Shown here: positions 1-49,575 of the stretch, piece by piece
How positions within the stretch are numbered: the first letter of the stretch is position 1
How the letters are laid out: every line of letters starts with the position of its first letter
Origin: Brunnivagina elsteri CCALA 953
GTDB lineage: Bacteria > Cyanobacteriota > Cyanobacteriia > Cyanobacteriales > Nostocaceae
Direction: 5' to 3'
Length of the DNA stretch: 49,575 bases
Assembly (NCBI RefSeq): GCF_002289455.1
Contig: NZ_NTFS01000003.1
Location: 1-49,575 of the forward strand
The notes under the pieces: model-generated
Told to the model about the DNA's origin: nothing
The model's database searches: none
The model's input: the letters and a program-made list of their open reading frames with translations, nothing else
Made by a program: the position numbers and the translations under genes

Positions 1-24
1 CCCCTAACAAATTAAAATCTACCC

Positions 25-101
25 AAAACCCATCCAAAACCCATCCAAAACCCATCCAAAACCCATCCAAAACCCATCCAAAACCCACCCAAAACCCATC
101 C
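25..101. repeat. 11-bp tandem repeat upstream of sasA
   Basis: Seven head-to-tail copies of AAAACCCATCC; the sixth has one substitution (CACCC for CATCC). The array ends about 40 bases before the sasA ATG. The sasA reading frame stays open through the array back to a TAA at 5-7, but no ATG, GTG or TTG lies in that frame before 125, so the array is probably 5' noncoding. Such arrays vary in copy number by slippage. Confidence 0.9.
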
Positions 102-142
102 AAAATATCGTCGGTTCGTTACCAGTGCTACAAAAAAATGAC

Positions 143-1384
143 ATGCAAGCTTTACCGGACCAAGCGATACATTCTGAAGCACCACTCCAACTGTTACTAT
201 TTGTTGACGATCGCCCAAAATCTCGCCAACAGGTGCAGCGAATAAAGTTATATCTAGATGAATTACAGGCTGAGTACAAATTTGAACTTCAGGTTGTCGA
301 TGTTGGACAGCAACCCTATTTGGCGGAACACTTTAAATTGGTAGCAACACCAGCACTGATTAAAATACATCCCGAACCAAGACAAGTTCTTGCTGGTAGT
401 AACATTATTAACCAGCTCAAAACCTGGTGGTCACGCTGGCAAATTGCTGTCGAGACTTACGTACAATTGCAAGCCGAATTGCAAAACGACTTACAATTCG
501 GCTTCCATGACGACAGAAACAGCAGCATCCACATCCAAGCCAATATCCAAAACCAAACCCAAACCTATATCCAAAATACTTCGATTCAGTCGGTTGCGGC
601 TTCCGCAGAATTACTCCAACTTTCCGACGAGATATTTCTTCTCAAGCAAGAAAAAGAGAAACTTCAAGAGCAACTCCAGTTTAAAGACCGAATAATCGGA
701 ATGCTAGCCCATGACCTCCGTAACCCCCTGACAGCTACATCTATTGCCATCGAAACTCTACAATCAAACTACAACGTCCAAAAGGGGGAATTCGAGCGTT
801 TAACGCCAAAATTAGCGGCACACCTCTTCAAACAAGCACGCACCCAAGCTAAAATAATCGATCACATGATTACTGACTTGTTACAGGTTGCACGGGGAAC
901 AGCAAGCGAATTTTGTGTCCAACCCCAAAAAATTGAACTAGCACAACTCAGCCAAGAAATTCTTGAAGAATTACGCGATCGCATTGCTGCAAAATCCCTT
1001 GCTATTGAACAAGATATCCCTCAAGATTTACCCCTTGTTTATGCCGATCCTGAACGTATTCGCCAAGTTATCATCAACCTACTTGATAATGCCATTAAAT
1101 ACACCCCCGAAGGAGGCATTATCAGCGTTTCTGGACTTCATCGCACCACCCAAAAAGTTCAATTTAGCATTGGTGATAATGGTGCTGGGATTCCCGAAGA
1201 AAACCGCGATCGTATCTTTGAAAATCGTTACCGTCTCGAACGGGACGAAAATAAAGATGGATACGGTATCGGACTATGTTTATGCCAGCGTATAATTCGC
1301 GCCCATTACGGTCAAATCTGGGTAGAAACATCACCGATGAATGGAGCCTGGTTTCACTTCACTTTGCCAGTTTATCCAAAGTAA
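143..1384 (+). CDS. sasA: circadian clock output sensor histidine kinase SasA
   Basis: SasA reads the state of the KaiABC clock and phosphorylates the response regulator RpaA. The N-terminal ~95 residues form a KaiB-like thioredoxin-fold sensor domain ([20 protein letters not shown]). A Gln/Asn-rich linker and short coiled coil follow, then a DHp domain with the H-box HDLRNPLT (phospho-His at codon 710-712, residue 190 from this start). The HATPase domain has an N box ([13 protein letters not shown]), a G1 box (GDNGAGIP) and a G2 box (GYGIGL). I chose ATG 143; an in-frame GTG at 125 would add six residues and neither has a clear ribosome binding site. The linker, with repeated IQ/NQTQ motifs, seems longer than in unicellular SasA. 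The gene is monocistronic as far as visible. Identification rests on the characteristic domain pair and is firm. Confidence 0.93.
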
Positions 1385-1522
1385 CTTTTGGACTTTGGCA
1401 ACCTCAGTCGAACGATTTTGGATTTCAGAATTTTAAGATTTTTTATTGTTGTCTATAAGGCTCGTGACAAAACAATTAAATGTGGTAAAGTTTGGACGTA
1501 AATTTTCTAATGAGACAAAATC

Positions 1523-1747
1523 ATGGAAGAGTTAATCCGTCAAATTACCGAACGTACAGGTATTTCTGAAGAACAAGCACAACAAGCTGTTTATATGGTT
1601 GTTGACTTTGCCAAAGATAAATTACCTGAACCAATTGCATCCCAACTGGAAGGTTTTTTGGGTGGAAGTGGTGGAGATGCATCGGGAATACTCGGACAGG
1701 TACAGCAACTCGGGAATATGGGAGGATTATTTGGCGGTAAGGAATAA
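1523..1747 (+). CDS. small conserved cyanobacterial protein, unknown function
   Basis: A 74-residue acidic protein with no signal peptide or membrane segment. The first ~45 residues should form amphipathic helices (MEELIRQITERTGISEEQAQQAV, then DFAKDKLPEPIASQLEGFL). A glycine-rich tail follows (GGSGGDASG, MGGLFGGKE). The pattern resembles small DUF2267-like helical proteins of cyanobacteria, but I cannot confirm the family. It lies about 140 bases after sasA on the same strand and could be a separate transcript. No function is proposed. Confidence 0.7.
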   Translation: MEELIRQITERTGISEEQAQQAVYMVVDFAKDKLPEPIASQLEGFLGGSGGDASGILGQVQQLGNMGGLFGGKE

Positions 1748-1879
1748 GTTAATCGAATTATCTTTCTAATATTTAGATAATGCTCGGATTTTAGTTTTTT
1801 AATGTCAAATACTCTTTTTAATCACCAACCCACACCCGGTCATCAAAACTGGGTTTTTGTATGCGTAAATTATAACTTG

Positions 1880-1995
1880 TTCCTTGTCTCCGGCAAGGAA
1901 TACAGCGTTGGAGGAACCCCACCTCTTGTCCAGACTGGTCCAGACTGGAGGTGGGGTTCCTCTGGCAATGCGTTCCCAGCCAGAGACTGGGAACG
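1880..1995. repeat. three-hairpin palindromic repeat block
   Basis: Three consecutive inverted repeats fill most of the 333-base gap between the small protein and the convergent gene. They are TTCCTTG/CAAGGAA (1880-1886, 1894-1900), a perfect 15-bp pair GAGGAACCCCACCTC (1911-1925 with 1948-1962), and CGTTCCCAG/CTGGGAACG (1971-1979, 1987-1995). The middle loop holds a direct repeat of GTCCAGACTG. A block of the same layout lies inside the element at 19444-19626. Because it sits between convergent genes it could also end transcription both ways, but no T-run follows. Confidence 0.8.
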
Positions 1996-2080
1996 AGATA
2001 CGACACAAAAATGGTATGAGCCAAAAGCGTAAAAATTCCATCAAAGTCAACAGCCTACCCCATGCCCTATGACCTAATTT

Positions 2081-2812
2081 CTATTTCTTCTGTGCAGGCT
2101 TTCTCGGTGTTACTGTTGGTGTTGCTGTTGGTGTTGCTGTTGGTGTTGCTGTTGGTGTTGCTGTTGGTGTTGGTTTTGGTGTCGGTGTTTCCGTTGCTTC
2201 TGGTGTTGGTGTTTCTGTTGCTTCTGGTGTTGGTGTTTCCGTTACTTCTGGTGTTGGGGTTGGGTTAACTTTTGTTGGTTTTCTTCCGTTTGGTTTAGCT
2301 GGTGTCGTTGTTGTCGAAGCGGGATTATCTCCTAAAACAGTTTTCGCTTCTTCATTAAGTTTCTGACGAAGGGCTAAATCAGCAATTCCCGTCTCTTCAA
2401 GTTGATTTTTCTTTTGAAACTCCTTAATCACGGCTTCGGTGCGAGTACCATAGAATTGGTCGCGAGGTAAAGGTGGCTTTGGCTTGATCACTACGTTTAA
2501 ATTCGCTTGTAAAATCCTGACAATATTTGCAGCGAAGTTTTGCGTTTTTAATCCTGCTATGCCGTCGGCAGGTTGTAATTTATACCCTGTTTGAAATTCT
2601 GTAATCGCTTTTTTAGTTTCCGCGTCTGTTAAAGGTTGGTTGGAGACTTTTACTTTGTAACCTAGTCCCCGCAAGGCTGAACGGAATTGTTGCGGCGTAT
2701 AAACTCGCTTTTGTTGTGCATCTACTGTATCAGATATTACTATACTTGCAGTGACAACACAGGCTGTTGCTATGCTTAAACTTGATTTTCCGAATCCACA
2801 CCACATAGTCAA
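2081..2812 (-). CDS. secreted peptidoglycan-binding-like protein with Thr-Pro repeat tail
   Basis: This 243-residue protein begins with a hydrophobic signal-like segment (residues ~10-30) and a possible cleavage after VDA. Two regions follow that look like PG_binding_1 modules: one with TPQQFRSALRGLGYKV and ITEFQTGYKLQPADGIAGLKT (~39-90), one with QFYGTRTEAVIKEFQKKNQLEETGIADLALRQKL (~115-155). The last ~75 residues are low-complexity Thr/Pro/Glu/Ala (TPTPEATE, then TPTATPTA). In DNA this is a 12-bp minisatellite with a related longer unit, about 2110-2262. PG_binding_1 modules usually anchor proteins to cell wall glycans and the tail may act as a spacer. The gene faces the small protein at 1523. 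The domain call is from motif pattern only. Confidence 0.75.
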   Translation of the reverse strand: MTMWCGFGKSSLSIATACVVTASIVISDTVDAQQKRVYTPQQFRSALRGLGYKVKVSNQPLTDAETKKAITEFQTGYKLQPADGIAGLKTQNFAANIVRILQANLNVVIKPKPPLPRDQFYGTRTEAVIKEFQKKNQLEETGIADLALRQKLNEEAKTVLGDNPASTTTTPAKPNGRKPTKVNPTPTPEVTETPTPEATETPTPEATETPTPKPTPTATPTATPTATPTATPTVTPRKPAQKK

Positions 2813-3220
2813 AACTCCTCTTGATTAAATCCTTGGTTAAATCGGTGTTCAATCGCCATTAATTCACTTAACAAGCGGTTAATAAGCGGTTAATAAACTA
2901 ATTCCAGACGTTAAAGAATGATTGGGATTTATGCAGTAAACTGCAAATTGCTCTTATCGTTAAGTTGATTAGTTTACCAAGCTTGCCGATACAAACAGTT
3001 AAACCACAAATTTATTTAACATCTTTATCTATTGATTATTAATGATTTTTGATTATTTTCGACTATGTTAATTTAATTTAAATAATTACTCATAATCGGT
3101 TATTGTCATCTTCCATTAGAAGTATCTTGAAAAAGAAACTAAATTTTTCACAATACATAAAAAATAATAAAAAATGATACAAGAATTTTGTACTACTACC
3201 ACAGAAATAAAACGAATAAA
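2813..3220. other. AT-rich divergent intergenic region
   Basis: About 410 bases between divergent genes, so it should carry promoters for both. I see an 11-bp tandem duplication AAGCGGTTAAT (2873-2894) and otherwise AT-rich sequence. No small gene or RNA is recognisable. Confidence 0.6.
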
Positions 3221-4654
3221 ATGTCTAACAGAAAAACTTCCCGCCTTCTTGATTTATGGTTTGAGAGAATTATTGCGATCGCAGCCACGGTCAATTTAGG
3301 GTTCGTGTTATTTGACTTAAGCTACATATATTGGCGAGACTTATACTTCCGTAGTTTTCCCCCAATCGTTCATCTGTACGATGCGGTGAAGGATATTCAA
3401 CCCCACCGGGAAACAGACAATTATCTATCAACGGTAAAAGCTCTGGAAGAACAGGTAAGTCAAACGGGATTGCAGTCACCCCAAACAGCAGCAAAATTAG
3501 AAGAAATTCGCCGTCTCAGTACAGAGATAATTGATACAAACCCCTTCGGAGGTGCAAACAAAACTGGAATCCTAGAAAAAATCAAAAATCGAATGCGCGA
3601 TCGCGTTTCCGAAGAGTCTGCGAAACAAGCCTTCGCCAAGTTTTGGAGCCAACCATATCTACTACAAAAGGGTTGGAATCAGGAAATAGACTTTTTCAAC
3701 AGTAGAATTCAACCCTTAATTGCCACTAACTACTTTCGTCAGATTGGTGAAAATGGCGAACCCATCGACCGATTTTGGTTAATCGATCTACCCTTCATCC
3801 TATTATTCGGCGTTGAGTTACTCGGACGCAGTTTTTCCATCAAACGTCGTCATCCCGAATTTAGCTGGCTAGAATCAATTCTCTGGCGTTGGTATAATTT
3901 GTTTTTAATCATCCCATTTTGGCGATGGATGCGTATTGTCCCTGTCCTTATAAAACTAGATAAAGCAGGGATAATGAATTTACAATCAATCCGCACGCAG
4001 ATACATAGAGGTGTCGTATCTAACTTTGCCGAAGAACTCACAGAAATAGTAGTAGTCCGTGTGATCAATCAAGTTCAAATTTCCATCAAACGCGGGGAAC
4101 TTACTCGATGGTTATCGCAAAAAGAGGCATTCCGGCAGTACATAGATATCAACGACGTTAACGAAGTCGAAGCATTAACCACAATTTTTATTCAAACTGT
4201 AATTTATCAAGTATTTCCCAAGGTTCAGCCCGAAATTATCGCTATTTTACAGCACAACATTGACATAGCTCTCAAGCAATCACCCGTATACCGCAACCTG
4301 CAAATCCTTCCAGGCATAGGTCAAATTCAAACCCAACTCAGCGAACAGATGGCAACCCAAATTGCGACAACCTTATATAATGCCATAATAACTGTTGCCG
4401 AAGACCCCACCTCAGGTAAACTATCAAGCCAATTAATGCAGCGCTTTACTGACATTCTGGGTGGGGAAATGCAAAAAAAACACGTGATTAGCGAAATTCA
4501 AACCCTACTATTTGACTTTTTAGAAGAAATTAAACTTAATTACGTCCAGCGTCTTTCCCAAGAAGACTTCGAGCAAATCATTGAACAAACCAGAAAAATG
4601 AAAGCTCAAACAACAATTCAACCAACTGCTATCGTGCCGAAAGTGAAGGATTAG
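3221..4654 (+). CDS. conserved membrane protein, unknown function
   Basis: A protein of about 477 residues. I chose ATG 3221 because the longer frame opens with a TTG at 3188 whose extra residues (YYYHRNKTNK) look untranslated. There is a membrane segment near the N-terminus (IIAIAATVNLGFVLFDLSYIYW), an extracytoplasmic-looking region rich in charged residues, and two more hydrophobic segments around residues 185-250 (FWLIDLPFILLFGVELLGRSF; WYNLFLIIPFWRWMRIVPVLI). The C-terminal half is long, helical and soluble, with no catalytic motif that I recognise. The paired segments before a basic WRWMRIV stretch recall the voltage-sensor end of ion-channel-like proteins, but that is only a resemblance. 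It precedes rimP by about 200 bases and shows no operon link to it. Confidence 0.75.
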   Translation: MSNRKTSRLLDLWFERIIAIAATVNLGFVLFDLSYIYWRDLYFRSFPPIVHLYDAVKDIQPHRETDNYLSTVKALEEQVSQTGLQSPQTAAKLEEIRRLSTEIIDTNPFGGANKTGILEKIKNRMRDRVSEESAKQAFAKFWSQPYLLQKGWNQEIDFFNSRIQPLIATNYFRQIGENGEPIDRFWLIDLPFILLFGVELLGRSFSIKRRHPEFSWLESILWRWYNLFLIIPFWRWMRIVPVLIKLDKAGIMNLQSIRTQIHRGVVSNFAEELTEIVVVRVINQVQISIKRGELTRWLSQKEAFRQYIDINDVNEVEALTTIFIQTVIYQVFPKVQPEIIAILQHNIDIALKQSPVYRNLQILPGIGQIQTQLSEQMATQIATTLYNAIITVAEDPTSGKLSSQLMQRFTDILGGEMQKKHVISEIQTLLFDFLEEIKLNYVQRLSQEDFEQIIEQTRKMKAQTTIQPTAIVPKVKD

Positions 4655-4673
4655 GGAAGAAAGGGGAAAGAAA

Positions 4674-4713
4674 ATCTAAAATTCCCAATCCAAAATTCAA
4701 AATCTAAAATCCC
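4674..4713. repeat. degenerate heptamer repeat (AAAATCT/CCAAAAT type)
   Basis: A short run of AAAATCT-, CCAAAAT- and TCAAAAT-like units directly after the membrane protein gene. The same heptamer family recurs near 19.93-20.01 kb and 43.25-43.49 kb. These are short tandemly repeated repetitive sequences of the kind common in filamentous cyanobacteria. Confidence 0.6.
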
Positions 4714-4813
4714 CAATGCTTTTCCACCTCGAAAAAATGCGCTACACTCAGAAAGAGGCGAACTTGCAAGGGTTCGTCACAAGACTTCTTGGAAGATATC
4801 CTTATCACAGGGA

Positions 4814-4837
4814 GTGGGCGATCGCCCGCTTTTTTTT
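4814..4837 (+). terminator. terminator-like HIP1 hairpin just upstream of rimP
   Basis: The palindrome GGGCGATCGCCC (4816-4827) is extended by a G-C and a T-G pair and followed at once by eight T residues (4830-4837). This is the shape of an intrinsic terminator built around a HIP1-like core. It lies 16 bases before the rimP ATG and about 160 bases after the previous gene. It could be an attenuator in the rimP leader or the terminator of an upstream transcript. A second small hairpin, CGAAC/GTTCG, lies at 4759-4776. Confidence 0.55.
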
Positions 4838-4852
4838 GTTGTAATTTGTCGC

Positions 4853-5314
4853 ATGACTCATCCGTTTATCCCAAAAGTTATTGAAATAGCGACACCAGTG
4901 GCAGAAGAACTGGGGTTGGAAATTGTTGGCGCGATTTTTCACACCAACCAACGACCACCTGTTTTGCGGGTAGATATTCGTAACCCTCAAAATGATACAG
5001 GTTTGAATGATTGCGAGCGGATGAGCCGCGCTTTAGAAGCCTCACTAGATGCGGCGGAAATTATTCCAGATGCTTATGTTTTGGAAATCTCCAGCCCTGG
5101 AATATCTCGGCAAATAACCACGGATCGAGAATTTATTTCTTTTAAGGGCTTTCCGGCGATTGTCTCCACTTATCCTGTCTACGAAGGACAGCAAGAATGG
5201 ACTGGTCAGCTCATTCGTCGCGATGATACAAAAGTTTATCTCAACCAGAAAGGTCGTATAGTCGAAATTCCGCGATCGCAAGTTACTAAGGTTCAACTGG
5301 ACGAACGCCGCTAA
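4853..5314 (+). CDS. rimP: ribosome maturation factor RimP
   Basis: RimP assists maturation of the 30S ribosomal subunit. The 153-residue product has the N-terminal alpha/beta domain (VAEELGLEIVGAIF, VLRVDIRNP, GLNDCERMSRALEASLD, then the signature YVLEISSPGISR). A C-terminal Sm-like beta domain follows (GQLIRRDDTKVYLNQKGRIVEIPRSQVTKVQL). Length matches the family. I chose ATG 4853 because the open frame further upstream runs through the terminator-like hairpin. It opens the rimP-nusA-ylxR-infB cluster, an arrangement widespread in bacteria. Confidence 0.95.
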   Translation: MTHPFIPKVIEIATPVAEELGLEIVGAIFHTNQRPPVLRVDIRNPQNDTGLNDCERMSRALEASLDAAEIIPDAYVLEISSPGISRQITTDREFISFKGFPAIVSTYPVYEGQQEWTGQLIRRDDTKVYLNQKGRIVEIPRSQVTKVQLDERR

Positions 5315-5767
5315 CCCAAGCATATAACGATTAATTTTGTCGTTGGTTACTGGCATTTGTTACTGACAAATCCTGCGATAAACCTCTGGCTTAACACTTC
5401 GCGTATCGCAACCGATGGCTGTTTTACACCATCGTATTAGGTGAGTTTTTAGCGAATAACGCAACTAACTGGCTTTCGTTGGCACCTACCCTCAACCTGA
5501 TTGTGCTTTCACTAAAGAAGGGTAGTTTGTCGATTGCCAATTTGCTTTAGTTAGTGACGAACCCTTTCAGGATGAAACAGTTCTGTAAGCAACTGCAACT
5601 CGTTTGGGTTTAGCTGTCTATTGATTACTAAACACCAATTAATAACTATTAATTATCAGGTTGTAACTAATTAACTCACAATACCTAATTAATTTACCCA
5701 CTACCCAATAACCACCACCCAATAACTCACTAAACCAATAACCAAATAACTATAAGGAGATTTAATT
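5315..5767 (+). other. long rimP-nusA spacer / nusA leader
   Basis: About 450 bases with no credible gene, unusually long for neighbours normally packed in one operon. I see a small hairpin CGATGG/CCATCG (5413-5418, 5429-5434), AT-rich palindromic text near 5638-5660 and several CCCAATAAC-like units at about 5704-5750. A strong ribosome binding site AAGGAGA (5754-5760) precedes nusA. The region may hold an nusA promoter and leader structure. Confidence 0.5.
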
Positions 5768-7159
5768 ATGTCAATGATTGAATTATCAGGATTAAAAGAG
5801 TTAATCGAAAGTATAAGTCGCGATCGTAATTTACCTCGCTCTGCTGTGCAAGCGGCAATTCGAGAAGCCCTACTCAAAGGTTATGAACGTTATCGTCGTG
5901 CCCAAAATCTGGAACGCAAGCAATTCGATGAGGAATATTTCGATAATTGTGATGTCCAGCTTGATATCGAGGATGAAGGCTTTCGCGTCGTTGCAACAAA
6001 AACAATTGTCGAAACAGTCGAAAACTCCGACCATGAAATTTCCCTGGAACAAGTCAAGGATATGGGCGGAGAGGGCGCAGAATTAGGGCAAGAAGTTGTA
6101 CTTGATGTCACCCCAAGTAAAAAAGAAGAATTTGGGCGCATGGCTGCAATGCAAACAAAGCAAGTACTAGCGCAAAAACTGCGTGACCAACAAAGGCAAA
6201 TGGTACAAGAAGAGTTCCAAGATTTGGAAAGCTCTGTTTTGCAAGCAAGAGTATTGCGGTTTGAGCGCCAATCGGTGATTTTGGCGGTTAGCAGTAACTT
6301 TGGTCAACCCGAAGTTGAAGCAGAACTACCAAAACGCGAGCAACTGCCTAATGATAATTATCGAGCAAATGCGACATTTAAAGTTTATCTGAAAAAAGTT
6401 TCCCAAGGGCAGCAACGAGGACCACAGTTACTCGTCTCCCGTGCAGATGCCGGATTAGTGGTATATTTGTTTGCAAACGAAGTCCCGGAAATTGAAGATG
6501 AGGTTGTGCGGATTGTTGCCGTGGCTCGCGAAGCAAATCCCCCTTCCCGTTATGTTGGTCCTCGGACTAAGATAGCGGTTGATACTTTGGATCGCGATGT
6601 AGACCCCGTTGGAGCTTGTATTGGGGCAAGGGGATCGCGAATTCAAGTTGTGGTCAACGAGTTACGAGGTGAAAAAATCGACGTAATCCGTTGGTCTCCA
6701 GACCCAGCAACCTATATTGCCAATGCTTTGAGTCCTGCGAGGGTGGATGAAGTCAGGCTGATGGACCCAGAGAGTCGCCAAACCCATGTACTGGTTGCCG
6801 AAGATCAATTAAGTTTAGCAATCGGTAAAGAAGGGCAAAATGTGCGGCTAGCAGCTAGGCTAACGGGTTGGAAAATAGACATAAAAGATAAAGTTAAATA
6901 CGATCGCGAAGGTGAAGATACAAAATTTGCAGCAGTCCGCGCTCAACAATCAGTAGAAGCATACGACGCAGAAGAAGAATATGAAGAAGAGGAATACGAG
7001 GAAGAAGAATTAGGGGAAGCCGAATTAGAGGCACAGGAATTGAAAGAATTAGAGCCAATGAGTGAGTATGAGGAAGATATGGAAGATTTGGAAGATATGG
7101 ACGATGAGGATGCAGAAGAAGAGGCTGAGGAAAACTTTGACAGTAGCAAGCGAAAGTAA
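5768..7159 (+). CDS. nusA: transcription termination/antitermination factor NusA
   Basis: NusA binds RNA polymerase and nascent RNA and controls pausing, termination and antitermination. In the 463-residue product I see the N-terminal polymerase-binding domain (1-~125) and an S1 domain (~130-200). Two KH domains follow, with a GARG loop ([27 protein letters not shown]) and a GKEG loop ([23 protein letters not shown]). The last ~75 residues are a Glu/Asp-rich tail with repeated EEEYEE-type units, in place of the C-terminal repeats of E. coli NusA. ATG 5768 sits seven bases after AAGGAGA; a second in-frame ATG is two codons on. The long acidic tail varies between cyanobacteria and its role is unclear. 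Confidence 0.96.
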
Positions 7160-7231
7160 GTAAAGTCAGACAGGAATAATAACTTTTTTTAACAACACAT
7201 AACCATACAGGAGAAAACAGCAATAAAACTT

Positions 7232-7549
7232 ATGGAACCAAACTATCGGCGTTGTATTAGTTGCCGTAAAGTAGGGTTAAAGCAAGAGTTTTGGCGAATT
7301 GTCCGCGTGTTTCCATCTGGACAGGTACAATTAGATGAGGGCATGGGGCGTTCTGCTTATATTTGTCCGCAAGCGAGTTGTCTAACAGCAGCTCAAAAGA
7401 AAAATAGATTAGGGCGATCGCTACATGCAACAGTGCCTGAAGCACTGTATCAGTCATTGTGGCAAAGGTTGACTCTTAGTAACTCGCCTGTAGAGATAAA
7501 TTATTCTAGAAGGTACATTCACCCAAACAATTCCCACACAAACACCTAG
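7232..7549 (+). CDS. ylxR: YlxR (DUF448) RNA-binding protein
   Basis: A 105-residue YlxR/DUF448 protein. The signature YRRCISCRK with CxxC opens the protein and is followed by WRIVR and GRSAYICPQASCL; the rest is basic. Members bind RNA, and the Bacillus homologue has been described as an RNase P modulator (RnpM). It follows nusA by 72 bases, the standard position between nusA and infB. A ribosome binding site CAGGAG lies about 15 bases upstream. The last ~20 residues (INYSRRYIHPNNSHTNT) have no family feature I recognise. Confidence 0.92.
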   Translation: MEPNYRRCISCRKVGLKQEFWRIVRVFPSGQVQLDEGMGRSAYICPQASCLTAAQKKNRLGRSLHATVPEALYQSLWQRLTLSNSPVEINYSRRYIHPNNSHTNT

Positions 7550-8114
7550 TTCTATTGTCGAACAAAAAATCCCAGCAAGCATGGTGAGTACAACCGAACC
7601 AATTGGTTTAGTTAAAATTATCTTTAATTGCTGGGGTTAGTGCCACAATAGTAAAAGAACTAATATTTTTGATGAGGTAGCCGCTTACCTTGCAAGGACG
7701 TAGACGGTTAAATGCGCTCCCGCACCCGGATTAAACGTCAACTAATAAATAGATGTCATAAAATATCTATAAATTAGATCGCAGTGTTCGATTCGATCGT
7801 TCTTGATTCATCAAGACGAAGCAAATTAATACTCACAATAGAAAGTTTTACTCGATTGTGTCGTGGAAGACTCAGAATCAGCAAAACAAAAAAAAACAAA
7901 TTGGCAACTTGGTAGCGTCGAGACGCATCTAGGTGTCAACCATCAAAATTGGTGGGGATGCCAGTATTAAACCGAAAACATCTCTCTTTCCTGACTTGGA
8001 GGCACCGGCAAAATCTAGAACGGCAACCTACTAAAAACAGTAACCGAAGGATGGAGATGTCCCATTAGTCTGGCAACCATCCGCCAAAACTGTAATCTTA
8101 TAGGGGAAGAGTGG
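7550..8114 (+). other. long infB leader region
   Basis: A 565-base gap inside what is normally a tight operon. It contains a 12-bp palindrome AACCAATTGGTT (7597-7608) and a possible 21-codon basic peptide (7712-7777, MRSRTRIKRQ...). GGATGG (8049-8054) can pair with CCATCC (8077-8082) close to the start. A ribosome binding site GGGGAAGAG precedes ATG 8115. The L7Ae-like gene (ylxQ) that sits here in some bacteria was not found. A long structured leader or an internal promoter are both possible. Confidence 0.45.
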
Positions 8115-11100
8115 ATGACCAACGGCAAAGTTAGAATCTACGAATTATCAAAGGAATTGAATTTGGATAACAAAGAGCTATTAGCAATTTGCGACCAGCT
8201 CGACATCTCGGTCAAAAGTCATAGTAGTACGATCGCCGAATCAGATGCACAACGCATCCGTTCGGAAGCCGAAAAGCTGGCAGCGACAAACGCTCACGCC
8301 AGAAAAGACAGTGCAACGAGCCAAAAGCATAATATGCAGCAAAATGGTTCGCGCTCTAGTCCGGCAGCAAGCAACAAACAAGAAATTTTAGAAATACGAA
8401 AACCTAAATTGTTAAATAATTCGAGTACCAATGCCGTTGAGGCATCCAGTACTACCAATAACCAATTTGCTCATTCTGAGTCTAACCCTTCTTCACCACG
8501 ACCCTTCGCTCCAGTCTCAACTATGAAGCCGACGGCACCAATTCGACCAGTCCCACGAAATCCGTCCGAAACCACACAATCTGCACCAGCAGAGGTGGAC
8601 AATAAGCCTAATTCGAATCAGCCCGCAGAAAAAGTTGCAGCCGAAAAAGGTGAAAAGCCCAATGCTGCACCTCGTGCCAAGGCGGAGAAAGCACCAAAAC
8701 CACAATTGGTAGCACCCCCAGCACGACCAGGGTCTCCAGAGAATGGCTCAGAACAGCCGACCGTTGAGATTCAGGCAGCGACAACGCCCACCGTGCCAGC
8801 AGAAAAACCATTACTCAAGCGTTCCGCGCCCCCTGGGGAAAATCGTAACGACCAGCCTTCTCCAGGCAAACCAAAAATCGGCAAAAGTGTTGAGGGGCAA
8901 CAACCAGGAACTCCCAGACCAGCACGTTCAGGTGTTGCACCGGGGGGACAAGAAAGGAAAGTCGCAAGACAATCTCCCCCACCAGGTGGTGGCGACGTTC
9001 AAAGACCTAGTAGACCTGCACGACCCCCAGAAGGTGGCGTTCCTGCGGCAATAACACCCAGATTAATCGCAGCGCCAACAAGACCGACAGCAGATGCTAC
9101 TGCCTCAAATGAGGATACGGCTCCATCTCCGGGAGGTTCGCTTCTCGATCTGAAACGTCCCTTGCCACCCCGAATTAATAAAGGTGGAAAGAAATGGCAA
9201 GAGGAAGAAATCGACGAAGGTAAAGAAGCTAAAGCAGCTAAACTCACCAAAAACAAGCGAGTTAAGCCAGTTATCGAAGAGGACTTCGAGGATGATGATT
9301 TATCCGATGATGATGATTCCGACGGTCCAGATGCAATCCAAGTTAGCAATGCGATCGTCCGTCCTCCCAAACCAAAAGCTTCCAGACCATCTCAACCAGC
9401 TGCGGTAACAATTGCTAGCCCTCAAAAAGGTGGCAGAAAACCAGCCCAGCATCGCGATCGCGACCACAATCGCAACCGTCGAGAAGCCGAAGTCAAACGC
9501 GATCGCCCCGAAAAGCTCATTGTTACAGGGGCAATGACCGTACAAGAACTGGCTGATGTTTTAGCCGTTGCTGATACAGAGATTGTGAAAATTCTCTTCA
9601 TGAAGGCGATCCCGGTTAGTATCACCCAAAATCTTGATGTTGCTACCATTACCTTGGTTGCTACCGAACTGGAAATTCCAGTCGAAACCCAAGAACCCGA
9701 AGCCGAAGCTCGGAAAGTTACCGAAATGATTGAATTCGGCGATTTGGAAAAACTCCAACGTCGTCCACCAGTCGTGACAATTATGGGGCACGTAGACCAC
9801 GGGAAAACAACCCTGCTCGACTCGATTCGCAAAACTAAGGTGGCATCAGGGGAAGCTGGTGGTATTACCCAGCACATTGGTGCTTATCACGTCGATGTCG
9901 AACACAACGGCGAGAAACAGCAAGTAGTGTTCCTCGATACTCCTGGTCACGAAGCATTCACAGCAATGCGGGCACGGGGTGCTAGGGTCACGGACATTGC
10001 GATTTTGGTTGTAGCTGCCGATGACGGTGTGCGTCCACAAACTGTAGAAGCAATTAGCCACGCTCAAGCTGCGGAAGTACCAATAATCGTCGCGATTAAC
10101 AAAATTGATAAAGAAGGTGCCCAACCAGACCGGGTTAAGCAAGAATTGACCCAGTATGGAATGACTGCCGAAGAATGGGGTGGTGATACCATTATGGTTC
10201 CCGTCAGCGCTATCAGAGGTGAAAATCTCGACACCTTGCTGGAAATGATTCTCTTGGTTGCGGAAGTTGGAGAACTTTCGGCGAACCCAAATCGAACAGC
10301 AAAAGGTACAGTAATCGAAGCCCATTTGGACAAGGCAAAGGGTGCGGTTGCGACCTTATTGATTCAAAACGGAACATTGCGCGTTGGTGATATTCTCGTT
10401 GCTGGTTGCGTATTTGGTAAAGTTCGGGCAATGGTTGACGATCGCGGACAGCGCGTTGACGTAGCATCACCATCCTTCGCAGTTGAAGTACTTGGTTTAA
10501 GCGAAGTACCTGCTGCGGGTGATGAGTTCGAGGTGTTCTTAGTCGAAAAAGAAGCCCGTGCCACTGCTGCTACCCGTGCTGAGAAACTCCGTCAATCCCG
10601 CTTAATGCAGGGACGTGTCACCCTCGCAGGTATTTCTGCCAAGGCACAAGAAGGCGAGTTGAAGGAACTCAACTTGATTTTGAAGGGCGACGTACAGGGT
10701 TCGGTGGAAGCGATCGTTGGTTCCTTGAGACAACTTCCGCAAAACGAAGTCCAAATTCGCTTGTTGTTGTCATCTGCTGGTGAGATTACCCAAACAGATA
10801 TTGACCTAGCAGCAGCGAGTAATGCCGTAATTATTGGGTTCAACACTACTTATGCGAGTGGTGCAAGAAATGCGGCTGACGAAGCAGGTGTTGATGTCCG
10901 CGAGTACAACATTATTTATAAGTTGCTCGAAGATATCCAAGATGCTTTGGAAGGTTTACTAGAACCGGAATTAGTCGAAGAACCTTTGGGACAAGCCGAA
11001 GTTCGTGCTGTCTTCCCTGTTGGACGTGGAGCCGTTGCTGGTTGCTACGTACAAAATGGCAAGCTGCTTCGTAACTGCAAAATCAGAGTCTTGCGTAATA

Positions 11101-11282
11101 GCAAGGTGACTTACGAAGGTGTACTTGATTCCCTCAAACGGATGAAAGAAGACGCACGGGAAGTTAACTCTGGTTACGAGTGCGGTATTGGTCTCGATAA
11201 GTTTAATGACTGGGTTGAAGGTGACATTATTGAAGCCTTCCAGATGGTTACGAAGCGTCGTACATTGTCGATGACTAAGTAA
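8115..11282 (+). CDS. infB: translation initiation factor IF-2
   Basis: IF-2 is the GTPase that places initiator tRNA on the 30S subunit. The 1055-residue product is of the large cyanobacterial type. A short IF2_N helix module ([25 protein letters not shown]) opens it. About 450 residues of Pro/Ala/Lys-rich disordered linker follow, then a second IF2_N module (~475-525). The GTPase domain has G1 GHVDHGKT (558-565), DTPGHE and NKID. The C-terminal beta-barrel domains end near [11 protein letters not shown]. It closes the rimP-nusA-ylxR-infB cluster and is followed by a clear terminator. Linker length varies between species. Identification is certain. Confidence 0.98.
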
Positions 11283-11313
11283 TTCAGTGACCAGCAAAAG
11301 GTCAAAATTCCCT

Positions 11314-11346
11314 AGAAAGCAAGGTCAATCCTTGCTTTCTTTATAG
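11314..11346 (+). terminator. intrinsic terminator after infB
   Basis: A perfect 11-bp stem AGAAAGCAAGG/CCTTGCTTTCT (11314-11324, 11330-11340) with a 5-base loop and a short T-rich tail, about 30 bases after the infB stop. Confidence 0.75.
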
Positions 11347-11562
11347 CTAAAAAAATATCTGTACCTTGGCTAGATGATAATTAATACTTTTAGCTGTTAC
11401 ATTAAACAAATATTGATTTTCGTCACCGATGTAACAGAATTTGCATCGTCATAGCCATTACCCTATATATAAGGAAATAGTGAAAATAACTATTTTGGGG
11501 TGCGAGTCTACAAAATTCTGCCCTTGTTGACTCTCGGAGAAACTACTCGGAGTTATGGAATT

Positions 11563-11754
11563 ATGGGTAATATTAATATTGAGAGCCAATTTTCTGGTGA
11601 CACAGAAATTTGGAATAGCTTAAAAAATGCGATCGCAGCTAGTTCTGGTTTCCAACGTTGGTTACTCGAACGCGGTTTGCAATATCAAACTCAGTCTCTC
11701 GAACACCAGGTACAACGCTATTTGCGGGAAACCTTGGAAAATTTAGCTTATTGA
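11563..11754 (+). CDS. small conserved cyanobacterial protein, unknown function
   Basis: A 63-residue protein starting at ATG 11563 (MGNINIESQF). The open frame can be extended to 11500, but the extra residues look like leader translation. It has a helical core (IWNSLKNAIAASSGFQRWLLERG) and a second charged helix (LEHQVQRYLRETLENLAY), with no Cys, signal peptide or membrane segment. Its small size, helices and position after infB suggest a conserved cyanobacterial hypothetical, but I recognise no named family. Confidence 0.65.
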   Translation: MGNINIESQFSGDTEIWNSLKNAIAASSGFQRWLLERGLQYQTQSLEHQVQRYLRETLENLAY

Positions 11755-11814
11755 ATGAAGCGTTAATAGTTAGTAGTTCGTTGAGATTCTAAGTATCCAA
11801 CCAATAACCAATAA

Positions 11815-12351
11815 CTAGAAACCTAATATATTTTGTAAACTACCTTGCAAACGACGTAGTTGATTGTACGCTTTTTCCAAGCGATCGCCATCCACTTCAA
11901 CTTCCGTACTAGGGTAGTTTTTAATTACTTCAATTAATTTAATATCGTTGTCTTGACTCGCTGACAGTACTAAAGCTGAACGCATCGCTTGTCTGTCGGC
12001 TTTTCGCGAAGGAGTGTGAATCACTTCGCTAATTTGATCTAATACTACATTTCCGACTGGACTATTTAAAACCCGACCTAGGATTATTGAATTAACTTTT
12101 ACAGGTTCGGTTAAGTAGCGACGAACTTTATTTGGGTCTTGTTGGGCTAACTTTAAGCCTACACGCAAAGGAATCGAAAGTTTATCATTATCCGTAAAAT
12201 CGGTAAGTTCTTTGACTGAAAGCGATTCGCGGAAGACACGATATTTTAGTACAACCTTTTCCGCAGCAAAAGCGGGAGTGGCACTAAGGAATACACATGT
12301 AGCCATTGTGAATATTAAACAACGACGAATTGAAGAGATATTTGAGTGCAT
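11815..12351 (-). CDS. secreted stand-alone DUF1400 protein
   Basis: The 178-residue product begins with a signal peptide (CLIFTMATCVFLSATPAFA|AEK). The rest matches the DUF1400 pattern: VVLKYRVFRESLSVKELTDFTDNDKLS, LRVGLKLAQQDPNKVRRYLTEPVKVN, SPVGNVVLDQISEVIHTPSRKADRQAMRSALVLSASQDNDIKLIEVIKNYP. In cyanobacteria this module usually forms the N-terminus of a larger alpha/beta hydrolase. Here no hydrolase domain or GxSxG motif follows, so the protein is the module alone. Function is unknown; a periplasmic location is likely. It is transcribed towards the small gene at 11563. Confidence 0.8.
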   Translation of the reverse strand: MHSNISSIRRCLIFTMATCVFLSATPAFAAEKVVLKYRVFRESLSVKELTDFTDNDKLSIPLRVGLKLAQQDPNKVRRYLTEPVKVNSIILGRVLNSPVGNVVLDQISEVIHTPSRKADRQAMRSALVLSASQDNDIKLIEVIKNYPSTEVEVDGDRLEKAYNQLRRLQGSLQNILGF

Positions 12352-12522
12352 TTCTAAATATTTATACTAGTATTCTTTTTAACTTAGACGAAGTTGAAAA
12401 ATATAAGTTGCAAAAATTAAGTTACAAAAATTTACTAGATTTCTATTACTGGAATTGGCACTTTAGAGTAATCCAAGAAATAAATGATCCAACTGTTGAT
12501 CCTGAGTCGCTATGTAATAGAC

Positions 12523-12562
12523 AGAGATGCTTCATTGCGCTTCGCTCCATTCAGCATGACAA
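12523..12562. repeat. partial copy of the intergenic element core
   Basis: The stretch reads GAGATGCTTC...TTCAGCATGACA, the reverse complement of the TGTCATGCTGAGGAACGAAGCATCT core in the elements near 40.26 and 46.84 kb, with an insertion in the middle. No terminal inverted repeats are visible here, so it is a fragment. Confidence 0.55.
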
Positions 12563-12622
12563 TTGGGCACTTTTTTACTTGGAACACTCTTACAATTAAA
12601 TTGCGATCGCTTTCAATGCATT

Positions 12623-13198
12623 ATGATATTACAAACCAATAATCAAATAACTTTGCAAGAGTTTCTGAGCCTTCCCCCAGGTGAGGGAGATACAACTTAC
12701 GAACTCGTCGATGGTCAAATCATTCCGAAAATGTCTCCAAAATTTCACCACTCTAAACTTACCCGGACATTTATTAAAATTCTTGAGGAATTGACTCAAG
12801 AACGGGGGGAAGTCTGCCCAGAATGGTCTATTAAACTAACCCGTCGTCAACGAGATTGGGTTCCAACACCTGACCTTTTATATATTTCTAATCAACATCT
12901 ACCAAGCAATTGGGATGAAAATGAAGCTTGTCCTGTTCCCCCTGACTTGGTGATTGAGATTATTTCACCGGGACAAACTTTTGGGCAAATGACGGCAAAA
13001 GCGGAAGACTATTTAAATGCGGGAATATTACGGGTATGGGTAGTAGATAGTCAAGCTAGAAGCATTACAGTATTTTATCCCGATGCCGCTCCACAGACTT
13101 ATGTGGGAGAGGAATTGCTTGTCGATTCTCTGTTTCCAGAATTGAACTTTACCGCAGAAAAAATATTTCAAATGGCGAAAATACTTATAAATGGTTAG
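12623..13198 (+). CDS. Uma2 family (DUF820) PD-(D/E)XK endonuclease
   Basis: A Uma2/DUF820 protein of 191 residues, a family greatly expanded in cyanobacteria. Typical features in order: TLQEFLSLPPGEGDTTYELVDGQII, the motif WVPTPDLLYI with the acidic residue, PPDLVIEIISPGQT, a conserved lysine in KAEDYLNAGILRVWVVDSQARSITVF, and a C-terminal LFPELNF. The fold is of the restriction-endonuclease type, but the biological targets of the family are mostly unknown. I chose ATG 12623; the frame is open from 12563, but those residues are not family-like. It stands alone between DUF1400 and the SLH protein. Confidence 0.9.
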   Translation: MILQTNNQITLQEFLSLPPGEGDTTYELVDGQIIPKMSPKFHHSKLTRTFIKILEELTQERGEVCPEWSIKLTRRQRDWVPTPDLLYISNQHLPSNWDENEACPVPPDLVIEIISPGQTFGQMTAKAEDYLNAGILRVWVVDSQARSITVFYPDAAPQTYVGEELLVDSLFPELNFTAEKIFQMAKILING

Positions 13199-13334
13199 CA
13201 GACTGTCGCATATTTAATCAGTATCATCAATGACAATTTGGGATGAGAACTCCGGTTATCGCAAATATCAAGCCCAAGCCATAACCCATTAAAAAGATAT
13301 CGACCGAATTTAATTATTTTTTGTCTGAAACCCT

Positions 13335-13365
13335 TGTAGAGACGTAGCACTGCTACGTCTCTACA
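13335..13365. repeat. 15-bp perfect palindrome TGTAGAGACGTAGCA
   Basis: TGTAGAGACGTAGCA and its exact complement are separated by a single C. It lies in the 345-base gap (13199-13543) between the Uma2 gene and the SLH gene. Similar GTAGAGACGTAGC palindromes are familiar intergenic repeats in filamentous cyanobacteria. Nothing else stands out in this gap. Confidence 0.8.
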
Positions 13366-13543
13366 TTCATTTTCACTCCTATGTCTAAAGTACATGAAAT
13401 ATAATTTTTGGAAGATGTAATGAAATTGTGCTGATTAAGTACAAGTCTTCAGGTATAGTTTTGCATGGGTTTGACAGCGACACAATCGCAAAAAATACCT
13501 AATCAAACTAACTTTATTCAGCACATCATAGATACGAACAAAG

Positions 13544-15244
13544 ATGAAAATTCAGGGTTTAAACAATCACCACTCCAAAAATAATAGTTTTCTTTTCCCA
13601 TCATTTCTAGTTCTGCCAGCAGGATTCGCAGCTTTGATGGTTGTGACTGGTGGCTCAATATTAATACCAACCCAAGTTAACGCTGGTAACGTAACAAACA
13701 ACCAGACAGTTCCAATTCGCACCGCACAAGCTCCATCTGCCAAAAGTGTACTTTACGTAAACTCAGCTACAGGTAGCGATACAGCAGGAGCGGGTACAGC
13801 CGAAGCGACACCGTTTAAAAGTATTACTTTTGCCCTCAAGCAAGCTCAAGCTGGTACTGTAATTCAACTTGCTCCAGGAACATATAATGCAGAAAGCGGT
13901 GAAACTTTCCCCATCGACTTGAAAGCAGGTATTACCATACGTGGTGACGAGACAACAAAGGGACAAGGAATTATCATTACTGGTGGTGGATTTTATACTA
14001 GTAAAACATTCGCACGTCAGAATATTTCCATCTTGGCTGGTAATGATGTAATCATTGCAGGTGTAACAGTTACCAATCCCAACTCGCGGGGAACCGGAGT
14101 CTGGATCGAATCAACTAATCCGACTATTCAAAATACAACATTTGCAAGTAGTGTGCGTGAAGGCATTTTTGTCACGGGTACGGGTAATCCTAAAATAGAA
14201 AGTAGTATTTTTACTCTGAACCAAGGTAATGGTATTTCCATTGCCAAGCAAGCCAAAGGTGAAATACGGGGGAGTTTATTTCAAAATACAGGTTTTGGTT
14301 TAGCAATTAGCGAAAACGCATCACCTTTAATTACCGAAAATCAAGTTCTCCAAAATAACGGTGGTATTGTCGTCAATGGTTCGGCAAAACCAGTACTACG
14401 AGGAAACGTAATTCAAGACAACCGGGATAACGGGATTATTACACTTCAAAATGCCGAACCCGATTTGGGAACCCAAGAAAGTCCTGGTAAAAACCTAATT
14501 CGCAATAACGGGAAAAAAGAACCAAAAAAATTCTTCGATATTTATAACTTTACCAAAGATAAAACAATTATCGCTGTCGGCAACGATGTAGACCCGACCC
14601 GTATTTTAGGTAAAGTGGAATTAGTCATTGCCAAAGTTGAACCACCTCCAGGAGGAGCAGTTACATTTAATGATGTCTCCGCAAATTACTGGGCAAAAGC
14701 ATATATTGAGGCATTAGCATCTCGAAATGTGATTGCTGGATTCCCTGATGGTAGCTTCAAACCCGATGCACCTGTAACTCGCGACCAATTTGCGGCTATT
14801 ATTGCTAAAGCCTTTAACCCAGTTCCCAAAAAAGATGCGATCGCTTTTACCGATGTTAAAAGTGATTATTGGGCATTCCAAGTTATTCAAGTTGCTGCTC
14901 GTGGTGGTTTTATTTCTGGCTATCCAGATAAAACTTTCAAACCAAAGCAGGAAATTCCCCGTGTTCAAGTACTGGTAGCGCTAGCAAATGGTTTGGGGTT
15001 GACTACACCTAATTCTAGTGTTCTATCGTTCTACAGCGACGTTGCAAGCATCCCCCAATATGCTACAGCTGCCGTTGCTGGTGCCACTGCTAAAGGATTG
15101 GTGGTTAACTACCCCAATGTTAAGCAACTTAACCCAAATCGCCAAGCAACAAGGGCAGAAGTTGCAGCATTTATCTACCAGTCTTTGGTTAGTTCTGGTA
15201 CAGTTCCAGCAATTCAATCTCCGTATGTAGTTAAAACTCCGTAG
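13544..15244 (+). CDS. surface protein: DUF1565 beta-helix plus SLH domains
   Basis: A 566-residue secreted protein. The N-terminus has a signal-type hydrophobic segment (LFPSFLVLPAGFAALMVVTGGSILI) and a likely cleavage after QVNA. Residues ~68-290 match a DUF1565/right-handed parallel beta-helix: LYVNSATGSD, TPFKSITFALKQAQAGTVIQLAPGTY, then repeated coils such as NPTIQNTTFASSVREGIFVTG and ASPLITENQVLQNNGGIVV. Three S-layer homology modules follow: ~373-427 (FNDVSANYWAKAYIEAL, GFPDGSFKPDAPVTRDQFAAII), ~433-490 (FTDVKSDYWAFQVIQVA, GYPDKTFKPKQEI) and ~497-555. SLH modules anchor proteins to peptidoglycan-linked polymers; beta-helices often bind or cleave polysaccharide, but no catalytic site is identifiable. 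It stands alone. Confidence 0.88.
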   Translation: MKIQGLNNHHSKNNSFLFPSFLVLPAGFAALMVVTGGSILIPTQVNAGNVTNNQTVPIRTAQAPSAKSVLYVNSATGSDTAGAGTAEATPFKSITFALKQAQAGTVIQLAPGTYNAESGETFPIDLKAGITIRGDETTKGQGIIITGGGFYTSKTFARQNISILAGNDVIIAGVTVTNPNSRGTGVWIESTNPTIQNTTFASSVREGIFVTGTGNPKIESSIFTLNQGNGISIAKQAKGEIRGSLFQNTGFGLAISENASPLITENQVLQNNGGIVVNGSAKPVLRGNVIQDNRDNGIITLQNAEPDLGTQESPGKNLIRNNGKKEPKKFFDIYNFTKDKTIIAVGNDVDPTRILGKVELVIAKVEPPPGGAVTFNDVSANYWAKAYIEALASRNVIAGFPDGSFKPDAPVTRDQFAAIIAKAFNPVPKKDAIAFTDVKSDYWAFQVIQVAARGGFISGYPDKTFKPKQEIPRVQVLVALANGLGLTTPNSSVLSFYSDVASIPQYATAAVAGATAKGLVVNYPNVKQLNPNRQATRAEVAAFIYQSLVSSGTVPAIQSPYVVKTP

Positions 15245-15366
15245 TACTGGAAATTATATCAAATAATGCTACCCCGCCTGCGGGGAGGGGGAGTAAAATC
15301 TTGTTCCCTCCTCGCTCACGGTCTACGCGACTCTACGTACCCCATGACAAATCGCCGTTTTTGCTG

Positions 15367-15383
15367 AATTTATAAACAACCTC
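15367..15383. mobile_element. degenerate right end of a B-type MITE
   Basis: The text AATTTATAAACAACCTC matches the right terminus of the element at 15941-16244 (TTTATAAACACCCTC). It is followed directly by the TAA target repeat of the next element. No matching left end was found, so this looks like a truncated copy. Just upstream is a short palindrome CCCCGC/GCGGGG at 15272-15285. Confidence 0.4.
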
Positions 15384-15386
15384 TAA

Positions 15387-15577
15387 GAGTATGTTTGAAA
15401 AGTCGGACAAGGTATAAATTGTCATTCTGAGTGGAGTCTTACGGAACGTACGCGCTACGCGTTGCCGCAGGCTAGAATCTTGCGTTTCATGCGTATATTG
15501 AGATGCTGAGTCCCAAGGGGACACGCTACGCGAACGTGCCTCAGCATGACATTTCGGGGTACTTTTCAAACATCCTC
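15387..15577. mobile_element. MITE-like element A (191 bp, TAA direct repeats)
   Basis: The left end GAGTATGTTTGAAAAGT pairs as an imperfect inverted repeat with the right end ACTTTTCAAACATCCTC. Both sides carry the direct repeat TAA (15384-15386, 15578-15580). The inside is the same sequence as the element at 46811 in opposite orientation (AGGTATAAATTGTCATTCTG near the left end) and shares a 30-base stretch (15508-15537) with the copy at 40299-40328. There is no coding potential. Confidence 0.75.
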
Positions 15578-15940
15578 TAAGGAAACACCAAGAAATAAAT
15601 TCTCCAAAATTGTAGGGGAACCCACGGTTTTTTGCCCTGATTTGTATTGCATCCAAACGAAAAACACTATAAGTTGGGATATTTTATTTTCTAAAAGTAT
15701 ACTGCTAACGACTTAAAACTTAACTAATATAGAACTCCTCTCCATAGACGCGGAGCGGTTTTGACCACTAAAAAGTCCAGTTTTTAAGCGTTTTTAGTAT
15801 ACCTAATTAAATCAGCATAATTACTCAAAAACCTGACTATTTTAGAAAGGTGAATAATTTTAGTTAGCCATCGACCGATCTTAATTTTGCTTTATCCAAA
15901 ACCCATATATCGACTCTCTACAAAGGTTCTACAATCTTTA

Positions 15941-16244
15941 GAGGGTGTTTATAAAATAATTCTTAAGCTCCAAAAGCCTTGATATGTCATGCTGTTGGCG
16001 AAGCCTTCCCGTAGGGTACGGAGCGCTAGCGCGGTGTTCGCGCTACTCTACGAGAAGACGAAGCGTCTACCGCGTTCCCGCAGGGTAGCATCTCTAGACT
16101 ATGCCGCAAAACCTAGATTCTAGCCTTCAGCGCCTACGCCTTCTCGTAGAGTAGCGCGTACGTTCCACCCTGCGGGTAGACGCGCAAGCGGCTTCTGTAA
16201 GTAGCAAGCTACAGAATGACATAATTTTATTTATAAACACCCTC
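15941..16244. mobile_element. MITE-like element B (304 bp, TTA direct repeats)
   Basis: The terminal inverted repeats are GAGGGTGTTTATAAA and TTTATAAACACCCTC, flanked by TTA direct repeats (15938-15940, 16245-16247). The interior is very palindromic. A perfect 19-bp inverted repeat, CGCGCTACTCTACGAGAAG (16039-16057), pairs with 16140-16158, and a GAGCGCTAGCGC palindrome lies beside it. There is no transposase frame. The right end is 22 bases before the gloA start, so the element now forms the gloA upstream region. Confidence 0.78.
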
Positions 16245-16269
16245 TTAGAGAAGGTTATTGGAGTCAATT

Positions 16270-16704
16270 ATGCGTTTACTACATACAATGCTACGGGTAG
16301 GAAATCTTGAAGAGTCTTTGAAGTTTTACTGCGAAATCCTGGGGATGAAATTATTACGACGAAAAGATTATCCAGGTGGAGAATTTACACTCGCATTTGT
16401 TGGTTATGGTGACGAGTCTGACAATACAGTGTTAGAACTTACATATAATTGGGGTAAAGAAAAATACGAATTAGGCGATGCTTACGGGCATATTGCGATT
16501 GGGGTTGATGATATTTACGGAACCTGCGAGAAAATCAAAACCCAGGGTGGTAAAGTCTCACGGGAACCGGGACCGATGAAACATGGTTCAACGGTGATTG
16601 CGTTTGTTGAAGACCCCGATCGATATAAAATAGAGCTAATTCAGTTGGGTACTCAGGGTTCATCCACCAAAAATACAACTAGCGAAGAGTTAGTTAATAC
16701 GTAA
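16270..16704 (+). CDS. gloA: lactoylglutathione lyase (glyoxalase I)
   Basis: GloA converts the methylglyoxal-glutathione hemithioacetal to S-lactoylglutathione in methylglyoxal detoxification. From ATG 16270 the protein is 144 residues long and has all four metal ligands where the bacterial Ni-type enzyme has them: H5 (LLHTMLRV), E56 (TVLELTYN), H74 ([10 protein letters not shown]) and E122 (KIELIQ). The conserved DPDGYKIEL motif reads DPDRYKIEL, with R118 for Gly. The C-terminal extension ([16 protein letters not shown]) is unremarkable. ATG 16270 gives the canonical N-terminus; an upstream TTG at 16258 would add four residues. It is followed closely by the porin gene, and a MITE abuts its 5' side. 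Confidence 0.95.
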
Positions 16705-16727
16705 TATTACTCAGAGATATAGGTGTG

Positions 16728-18641
16728 ATGGAGTTGAGTTTTAAGCAGTGCTTGCGATCGCAACAGTTATTTCCTCTGGAAGTATCGCGAATACTATTTG
16801 CTGGGAGTTTAATTAGCAGTGGGATGTTGAGTCAATTGTGTTTACCGTCAGTTGCACAAACATCTCCGCAACAGTCAGAAATACCGACTTCGAGAATATC
16901 AAGCTCTGGAATATCTGACTTGGAAATATCAATCCCTGACGCAACGTCTCAAGTCTCAACTCCAGCTATAACTGGTGAAATGATTCCTCAAATATATCCA
17001 CCGGAAAGTGATATAAATTCGACATTAGTAGAATTTTCTGGTGGAATTTCTCCCCGGTTTCCAAAGGTATTAAAACCAAAACCCTCCCTTCCCTATATAT
17101 TTTACTTTCCCGAAAAAATGGGGAGGGAAAAAAATGGGGATAAATATTTGATTGCGGCTGATGCGGTTGATAATCTGAATACTGATGTTGATGCTAATAG
17201 CGATCGCAATTCTGATCCAAGTTCTAATCCAAGTTCCGATCCAAGTTCTGATGGGTTAATTGTACTACCTTCAGTGACAGAGCTTTCTGATGTGCAGCCG
17301 AGTGATTGGGCATATCAAGCTTTGAAATCGTTGGTGGAGCGTTATGGGATTCTCTCAGCATCCCCCAAGTTTCGCGGCAACCAAGCAATGACGCGGTATG
17401 AGTTTGCTGCGGCTTTGGCTGCTACTCTGGATAAGGTTGAAGGTTTGCTGGGAAATGCGATCGGTGATGAATATGTACGTCAAGATGCGATTACAGTTCG
17501 TCGGTTGCAGAATGAATATGCATCAGTATTGAAGGAAGTAAGGGAAAGAATTGACACAACTGAATATAAAGCTGCGGAAGTCGAAGCAAATCAATTTTCG
17601 GTGACAACTAAGCTACAAGGACAACAAATTGTTGGATTTACTGGAGGTAGCAGCGCGAGTAATACAGTTGTATCTCGAACACGTCTCAATCTTTTAACTA
17701 GTTTTGATAAAAAAGATTTACTGCTTACGCAGTTAGAATCTGGTAATAATGGTGGCGATGCTATTAGTCAGGAACAACGAGAAAATGTTAATTTATTAGG
17801 CTCAAATGGTGTTTTTGCGAATGCTGGGGGGCTTGATTATACCGATGTTGAATCAAATTTAAAATTACGACGTTTATATTACCAATTTCGCCCTACAGAT
17901 AGTTTCGCGATCGCAGTTGGTGCGAAAATGTCACCACGGGATTTTATCGATAAAAATTCCTATGGAAACAATGAATCTCTAGATTTTAGTTCGGGTGCTT
18001 TTTTGAATAATCCCCTCATTGTTCAAAATCAAATCGATCGCACGGGGGGAGCAGGGGCAGCAATCAACTGGAATCCGCAAAATAGTAAGTTAATTTTACG
18101 TGGACTCTACATTGCAGCTAATGCGAATCAACCCGGTACAAACCCCAATCGAGGGTTATTTGGTGATAGTCATCAAGCTAGTTTGGAAGCTGAATATAAT
18201 CCCAGTAATAAACTAAAATTACGTTTACAATACACTAATGCGGTAGTTAATAATACTGATATTAATGCTTTGGGGATTAATGCAGAATATTCGCTAAATC
18301 GGAATGCGGGAGTATTTGGAAGATTGGGAATTGGTAATTATGCAGGATTTAATACCTCCCTCAACCGCGATTTTAGCACTTATCCTGTAAGTTGGTCAGT
18401 TGGTGTGGGTTTACGCAATGTTGTTGTACCTGGGACATTAGCAGGAATTGCGATCGCACAACCTTTTATTACTGGTGATGTGGGGAATGCAACGCAAACC
18501 AATTTTGAAGCATTTTATAATTTTCAACTCAGCGATAATATCAGTGTTACACCAATATTCTCGGTGGTTACTAATCCTGATAATGACAAGAATAACGGGA
18601 TAATTTGGCAAAGTGCTTTGAGAACGGTATTTTCTTTTTAG
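16728..18641 (+). CDS. SLH-domain outer-membrane porin (iron uptake porin type)
   Basis: The product (~637 residues) has an N-terminal hydrophobic export segment (ILFAGSLISSGMLSQLCLPSVAQ) and a low-complexity Ser/Pro/Asp linker with NPSSDPSSD-type repeats. One SLH module follows at ~187-240 (LSDVQPSDWAYQALKSLVERYGIL, MTRYEFAAALAATLDKVE), then a coiled coil (VRRLQNEYASVLKEVRERIDTTEYKAAEVEANQF). The last ~360 residues are an OprB-like beta-barrel (LKLRLQYTNAVVNNTDI, VTPIFSVVTNPDND, terminal FSF). This is the layout of the major cyanobacterial outer-membrane porins, some of which are tied to iron uptake; substrate cannot be read from sequence. I chose ATG 16728; GTG 16725 overlaps it. It starts 23 bases after gloA and may share its transcript. 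Confidence 0.9.
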   Translation: MELSFKQCLRSQQLFPLEVSRILFAGSLISSGMLSQLCLPSVAQTSPQQSEIPTSRISSSGISDLEISIPDATSQVSTPAITGEMIPQIYPPESDINSTLVEFSGGISPRFPKVLKPKPSLPYIFYFPEKMGREKNGDKYLIAADAVDNLNTDVDANSDRNSDPSSNPSSDPSSDGLIVLPSVTELSDVQPSDWAYQALKSLVERYGILSASPKFRGNQAMTRYEFAAALAATLDKVEGLLGNAIGDEYVRQDAITVRRLQNEYASVLKEVRERIDTTEYKAAEVEANQFSVTTKLQGQQIVGFTGGSSASNTVVSRTRLNLLTSFDKKDLLLTQLESGNNGGDAISQEQRENVNLLGSNGVFANAGGLDYTDVESNLKLRRLYYQFRPTDSFAIAVGAKMSPRDFIDKNSYGNNESLDFSSGAFLNNPLIVQNQIDRTGGAGAAINWNPQNSKLILRGLYIAANANQPGTNPNRGLFGDSHQASLEAEYNPSNKLKLRLQYTNAVVNNTDINALGINAEYSLNRNAGVFGRLGIGNYAGFNTSLNRDFSTYPVSWSVGVGLRNVVVPGTLAGIAIAQPFITGDVGNATQTNFEAFYNFQLSDNISVTPIFSVVTNPDNDKNNGIIWQSALRTVFSF

Positions 18642-18731
18642 GGAAGTTCTAAGATGATGTTTCTAGTTTAAATGCAACCAATTGAATTTTTTGGCAGAAT
18701 GTAAATAAGACCAAAATAGCATTTTTTATAT

Positions 18732-19364
18732 ATGACTAAAAATCTTGCGATCGCGGAAGAAATGAAGACGTTTCGACAGGTTCAAGAAAAATTAGGTTTA
18801 ACTCTAGCTGAAAATAGCCAATTTTTCACTGAATGGATGGTTGATTTCCCGACCTTAAATGAATTAGAAATAGCTAGATTAGAGCAAGTAAGAAGTAATT
18901 ATCTCTATCAAATATCCGACGGGATATTATTAGAAGAAACTGTGAAGATGGTGGTACTATCTCCTTTGTTAGAATTAGCAGGATTTTATCAGTTTCCTTA
19001 CAGGTTTAAAACAGAAGTGTCCGTAGAATTTCTGGCATCAGGAGATAACGATGAAATTTTACGGGGAAGAATTGATGCATTAGTATTGCAAAGTCGGTTA
19101 TGGATTATTTTAATTGAATCGAAAAAAACCACATTCGATTTAGAAATTGCCATTCCTCAGACTCTAGCTTACATGTCAGCAAATCTAGACTCAGAAAGAG
19201 CTTTTTATGGAATGGTGACAAATGGGAGCAGTCATTTATTTGTCAAAACCCTTGGCAATCAGTACGGTATTTCAGACGTATTTTCCACGCGATCGCAATA
19301 TCGGAGTAATCTCTATGAGGTCTTAAAAATTATCAAATATTTAGGTACTTTAATAACTAACTAG
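18732..19364 (+). CDS. PD-(D/E)XK restriction-endonuclease-like protein
   Basis: A 210-residue soluble protein resembling the small cyanobacterial proteins often labelled restriction endonuclease subunit R. The core motif is visible: RGRIDALVLQSRLWIILIESKKTT, giving D115 and E129-x-K131 as the probable catalytic set. Helices and a VVLSPLLELAGFYQFPYRFKTE region precede it. It lacks helicase and specificity domains, so it is not a full type I HsdR. No methyltransferase or specificity gene is adjacent, so a working restriction system is not supported here. ATG 18732 is 90 bases after the porin stop. Confidence 0.8.
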   Translation: MTKNLAIAEEMKTFRQVQEKLGLTLAENSQFFTEWMVDFPTLNELEIARLEQVRSNYLYQISDGILLEETVKMVVLSPLLELAGFYQFPYRFKTEVSVEFLASGDNDEILRGRIDALVLQSRLWIILIESKKTTFDLEIAIPQTLAYMSANLDSERAFYGMVTNGSSHLFVKTLGNQYGISDVFSTRSQYRSNLYEVLKIIKYLGTLITN

Positions 19365-19443
19365 GCAAATTTGGTCTTCGGCAAGTTATTGTCCCATAAA
19401 ATCGCTCTAATGATGGAAAATCCTTTTGGTGTGGGTTATTAAT

Positions 19444-19626
19444 CATTGGTGTCAACTTAAGCTAAATCACCTTTGCCATCTCGTTTCCAGCCTCTGGCTG
19501 GAAATGCCAATTTGGAGGCTCCAGCCTCCTTACATAACTGGAGGCTGGAGCCTCCTAAATATCCGCTCCCACGCAGAGCATGGGAGCGAGACTGAGTGAG
19601 GTTTTCACGTTAAGTTGACACCAATG
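19444..19626. mobile_element. MITE-like element with perfect 17-bp inverted ends
   Basis: CATTGGTGTCAACTTAA (19444-19460) and its exact reverse complement (19610-19626) bound 183 bases. An 8-bp direct repeat TTATTAAT lies next to the left end (19436-19443) and one base outside the right end (19628-19635). The interior holds three hairpins: TTTCCAGCC/GGCTGGAAA, GGAGGCTCCAGCCTCC with its complement GGAGGCTGGAGCCTCC, and GCTCCCA/TGGGAGC. The layout is that of the block at 1880-1995. No coding frame is present. Confidence 0.78.
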
Positions 19627-20014
19627 TTTATTAATGCACCACGTATTAGCGAAATAATCAAAAATGCCTTGCGAGAACCGTTGTTAAAGTATCATGCTGT
19701 GAAAGACTAATTCCTTCCCATTGGATGAAACATGCTTGTGTGCTGCTACAGTATCATCTGATAATCAACAATGGCATAATTCAACATGGTATAACTGACC
19801 TGCCAGAAAATGCTGGGGTAGTTACAATGGTTCTGCCATTCCCATAGCTTAACTTGCGTCTAGATGTTTATTCCTGCTTCAATCAAGTGTACCGGGAATA
19901 GTAAAAGGTGCGAGTATAAATACTATAGAGAAATTAAAATTAAAATCCTAAATCTAAAATCCTAAATCGTTCGACTGAACGCTCACGACAAGTCTAAAAT
20001 CTAAAATCCTACAG
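19627..20014. other. intergenic region upstream of clpB
   Basis: No gene is recognisable. The last 80 bases are heptamer-type repeats (CTAAAATCCTAAAT, CTAAAATCTAAAATCC) running right up to the clpB ATG, with no clear ribosome binding site. I see no CIRCE (TTAGCACTC-N9-GAGTGCTAA) operator. Confidence 0.5.
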
Positions 20015-22684
20015 ATGCAACCTACAGATCCAGATAAATTTACTGATAAAGCTTGGGAAGCGATCGCAAAATCCCAGGATGTGGTTCGTGCTTACCAACA
20101 ACAACAGTTGGAGGTTGAACATTTAATACTCGCTGCTTTAAATCAAGATAATGGACTCGCTGCCCGTATTCTCAATCGGGCTGGTGCGGATGCAAACGTT
20201 GTACAGCAACAACTTGAAGAATTTGCCCGTCGTCAACCCAAAGTCCCCAAAAGCGAACAATTATACCTAGGTAGGGGTTTAGATACTTTACTCGATCGCG
20301 CTGACGAAGCTCGCGATCGCAGAGCGGATTCTTTCATTTCGATTGAGCATATTCTCTTAGGTTTTGCTGAGGATGAACGGGTTGGACGACGTTTGCTCAA
20401 AGGGATTGATGTGGACACGGCAAAACTTGAGGTAGCCATCAAAACTGTGCGCGGAAGTCAAAAAGTTACCGACCAAAACCCTGAGTCTAAGTATGAAGCT
20501 CTGCAAAAATTTGGCACGGATTTAACGGAATCCGCTAAGGCTGGGAAGCTTGACCCCGTAATCGGACGGGATGATGAAATTCGCCGAGTCATTCAAGTGT
20601 TATCGCGACGTAGTAAAAATAACCCCGTATTAATCGGTGAACCTGGTGTGGGAAAAACTGCGATCGCGGAAGCTTTAGCTCAACGAATCGTCAATGGTGA
20701 TGTTCCGGAATCTTTAAAAAATCGGCAATTAATCTCTTTAGATATTGGTAGTCTGATTGCTGGGGCAAAATATCGAGGTGAGTTTGAAGACCGTCTCAAA
20801 GCTGTTCTCCGGGAAGTTACGGAATCTAATGGGCAAATAGTTTTATTCATTGATGAGCTACATACGGTTGTTGGTGCGGGTTCTGGGCAACAAGGCTCGA
20901 TGGATGCGGGAAATTTGCTCAAACCGATGTTGGCACGGGGAGAACTTCGGTGTATTGGTGCTTCTACCCTGAATGAGTACCGTAAATATATTGAAAAAGA
21001 TGCCGCGCTGGAAAGACGTTTTCAACAGGTATATGTGGATCAACCCAATGTTGAAAATACAATTTCGATTTTGCGTGGTTTGAAGGAACGTTACGAAGTT
21101 CACCACAACGTGAAAATTTCCGATTCTGCTTTGGTTGCAGCAGCGACACTTTCGGCAAGATATATTAGCGATCGCTTCTTACCCGACAAAGCGATCGATT
21201 TAGTCGATGAAGCTGCTGCACAATTAAAAATGGAAATTACTTCCAAACCTGCGGAATTAGAAACCACTGAACGTCGGTTGATGCAGTTAGAGATGGAAAA
21301 ACTTTCCCTCGCAGGGGAAGATAAAGCTGTATTACAAACAAAAGAGCGGTTAGGACGAATTGAGCAAGAAATCGGTAAATTAACGGAAAAACAACAGGAA
21401 TTAAATGGACAATGGCAAGGTGAAAAGCAGCTATTGGAAGCAATTAGCGGTTTGAAGCAAGAAGAAGAAAAATTGCGGGTACAAATCGAACAAGCTGAAC
21501 GGGCTTATGATTTGAATAAGGCGGCACAGTTGAAGTACGGTAAATTGGAAGGAGTACAGCGCGATCGCGAAGCCAAGGAAACCCAGTTAATCGACTTGCA
21601 AAGCGCTGGTTCCACGTTGTTACGGGAACAAGTTACCGAAGCTGACATCGCCGAAATCGTCGCTAAATGGACGGGAATTCCTGTCAACCGTTTACTGGAA
21701 TCGGAACGGCAAAAATTATTACAACTCGAAAGTCATTTGCATCTACGTGTTATTGGACAATCGGAAGCAGTGGAATCGGTTTCTGCGGCAATTCGTCGTG
21801 CCCGTGCGGGAATGAAAGACCCCAACCGACCGATTGGTTCGTTCCTCTTCATGGGACCAACTGGTGTGGGTAAAACCGAGTTAGCGAGAGCCTTAGCGCA
21901 GTTTATGTTCGATTCGGAAGATGCATTAGTACGTCTGGACATGTCAGAGTATATGGAAAAACATTCCGTATCTCGCCTCATTGGTGCGCCTCCTGGTTAT
22001 GTAGGCTACGAAGAAGGTGGTCAACTTGCGGAAGCTGTTCGCCGTCGTCCCTATTCTGTTGTGCTTTTGGATGAAGTGGAGAAAGCTCATCCAGATGTAT
22101 TTAATATTCTTCTGCAAGTTTTAGACGACGGGAGAATTACTGACTCCCAGGGACGTACAGTAGACTTTCGCAACACAGTCATTGTCATGACAAGTAACAT
22201 AGGTAGCGAACATATCCTCGACGTTTCCAGTGATGATACCCAGTACGAAAAAATGAAAAACCGAGTATTGGAAGCATTGAGAGGTCATTTTCGTCCCGAA
22301 TTTCTGAATCGGATCGACGATTTAATTATCTTCCATGCTCTCAATCGTAGTGAAATGGGGCAAATTATTCGGATTCAACTAAAACGAGTCGAAAACTTAT
22401 TAGCAGATCAAAAAATCAGCTTAGACATATCCTCTTCAGCTTGCGATTACCTTGTAGAAGTCGGATATGACCCAGTATACGGTGCAAGACCGATTAAACG
22501 GGCAATCCAGAGAGAAGTAGAGAATGCGATCGCAACCAAAATTCTCGACAACAGCTTTGTATCTGGAGACACCATTGTTATCGACAGCAGCGAAAATGGC
22601 TTATCCTTCGACAAGAAAGTAGCATCAAAACCTGCGATCGCGCCAACTTCTGTGGTTCTAGTTGAGTCAGCATCTGAAGTGTAA
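20015..22684 (+). CDS. clpB: ATP-dependent disaggregase ClpB
   Basis: ClpB is a hexameric AAA+ machine that, with DnaK, pulls proteins out of aggregates. The 889-residue product has the N-terminal Clp repeat domain (1-~150) and a first AAA module with Walker A GEPGVGKT (208-215) and [11 protein letters not shown]. The middle coiled-coil domain typical of ClpB rather than ClpA/C lies at ~410-530. The second AAA module has Walker A GPTGVGKT (614-621), [25 protein letters not shown] and a C-terminal D2-small domain ([10 protein letters not shown]). No IGF/L ClpP-docking loop is evident, as expected. Cyanobacteria often carry two clpB genes; I cannot tell which this is. A terminator-like hairpin follows. 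Confidence 0.97.
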
Positions 22685-22718
22685 TTTTAACTAATTAGTT
22701 TTTAACCAATTAAGAAAT

Positions 22719-22750
22719 ACCCTTCCTATAATTTTAGGAGGGTAATTTTC
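22719..22750 (+). terminator. terminator-like hairpin after clpB
   Basis: TACCCTTCCTA (22719-22729) pairs with TAGGAGGGTA (22735-22744) with one bulged base, and ATTTTC follows. It lies 35 bases after the clpB stop. Confidence 0.6.
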
Positions 22751-22853
22751 TTGGATATAAATTGAATCTGGAATTTTATCTATTTTTTTATCTCAAAGTG
22801 TTATTTAGATTCGCATTATGGGAATCATAGATAATAAATACAAGTAACTAATT

Positions 22854-23486
22854 ATGCAACTCATATCTTCATTAAATCTGGCACAAATTGAATATTTATC
22901 TAGGGATAGGTTTATTAGCTATCACCATCAACTACGCTTAATATTATCCCTGGGTAAAAAAGTTCAAAATATCTTAGAAATTGGAATTTATAACTCGATA
23001 TTTACGGAAATTATAAGACAGGCTGGATATCAAGTTCAGACAGCTGATATAGACTCAAACTTACACCCTGATTTCATCTTAGATTTAACAACCGACTTCT
23101 CCTTACCTCAAGATAAATTTGATGCGATCGCGCTATTTCAAGTATTAGAACATTTACCTTACGAAGAAGCCGAAAAAGCTTTAAAGAAACTAGCAGCAGC
23201 TACCAAAAAATATTTAGTTATTTCGATTCCTTACAATTGCCAGTTTTTAGGAATACAATTTAAATTTTCTTATGTAAAAAGGTCAAAATATTTACTTTTT
23301 CATATACCAAGATTTTGGTCAGAAAAACCTATTTGTAATCAGCACTTTTGGGAAATGGGTTTAAAAGGATATCCGAAAAAGAAAATTATAAATTCTATCG
23401 AAAAAGCTGGATTGAAAATTAAGCAAGAATTTCGCGATCAAACCCATCCATATCACCAGTTTTTCGTCTTAGAAAAGCAGGATTGA
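22854..23486 (+). CDS. class I SAM-dependent methyltransferase-like protein
   Basis: A 210-residue protein with the order of a small Methyltransf_11/23 enzyme: motif I region VQNILEIGIYNSIFTEIIRQAGYQVQTADIDSN, an acidic end of beta-2 (ADID), then FDAIALFQVLEHLPYEEAEKALKKL (motif II/III with the common VLEHL) and YLVISIPYN. The usual glycine-rich ExGxGxG is reduced to EIGIYNS, so SAM binding may be altered. The substrate is unknown. With the glycosyltransferase downstream at 24032 it could belong to polysaccharide or glycolipid modification, but more than 500 bases separate them. Confidence 0.75.
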   Translation: MQLISSLNLAQIEYLSRDRFISYHHQLRLILSLGKKVQNILEIGIYNSIFTEIIRQAGYQVQTADIDSNLHPDFILDLTTDFSLPQDKFDAIALFQVLEHLPYEEAEKALKKLAAATKKYLVISIPYNCQFLGIQFKFSYVKRSKYLLFHIPRFWSEKPICNQHFWEMGLKGYPKKKIINSIEKAGLKIKQEFRDQTHPYHQFFVLEKQD

Positions 23487-24031
23487 TAAATATCATCATT
23501 ACCATTGTCATTAATCTTCATGGTTTATAATTATCCCTAACTTGATTCAAAAGTTGGGGAGATTACCAAAACAAATCGTAATTTTTAATTAGTAATTAAT
23601 GAGTTGAAATTATAACTTCCTTAATTAATACCATTTATCTCAAATCTGGTTGACTGCACATGGTACTAGTAGGGACAAAGCATTGCTGTGTCCCTACCAT
23701 AAACTTTTTCACCCCGTAGCCCAAGCTAGTTTTATAGACGGAAACCAAGCAAATTATCTCCGGTTTTATTCGTGGCTAAATAAACTGCAAATACCGTCAA
23801 GCTTGCTTCGCCATTGCTTTAGCATCCCGTAGGTAGAGGTATTGAAAATTGCGAATTATACTGACCCCAATCCTTCAGAACCTATGTAAATCTAGTATTA
23901 ATTGAATTGCGACTCAATGGCATCAGAAATTTTACTGAATCTTTACAACAAACTATTTGATTAATAGCTTAATCTTTATTCTCTCTGGAGAATAATATGT
24001 ATAGCAAAGAAGATTAAATCAAATAACTTTC
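23487..24031. other. intergenic region with a 9-bp palindromic repeat
   Basis: About 545 bases without a supported gene. GTAGGGACA (23669-23677) pairs with TGTCCCTAC (23689-23697) around AAGCATTGC, a common type of cyanobacterial intergenic hairpin. The 60-codon frame over it (23650-23832) looks fortuitous. The rest is AT-rich. Confidence 0.55.
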
Positions 24032-25009
24032 ATGCAATCAAAAATAAATTTAACTATCGCCATTTGTACATTTAACGGTGCTTACAGATTACCTGCTTTA
24101 ATTGAAAAATTACTTTACTTAACGCAACATCCAATTCAGCTTGCTAATCAAGAAAATCTCAACTGGGAAATTATCATCGTAGATAACAACAGTAGTGATA
24201 ACACAGCCCAAATTATTGATAGCTACCAACAACAATTCGCCGAAAATCAACTAAACTACATATTTGAATCTCGACAGGGAGTAGCATATGCTCGTCGTCG
24301 TGCAATTCAAGAAGCCAAAGGTGAAATAGTTGGCTTTCTTGATGATGATAATTTACCAAAAGATAATTGGATTGCAGCAGCATATCAATTCTTTCAACAA
24401 CATCCACAAGCTGCTGCCTGCGGTAGCAGCATCCAGGGAATATATGAAATCGCACCTCCAGCCAATTTTGAACGCATTGCCAGCTTAATGGCAATTATTA
24501 ACCGTGGAGAAAAAGCCTTTATTACAAAGCGCATAATGCCAGCAGGGGCAGGAATCGCAATCTGTAAGCAAGCATGGGTTGATTGCGTTCCCAAAACACC
24601 AAAAATACTTGGTAGAACGGCAAACTCAATTGCTTCTAAAGGAGAAGAAATTGAAGCTTTATTGCACATGCAAGCAGGTGGATGGGAAATATGGCACAAT
24701 CCCCAAATGCAGCTATCACACCATATACCCCGCGATCGCTTCCAACCAGAATATCTAACTCAGTTATGCCGTTCGGTTGGTTTAAGTCGTTTCCAAACTC
24801 GAACAATAATCCTTGCTAATTGGCAAAAACCACCTGCTGCGATCGCTTACTTTCTCAACGACTTGCGTAAAATCTTTAAACATATAATCAAATATCGGGA
24901 TTCTGTCAAAAATGACCTTGTAACTCGCTGCGAACTAGAACTTTTAATAGCTTGCCTAATTAGTCCCTTCTACCACGCAAAATTACATCTCCACAAAAGC
25001 TTTAGATAA
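24032..25009 (+). CDS. GT2 glycosyltransferase, HpsE type
   Basis: A family 2 glycosyltransferase (325 residues). The N-terminal GT-A fold shows TIAICTFNGAYRLPALIEKLL, the nucleotide-binding IIVDNNSSDNTAQII, QGVAYARRRAIQEAKGEIVGFLDDDNLP (the metal-binding DDD) and the acceptor-side GEEIEALLHMQAGGWEIWHNPQMQLSHHIPRDR. The C-terminal ~60 residues are helical and membrane-associating. It closely resembles the two proteins at 36551 and 37555, the latter inside the hps locus, which places it in the HpsE group of hormogonium polysaccharide enzymes. It lies more than 3 kb from hpsA, between a methyltransferase and htpG, so it is a dispersed paralogue. Donor and acceptor sugars are unknown. Confidence 0.85.
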   Translation: MQSKINLTIAICTFNGAYRLPALIEKLLYLTQHPIQLANQENLNWEIIIVDNNSSDNTAQIIDSYQQQFAENQLNYIFESRQGVAYARRRAIQEAKGEIVGFLDDDNLPKDNWIAAAYQFFQQHPQAAACGSSIQGIYEIAPPANFERIASLMAIINRGEKAFITKRIMPAGAGIAICKQAWVDCVPKTPKILGRTANSIASKGEEIEALLHMQAGGWEIWHNPQMQLSHHIPRDRFQPEYLTQLCRSVGLSRFQTRTIILANWQKPPAAIAYFLNDLRKIFKHIIKYRDSVKNDLVTRCELELLIACLISPFYHAKLHLHKSFR

Positions 25010-25212
25010 AACAACAAAAAACTAAATATCGTCCACATCTACCAAATTGAATATATGCGAGTAGGGAAATCCGAATATATACTGGCGTGCAAACAGACAT
25101 AGAAAAGCAGAGCGATCACACTCGACTTACGTTTAAAATCCTGTGTGGGATAGTAATTTTCCCATAACTACCCAAACACTATTAAAATGATTTGTATTTC
25201 CGAGTAGAAACT

Positions 25213-27168
25213 ATGCTGGAACAAGGTACCATCAGTATCCATACTGAGAATATATTCCCAATTATCAAGAAATCTCTCTACTCTGACCATCAAATTTTCT
25301 TGCGGGAACTCGTATCCAACGCTGTAGACGCAATCCAAAAGCTGAGTATGGTATCCCGTGCTGGAGAATACTCCGGTGAAATTGGCGAACCTGAAATTAC
25401 ACTTGCCATCGACAAAGATAAAAAAACCCTCTCCATCACCGATAATGGTATCGGGATGACAGCTGACGAGGTAAAAAAATATATCAACCAAGTCGCTTTT
25501 TCCAGTGCCGAAGAATTTATTCAAAAATACAAAGGTGACTCCAACCAGCCAATTATCGGGCACTTCGGCTTAGGATTTTACTCCTCATTCATGGTCGCCT
25601 CCCAAGTCGAAATTGATACACTTTCCTACAAAGAAGGTGCAGAAGCGATTCACTGGAGTTGTGACGGTTCCCCCAACTTTGCGATCGCAGATTCTTCCCG
25701 TACCACAAAGGGTACAACTATTACTCTCCACCTCATGGAGGAAGAACTCGAATTCCTGGAACCAGCACGAGTCCAAAACCTCGTCAAAACCTACTGCGAT
25801 TTCATGCCAGTTCCCATCACTCTCGATGGTGAAGTACTCAACCGTCAAAAAGCACCCTGGCGCGAACCCGCAAACAACTTAAGTAAAGAAGATTACTTAG
25901 AATTTTACCGCTATCTGTACCCATTCCAAGAAGAACCCTTACTGTGGGTACATCTCAACACCGATTACCCCTTCATCATCAACGGTATCCTGTATTTTCC
26001 GAAACTTCGCCCCGATGTCGATGTCACCAAAGGGCAAATCAAACTTTTCTGTAACCAAGTATTTGTCAGCGAGAACGTCGAAGAAATCATTCCCCAATTC
26101 CTCCTACCCATGCGTGGAGTTATTGATAGTACCGATATTCCCCTCAACGTCTCCCGCAGCGCTCTACAAGGGGACAGAACAGTTAAAAAAATCGGTGATT
26201 ATATTGCCAAAAAAGTCGGTGACAGGCTCAAAGAACTGTACCGCGATAACCGGGAACAATATATCAGCGCTTGGAAGGATTTAGGTACATTCGTCAAATT
26301 TGGCGTACTCAATGACGAAAAATTCCAAAAACAAGTCGAAGATATCACCGTTTTCCGCACCACTTACCAACCCAGCGACACAACCCCAACTGTTCAAGTA
26401 CAGACGGAAGATAGCGACGCTTGGCAGGATGTGAACCCAGGAGCAAAACTACCCTACACAACCCTCAAAGAATACCTAGAACGTAACAAAGAGCGTCACG
26501 AAAACCGCGTTTTCTACTGTACCGACGCAGCATCACAAGCTAGTTACGTAGAATTACATAAAAGTCAAGGGTTAGAAGTCCTATATATGGACTCCTTCAT
26601 CGATACCCACTTTATTAACTTCCTGGAGCGGGAATACAACGAAGTTAAATTTACACGGGTAGACTCCGATTTAGATAATACCCTGCTGGACAAAGAAAAA
26701 CCCGCAGAAATAGTTGACCCCAACACCAACAAAACCCGCAGCGAAGTTATTAAGGAATTGTTTGAGAAAGCCATTAACAAACCCAAGGTAAACATTCGCA
26801 CCGAATCCTTAAAATCAGACAATCCCCAAGGTACACCCCCAGCAATGGTATTATTACCGGAAATATTGCGTCGTCTCCGGGAAATGAACGCCATGATGCA
26901 GCAACAAGCTGTAGACTTCCCTGAAGACCATGTATTAGTAGTCAATACCGCACATCCCTTGATTCAGAACTTGGCGACACTCAGTCAAGGTAGTATTATC
27001 CAGGATGGCAGAGATTCCCCCACAGGGCAGCTAGCAAATATGATTTGTCAGCATGTCTACGATTTGGCTCTTATGTCGCAAAAAGGCTTTGATGCAGAAG
27101 GGATGAAATCCTTTGTTGAGCGTTCTAATGACGTATTGACCAAACTTACCCAAGAGGTAACAAAATAA
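25213..27168 (+). CDS. htpG: molecular chaperone HtpG (Hsp90)
   Basis: HtpG is the bacterial Hsp90, a dimeric ATP-driven chaperone important for heat, cold and oxidative stress in cyanobacteria. From ATG 25213 the protein is 651 residues long. The GHKL ATPase domain shows LRELVSNAVDAIQKL, ITDNGIGMTADEV and GHFGLGFYSSFMV. The middle domain has VDVTKGQIKLFCNQVFVSENVEEIIPQFL and DIPLNVSRSALQGD, and the C-terminal dimerisation domain ends EVTK without a eukaryotic MEEVD. The middle domain is of the acidic, divergent cyanobacterial type. The extended frame to 25192 has no start that improves on ATG 25213. It is probably monocistronic. Confidence 0.97.
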   Translation: MLEQGTISIHTENIFPIIKKSLYSDHQIFLRELVSNAVDAIQKLSMVSRAGEYSGEIGEPEITLAIDKDKKTLSITDNGIGMTADEVKKYINQVAFSSAEEFIQKYKGDSNQPIIGHFGLGFYSSFMVASQVEIDTLSYKEGAEAIHWSCDGSPNFAIADSSRTTKGTTITLHLMEEELEFLEPARVQNLVKTYCDFMPVPITLDGEVLNRQKAPWREPANNLSKEDYLEFYRYLYPFQEEPLLWVHLNTDYPFIINGILYFPKLRPDVDVTKGQIKLFCNQVFVSENVEEIIPQFLLPMRGVIDSTDIPLNVSRSALQGDRTVKKIGDYIAKKVGDRLKELYRDNREQYISAWKDLGTFVKFGVLNDEKFQKQVEDITVFRTTYQPSDTTPTVQVQTEDSDAWQDVNPGAKLPYTTLKEYLERNKERHENRVFYCTDAASQASYVELHKSQGLEVLYMDSFIDTHFINFLEREYNEVKFTRVDSDLDNTLLDKEKPAEIVDPNTNKTRSEVIKELFEKAINKPKVNIRTESLKSDNPQGTPPAMVLLPEILRRLREMNAMMQQQAVDFPEDHVLVVNTAHPLIQNLATLSQGSIIQDGRDSPTGQLANMICQHVYDLALMSQKGFDAEGMKSFVERSNDVLTKLTQEVTK

Positions 27169-27175
27169 GGACTCA

Positions 27176-27422
27176 AGAAACCGGGTTTCTGCCTTCACCG
27201 AATGCTTAATGAAGCTAAGTATTTGGGTTTCTCTCGTAGGGTTAGAAGTCGGGTTACTGAGTTAGTCATGCTTAGTTGGAAATTTCTCGTGGGGTAAGGA
27301 ACCCGACTTCCTGGGTTAGTCATAGATGTAGTTAGATCGCGATCGCACCACATCCCAGAAACCTGGTTTCTCCCCCACGGCAAATTCGCGATCGGTACGA
27401 AAAAACCAGAAACCGGGTTTCT
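27176..27422. repeat. three AGAAACCSGGTTTCT palindromes
   Basis: Near-identical 15-bp palindromes occur at 27176-27190, 27357-27371 (one base different) and 27408-27422 in the 420 bases between htpG and rpmB. Related text (AAACCCGACTT, GGGTTTCTC) lies between them. They are small mobile or amplified intergenic palindromes. There is no gene in this stretch. Confidence 0.8.
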
Positions 27423-27588
27423 CTACCCCACGCGAAAATCCCAAATAACACACAGGCAATAACACAGGGCAAAGAATATAGATGGCAAACAACCGTTTAC
27501 CCCTACCAGCAATTCTCATTGCCCATTGCCCCATTCCCAAATCCCTATACAATAAGAGATTGTCACCCAAAAATAGGAGAATAAAAAC

Positions 27589-27825
27589 ATGTCTCGTCGC
27601 TGCGAATTAACTGGAAAAAAAGCAAACAACGGCTTTTCCATCTCCCATTCCCATCGTCGTACCAAACGCTTGCAACATGTCAACTTGCAAGACAAACGCA
27701 TTTGGTGGCCTGAAGGTAATCGTTTTGTCAGACTTAAAATATCTACCAAAGCCCTTAAAACCATAGAAAAAAGAGGTTTGGCAGTAATGGCAAAAGAAGC
27801 TGGAATTAATTTGAATAAATACTAA
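27589..27825 (+). CDS. rpmB: 50S ribosomal protein L28
   Basis: A 78-residue basic protein with all hallmarks of L28: [37 protein letters not shown], then [19 protein letters not shown]. The first Cys is present but no second CxxC pair, so it is the zinc-free form. ATG 27589 follows AGGAGA (27575-27580) at good spacing. It is a single-gene unit bounded by a strong terminator. Confidence 0.97.
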
Positions 27826-27868
27826 AGACGCAGTTATTCAAGAATTTAGTAAAATCGCTTTACTTGCG

Positions 27869-27895
27869 AACCTCCCCAATTTGGGGAGGTTTTTG
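27869..27895 (+). terminator. intrinsic terminator after rpmB
   Basis: AACCTCCCCAA and TTGGGGAGGTT form a perfect stem (27869-27891) followed by a T-run. It lies 44 bases after the rpmB stop. Confidence 0.85.
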
Positions 27896-27925
27896 ATTGA
27901 ACAAGGTTTAATCCCAAATTATTGT

Positions 27926-28540
27926 AGGGGTGGGGTCTCCCCACCCTCACTCACCCATGATAGTGTTGATAAATAAGTATACGATTTGCAGATTTTATTT
28001 TCTGGAAGCGCCTAAAACTGCGATCGCAATCCCGAATCAAAGTCGAATCTAACAGTCGCGATCGCAATCCCGAATGATAACGAATTAAGCGAACTTGATA
28101 TAAATTATTTTTTTTAGAAATTGATATATTTCCAGCAGCAAGTGGGTAGTATAAGTCTACTCTCTGGATTTATTGCACATTCTTCATCAAGTTCCCTTAT
28201 AGAAACACTATCTTTTACAAAGTTAAAACAAAGTTATGCCATTATTATTCTCCGTAGGCTATAAAATAATTAACTCAGGTTAATCAATTCAACTAATATC
28301 TCCGTTTTCCGGAAGAATACTCACCAGGAAACACAAAAAATAACTAAAAAAAATAAAAGTGATATAACTGTCTTGAATCTGTTTGAAATTGTTTTCATCG
28401 GGATTCAATATTGGCTTTGAAAGTCTGGTTTTACGACCAGATATGGATATGTCTGTCTTGTTTTTCTATAGGCGATATTCTAGATACAAGAAAATTTTTT
28501 CATAAAAATACATTTGTAAATATTCTACAGGAAAAGGGCT
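27926..28540 (+). other. long upstream region of hpsA
   Basis: About 600 bases likely to hold the hpsA promoter. I see a hairpin GGGTGGGG/CCCCACCC (27928-27946) and an 18-bp direct repeat containing HIP1, GCGATCGCAATCCCGAAT, at 28020-28037 and 28058-28075. The 5' leader is AT-rich and AGGAAA (28529-28534) lies just before the ATG. Hormogonium genes are controlled by the SigJ cascade, but I cannot place a SigJ promoter with confidence. Confidence 0.5.
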
Positions 28541-31500
28541 ATGTCTCGAAATAACGAGTTAGTCAAAGTTATTAGAAACTTCTACCAAAAACTTCGTTCT
28601 TACTCTCCCACTACACTTCAAGAGCAGCGTTTATGGTTGCTGCGTACTTTCCTAGTAAATAAAAGAAAACCTGAATGGTCGAATGCAGGTTTTTTATTAC
28701 CAACTGTAGCGATGGTTTCGCTAGTGGTTGTGTTGTTGACTATCGCCATATTATTTAGGTCGTTTGAACGGTCTAAAAATGCGAGCAATGTGCGGGTTGA
28801 CCAAGTAATTCTAAATGCGACCGCACCTGCTATTGACCGAGTAAAAGCTAAATTAAATGCTCTATCTGAAGACCCTACATTGCCCCGTGGAACACCATCA
28901 GATGGAGCTTTATATGATGCTTTAAAGAAGGATAAATATAGGCTTGGTGATGAAAGTCGTTTGAAATTGGCTTATGACTTTAATGGTCAAGCAGGTATTC
29001 AAGAAGGAGGCAATAGCATAGAAGAGAACGAAGCATCAAAGACTGCCTGGAAATTTGCGATCGACACAGATAATAACGGTCTTAAAGATACATACACTTT
29101 ATATGGGGTTTACTTTAGATCGCCAAGTAGAGATTCAAATACAGGAGAATTTGCTCGTAAAAGAAATCCATTGGAAGCAAGAACTCCGCCAATGGATAAC
29201 GATGCAACAAACCAAGTATGTAGGAATGCAGCAGGTTTTTCGACCTTAGTTGGTAATTCAAGTTGGTATAAACTTCAAAATGGAAATCTTGGTAAGAGCT
29301 TTTTTACGTATGCTGTTAACGTACCGATTACTGATGCCGCTTATAACCAAATCCCAGCAGCAGAAAAAAGCCAATACGAAAAATATAAAGGAAACAAAGG
29401 CTTCGCAGCATTAGAATTTCAGCAAGATAGAAGTAGAATTCCTTTGCCTAACAATGCCGTATGGTTCGAGAATGACTTAGAAATTTCATCCGGTACTGAC
29501 TTAGCAATCAATGGTAGAGTCCATACCAACGGTAATTTTCTTGTAGGTAGTGGTAGTGCTGATAATACATTTAGACAGGTGAGCAGTAAATCGTCTTGCT
29601 TCTTCAACCAAGAAAATGGGTTAATGACTGTTGGTGGTAATGTGGGAACGGGAAGCGTAAGTACTAACACTGACCAATCGAATCAAGGGGTTGTCCATTT
29701 ATATCAAGGATTTAATCAAAATGTTGATCTCACAAAGAAAATTAACAGCAGTAATAAATCGACTGACAAAGGTGGTGGTTCCCTAATTGGATTTAACGAT
29801 AATGCATACAGCCAGCGCATAGCCAGAATGAAGACAAGGGCTGAAGAGCTATGTACTACTTGTTTTTCTGCTACTACTGGTGCTGCTTTGGAAACTGCGG
29901 TAAATGCGAATACAAACTACCCACAAGAAATTAAGCAGAATGTCTCAGAAAAAGTAGCCGCTACGGACGACAACAAAACTGCTACTGATATTCTTAAGGA
30001 TGAAATAGAAATTTACCTGCGGAATCGCACCAGAAGAGTACCTTTTGCTGAAGTTGGTCAAGGTGCCACCAAAGCAGATGCAGAGGCTGGGTTCGCTCAG
30101 GCAGCTTTCGATGTGAAATTAGACCCTCCCGCAGATTGGAGAGAGCCTATCACTAGCGGTAAGTTAACTGGTACTTCTGGCACTGATGCAGTCTCGGTGA
30201 ACACATCTAATTTATCCGCAACATTCCCCGATTTACAGAAACAAGAAGGTATTCAAACTGAAATAGGCGATCGCGTTTTTGTTGGTAACAACCTACCCGC
30301 TCGCTGGTTAAAGGGTACTAACTACGTGGGTGCGGAAGAAAATCAACTAATTGCCAGTGTCAACTGGAATCGACCCACAACTGGAGCAAAGCAAAGATGG
30401 CGTAACTCCCAAATACAACCACTTGCAGACTTAGGTATTACCGACAGAAATGGATTCTGGGAAGAAAAAGCCTACGAGCAACCGAGAAATGCCTTGGATA
30501 ATGTCGGTGGTGTGAGAATTATCACTGGTGCAGGTATTTATCGCGACGATGATTGGGACCCAACTACAGGTATTCCTCCTACTAAAGGTACTCCTAATTA
30601 TAGCCGTACTGCTCCAGTTGCACCTACTCCACCAGCTTTGCTGACAAGCCGCAACCTTGCCCACAGCCCAAATGCTGTAGATACGGCTGCCAATATACCC
30701 AAATTTAACAGTTTGGATAATATATATGTATGGTCTGATACAATGCGGATGTCATCAGCGAACCCAGCAAATACAGGTACGGGCGATTTATTAATGCGGG
30801 CAACTGCCGTTTACCACTACAAAATTAACTCTACCGCAGGTGTAGCTCAAGAACCACTAGCTTGTGTAAGTAGCTATCACGACCCCAGTTACAGAATTCT
30901 CAACGATACTAATGGTAATGGTGTTTGGGATAGTGGAGAAACCTATACAGACTCTAGAAGCAATAGAAGCGATATTACCGGCTTACCGGCTTTACCTACC
31001 GGAGTATTACCAGCAAACACTGCAACAACTGGTGGTAAATCTAACAATGGTGTTGTTTACACATACCCAGGAAGAACTACCTTCAACGCAACAAACAGAG
31101 CTTTATTAGAAAGACAAGCAAGACTAGTATATCCAAATGGCAGAGTAGTCAATCAACCTCTGCGAGATGCTTTGTCAAAATTTAGTGGAACTACTATACC
31201 TACTACGTTACAGGCTTCCGATTATTCGGCAATTGACACCGCATTATGTGCAGTTTCAATTCTGAATAATCCAACAAGTAATATTGTTGCTGCTGGCACT
31301 GCAAATATGCCGCCTCATGGAGCAATTCGCGAAGCTTCTTTCTTAGATGGTAGAGAAGCCAAGCAGGTTGCCAGATTAGGTCTTAACTTTGCGGCTTTGG
31401 GCAATCAAAATGACTTAGACTTAGAACAGCGCCAACCACTCGAGATTCGGACGACGGACATCGATTTAGGACAATTAGCCAACACTGTAGTTAGCACAAC

Positions 31501-33685
31501 AGAGTACCTATTACCAAACAGTGGGATTATCTACGCAAGTCGCGACGATGCAATGCGCGATGCCAGCGACAATTCAGCGCAATCAGAAATATTAAGTCCT
31601 ACAGACTTTAAATTAGACCCAACTCGTCGCCCCAATGGGGTCCGCTTAATTAACGGTGGAACATTGGCAAGAAGACCAGCGACTAATAATAACGCTTATA
31701 CCCCTCAAGAAAAAGGTTTAATTCTAGCAACCAATCTACCAGCATATATTAGAGGAGCATTCAACCTCCACCGCACAAGTACAACTGGCACAACAGAAAT
31801 CGAGGAATTTACAGAAACCACAGCAACAACAGATTTTTATGGACGTAGCACTCCCAATACAAGCTTTGCTTGCCGTGGGGGAAGAACGGGTTGTCCCGCG
31901 ACAGGTGGTGATTATTGGCGACCAGCAACGCTTATTGCTGACTCGATGACACTGCTATCTGGAAGTTTCTTAGATGGAACACGCAGTGAAGGCGATTTTG
32001 ATATTAACAATAATACTGGCGTTCCCGTACCCGATTTAAATCTGGGAGCAACTTCTGGAAATGCAATAATCCCCGTGAATGGAACCACCCTCGATCCAAT
32101 TACCAGAAGTCGTTTGCAAAATGGCTTCCTAGAAAATGGTTTTGTTACTAACACAAACTGGTGGGGTACTCTTGGTGTTCCCAGAAACACAAACAATACC
32201 CCTACGGGTACAGAACAATTGGGTTCCTATGCATTGAATGGTGTTACACCGATTCAACGACGAGCAAATGGCGTACCTCTTTATGTAATGGAGATGTGCC
32301 GTAAAGAAGATGTTAGCGACTGTCTACCAAATGACTGGGTTGTTGGATTTGATATCAATGGAAATGGCATTTTAGATAATGCCGCAGAAAGGAATGTTAA
32401 AGCTAATGAAATCGGTATAGTAGTGACTACTATTGGTGGTAGTATCAGTGGTGATTGGAATACCACATTTGTTGGAACACCTCTACCTCTACAACCTGCA
32501 AAAAGTATCAGACAAAGACTTGGGGCTGGGGATACGGCAAATTTAGCTTTGACTCAAGGAGACCAACGCTTTCCTCGTAGAGTCGCATTTGCTCGCGATA
32601 ATAACAACCAACTAGTAGTTGCTAGCCTTACCAGTCCTTACCAACCAATAGGTGTCGGTTGTCCAGTACGTAGCACTGCTTACACGACTCCGGCTGTTGC
32701 GGCTGAATACCAAACAAATGGGTGTAGCTATGCGACAAGTCCAGCCGCAGCTACTAATTACGGTGTTACAGGTAATAACGGACTATGGTTTAGAACTGTA
32801 AACGGCGTTAATCCCAGTGACATTGCACAAGCAACCTATAACAATAACCAATCTCTGTTTTACTACCCACCTGCTGATCTTGACATCAATGGTGATGGCA
32901 CAATACAACCGACTGAAGTAGGTGCTATAGATATCAACCGTGATGGCACAATACAACCTACTGAAGAAAGAACTGGACAACCAATCCTAGTACCAGTGAC
33001 TCAAGTCAATGATGCAAATAGTTTACCTCCTGGTGGTTTGAGAACCGATGGTGCGGCTCAAAATCAGTTTAGAGATAATTGGTTAAATGCAGCAAATGGC
33101 AATACAACATATAATGCAACCTTTGTAGTTGGAAACAGTCCCAGCAGACCAGCAGAAGTATCCGCAGGTTTGCAAAACTTTGTCCGCTTCTCAGAATCTT
33201 GGAACGGTATTAATGCCCGAATCAGTGGCAGTTTCATCCAAATGCAAAGGAGTAAATTTGCAACTGCACCCCTGTCAACAGTTTTGTCGGACAGAGTTGC
33301 AGCAACAGCAACAAACGCGAGCGGTATTAACGATAACCGTAGTATTTTTGACTATCCTCTCGATACATACCCAATAGGAAACTCTAATGGTTTATTGCCA
33401 TTCTACTGGGCACCAACTAGAACCTGGGGTTTTGACGTAGGTTTACTCTCAGAACAACCTGACTTGTTTGCTCAAAGATTTACCCAACCCCAAACAGGTC
33501 GTCCCAGCGAGTTTTTTAGAGAAGTTGGTCGTGACGATCTTTGGGTTCAATCTTTACTTTGTGCTGCTGTTGCAAGTGATAAGAAGGGCAACCCAGGTGC
33601 AACTTATACAAACGAAGCAGTTCCATCTGGAGATGGATATCGTCCGAATAATTGCCCAACTGCCATACCATCCGATCCCTCTTAA
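28541..33685 (+). CDS. hpsA: hormogonium polysaccharide biosynthesis protein HpsA
   Basis: HpsA is the first protein of the hps locus needed for hormogonium polysaccharide and gliding. The 1714-residue product has a basic cytoplasmic N-terminus (1-49), then G50|FLLPTVAMVSLVVVLLTIAILF, a prepilin-like G|F junction and 22-residue hydrophobic helix as in PilX minor pilins (Thr at mature position 5 instead of Glu). The remaining ~1640 residues should be extracellular, Asn/Thr/Gly-rich, with cysteine pairs (LCTTCF, CRGGRTGC, MCRKEDVSDC). EF-hand-like loops occur at about 175 (DTDNNGLKD), 789 (DTNGNGVWDSGE), 1271 (DINGNGILD), 1448 (DINGDGTIQPTE) and 1464 (DINRDGTIQPTE). The hydrophobic helix plus pilin neighbours support a pilus-tip or secretion role; the mechanism is inferred. 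Confidence 0.88.
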   Translation: MSRNNELVKVIRNFYQKLRSYSPTTLQEQRLWLLRTFLVNKRKPEWSNAGFLLPTVAMVSLVVVLLTIAILFRSFERSKNASNVRVDQVILNATAPAIDRVKAKLNALSEDPTLPRGTPSDGALYDALKKDKYRLGDESRLKLAYDFNGQAGIQEGGNSIEENEASKTAWKFAIDTDNNGLKDTYTLYGVYFRSPSRDSNTGEFARKRNPLEARTPPMDNDATNQVCRNAAGFSTLVGNSSWYKLQNGNLGKSFFTYAVNVPITDAAYNQIPAAEKSQYEKYKGNKGFAALEFQQDRSRIPLPNNAVWFENDLEISSGTDLAINGRVHTNGNFLVGSGSADNTFRQVSSKSSCFFNQENGLMTVGGNVGTGSVSTNTDQSNQGVVHLYQGFNQNVDLTKKINSSNKSTDKGGGSLIGFNDNAYSQRIARMKTRAEELCTTCFSATTGAALETAVNANTNYPQEIKQNVSEKVAATDDNKTATDILKDEIEIYLRNRTRRVPFAEVGQGATKADAEAGFAQAAFDVKLDPPADWREPITSGKLTGTSGTDAVSVNTSNLSATFPDLQKQEGIQTEIGDRVFVGNNLPARWLKGTNYVGAEENQLIASVNWNRPTTGAKQRWRNSQIQPLADLGITDRNGFWEEKAYEQPRNALDNVGGVRIITGAGIYRDDDWDPTTGIPPTKGTPNYSRTAPVAPTPPALLTSRNLAHSPNAVDTAANIPKFNSLDNIYVWSDTMRMSSANPANTGTGDLLMRATAVYHYKINSTAGVAQEPLACVSSYHDPSYRILNDTNGNGVWDSGETYTDSRSNRSDITGLPALPTGVLPANTATTGGKSNNGVVYTYPGRTTFNATNRALLERQARLVYPNGRVVNQPLRDALSKFSGTTIPTTLQASDYSAIDTALCAVSILNNPTSNIVAAGTANMPPHGAIREASFLDGREAKQVARLGLNFAALGNQNDLDLEQRQPLEIRTTDIDLGQLANTVVSTTEYLLPNSGIIYASRDDAMRDASDNSAQSEILSPTDFKLDPTRRPNGVRLINGGTLARRPATNNNAYTPQEKGLILATNLPAYIRGAFNLHRTSTTGTTEIEEFTETTATTDFYGRSTPNTSFACRGGRTGCPATGGDYWRPATLIADSMTLLSGSFLDGTRSEGDFDINNNTGVPVPDLNLGATSGNAIIPVNGTTLDPITRSRLQNGFLENGFVTNTNWWGTLGVPRNTNNTPTGTEQLGSYALNGVTPIQRRANGVPLYVMEMCRKEDVSDCLPNDWVVGFDINGNGILDNAAERNVKANEIGIVVTTIGGSISGDWNTTFVGTPLPLQPAKSIRQRLGAGDTANLALTQGDQRFPRRVAFARDNNNQLVVASLTSPYQPIGVGCPVRSTAYTTPAVAAEYQTNGCSYATSPAAATNYGVTGNNGLWFRTVNGVNPSDIAQATYNNNQSLFYYPPADLDINGDGTIQPTEVGAIDINRDGTIQPTEERTGQPILVPVTQVNDANSLPPGGLRTDGAAQNQFRDNWLNAANGNTTYNATFVVGNSPSRPAEVSAGLQNFVRFSESWNGINARISGSFIQMQRSKFATAPLSTVLSDRVAATATNASGINDNRSIFDYPLDTYPIGNSNGLLPFYWAPTRTWGFDVGLLSEQPDLFAQRFTQPQTGRPSEFFREVGRDDLWVQSLLCAAVASDKKGNPGATYTNEAVPSGDGYRPNNCPTAIPSDPS

Positions 33686-33702
33686 TAACATGTGAGCTGA
33701 AC

Positions 33703-33738
33703 TTTTATACCCTTTCTTTGCAAATAAAGGGTATAAAA
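33703..33738 (+). promoter_or_regulatory. 13-bp perfect hairpin between hpsA and hpsB
   Basis: TTTTATACCCTTT (33703-33715) pairs exactly with AAAGGGTATAAAA (33726-33738) around a 10-base loop, 17 bases after the hpsA stop and 41 before hpsB. No U-run follows on the + strand beyond AAAGCTTTTC, so it may be a weak terminator, an RNA-processing site or a 3' stabiliser that sets different levels of hpsA and the pseudopilins. Confidence 0.65.
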
Positions 33739-33779
33739 AGCTTTTCAAAGTTTGTAGTGACATTACTGGATAAATAACT

Positions 33780-34490
33780 ATGATGATGACTAAAAAATCA
33801 GCTAGCCAGAAAAAAATAAATTTAAGCCAATTTAGAGGTACGGTAAAGCACCATAAACAATCCCAACAAGACGGATTCACAATTATTGAAAGCTTGATGG
33901 CAATTATTGTGGTTACTATTTTGATGATTGCGATCGCACCTGCGATCGCTCTATCAGTGGCAAACCGTGTTCAAGCTAGACGTATAGAATTTGGAACCCA
34001 AGCAGCGAGGGCTTATGTTGATGGTGTTAGAAGTCAAGTTATTGCCGCTCCCTTAGATACAGCAAGCATGACACCAAGCGCTCCGACATCGGCAACAAGC
34101 CTTAATTGTTCGGCAAATTCCTATTGCACCAGTACAGCCACATCCACCACACCGACAAATTTGTACTGTATTGATGGAAATGCCGATGGTAGCTGCACAA
34201 ATACGCAACCTAGAGATATGATTATCCAGGCTTTTCGCTTTAATGGCAATAATACAACTGCAACCACTGGATACTCTTTAGGTGTCAGAATTTACAGAGC
34301 AGATGCTTTTTCAGATGCGACTGCACTAACATCTAACCCAATACAATCACCCGTTGGGATAGGCAGTCGCAAGGCTCCTTTAGTAATAATGACCACGGAA
34401 ATTAATGATGCGATACCTAAATACGGAGACTTCTGCGATCGTACTAATGCAGGTTTGAGTGCAACTGATGCAAATAGAGGATGCAATTAG
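33780..34490 (+). CDS. hpsB: hormogonium polysaccharide secretion pseudopilin HpsB
   Basis: A 236-residue type IV pilin-like protein. The leader ends at G32|F33 (QQDG|FTIIESLMAIIVVTILMIAIAPAIAL), with Glu at mature position 5 (E37), so it should be cut by the prepilin peptidase PilD. After the helix the soluble domain has several cysteines (NCSANSYC, YCIDGNADGSC, DFCDRTN, RGCN). The ESLMAI start and the position next to PilW- and FimT-like genes fit a PilV-type minor pilin. It begins with three successive ATG codons; the first is used here. It shares an operon with hpsA and hpsC. Confidence 0.85.
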   Translation: MMMTKKSASQKKINLSQFRGTVKHHKQSQQDGFTIIESLMAIIVVTILMIAIAPAIALSVANRVQARRIEFGTQAARAYVDGVRSQVIAAPLDTASMTPSAPTSATSLNCSANSYCTSTATSTTPTNLYCIDGNADGSCTNTQPRDMIIQAFRFNGNNTTATTGYSLGVRIYRADAFSDATALTSNPIQSPVGIGSRKAPLVIMTTEINDAIPKYGDFCDRTNAGLSATDANRGCN

Positions 34491-34553
34491 ATTCTATAAA
34501 TTTCAAAAACCAATTATTCCAACATAAATCTAATAGTAAAGGAACTTTAAAAT

Positions 34554-35546
34554 ATGGGGAGTGTACTTAAATTTTTCTTGAAAATCCACCTTAAAGGTTT
34601 TAGAAAAAAAACTACCACCAATGGATTTACACTGATTGAACTATTAGTAGCAATGATTTTAGCTGTATTAGTCATAACGCCACTACTAGGATTTATGGTA
34701 GACATTCTCCAAACCGATCGCAAAGAAGGGGTAAAAGCGACTACTGAACAAGAAATGCAGACAGCATACGATTTTATTGCTCGCGATTTACAGCAAGCTC
34801 TTTATATTTACGATAGCGATGGAGTTACAAGGGACAATAGCGCCACAGCAACTTTATCGGGCATAAGAAACCAGATTCCACCAGTAAGAGCTGCTACTGG
34901 CTGTAATAACGTCAACACCTGTAAACCTATAGTAGTTTTTTGGAAGCGAGAGTTTTTACCTGAAAGTGCTGGTGTAAGCTCGACTACAGACACAAATAAA
35001 AATGATGGTTTTGCATATTCTTTAGTTGCATACTACCTGATTACGGAGCCTAGCACTACTTGGTCTCCTTCTGCACGGATTGGTAGATTTCAAATTCGAG
35101 GCTTAGTAAATATTTCAAACTCCAATGCAGTAGGACAAGGTAGCGATGTTGGGTTTAATCCACCACCACTCAGTTCTACAATTGCAGGTGCAAACCTAAA
35201 ACAAAAGATGAACCAATGGGTAGCTGCTACTGGTGCTTATACCCAACGTATTGCCACTTTAGTTGATTATGTTCATACTCCACCTACTGGTGTGACTACC
35301 CCTGAGAACTCATTCCAAGCTTGCGAAAATCCAAATCCTCGTGCGATCGGTAATATTACAAGTGGTTTCTACGCTTGTGTTGACGCAGACCAAGTAGCAG
35401 CTCAAATCTTCTTGCGGGGAAGTGCATATACTCGTTTAAATGATAGCAACACAATTGCATATGAACCTAGTAACCCAAGCAATACTTCATATTTTCCAAT
35501 AGCAAGCGGCAGAATCCAAGGAAGAGGATTCTTATTTACAAAATAA
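34554..35546 (+). CDS. hpsC: hormogonium polysaccharide secretion pseudopilin HpsC
   Basis: A 330-residue pilin-like protein with cleavage site G24|F25 (TTNG|FTLIELLVAMILAVLVITPLLGF) and E29 at mature position 5. The following TEQEMQTAYDFIARDLQQALYIYD matches the helix-to-domain junction of PilW-like minor pilins. The soluble domain carries cysteine pairs (GCNNVNTCK, ACENP...YACVDAD). It is 63 bases after hpsB with AAGGAAC as a possible ribosome binding site. It probably assembles with HpsB and HpsD in the inner membrane to prime a pilus-like structure; this is inferred from the PilVWX/FimU paradigm. Confidence 0.86.
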   Translation: MGSVLKFFLKIHLKGFRKKTTTNGFTLIELLVAMILAVLVITPLLGFMVDILQTDRKEGVKATTEQEMQTAYDFIARDLQQALYIYDSDGVTRDNSATATLSGIRNQIPPVRAATGCNNVNTCKPIVVFWKREFLPESAGVSSTTDTNKNDGFAYSLVAYYLITEPSTTWSPSARIGRFQIRGLVNISNSNAVGQGSDVGFNPPPLSSTIAGANLKQKMNQWVAATGAYTQRIATLVDYVHTPPTGVTTPENSFQACENPNPRAIGNITSGFYACVDADQVAAQIFLRGSAYTRLNDSNTIAYEPSNPSNTSYFPIASGRIQGRGFLFTK

Positions 35547-35600
35547 CTTTTACGACAAAAATTAAAAGCATAAATCAAAACGAAAATAAAAAACACCAAC

Positions 35601-36284
35601 ATGTATAAAAAGTTTAATTTATTAATGCTTAAATACAAAAATAATACTTTTGTTCCAAAAGAAATTAATCCAATAACCCAGAATAAAACAAAATATCAAT
35701 TACTTAATCAAGGAGGTTTCACGCTGATAGAGATGCTTGTGGTTGTGATAATCATCGGTATTTTGTCAGGTATTGCTGCTCCAACTTGGCTTGCCTTCAC
35801 CAATAGACAGCGAATAAATAAAGTCAATGATGTTGTTTTATCAACATTACAAGAAGCTCAAAGAGCAGCCAAAAAAACTAAGATTAATCAAAGTCTTTGG
35901 TTCCGTAAGCAAGGTAACGATATAGAATATGCTATTGTCAGTGAGAATGTAACGAAAGAAGAAGATATTAGTATCTGGAAATCTGTAGGAGGAGAAATAG
36001 GAGTTAATTCTAAGCAGTTTGTATTAGCCACAAATATTACAAGTGATAATACAGCTACTATCTCCACAGCATCAAATTCAATCACAACAGCCAAAAAGTA
36101 TATTACCTTTGATTACATGGGCATTTTGTCTAAACCCAGCTTTACAGAAACAGCAGGTTTAAAATTAGTTGTAGCTGTACCTCAGACCCCAAATTCGACA
36201 GTGGCTGGTAACACGAAACGATGTGTAATTGTCCAAACTATTTTGGGTGGAATAAGGACAGAGAAGGATAATAATTGCAACTAG
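35601..36284 (+). CDS. hpsD: GspH/FimT-type pseudopilin HpsD
   Basis: A 227-residue pseudopilin with cleavage site G39|F40 (NQGG|FTLIEMLVVVIIIGILSGIAAPTWLAF) and E44 at mature position 5. The leader is long (39 residues). The soluble part begins as in GspH/FimT (QRINKVNDVVLSTLQEAQRAAKKTK) and ends with KRCVIVQTILGGIRTEKDNNCN, where two cysteines may form a loop. The same C-terminal motif occurs in the pseudopilin at 39671. It is 54 bases after hpsC and followed by a terminator, so it closes the pilin part of the operon. Confidence 0.84.
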   Translation: MYKKFNLLMLKYKNNTFVPKEINPITQNKTKYQLLNQGGFTLIEMLVVVIIIGILSGIAAPTWLAFTNRQRINKVNDVVLSTLQEAQRAAKKTKINQSLWFRKQGNDIEYAIVSENVTKEEDISIWKSVGGEIGVNSKQFVLATNITSDNTATISTASNSITTAKKYITFDYMGILSKPSFTETAGLKLVVAVPQTPNSTVAGNTKRCVIVQTILGGIRTEKDNNCN

Positions 36285-36340
36285 TACTTTTCATAACAAG
36301 CTAATTTAAAAAAAGTCAGTCATAACACTTAACATAAAAC

Positions 36341-36381
36341 AGCATCTAAGATTCAGAATTGATATATTAGGTGCTTTTTTT
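36341..36381 (+). terminator. terminator between hpsD and hpsE
   Basis: AGCATCTAA (36341-36349) pairs with TTAGGTGCT (36367-36375, one G-U) and a run of seven T residues follows. It separates the pilin genes hpsABCD from the downstream glycosyltransferases, though read-through is possible. Confidence 0.7.
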
Positions 36382-36550
36382 GTCCCAAACATAAATATTT
36401 CAATAAAAATACGGTACTGCTATTAAAACTCAATGAGTACAATTAACACATTGGGTGCATATTAGTGTTGATACATTTTATGTTTCGTAGGTTGATTGGT
36501 TAGCACATTTATTTTAAGTGTAATGACCTAATAACAATAAATATTTTTTT

Positions 36551-37558
36551 ATGAATAAATATGTGGATTTCACAATCGCTATCCCAACATACAATGGCGA
36601 AACTCGTTTACCTGAGCTATTGCAGCGTCTACAAAACCAATTAGAAGTTGATAATATCTCCTGGGAAATTATCGTTGTAGATAACAACAGCACAGATAAC
36701 ACCGCAATAGTTGTCAAAGAGTTTAAAGCCAATTGGAAATATCCCTTTAAATTAGAATATTACCTAGAAACAAAACAAGGAGCTGCCTATGCCCGTAAAA
36801 GAGCAGTTGCAGAAGCCAAAGGTAAGCTAATTGGTTTTCTTGATGACGATAACTATCCAGAATTGAATTGGGTTGCAGCAGCTTACAACTTTGCCCAAAA
36901 ATTTCCCCATGCTGGTGCTTATGGTAGTCAAATTCATGCAAATTGGGAAGTAGAACCACCTGCAAATTTTCAGAGAATTGCACCATTCCTCGCAATTACA
37001 GAAAGAGGTGATATTCCTTTAATTTACCAAAAAAATAGCAAATTTTTACCTCCTTCGGCTGGGCTTGTAATCAGAAAAGAAGCTTGGCTAGAATGCGTAC
37101 CAGATGATTGTATTTTAAATGGGAGAGCTAATGGAAACATGTTGACAGGTGAAGATACTGAATTGCTATGTTATATCCAAAATTCTAAATGGGAAATTTG
37201 GTATAACCCTGAGATGGAAATTTATCATCAAATACCCAGTTGGCGATTAAAAAAAGAATATTTGCTTCCATTTTTTCGAGGTATTGGATTAAGTCGCTAT
37301 GTAACTAGAATGACAGGAGTAAATCAGTGGATGATACCAATAATGTCAATTCTTTATATGATTAATGACATCAAAAAAATATTACTTCAAATAATCAAAT
37401 ATAGATTTAGCATAAATGATTTGGTATCGGCTTGCGAAATGCAACTTTATTTTAGTAGCTTAATCAGTCCTTTTTACTTATGGAGGAACGGATATTTTAG
37501 TAATAAAAATAAATCAGATAATATACAGCAAAATAGCCATCAATCTTTAAATACATGA
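36551..37558 (+). CDS. hpsE: hormogonium polysaccharide glycosyltransferase HpsE
   Basis: A 335-residue GT2 enzyme predicted to add sugars to the hormogonium polysaccharide. GT-A motifs in order: FTIAIPTYNGETRLPELLQRL, IIVVDNNSTDNTAIV, KQGAAYARKRAVAEAKGKLIGFLDDDNYP (metal-binding DDD), GEDTELLCYIQNSKWEIWYNPEMEIYHQIPSWRL (likely catalytic-loop region), then a hydrophobic, membrane-associating C-terminus (WMIPIMSILYMINDIKKILLQIIKY). It has two close relatives, one overlapping downstream and one at 24032. Its last four bases (ATGA) overlap the next gene, so the two are translationally coupled. Donor and acceptor are unknown. Confidence 0.87.
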   Translation: MNKYVDFTIAIPTYNGETRLPELLQRLQNQLEVDNISWEIIVVDNNSTDNTAIVVKEFKANWKYPFKLEYYLETKQGAAYARKRAVAEAKGKLIGFLDDDNYPELNWVAAAYNFAQKFPHAGAYGSQIHANWEVEPPANFQRIAPFLAITERGDIPLIYQKNSKFLPPSAGLVIRKEAWLECVPDDCILNGRANGNMLTGEDTELLCYIQNSKWEIWYNPEMEIYHQIPSWRLKKEYLLPFFRGIGLSRYVTRMTGVNQWMIPIMSILYMINDIKKILLQIIKYRFSINDLVSACEMQLYFSSLISPFYLWRNGYFSNKNKSDNIQQNSHQSLNT

Positions 37559-38562
37559 ATAAATTAATATCCAAAGAAATTGATATTACTGTGGCGATTC
37601 CTACATTTAATGGAGAAAAACGCCTGCCGATTATTTTAGAAATGATTTTAAATCAAACAGGAGTTGATAATTTAAATTGGGAGATTCTAGTAATAGATAA
37701 TAATAGTAGTGATAATACGTATGAGGTCATTCAAAAATATCAAAAAGATGATTTTTATCAGTTACCATTAAGATATATTCTCGAACCTCAGCAAGGTGCA
37801 GCTTTTGCAAGAATCACTGCTGTCAAAGAAGCAAAAGGAAAATTAGTTGCTTTTTTAGATGACGATAATTTGCCTGCTGCTGACTGGCTAATTTCAGCTT
37901 ATGAATTTGGCAAACTATATCCACAAGCTGGTGCTTGGAGTGGTCAAATTCATGGTAATTATGAAGTGGAACCACCAGAAGAATTTGAAAAAATTCAAGC
38001 TTTTCTTGCTATTCGAGAACATGGGGATAAGCCATTTTTATTTGATGCAAATAATCTTCGATTACCACCAGGTGCTGCATTAGTTATTAGGAAACAAGCA
38101 TGGTATGAAAATGTCCCATCTCAACCGATTTTAACAGGAAAATTGCCAGGAATACTGGTGCAAGGGGATGACTACGAACCACTACTTTATATTCATTTCG
38201 GTGGTTGGCAAATTTGGTATAACCCAGAAATGCATACTTATCATCAAATTCCAAAATGGCGATTTGAAGTAGAATATCTCAAATCTTTGGCTCGTGGTTG
38301 CGGTTTATGTATTTGTCAATTGCGTCTGATAAATACTGCCAAATGGCAAAAACCACTGATTATGGCTAAGACATTCTTGGGTAATTTACGTCGTTTAATT
38401 CAATATTCTTTTAAACATAGAAGTGAATTAGAAAGTAATCTTATCACAAAATTTGAGATTGAGTTTTACCGGGGTAGTATGATGAGTCCAATATTGAGTT
38501 TAAACTATTATATTACCAGTTTTTTAGGTAAACTTTTCGATAAACAAGGTTTACAAAGCTAA
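37555..38562 (+). CDS. second HpsE-type GT2 glycosyltransferase
   Basis: A 335-residue paralogue of the preceding gene, overlapping it by ATGA. Motifs match: VAIPTFNGEKRLPIILEMIL, ILVIDNNSSDNTYEVI, QQGAAFARITAVKEAKGKLVAFLDDDNLP, GDDYEPLLYIHFGGWQIWYNPEMHTYHQIPKWRF. Identical length and strong motif identity point to an ancient tandem duplication, while the many differences suggest they transfer different sugars or act at different acceptors. It probably corresponds to one of the later hps glycosyltransferase genes (hpsF or hpsG), but I cannot assign the letter. Confidence 0.85.
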   Translation: MNKLISKEIDITVAIPTFNGEKRLPIILEMILNQTGVDNLNWEILVIDNNSSDNTYEVIQKYQKDDFYQLPLRYILEPQQGAAFARITAVKEAKGKLVAFLDDDNLPAADWLISAYEFGKLYPQAGAWSGQIHGNYEVEPPEEFEKIQAFLAIREHGDKPFLFDANNLRLPPGAALVIRKQAWYENVPSQPILTGKLPGILVQGDDYEPLLYIHFGGWQIWYNPEMHTYHQIPKWRFEVEYLKSLARGCGLCICQLRLINTAKWQKPLIMAKTFLGNLRRLIQYSFKHRSELESNLITKFEIEFYRGSMMSPILSLNYYITSFLGKLFDKQGLQS

Positions 38563-38604
38563 ATTATCTATTTGAGTTTACTTAAGGAAATTATTTCGCC
38601 GAAA

Positions 38605-39570
38605 ATGACAAAAATTTCTGTGGTAGTACCAGCTTTTAATGCTGAGAAAACTATTTTACGTACCGTCAAATCTGTTTTAAATCAAACTTTTAATGATTTT
38701 GAATTAATAATAATTGATGATGGTTCTCAAGATTGTACTTCTAGTATTGTCTCTCAACTAAATGACTCCCGCATTCAATTATTTTCATATCAAAATTCAG
38801 GTGCAAATGTCAGTCGGAACCGTGGGATATTTCATGCCAGTGGAGAGTATATTACTTTCTTAGATGCAGATGATATGTGGACTAATGATAAATTAATCAG
38901 TCAGATTGAAGCTTTGCAAGCGAATTCTCAAGCCAGTGTTGCATACAGTTGGACTGATTATATTGATGCAAATGATAATTTTGTCGTTTCTGGAACCCAT
39001 GCTACTAAAAATGGGGATGTTTACAATGATTTGTTGATAAGTAATTTTTTAGAAAACGGTTCTAATCCCTTAATACGCAAAGAAGCTTTAATTGAGCTTG
39101 GGGGTTTTGATGAGTCTTTAAAAGCTGCTCAAGATTGGGATATGTGGCTAAGATTAGCTGATAAGTATGAGTTTGTTGCTGTCCCAAAAGTACAAATTTT
39201 CTATAGAATTAGTGAAGATTCAACTTCTTCTAATTTAGATAGACAAGAAAAAGCATGTTTGACAGTTATGAATCGTGCTTACCAAGCTAGACAGTCGATT
39301 AAGAAAGAAGCGTTAAATGCTAGTTTTGCTAACTTGTATAAGTATTTGACTTGTCGAGCTTTGCTAATGCCTTATAGTCGAAAAAAAGCTTTCACCGCAG
39401 CTAAATTTCTACATAAGTATTTTATCTATGATAAAGACAGATTGCAGCGACTTAAATTTGTGCTTACACTTTGGCTCAAAATTATCATAATTGTACTTTT
39501 GCCCAAAGAGGTTTACAATAAGTTATTTACTTCTTTAAAAGTCCAAAAAAATCAGTTAAAAGCTGTTTAA
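38605..39570 (+). CDS. GT2 family glycosyltransferase
   Basis: A 321-residue GT2 enzyme of a different subgroup from its neighbours: ISVVVPAFNAEKTILRTVKSVLNQTFNDFELIIIDDGSQDCTSSIV, GANVSRNRGIFHASGEYITFLDADDMWTNDKL (DAD) and WLRLADKYEFVAVPKVQIFYRI. The C-terminus is basic with one hydrophobic stretch (FVLTLWLKIIIIVLLP). I chose ATG 38605; the longer frame from a TTG at 38572 adds 11 residues. It starts 42 bases after the previous gene. It is likely part of the same polysaccharide pathway and may be the third hps glycosyltransferase. Confidence 0.85.
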   Translation: MTKISVVVPAFNAEKTILRTVKSVLNQTFNDFELIIIDDGSQDCTSSIVSQLNDSRIQLFSYQNSGANVSRNRGIFHASGEYITFLDADDMWTNDKLISQIEALQANSQASVAYSWTDYIDANDNFVVSGTHATKNGDVYNDLLISNFLENGSNPLIRKEALIELGGFDESLKAAQDWDMWLRLADKYEFVAVPKVQIFYRISEDSTSSNLDRQEKACLTVMNRAYQARQSIKKEALNASFANLYKYLTCRALLMPYSRKKAFTAAKFLHKYFIYDKDRLQRLKFVLTLWLKIIIIVLLPKEVYNKLFTSLKVQKNQLKAV

Positions 39571-39670
39571 GTTTCGATTGATTATTCAATTCAAAATATT
39601 TTTGTTTAGGGGAATAGATTAGGGTGCATTTACCAAAATACATTTACCAAATGCATTTACCACTCTAATC

Positions 39671-40231
39671 ATGTTGAAAAAAATTAATAAAAACTCTTCT
39701 AGTAGCGGCTTCACGTTAATAGAAACTTTGGTCGTGGTTTTAATCATTGGAATTTTAGCCGCGATCGCATCACCTTCTTGGCTGCAATTTATCAACACTC
39801 GTCGTCTCAATACAGCCCAAGACCAAGCATATCAAGCAATACGTCAAGCACAAAGTCAGGCTAAGAAAGCAAAAGTTACCTGGCAAACAAGTTTCCGCAA
39901 ACAAAATAATCTCGTTCAATGGGCTGTTCATCCAGCAAATCAACCAGTCGCTGACGGATTATGGAATACTCTCGACTCAAATATTGATATTGATATCGGG
40001 GAAACAACTTTGAGAAAAAATCAAAGTGATGTTTACCAGGTTCAATTTGATTATCAAGGTAATGTCATTCCCCAACTGGGAAGAATTACTCTAAAAAATT
40101 TTAGCAACTCGACACAAGCAGCGAGTACAGGCATTCCCAAACGCTGTGTTATTGTCTCCACTATCTTAGGTGCAATGCGAACCGCTAAAGACCGCAATCA
40201 ACCCGATGAAAATGGTAAGTATTGCTATTAA
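39671..40231 (+). CDS. second GspH/FimT-type pseudopilin of the hps locus
   Basis: A 186-residue pseudopilin with cleavage site G13|F14 (SSSG|FTLIETLVVVLIIGILAAIASPSWLQF) and E18 at mature position 5. The soluble part (RRLNTAQDQAYQAIRQAQSQAKKAKVTWQTSFRKQNNLVQWAVHP) and the C-terminal KRCVIVSTILGAMRTAKDRN...C parallel HpsD, including the R-C-V-I-V-x-T-I-L-G motif and a final cysteine. It is shorter, with a much shorter leader. It stands after three glycosyltransferases rather than with hpsBCD. It may swap with HpsD in the same complex or serve the main type IV pilus. The function is inferred from homology only. Confidence 0.85.
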   Translation: MLKKINKNSSSSGFTLIETLVVVLIIGILAAIASPSWLQFINTRRLNTAQDQAYQAIRQAQSQAKKAKVTWQTSFRKQNNLVQWAVHPANQPVADGLWNTLDSNIDIDIGETTLRKNQSDVYQVQFDYQGNVIPQLGRITLKNFSNSTQAASTGIPKRCVIVSTILGAMRTAKDRNQPDENGKYCY

Positions 40232-40240
40232 GGGTAAGCC

Positions 40241-40373
40241 ACAAAATGAATGATCCTGTGTTGTCATGCTGAGGAACGAAGCATCTGCGCGAGATTCTGA
40301 GTCCCAAGGGGACACGCTACGCGAACGTTCCTCTGAATGACCGAAGAGCATTTCTTTCTGTGGAGTTCTCTAA
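40241..40373. repeat. element-like intergenic repeat (core shared with elements A and C)
   Basis: The core TGTCATGCTGAGGAACGAAGCATCT is shared with the element at 46811, and a 30-base stretch (40299-40328) is shared with the element at 15387. The outer parts ACAAAATGAATGATCC and GAGCATTTCTTTCTGT are only loosely inverted (CCACA.../...TGTGG), and no target repeat is evident. It may be a decayed or different-ended relative. Confidence 0.55.
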
Positions 40374-40407
40374 TATGATTTTGTGGTTGAGCTAATCAAG
40401 CTATTTC

Positions 40408-41067
40408 GTGGAAAATTTAACAAACCTATCTCAGCAGCATCTAATCATATTTACTCGCTATCCTGAAGCAAACCGGACGAAAACCCGGTTAATTCCCCTT
40501 CTTGGTGCGGAAGGAGCAGCTAATCTGCAACGTCAAATGACGGAGCATACCTTATCCACAGTTCAAAAACTTCAAGAATTGGTGAATGTATCTGTAGAAG
40601 TGCGGTTTGCTGGGGGGAATTTGCAATTAATGCAAGCTTGGTTAGGGGATAATTTATTTGGTGAGAACTTAATTTATCAACCCCAAGGGGAAGGAGATTT
40701 GGGAGAAAAAATGATGCGATCGCTCTCGGATTCTTTCCACGCTGGTGCTAAAAAAACTATCATTATCGGTACTGATTGTCCTGATATCGACTCCCAACTT
40801 CTAAGTACAGGTTTTGCACATCTTGACAATTTTGACCTAGTACTGGGACCTGCAATCGATGGGGGCTATTATTTAATCGGTTTGCGACTCTCCGTTAAAG
40901 AAGTATTTGCAGAATTATTTCAAAATATCGATTGGGGAACTTCGCAAGTATTTCAACAAACTATAAATATTGCTCAAAAACTCAAATTATCTTCGATATA
41001 CTTACAACCACTCGCTGATGTCGATCGTCCTGAAGATTTGGAGATTTGGGGAAAACGGGAAATATGA
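40408..41067 (+). CDS. TIGR04282/DUF2064 family glycosyl-/nucleotidyltransferase
   Basis: A 219-residue protein of the TIGR04282 (DUF2064) type, related to CofC/MobA-like nucleotidyltransferases and annotated in several bacteria as an arsenosugar-biosynthesis glycosyltransferase. Features: LIIFTRYPEANRTKTRLIPLLG near the N-terminus (binding loop with TKTRL), VEVRFAGG, FHAGAKKTIIIGTDCPDIDSQLL, and LGPAIDGGYYLIGLR. The start is GTG 40408. It follows the FimT-like gene with a repeat between and precedes the HpsJ-like gene. No arsM- or arsS-like neighbour is present, so an arsenosugar role is not supported here. A role in supplying or transferring sugars for the hps polymer is possible. Confidence 0.82.
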   Translation: MENLTNLSQQHLIIFTRYPEANRTKTRLIPLLGAEGAANLQRQMTEHTLSTVQKLQELVNVSVEVRFAGGNLQLMQAWLGDNLFGENLIYQPQGEGDLGEKMMRSLSDSFHAGAKKTIIIGTDCPDIDSQLLSTGFAHLDNFDLVLGPAIDGGYYLIGLRLSVKEVFAELFQNIDWGTSQVFQQTINIAQKLKLSSIYLQPLADVDRPEDLEIWGKREI

Positions 41068-41309
41068 GGAATAATGTCCAATTCCCAATTCCCCATTCCC
41101 CATACTTGTATATTCAAGAACCGAGTATTTTCTGAGGACAGCCTAAAAAGCAGATGCTACCGTGGTGTAATTTCGAGTAAAAAGGTAAAAATTTATTAAT
41201 ATCAAAAAATTTATTGTTTTAATTGTAAAGAACAGATAGGGTTACGGGAACAATATTCCAGTAACTTGAAACATGGCAATCATTTGTACTGCCCAACAAC
41301 AGAAAAATT

Positions 41310-42146
41310 ATGAATAACAGTTTTGCAGCAGCGACAGCTTCCCGCACTCTCAAGATAGTCGGAATTATCTTGATTTTGTCCTTTCTCATCGATTTTGTAC
41401 TTTTGCTATTTCCCTTTAAACCTACGGATAAAGGATGGCAGATTAACTTGGCAACTGCATTAGTGGACAGAGGAATTGTACCCCTTGTTGGTTTGGGAAT
41501 GCTATTTGCCGGATATTGGGCAGATAGTTTCGATAGCGAGGGATTTGGCGGTTTTGATTTAAGAATGCCTGCGTTAGTCATATCAAGCCTTTTAGGTTTG
41601 ATGTTTTTGCTAATTTTCCCCTTGCATTTAAATAATATCCGTCAAGCCAGCAATCAAAGCATTGAGCAAATCAGTAAGCAAGCGGAACAAGCCGAAACAC
41701 AACTCGATAGCCAATTGTCCCAAGTAAAAGCTCAACTTGGAAACGAACAAATCAAAGCTGAACTTGAAAAACAAAAGACTCAAGTTAAGGCTCAATTTAC
41801 AGAGCTGCTTAAGGATGAGCAAAAATACAAGCAAGCGCTAGAAAATCCTAACCTACCAGCGCAGCAGAAGGAATTACTCAAGAAATTTAAGGCTAATCCC
41901 GAAGAACTTGATAAATTTATTGCTCAACAAAGCAATCCTGAACAATTAGCAGAGCAACAAAAGCGTCAAATCCGCGAAAAAAAGGAAGAAGCTGAGAAAC
42001 AAGCAAAGGATGGTGCTTGGAAGTCTGGGTTGCGGATTGGTATTAGTAGTTTGTTACTGTCGATTGGTTACATTATCATTGGCTGGACTGGTTTAAGAAG
42101 CATGGGTGTAGGACAAGGTACTACACGCAAGGTTGCTGCACGCTAA
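41310..42146 (+). CDS. HpsJ-like membrane protein
   Basis: A 278-residue membrane protein. Three hydrophobic segments occur in the first ~110 residues (IVGIILILSFLIDFVLLLFPF; LVDRGIVPLVGLGMLFAGYWAD; LVISSLLGLMFLLIFPLHL). A long charged coiled-coil follows (~115-235, many KAQL/EEAEKQ heptads), then a fourth segment (LRIGISSLLLSIGYIIIGWTGL). This layout, with DRGIVPLVGLGML, matches proteins annotated as HpsJ family, linked to hormogonium polysaccharide and motility. Assignment is by recalled pattern. Its position about 7.6 kb after hpsA supports it. It could instead be a general envelope protein, since relatives occur in non-gliding cyanobacteria. Confidence 0.7.
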   Translation: MNNSFAAATASRTLKIVGIILILSFLIDFVLLLFPFKPTDKGWQINLATALVDRGIVPLVGLGMLFAGYWADSFDSEGFGGFDLRMPALVISSLLGLMFLLIFPLHLNNIRQASNQSIEQISKQAEQAETQLDSQLSQVKAQLGNEQIKAELEKQKTQVKAQFTELLKDEQKYKQALENPNLPAQQKELLKKFKANPEELDKFIAQQSNPEQLAEQQKRQIREKKEEAEKQAKDGAWKSGLRIGISSLLLSIGYIIIGWTGLRSMGVGQGTTRKVAAR

Positions 42147-42187
42147 TACTTTTCGGGTATGGCAGTATCAATCTTAAATTAATATAA

Positions 42188-42206
42188 GGGCGGGGAAACC
42201 CTGCCC
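42188..42206 (+). repeat. GC-rich hairpin after the HpsJ-like gene
   Basis: GGGCGGGG and CCCTGCCC pair (one G-U) around AAA. No T-run follows, so it may be a repeat of the common cyanobacterial GGGCGGGG type rather than a terminator. Confidence 0.6.
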
Positions 42207-42315
42207 CTACGACTATTACGGGGACAGTTTATTTATTATTAACTTTGCTTTACCTAAAATTTACCACAATATATGTAGTATTTGATACTATTGGTTAAGT
42301 TTTTATTAGTATAAT

Positions 42316-43239
42316 ATGATTTCAATTTACATATTGACTTATAACGAAGAAATAGATATTGCGGCTTGCATTGAGTCTGCAAGTCTATCTGATGACATTA
42401 TTGTAGTGGATTCGATGAGTTGCGATCGCACGGTGGAAATCGCCAGTAGCTACCCTGTGCGCGTTGTTCAACATGCATTTGAAAGCCACGGAAAGCAGCG
42501 TACTTGGATGTTGGAAAATATAACTCCTAAGTATGACTGGGTTTATATTCTTGAAGCTGACGAGCGGATGACTCCGGAGTTGTTTGCGGAATGTGTTGCT
42601 GTTAGTCGAAAAGGTGAAAGTCAAAAATCTGATAATCAAAAATCTGATAATCAAAAATCTGATAATCAAAAATCTGACTTTATTGGTTACTATGTTGCCG
42701 AGCGAGTCATGTTTATGAATTGCTGGATTAAGCACAGTACACAATATCCGCGCTACCAACTGCGATTATTTCAACATGGTAAAGTTTGGTTTAGCGATTA
42801 CGGACATACTGAACGGGAAGTTTGCGATGGTGCAACCAGCTTTTTAAAGGAAACTTATCCCCATTATACGAATGGCAAGGGTTTGAGCCGTTGGATTGAT
42901 AAACACAACCGCTACTCCACAGATGAAGCGAAGGAAACGGTTTATCAACTTGAAAATGGCGATGTCAAATGGCAAGATTTAATTTTTGGAAAGTCGGAAA
43001 TTGAACGCCGTCGCGCCCTTAAAGATTTATCATTACGTTTACCAGCCAGACCGATTATACGCTTTATTTACATGTATTTTATTTTGGGTGGTTGCTTAGA
43101 TGGACGCGCTGGTTTTGCTTGGTGTACTTTGCAGGCTTTTTACGAATACTTGATTTTACTCAAAGCTTGGGAAATTAAGAATATGCCTCAACCGAGTTTG
43201 GAGGTGAAGGTTTTGGAGAGAGTGGGGATTAGGGAATAG
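42316..43239 (+). CDS. WaaE/KdtX-like GT2 glycosyltransferase with an inserted peptide repeat
   Basis: A 307-residue GT2 enzyme: MISIYILTYNEEIDIAACIESA, DIIVVDSMSCDRTVEIASSYPVRVVQHAFESHGKQRTWMLE, YILEADERMTPEL (EADER in place of DAD), GYYVAERVMFMNCWIKHSTQYPRYQLRLFQHGKVWFSDYGHTEREV. These are hallmarks of the WaaE/KdtX-like group, which transfers glucose-type residues to lipopolysaccharide core sugars. Residues ~103-121 are a repeat, QKSDN x3 plus QKSD, encoded by 3.8 copies of CAAAAATCTGATAAT (42622-42678), between ADERM and FIGYYVAER. The repeat is in frame, so the enzyme is probably intact. It is 169 bases after the HpsJ-like gene. Confidence 0.85.
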   Translation: MISIYILTYNEEIDIAACIESASLSDDIIVVDSMSCDRTVEIASSYPVRVVQHAFESHGKQRTWMLENITPKYDWVYILEADERMTPELFAECVAVSRKGESQKSDNQKSDNQKSDNQKSDFIGYYVAERVMFMNCWIKHSTQYPRYQLRLFQHGKVWFSDYGHTEREVCDGATSFLKETYPHYTNGKGLSRWIDKHNRYSTDEAKETVYQLENGDVKWQDLIFGKSEIERRRALKDLSLRLPARPIIRFIYMYFILGGCLDGRAGFAWCTLQAFYEYLILLKAWEIKNMPQPSLEVKVLERVGIRE

Positions 43240-43245
43240 TCAATT

Positions 43246-43490
43246 GATTTTAGATTTTAGATTTTAGATTTATTCAACATAGTATAAACAATCACAGAGC
43301 GAGTATAAATTCAGGGTATACCCGACTGCTAAGTACGGAGTGTCTTCTATTAGTATGCTATGGGAACAGACCTTTTTAAGTATTGGTTTAAGTTTTAGGC
43401 TTTGGATTCCTCAACCCAAAATCCAAAATCCAAAATTTAAAATCTAAAATCTAAAATTTGGTGAGTAGAGATTAGGGATTAGGGATTAGA
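43246..43490. repeat. heptamer repeats (CTAAAAT/CCAAAAT and GGATTAG)
   Basis: Three arrays lie in the 310-base gap before the DUF502 gene: about 3.5 TTTTAGA units (43246-43271), six units CCAAAAT x3, TTAAAAT and CTAAAAT x2 (43416-43457), and three GGATTAG-type units (~43470-43490). The two larger arrays are the same heptamer in opposite orientation and could pair. No gene is present. Confidence 0.75.
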
Positions 43491-43534
43491 GAACTGACCT
43501 TACGTTACAGTGTAGGTAGTTTACTAGCTCAAAC

Positions 43535-43540
43535 AAGGAG
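43535..43540 (+). promoter_or_regulatory. ribosome binding site selecting a TTG start
   Basis: AAGGAG lies nine bases before TTG 43550. No ATG or GTG is better placed, and the TTG gives the full conserved N-terminus of the DUF502 protein. Confidence 0.7.
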
Positions 43541-43549
43541 AATCAGGGT

Positions 43550-44272
43550 TTGGCAATCGAACGCTTGAAGCATGACTTAAAAAATGACCTGATTGCGGGA
43601 TTGTTAGTTGTGATTCCGTTAGCAACAACAATTTGGTTGACGATTACCATTGCTAATTGGGTAGTTAATTTTCTCACCAAAATACCCAAACAAGTTAATC
43701 CTTTTGATGGATTAAATCCACTTCTGGTAAATATACTGAACTTATTTGTTGGTTTAGCTGTGCCATTACTGAGTATTCTGGCGATTGGGTTAATGGCTCG
43801 GAATATTGCGGGACGGTGGTTACTGGATTTTGGCGAGAAATTTTTACAGGCGATTCCCCTAGCTGGACAGGTATACAAAACCCTAAAGCAGATTTTAGAG
43901 ACTGTTTTAAAGGATTCCAACGGGAAATTTCGTCGGGTAATTTTAGTTGAATATCCTCGACGAGGAATTTGGGCGATCGCATTTGTAACTGGGATGATTA
44001 GTGCCGATATTCAAGCACAAATGTCCCGTCCAATGCTAAGTGTTTTTATCCCCACAACTCCCAACCCGACGACTGGATGGTATGCGGTTATTCCTGAAGA
44101 TGAGGTAGTTAACCTTTCGATGTCCATCGAAGACGCATTCAAAATTATAGTATCTGGGGGGATTGTTTCCCCGAATAGCCAATTACCCCAACTTGTCATG
44201 GCAAAAGAGCATAAAATCGAAATCCCTCTTCCCGATAGCAAACGCCAAACAATCCAGATGGAAGAAACTTAA
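43550..44272 (+). CDS. DUF502 family membrane protein
   Basis: A 240-residue DUF502 protein. Two membrane segments in the first ~95 residues ([60 protein letters not shown]) lead into the conserved [33 protein letters not shown], then [19 protein letters not shown] and [23 protein letters not shown]. The family is widespread in cyanobacteria and plants; its exact role is unsettled. The start is TTG with a good ribosome binding site. It is 88 bases ahead of nusB, on the same strand, probably in one transcription unit with nusB and ftsY. Confidence 0.9.
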
Positions 44273-44360
44273 AAGAATTTCCGCAAAATTACCACCAATC
44301 GAACTATTATTAAATGTCTATCTCTACAATGTTTTCTCCTACACAAATTTTCTCACCCAT

Positions 44361-44990
44361 ATGCAAGAACGTAAACCCCGTCAAATTGCCCGCGAGTTGG
44401 CACTGTTAAGTCTAAGTCAATTACCCGCAAACCCGAAAAAATTAACGGAAGACCAACTTCCTAAGTTAGTATTAGCAGCAGTTCGTACCCTGCGTTCGGA
44501 AGTTCAAGATACTCTCGATAACGCAGCTGGTGAATTACAACGTAGTAACGATCGCCTTTTAACTAGTGAAACTCGTGCTGCTGACTTAAACACGGCTCGA
44601 ACCATGCTCAAAGAGGCAGTATCCTATACCCAAGGCGCAATTAACAAATTGGGTGCAGCAATTGAATTTCCTGAACTAATTCAACTCGCTAGCCAAGATA
44701 AAGATGTTGCCCGCTACGCAATTCAAATCGTCCGTACCGTACACGAAAACCAACATCTGGTTGATGGGGATATTACTCAGGCATTGGTTGATTGGCAAGT
44801 CCATCGACTGGCTCAAATAGATCGGGATATTTTACGTATTGCAGTCACCGAAATGCGATTTTTGGGACTTGATGCCAGAATTGCGATTAATGAAGCTGTA
44901 GAGCTTGCTAAACGTTATAGTGAAGCCGATGGACATCGTTTTATCAATGGTGTACTTAGACGAGTTACCGAACTAAAACAGGCTGTTTAA
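44361..44990 (+). CDS. nusB: transcription antitermination factor NusB
   Basis: NusB binds boxA RNA with NusE (S10) and promotes antitermination and rRNA processing. I chose ATG 44361 ([21 protein letters not shown]), which starts the all-alpha core; the frame is open from 44163, but the preceding residues are not NusB-like. At 209 residues it is larger than E. coli NusB (139) because of a cyanobacterial insertion between the first and second helical parts (~35-110). The C-terminal signature is intact: [51 protein letters not shown]. It lies between DUF502 and ftsY. Confidence 0.94.
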
Positions 44991-45047
44991 TTAATGTGAA
45001 TTCGTTGGTAGTGTGGAAATAATCAACAACTAATACTGCTAGCTGCA

Positions 45048-46793
45048 ATGGTTTTTAATTGGTTTCGCCGTCAATATAACGAATCTTCTGATAATCCTTC
45101 CACTGAGAAAGAATCAGAAACATCTACACTCAAAGAATCCCAAGCTCAAGAAGCGCAAACTCAATCAACCGAAACTACAATCCCAGATAGTCCAACACCA
45201 GATAATTCAACAGCTAATTCAACACCTGATGCGGCTGCTGATATGCTGGCATTTGCGAAAGCTGCATACCAAAATATTCAGCAAAAGCAGCAAACTGAAA
45301 ATATCGATGTAGAACAAGCTAATTCTGTAGAAACGACTGAAATAGCCAGTGAAGATACATTACCAGTAGAAATTACTGAGGAAATTGCTGCTTTAGTCGA
45401 AACAGTTGATGAAAATATTAATGAAAATATTAGCGAGAATATTAGTGAGAATATTAGCGAATCAGTCGTAGAAGTTGCGAAAAGCTCTGATATTGAAAGC
45501 TCTGATATTGAAAGTGTTCTTGATTCAAAGCCAGCTAGCGAAACAGATTCTTCCGCAACAGACAGAAATAATATTTCGGAAACACCCGCACCAGCAACTT
45601 TATCATTTTTAGAACGGGCAGCTGCCGAACGTGAAGCAAAACAAGAACGGTTGGTTGCTAATGCGATACTCCCTGGGGGAGTCGCTGACGCGATCGCATT
45701 TCCCGAATTGGAAACGCAACCAGGGGTAAAATCAAATACAGCAACAGAAAACAACCCAGAGACGACAGTAGAAGTCCCAGATTTAGATTTTGATGATGGG
45801 TTTGTATGGTCTGCGGAAGTCCTAGCAGCACAAGGTCGTCGTCCAGAAGATATTTCTATTGAAGAAATAAATTGGCTGAAAAAATTAAGGCAGGGTTTAG
45901 ATAAAACCCGTCGGAATATACTGAACCAACTTAAGTCAATTGTGGGACAAGGACCACTTAACCAAGCTGCGGTAATGGAAATTGAAGCATTACTACTGCA
46001 AGCTGACGTTGGAGTCGAAGCCACAGACTTTATTATTGATGCTTTACAACAAAAACTGCGGGAAGAAGTATTACCACCAGACGCTGCGATCGCATACCTG
46101 AAGCAAATCATTCGGGATATGCTCGATACACCCATTCAAAAATCACCAAAGTCAGCTTTCGCACCTGAAAAAGATACCCTGAATATTTGGTTAATGACGG
46201 GTGTTAATGGTGCGGGGAAAACAACTACCATCGGTAAACTTGCCCATTTATCACAAAAATCTGGGTATAAAACCTTAATTGGTGCCGCAGATACATTTCG
46301 TGCCGCAGCAGTGGAACAGGTTAAAGTCTGGGGAAGCCGTAGTGGTGTAGAAGTTGTATCCAATCCCGGCAAGAATACTGACCCCGCAGCAGTGGTTTTT
46401 GATGCGATTACAGCCGCTAAAGCCCGTAATACTGAGTTATTACTAGTGGATACCGCAGGAAGGTTGCAAAACAAGAAAAACTTGATGGAAGAACTCAGTA
46501 AAATCCGTCGCATTATCGATAAAAAAGCCCCAAATGCCAAAGTAGAATCACTGTTGGTTCTTGATGCCACTTTAGGTCAAAATGGTTTGCGACAAGCCGA
46601 AGTTTTTTCCCAAGCTGCCCAGTTAAGCGGTGTTGTCCTCACCAAGCTTGATGGTACAGCCAAAGGTGGTGTTGCCCTCGCAGTTGTGAAGCAACTTGGT
46701 TTACCAATTCGCTTTATTGGTGCTGGTGAAGGAATTGAAGATTTACGTCCTTTTTCCAGCTATGAGTTTGTCGAAGCATTATTAAGCGGCTAG
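45048..46793 (+). CDS. ftsY: signal recognition particle receptor FtsY
   Basis: FtsY is the GTPase that receives SRP-bound ribosomes at the membrane. The 581-residue protein starts with an amphipathic membrane-targeting helix (MVFNWFRRQ), followed by a ~240-residue acidic, Ser/Thr/Glu-rich A domain that contains tandem NISE repeats (about 125-140; 12-bp DNA units). The NG domain covers ~275-581. Motifs: GVNGAGKTT (385-393), DTFRAAAVEQ, DTAGRLQNK, TKLDGTAKGG and GAGEGIEDLRPF. It starts 57 bases after nusB. A MITE-like element begins 17 bases after the stop. Confidence 0.97.
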   Translation: MVFNWFRRQYNESSDNPSTEKESETSTLKESQAQEAQTQSTETTIPDSPTPDNSTANSTPDAAADMLAFAKAAYQNIQQKQQTENIDVEQANSVETTEIASEDTLPVEITEEIAALVETVDENINENISENISENISESVVEVAKSSDIESSDIESVLDSKPASETDSSATDRNNISETPAPATLSFLERAAAEREAKQERLVANAILPGGVADAIAFPELETQPGVKSNTATENNPETTVEVPDLDFDDGFVWSAEVLAAQGRRPEDISIEEINWLKKLRQGLDKTRRNILNQLKSIVGQGPLNQAAVMEIEALLLQADVGVEATDFIIDALQQKLREEVLPPDAAIAYLKQIIRDMLDTPIQKSPKSAFAPEKDTLNIWLMTGVNGAGKTTTIGKLAHLSQKSGYKTLIGAADTFRAAAVEQVKVWGSRSGVEVVSNPGKNTDPAAVVFDAITAAKARNTELLLVDTAGRLQNKKNLMEELSKIRRIIDKKAPNAKVESLLVLDATLGQNGLRQAEVFSQAAQLSGVVLTKLDGTAKGGVALAVVKQLGLPIRFIGAGEGIEDLRPFSSYEFVEALLSG

Positions 46794-46810
46794 TGTCAGA
46801 AGGAGCCTAA

Positions 46811-46973
46811 GAGGTTGTTTGAAAAGTCCCCTTCTGTGTCATGCTGAGGAACGAAGCATCTCAGTATATGGGTCAAAATGCAGATTCTACCCTTCGGGAT
46901 GGCTTCGCCTACGTTCCGCAAAGCTCCACTCAGAATGACAAATTATACCTTCAAAAACTTTTCAAACATGCTC
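46811..46973. mobile_element. MITE-like element C (163 bp, TAA direct repeats)
   Basis: Terminal repeats GAGGTTGTTTGAAAAG and CTTTTCAAACATGCTC are flanked by TAA on both sides (46808-46810, 46974-46976). It is the same family as element A (15387-15577) in opposite orientation: the sequence near its right end, AGAATGACAAATTATACCT, is the complement of that near the left end of A. It directly follows ftsY and could end its transcript. No coding potential. Confidence 0.77.
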
Positions 46974-48215
46974 TAAGGGAATAAAGTTCACAATATAGGC
47001 TTTTTGGTGTTGTGAAATAGTAGGTTTATTTCCTTTGTTGATGTAATAGCTAGGGATATCATGCCAGCCAAACAATTAATTAGTTTTGATGAAGATTATT
47101 TTTTCAGAACTAATTAATTGTATATTTAATAACTTCTGGTATCATTCAGTTGAAATTGTCAGATATATATCCGGTATTAAGCTCTACTTACTGCCTGTGC
47201 CCTTACACTTAACCCTGAATTGTGCGATCGCGAAGCGGTTCTTACGGAACATAGCTAAGTGAAGGAAAAAAACTAGGAACAGGAGGATCGAACCTCTAAT
47301 TTTGATTTTTCTGCCAATCCTAAGTTCTTACTTAGATATTATCGGCAGTGAGGAACCTGTAAATACTACAGAAAAAAGACTAAAAATACTGAGACTTTCA
47401 GCGCGATCGCAAAACGGTTCTTACAAAACATCTCGTATTAGTACATCAATAAGAGCAATTTAAGATTCAGATGAAATTAAATATTGGCTAGAAAAACCAC
47501 TAAATTTTTGTGTGAAAATAAAAATTCAGATTTGTAACAAGAGTTCTGTAGTCCAATGCTACCGAAAAGCTTCCCCCAGTTTGATAAACTCTCATTCTCA
47601 AATCCTCGCACATTTTTTATAGGGATATATTCAACGTTCTAATTCTGCATTTGTGGGAAATTTTTTGAGGTTTTCCTCACGCGTATCCCTTATTACTCTT
47701 TTTTTCAACTATTTTATTTACTTTTTAATTAAACTAAAGTACTCTATTTCACAGTCTTGAACAACACTTTTTAATTACAGCCTGAACTTAGACCCTAATG
47801 ACTCTCACCCATATCTAGAATTCCCTGACCCCCAATACCTCAGACCCCTTGTTACAAAATGCTAGTCATAAAATGCTGTAACTTATGGTACTAAATAGAC
47901 AATTTAGCTCTGAATTTATTTATCTCATCAGGAATATGATACAAAAATCGAAGTGTATAAAGATAAAAACCCATCAGTATATAGTAGAAAATACTCTATA
48001 TTCTATAATTACGGTTGGGTAAAAATAACTAATTTACTCTCTCATAATTATTAAGAAATCAAATGCAAAAATGAAATCCTGATAAATTTTTTGTGCTACG
48101 TCTTTATACCCTTGCTAAAATTACAAGCTTTGTCCCAATATGGTGTAGCAATCAGAGACAATGATTACACGCTAATTACACTAAAACCTGCAATATTTTA
48201 ATTTAAATAATACCT
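46974..48215. other. long AT-rich intergenic region between ftsY and the PP2C gene
   Basis: Beyond the element and inverted repeat noted separately, I see two related stretches GCGATCGC(G/A)AA(G/A)CGGTTCTTAC (from ~47224 and ~47403). A tRNA T-arm-like text (GAGGTTCGATCCTC on the - strand, 47282-47295) has no tRNA around it. No coding frame is convincing. The last few hundred bases are AT-rich and should hold the promoter of the PP2C gene. Confidence 0.5.
47072..47121. repeat. 14-bp perfect inverted repeat ACAATTAATTAGTT
   Basis: ACAATTAATTAGTT (47072-47085) and AACTAATTAATTGT (47108-47121) are exact complements around 22 bases. The arms are AT-only apart from one C/G pair at each end, so this is a weak hairpin. 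It may be a terminator relic or binding site. Confidence 0.65.
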
Positions 48216-49575
48216 GTGCCTCAACCACCTTCCCAACCTACTGACAGCAATACCAGCGCAACAACAGATGTTACTCCTGTTGTCGCGTTGAAAGAATTAG
48301 TGGCAAGGCTACATCGCGAACAGAACAAAATTCAAGACTTACTCAGTTCATTGGGATTTGCACTGAGAAGTTTTAATAACTTAAATCAGTTTCTCGAATT
48401 AATTCCGTTGATGGCAACACGAGTGACTGATGCTGACGGAAGTGCCCTATTTCTCTACAAACCCAATGGGCAAGTGCGGTTAGAACAACTGCACTGGCAA
48501 GATAGTCGTCAGCGCAAAGATATTCGTAAAGCACTGGAAACCGCCAGTAGTCAGATAGCATTATTGTCTAATGCTGTACCTTTAGCGACAACCACTGGTA
48601 TGCTGGATGACCAGATGCACCGATGCTTGGGTCCAGATGTGCAAATTTTTGGTACAGCAATATTGGTGAAGCATAACGAACGCGGTTGGCTGTATGTATT
48701 GAGTCGTGACCCAGATTATACATGGACGGAAACACGACAAAAATTAGTACGCTTAGTGGCAGACCAAACCGCAGTTGCTATTGAAAATGACGAATTAGCG
48801 GTTGAATTGCGTAAAAAAGAACGTCTCGACCAAGAATTAGAAATTGGTGCAGAAATTCAAAGACGACTTTTACCCCGTCAATGTCCGACAATTCCCGGTG
48901 TCTCCTTAGCTGCCCGTTGTAAACCAGCGAACCGAGTTGGCGGTGATTACTACGACTTTATCCCCACCAAACACGACCAAATTCAGCCCGTTAGTAAAAG
49001 TGCGATCGCGCCAGCGACACCCCCAGGAAGTATAGTATTAACAAATACCGAGGGAACCGAAGAAACTGGACGCTGGGGTTTGGTGGTTGGGGATGTGATG
49101 GGAAAAGGTGTCCCAGCAGGGTTGATTATGACAATGATGCGGGGAATGCTACGGGGTGAAGTTTTACATGGTCATCCACCTTGCCGGATTTTACAGAATT
49201 TGAATCGCGTTATGTATGCGGATTTGGAAAATTCCAACCGTTTTGTGACGTTGTTTTATTCGGAATTTGACCCCGATACACGAACTTTATCCTATAGCAA
49301 CGCTGCACATAATCCTCCTTTATGGTGGCATGGTGCAACAAAAACAGTAACCCGATTAGATACTTTGGGAATGCTGATTGGTTTAGATGCCAATAGTCAG
49401 TATGAAAATGGACAAGCAGTATTAGAATCGGGCGATGTAGTGATTTATTATACTGATGGGATGACGGATGCGGCATGTGCCAGTGGCGATCGCTTTGATG
49501 AAGAGAATCTGATTGAAGCACTTAATATTGCTTGTCGAATTTATGACGATCCTCAAGAAATACTCGATTATATGT
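48216..49575 (+). CDS. GAF-PP2C (RsbU/SpoIIE-type) serine phosphatase, partial at 3' end
   Basis: The frame starts at GTG 48216 (MPQPPSQPTDSNTSATTD) and runs off the window, with at least 453 codons. Residues ~45-195 form a GAF-like sensor (LLSSLGFALRSFNNLNQFLELIPLMATRVTDADGSALFLY, WLYVLSRDPDYTWTETRQKLVRLVADQTAVAIEND). A short coiled-coil (LRKKERLDQELEIGAEIQRRLLP) joins it to the SpoIIE/PP2C domain: NRVGGDYYDF, GLVVGDVMGKGVPAGLIMTMMRGMLR, FVTLFYSEFDPDTRTLSYSNAAHNPPL, VIYYTDGMTD. Metal-binding aspartates are present. A ~35-residue insertion (DFIPTKHD...EETGRWG) splits the N-terminal part of PP2C. Such proteins usually dephosphorylate anti-sigma antagonists; the target is not in the window. Confidence 0.9.
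   Translation, partial: MPQPPSQPTDSNTSATTDVTPVVALKELVARLHREQNKIQDLLSSLGFALRSFNNLNQFLELIPLMATRVTDADGSALFLYKPNGQVRLEQLHWQDSRQRKDIRKALETASSQIALLSNAVPLATTTGMLDDQMHRCLGPDVQIFGTAILVKHNERGWLYVLSRDPDYTWTETRQKLVRLVADQTAVAIENDELAVELRKKERLDQELEIGAEIQRRLLPRQCPTIPGVSLAARCKPANRVGGDYYDFIPTKHDQIQPVSKSAIAPATPPGSIVLTNTEGTEETGRWGLVVGDVMGKGVPAGLIMTMMRGMLRGEVLHGHPPCRILQNLNRVMYADLENSNRFVTLFYSEFDPDTRTLSYSNAAHNPPLWWHGATKTVTRLDTLGMLIGLDANSQYENGQAVLESGDVVIYYTDGMTDAACASGDRFDEENLIEALNIACRIYDDPQEILDYM

Follow-up and report, generated by a model that had tools for sequence, protein, structure and literature searches.

HpsA as a candidate giant PilX/GspK-class minor pilin at the head of the hps cluster of Brunnivagina elsteri

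What does a very large protein do at the head of a row of pilin genes? The question is raised by the hps cluster, which holds the genes for the slime on which filaments of this kind glide. HpsB, HpsC, HpsD and HpsH have been published as pseudopilins, and HpsA is described as a protein of unknown function or as a hypothetical membrane protein. The locus was analysed in Brunnivagina elsteri CCALA 953, in a stretch of 49,575 nucleotides of contig NZ_NTFS01000003.1 (hereafter, the window) whose best named match in the scan is a Calothrix bin, with 76% identity in the best segment. The answer that we consider probable is that HpsA belongs to the PilX/GspK class as a minor pilin of giant size, which primes a type IV pilus together with HpsB-D and HpsH and acts as its tip adhesin, with polysaccharide as the favoured ligand. 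An earlier note on this DNA had placed hpsA-D at 28541-36284, and these coordinates proved exact when the reading frames were checked. The features are as follows (a slash marks the proposed cleavage site).

28541..33685, + strand: hpsA, 1714 aa (NCBIfam NF038301, 1698 bits, over cut-off)
28688..28693, + strand: codons of HpsA Gly50-Phe51, the proposed prepilin-peptidase cleavage junction (from junction conservation)
28691..28867, + strand: HpsA residues 51-109, the hydrophobic helix of the N-terminus with its amphipathic extension (predicted helix)
33780..34490, + strand: hpsB, PilV-like minor pilin, G32/FTIIE (NF038303, 225.7 bits, over cut-off)
34554..35546, + strand: hpsC, PilW/GspJ-like minor pilin, G24/FTLIE (NF038304, 359.5 bits, over cut-off)
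35601..36284, + strand: hpsD, FimT/GspH-like minor pilin, G39/FTLIE (TIGR02532, over cut-off)
36551..39570, + strand: three glycosyltransferase genes, the polysaccharide part of the cluster (two hpsE-like and one further family-2 type)
39671..40231, + strand: hpsH, a further FimT/GspH-like pilin, G13/FTLIE (the fifth pilin, outside the coordinates of the earlier note)
41310..42146, + strand: hpsJ (NF050014, 380.8 bits)

The order on the + strand is thus hpsA-hpsB-hpsC-hpsD, the three glycosyltransferase genes, hpsH, a TIGR04282-type gene, and hpsJ. The two hpsE-like genes after hpsD match NF038302 with 494.8 and 447.3 bits. A third hpsE-like gene (24032-25009, 416.9 bits) lies upstream of htpG, away from these two.

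HpsA had been read as carrying a prepilin-like junction and a hydrophobic helix without Glu5, and the sequence agrees on every point. The junction is SNAG50/FLLPTVAMVSLVVVLLTIAILFRS, G50/FLLPT being followed by a long hydrophobic stretch, and mature position 5 is occupied by Thr. In 80 HpsA frames from 79 named loci, G-F-x-x-P-T is present 78 times; the two exceptions are L056, a fragment with its start missing, and L095, which reads GFALSTT. All 78 frames that carry the junction have Thr at mature position 5. Alignment of 33 HpsA relatives shows that G50, F51, L53, P54, and T55 are invariant, as are eight cysteines (C353, C775, C903, C1111, C1253, C1261, C1674, and C1705), and the latter would fit a protein lying outside the cytoplasm. 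GspK and PilX also have no Glu5 and are placed on top of their minor-pilin complexes, and the Myxococcus PilX, which likewise has none, carries PilY1 (PMC5207764, PMC7541494). In the literature, a GspK-type first subunit is recognised by a missing Glu5, a larger size, a hydrophobic residue at position 5, and a gene at the 3′ end of its set. HpsA resembles PilX and GspK in its Gly-Phe junction, its hydrophobic helix, the lack of Glu5, and in being the largest of a four-pilin set. It differs in its sheer length of 1714 residues and in its weak direct PilX_N score. Three further features count against the PilX/GspK reading: the Thr at position 5, where a hydrophobic residue would be the GspK-type sign; the length of the leader, 50 residues; and the place of hpsA, which opens its set instead of closing it, although the 3′ position is a published hint and not a strict definition.

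Any similarity between HpsA and PilX_N runs through a bridge, a cyanobacterial PilX-like family of about 500 residues (L142-L173), the direct match to the curated model being weak. This family occurs in 36 of the 292 genomes of the phylum, five of them within the window's own family, Nostocaceae, and the same search found no such protein in the B. elsteri genome. Its junctions are of the G/F[AV][LMI]P type (GFALP, GFVLP, GFVMP) and resemble that of HpsA. When profiles are compared with profiles, the N-terminus of HpsA matches the PilX-like family with an E-value of 1.1e-8; the values for HpsB, HpsC, and HpsD are 0.006, 0.15, and 0.004, respectively, and reversed control profiles give no match. 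Run over the 1,597 frames of the named loci with a threshold of E < 1e-3, the PilX-like profile recovers 80 of the 81 frames of HpsA, with a median E of 2.4e-7; the only other frame to pass (L090, 90-677) is itself PilX-like. Of 25 families with at least ten members, six, HpsA among them, pass a filter for hydrophobicity near the N-terminus. The PilX-like profile gives HpsA a probability of 94%, and the five other families with a hydrophobic N-terminus reach at most 6.3%. As far as such profiles tell, the N-terminus of HpsA matches that of PilX-like proteins, unlike those of HpsB, HpsC, HpsD, or other membrane proteins. Direct scans with curated models are much fainter. On 80 single HpsA N-termini, Pfam PilX_N gives six weak matches (best E 0.0011) and is outranked by families that match the hydrophobic stretch (UstYa in 43, Flp1_like in 24, PTR2 in 15). 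Pfam finds no domain in the whole HpsA of the window, and PilX_N has no match in the B. elsteri genome even at E 10; in 22 HpsA relatives, weak matches are seen to PilX_N (two) and DUF4900 (one). The bridging family itself is only partly covered by these models: in the genome search with PilX_N, one member stands at the Pfam cut-off and another just under it, PilX_N (E up to 1) is found in 3 of 20 members scanned singly, and GspK matches one of three proteins tested (E 0.0026). Its body is unlike that of HpsA, with DUF7305 present in 17 of the 20.

Gene order tells a similar story. Within the 71 named frames that have at least 3.5 kb of downstream sequence, hpsA is followed by three Glu5 pilins in 60 cases, by four in seven, and by two in four; frames under 300 bits or 3,500 bases, such as the N-terminal piece of L056, are left out of this count. 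Among the more distant loci L041-L055, a pilin triple follows the HpsA relative in 14 of 15, L052 being the one without; this case, like the genome G304 below with its pilins but no hpsA, counts against the main reading. Three genomes (L036-L038) show the reverse arrangement, with an HpsA relative of 844-853 residues placed last, after three Glu5 pilins. These proteins have blocks colinear with those of HpsA and match the HpsA model (E 7e-19 to 6.5e-21). Two points complicate the picture. Their N-terminal profile has no direct match to that of HpsA (probability 0.6%), although it matches the PilX-like profile (80%), and of the nine accompanying pilins two match none of the V, W, and H models, the others giving weak matches. 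This order equals the published one of the Synechocystis operon pilA9, pilA10, pilA11, slr2018, in which slr2018 is listed as PilA12 and described as pilin-like. The L036-L038 proteins may accordingly be slr2018 orthologues. The large gene comes last in that operon, whereas hpsA comes first. An HpsA relative of 608 residues (L040, 6257-8083), from a distant genome of the same phylum, has no adjoining pilin triple; it keeps the shared HpsA blocks in a much shorter chain. The HpsA model also matches Deinobacterium chartae, a control genome, below cut-off, and the shared blocks may therefore reach beyond the cyanobacteria. One weak match to the model (L039, genome G133) did not reappear in a phmmer search with HpsA, and the later counts leave it out.

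Tandem cassettes are seen in three genomes (L176, L178, and L179), where a PilX-like gene and three Glu5 pilins lie directly upstream of hpsA and its own pilins. The first set of L176 encodes PilX-like, PilV-like, ComGD/GspH-like, and HpsC/GspJ-like proteins, and the second HpsA, HpsB, HpsC, and a ComGD/GspH-like protein. The PilX-like frame of L179 has only 213 residues, and hpsC is split over two frames in L178. L177 has a PilX-like gene ahead of hpsA, although the three upstream pilins run in the other direction. Since the PilX-like protein and HpsA lead parallel pilin sets, HpsA occupies the X slot, and it exceeds in size the V-, W-, and U/T-type pilins of its set. The bridging family thus shares with HpsA the N-terminal profile, the junction type, and the lead of a cassette. 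When hpsA is doubled, the pilins are doubled along with it: each copy has its own pilins in L182, and also in L180 and L181, where the hpsA frames are broken. N-terminal profiles, gene order, and tandem cassettes all speak for hpsABCD as a minor-pilin operon of the PilX-PilV-PilW-FimT kind. L176, L178, and L179 (and L175 and L177) keep the second set, led by a PilX-like gene, beside hps; the window does not have it. hpsA has been lost in two ways: through an apparent deletion that joins htpG to hpsB in L174 (10737-11800), and by falling into pieces in L175 (2476-4846), where the PilX-like set is whole.

The FTIIE/FTLIE leaders noted for HpsB, HpsC, and HpsD are present, with Glu5 in place in all three. 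Their scores against the TIGR02532 prepilin model (18.4, 19.5, and 32.2 bits, respectively) pass the cut-off of 16.3. Outside the Hps models, HpsB is closest to PilV (TIGR02523, E 5e-6), HpsC to TIGR02599, PRK10557, ComGF, and GspJ (the last two weakly), and HpsD, which no Hps-specific NCBIfam model names, to PRK10506 (7e-11), GspG (1e-9), and GspH (6e-8). All of these matches stay below the cut-offs of the models concerned, so the one-to-one names PilV, PilW, and FimT are likely rather than firm. Among PDB sequences, HpsD finds solved type IV pilins from E 3e-6, and for HpsB two pilins come up weakly (E 0.15 and 0.55).

Beyond the helix, no known domain was matched in HpsA by Pfam or PDB searches. 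AlphaFold2 models of residues 41-1165 (62 sequences; mean pLDDT 78.8, pTM 0.78) and 880-1714 (65 sequences; mean pLDDT 75.6, pTM 0.76) were obtained, the former with a 55-residue helix (residues 55-109, local pLDDT about 54-84) followed by strands. A PDB fold search with the two models returned nothing significant (best E 0.60 and 0.45) and listed no pilin, VIA-align against the PDB stayed below a Z of 5 (best 4.1 and 3.0), and PDB sequence searches with HpsA profiles and compact relatives produced nothing credible. As the models are long and multidomain, these fold searches leave room for a pilin fold. The alginate epimerase AlgG headed the hits for the C-terminal half (E 0.45); this is not significant and the match was not used.

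What the outer part of HpsA binds is where the main explanation has its strongest competitor. HpsA could be a PilX-type cap whose outer part does not bind polysaccharide at all, but gates the secretin or acts as a stop there, or else adheres to surfaces, other cells, or DNA. By a published proposal, GspK halts the pseudopilus at the secretin through its bulk, and modular pilins are described as carrying varied ligand modules (PMC8179133). One such case is Streptococcus sanguinis PilB/PilC, in which a pilin module is joined to a large extra ligand module as we suggest for HpsA, although PilB keeps its Glu5 and is only about 50 kDa (PMC8179133). The Synechocystis pilA9-slr2019 operon, whose order resembles that of L036-L038, is reported to be required for flocculation. 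Set against these points, polysaccharide is favoured as the ligand by the gene neighbourhood alone, and we hold the non-polysaccharide cap to be a serious possibility, though not the one to be expected. Because this reading overlaps with the main explanation, the likelihoods that we attach to the various readings do not add up to one.

The second question is which machine these pilins serve. Papers speak of HpsB, HpsC, HpsD, and HpsH as pseudopilins, NCBIfam labels HpsB and HpsC as pseudopilins of secretion, and released polysaccharide is reported to be lost in pilB or pilQ mutants; hpsA-D and hpsH could thus encode a type II secretion-like pseudopilus that exports the hormogonium polysaccharide apart from the motility pilus. 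A type II secretion system would have its own secretin besides that of the pilus, and the B. elsteri genome (99.98% complete) holds a single secretin, in a search in which six control genomes scored over the cut-off. The inventory of pilins points the same way. Five Glu5 pilin signatures are found in the genome, those of HpsB, HpsC, HpsD, and HpsH and one PilA-like, and the signature search, which sees neither pilins without Glu5 nor very divergent ones, detected no further Glu5 minor-pilin set that could be left for the pilus. Across 30 genomes of the family, a signature is present in 29 and HpsA in 28, G051 having neither. The pattern of 23 of these 29 is three or four signatures no more than 10 kb from hpsA, with exactly one at another place in the genome, this solitary pilin being identified (as PilA-like) in B. 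elsteri only. The six off-pattern genomes have two hps sets each (G048 and G307), hpsA in pieces with two nearby signatures that belong to a PilX-like set (G302), pilins without hpsA (G304, where, judged by eye, an htpG-like gene begins and then passes into a shortened hpsB), or two signatures elsewhere (G306 and G310; the extra one of G306 is weak and lies in a 3,817-aa frame). With one secretin, one PilA-like Glu5 pilin besides the hps ones, and 23 of 29 genomes alike, it is probably the motility pilus that the hps pilins prime, and they are probably its only minor-pilin set in this family, which makes a separate pseudopilus unlikely. There remains the view of HpsA as a membrane-anchored periplasmic protein of the usual sort, serving to make or export polysaccharide, merely co-transcribed with the pilins and with an incidental GFVLP junction, which would suit its NCBIfam label (biosynthesis protein), the term hypothetical membrane protein used in a paper, and the lack of a direct Pfam pilin match, and which is made very improbable by the conserved junction, the PilX-like N-terminal profile with its controls, the X slot in the tandem cassettes, and the doubling of the pilins along with hpsA.

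We thus return to HpsA as a PilX/GspK-class pilin. It would be made with a long basic leader and cut after Gly50 by the prepilin peptidase. Without the Glu5 that other pilins carry, it would be expected only as the first and topmost subunit. Together with HpsB (PilV-like), HpsC (PilW-like), HpsD, and probably HpsH (FimT/GspH-like), it would form the priming complex of an ordinary type IV pilus, here the hormogonium pilus; this is the simplest reading, given that the search turned up no second set of Glu5 minor pilins. The 1,600-odd residues past the helix would then ride at the pilus tip, most likely as an adhesin, and the hormogonium polysaccharide made by the neighbouring genes would be the favoured ligand, a guess from gene neighbourhood. 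The earlier suggestion of a tip adhesin or secretin-facing component that grips the polysaccharide fits this anatomy and stands as a suggestion. Published findings are consistent with hps pilins priming the pilus, without proving it: hpsA-D depend on sigJ, and to a lesser degree on sigF (PMC6495340), and mutants in pilB and ebsA lose both pilus extension and polysaccharide release (PMC11407516).

More tentatively, HpsA might unite the PilX cap and the PilY1 tip adhesin in one chain, the hps pilins being the sole priming complex in the family and the pilus pulling on the filament's own slime through HpsA. One operon would then encode both the hook and the track that it grips. Where a relative has two whole cassettes, each headed by a different X protein, one pilus machine could be fitted with different tips. 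HpsA is like PilY1 in its large size and its proposed role as a tip adhesin, and differs in that PilY1 is not a pilin. The search for PilY1 gave no match in B. elsteri or in the 292 genomes, nor did any control genome score over the cut-off, so its absence cannot be read from this result.

The proposal of HpsA as a PilX/GspK-class pilin appears to be new; no statement of it was found in the open-access literature, a search that did not extend to the primary hps papers. A 2025 review finds it challenging to decide which minor pilins of cyanobacteria are generally conserved and which make up a putative tip complex, in its case for DNA uptake (PMC12288463). If HpsA does cap the complex, filamentous cyanobacteria would have a named tip set for their gliding pilus, with a first subunit much larger than the minor pilins described in the literature covered. 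The label pseudopilin should then change for HpsB-D and HpsH, and the known connection of slime with pilus could be tested on a single protein.

Some minor observations concern the surroundings of the operon. The product of a gene at 13544-15244 combines a right-handed beta-helix (DUF1565) with S-layer homology domains, and the gene is adjoined by an OprB-type porin gene (16725-18641). Two motifs recur ahead of hpsA in the 63 non-redundant upstream regions of relatives: TGATATAACT in 21, and GGGTACTATA in 14, the best shuffled 10-mer reaching five. The upstream region in the window has TGATATAACT once and the near form TGGGTAGTATAA once, with motif sites at 28143-28154 and 28360-28369. The two motifs may belong to the hpsA promoter.
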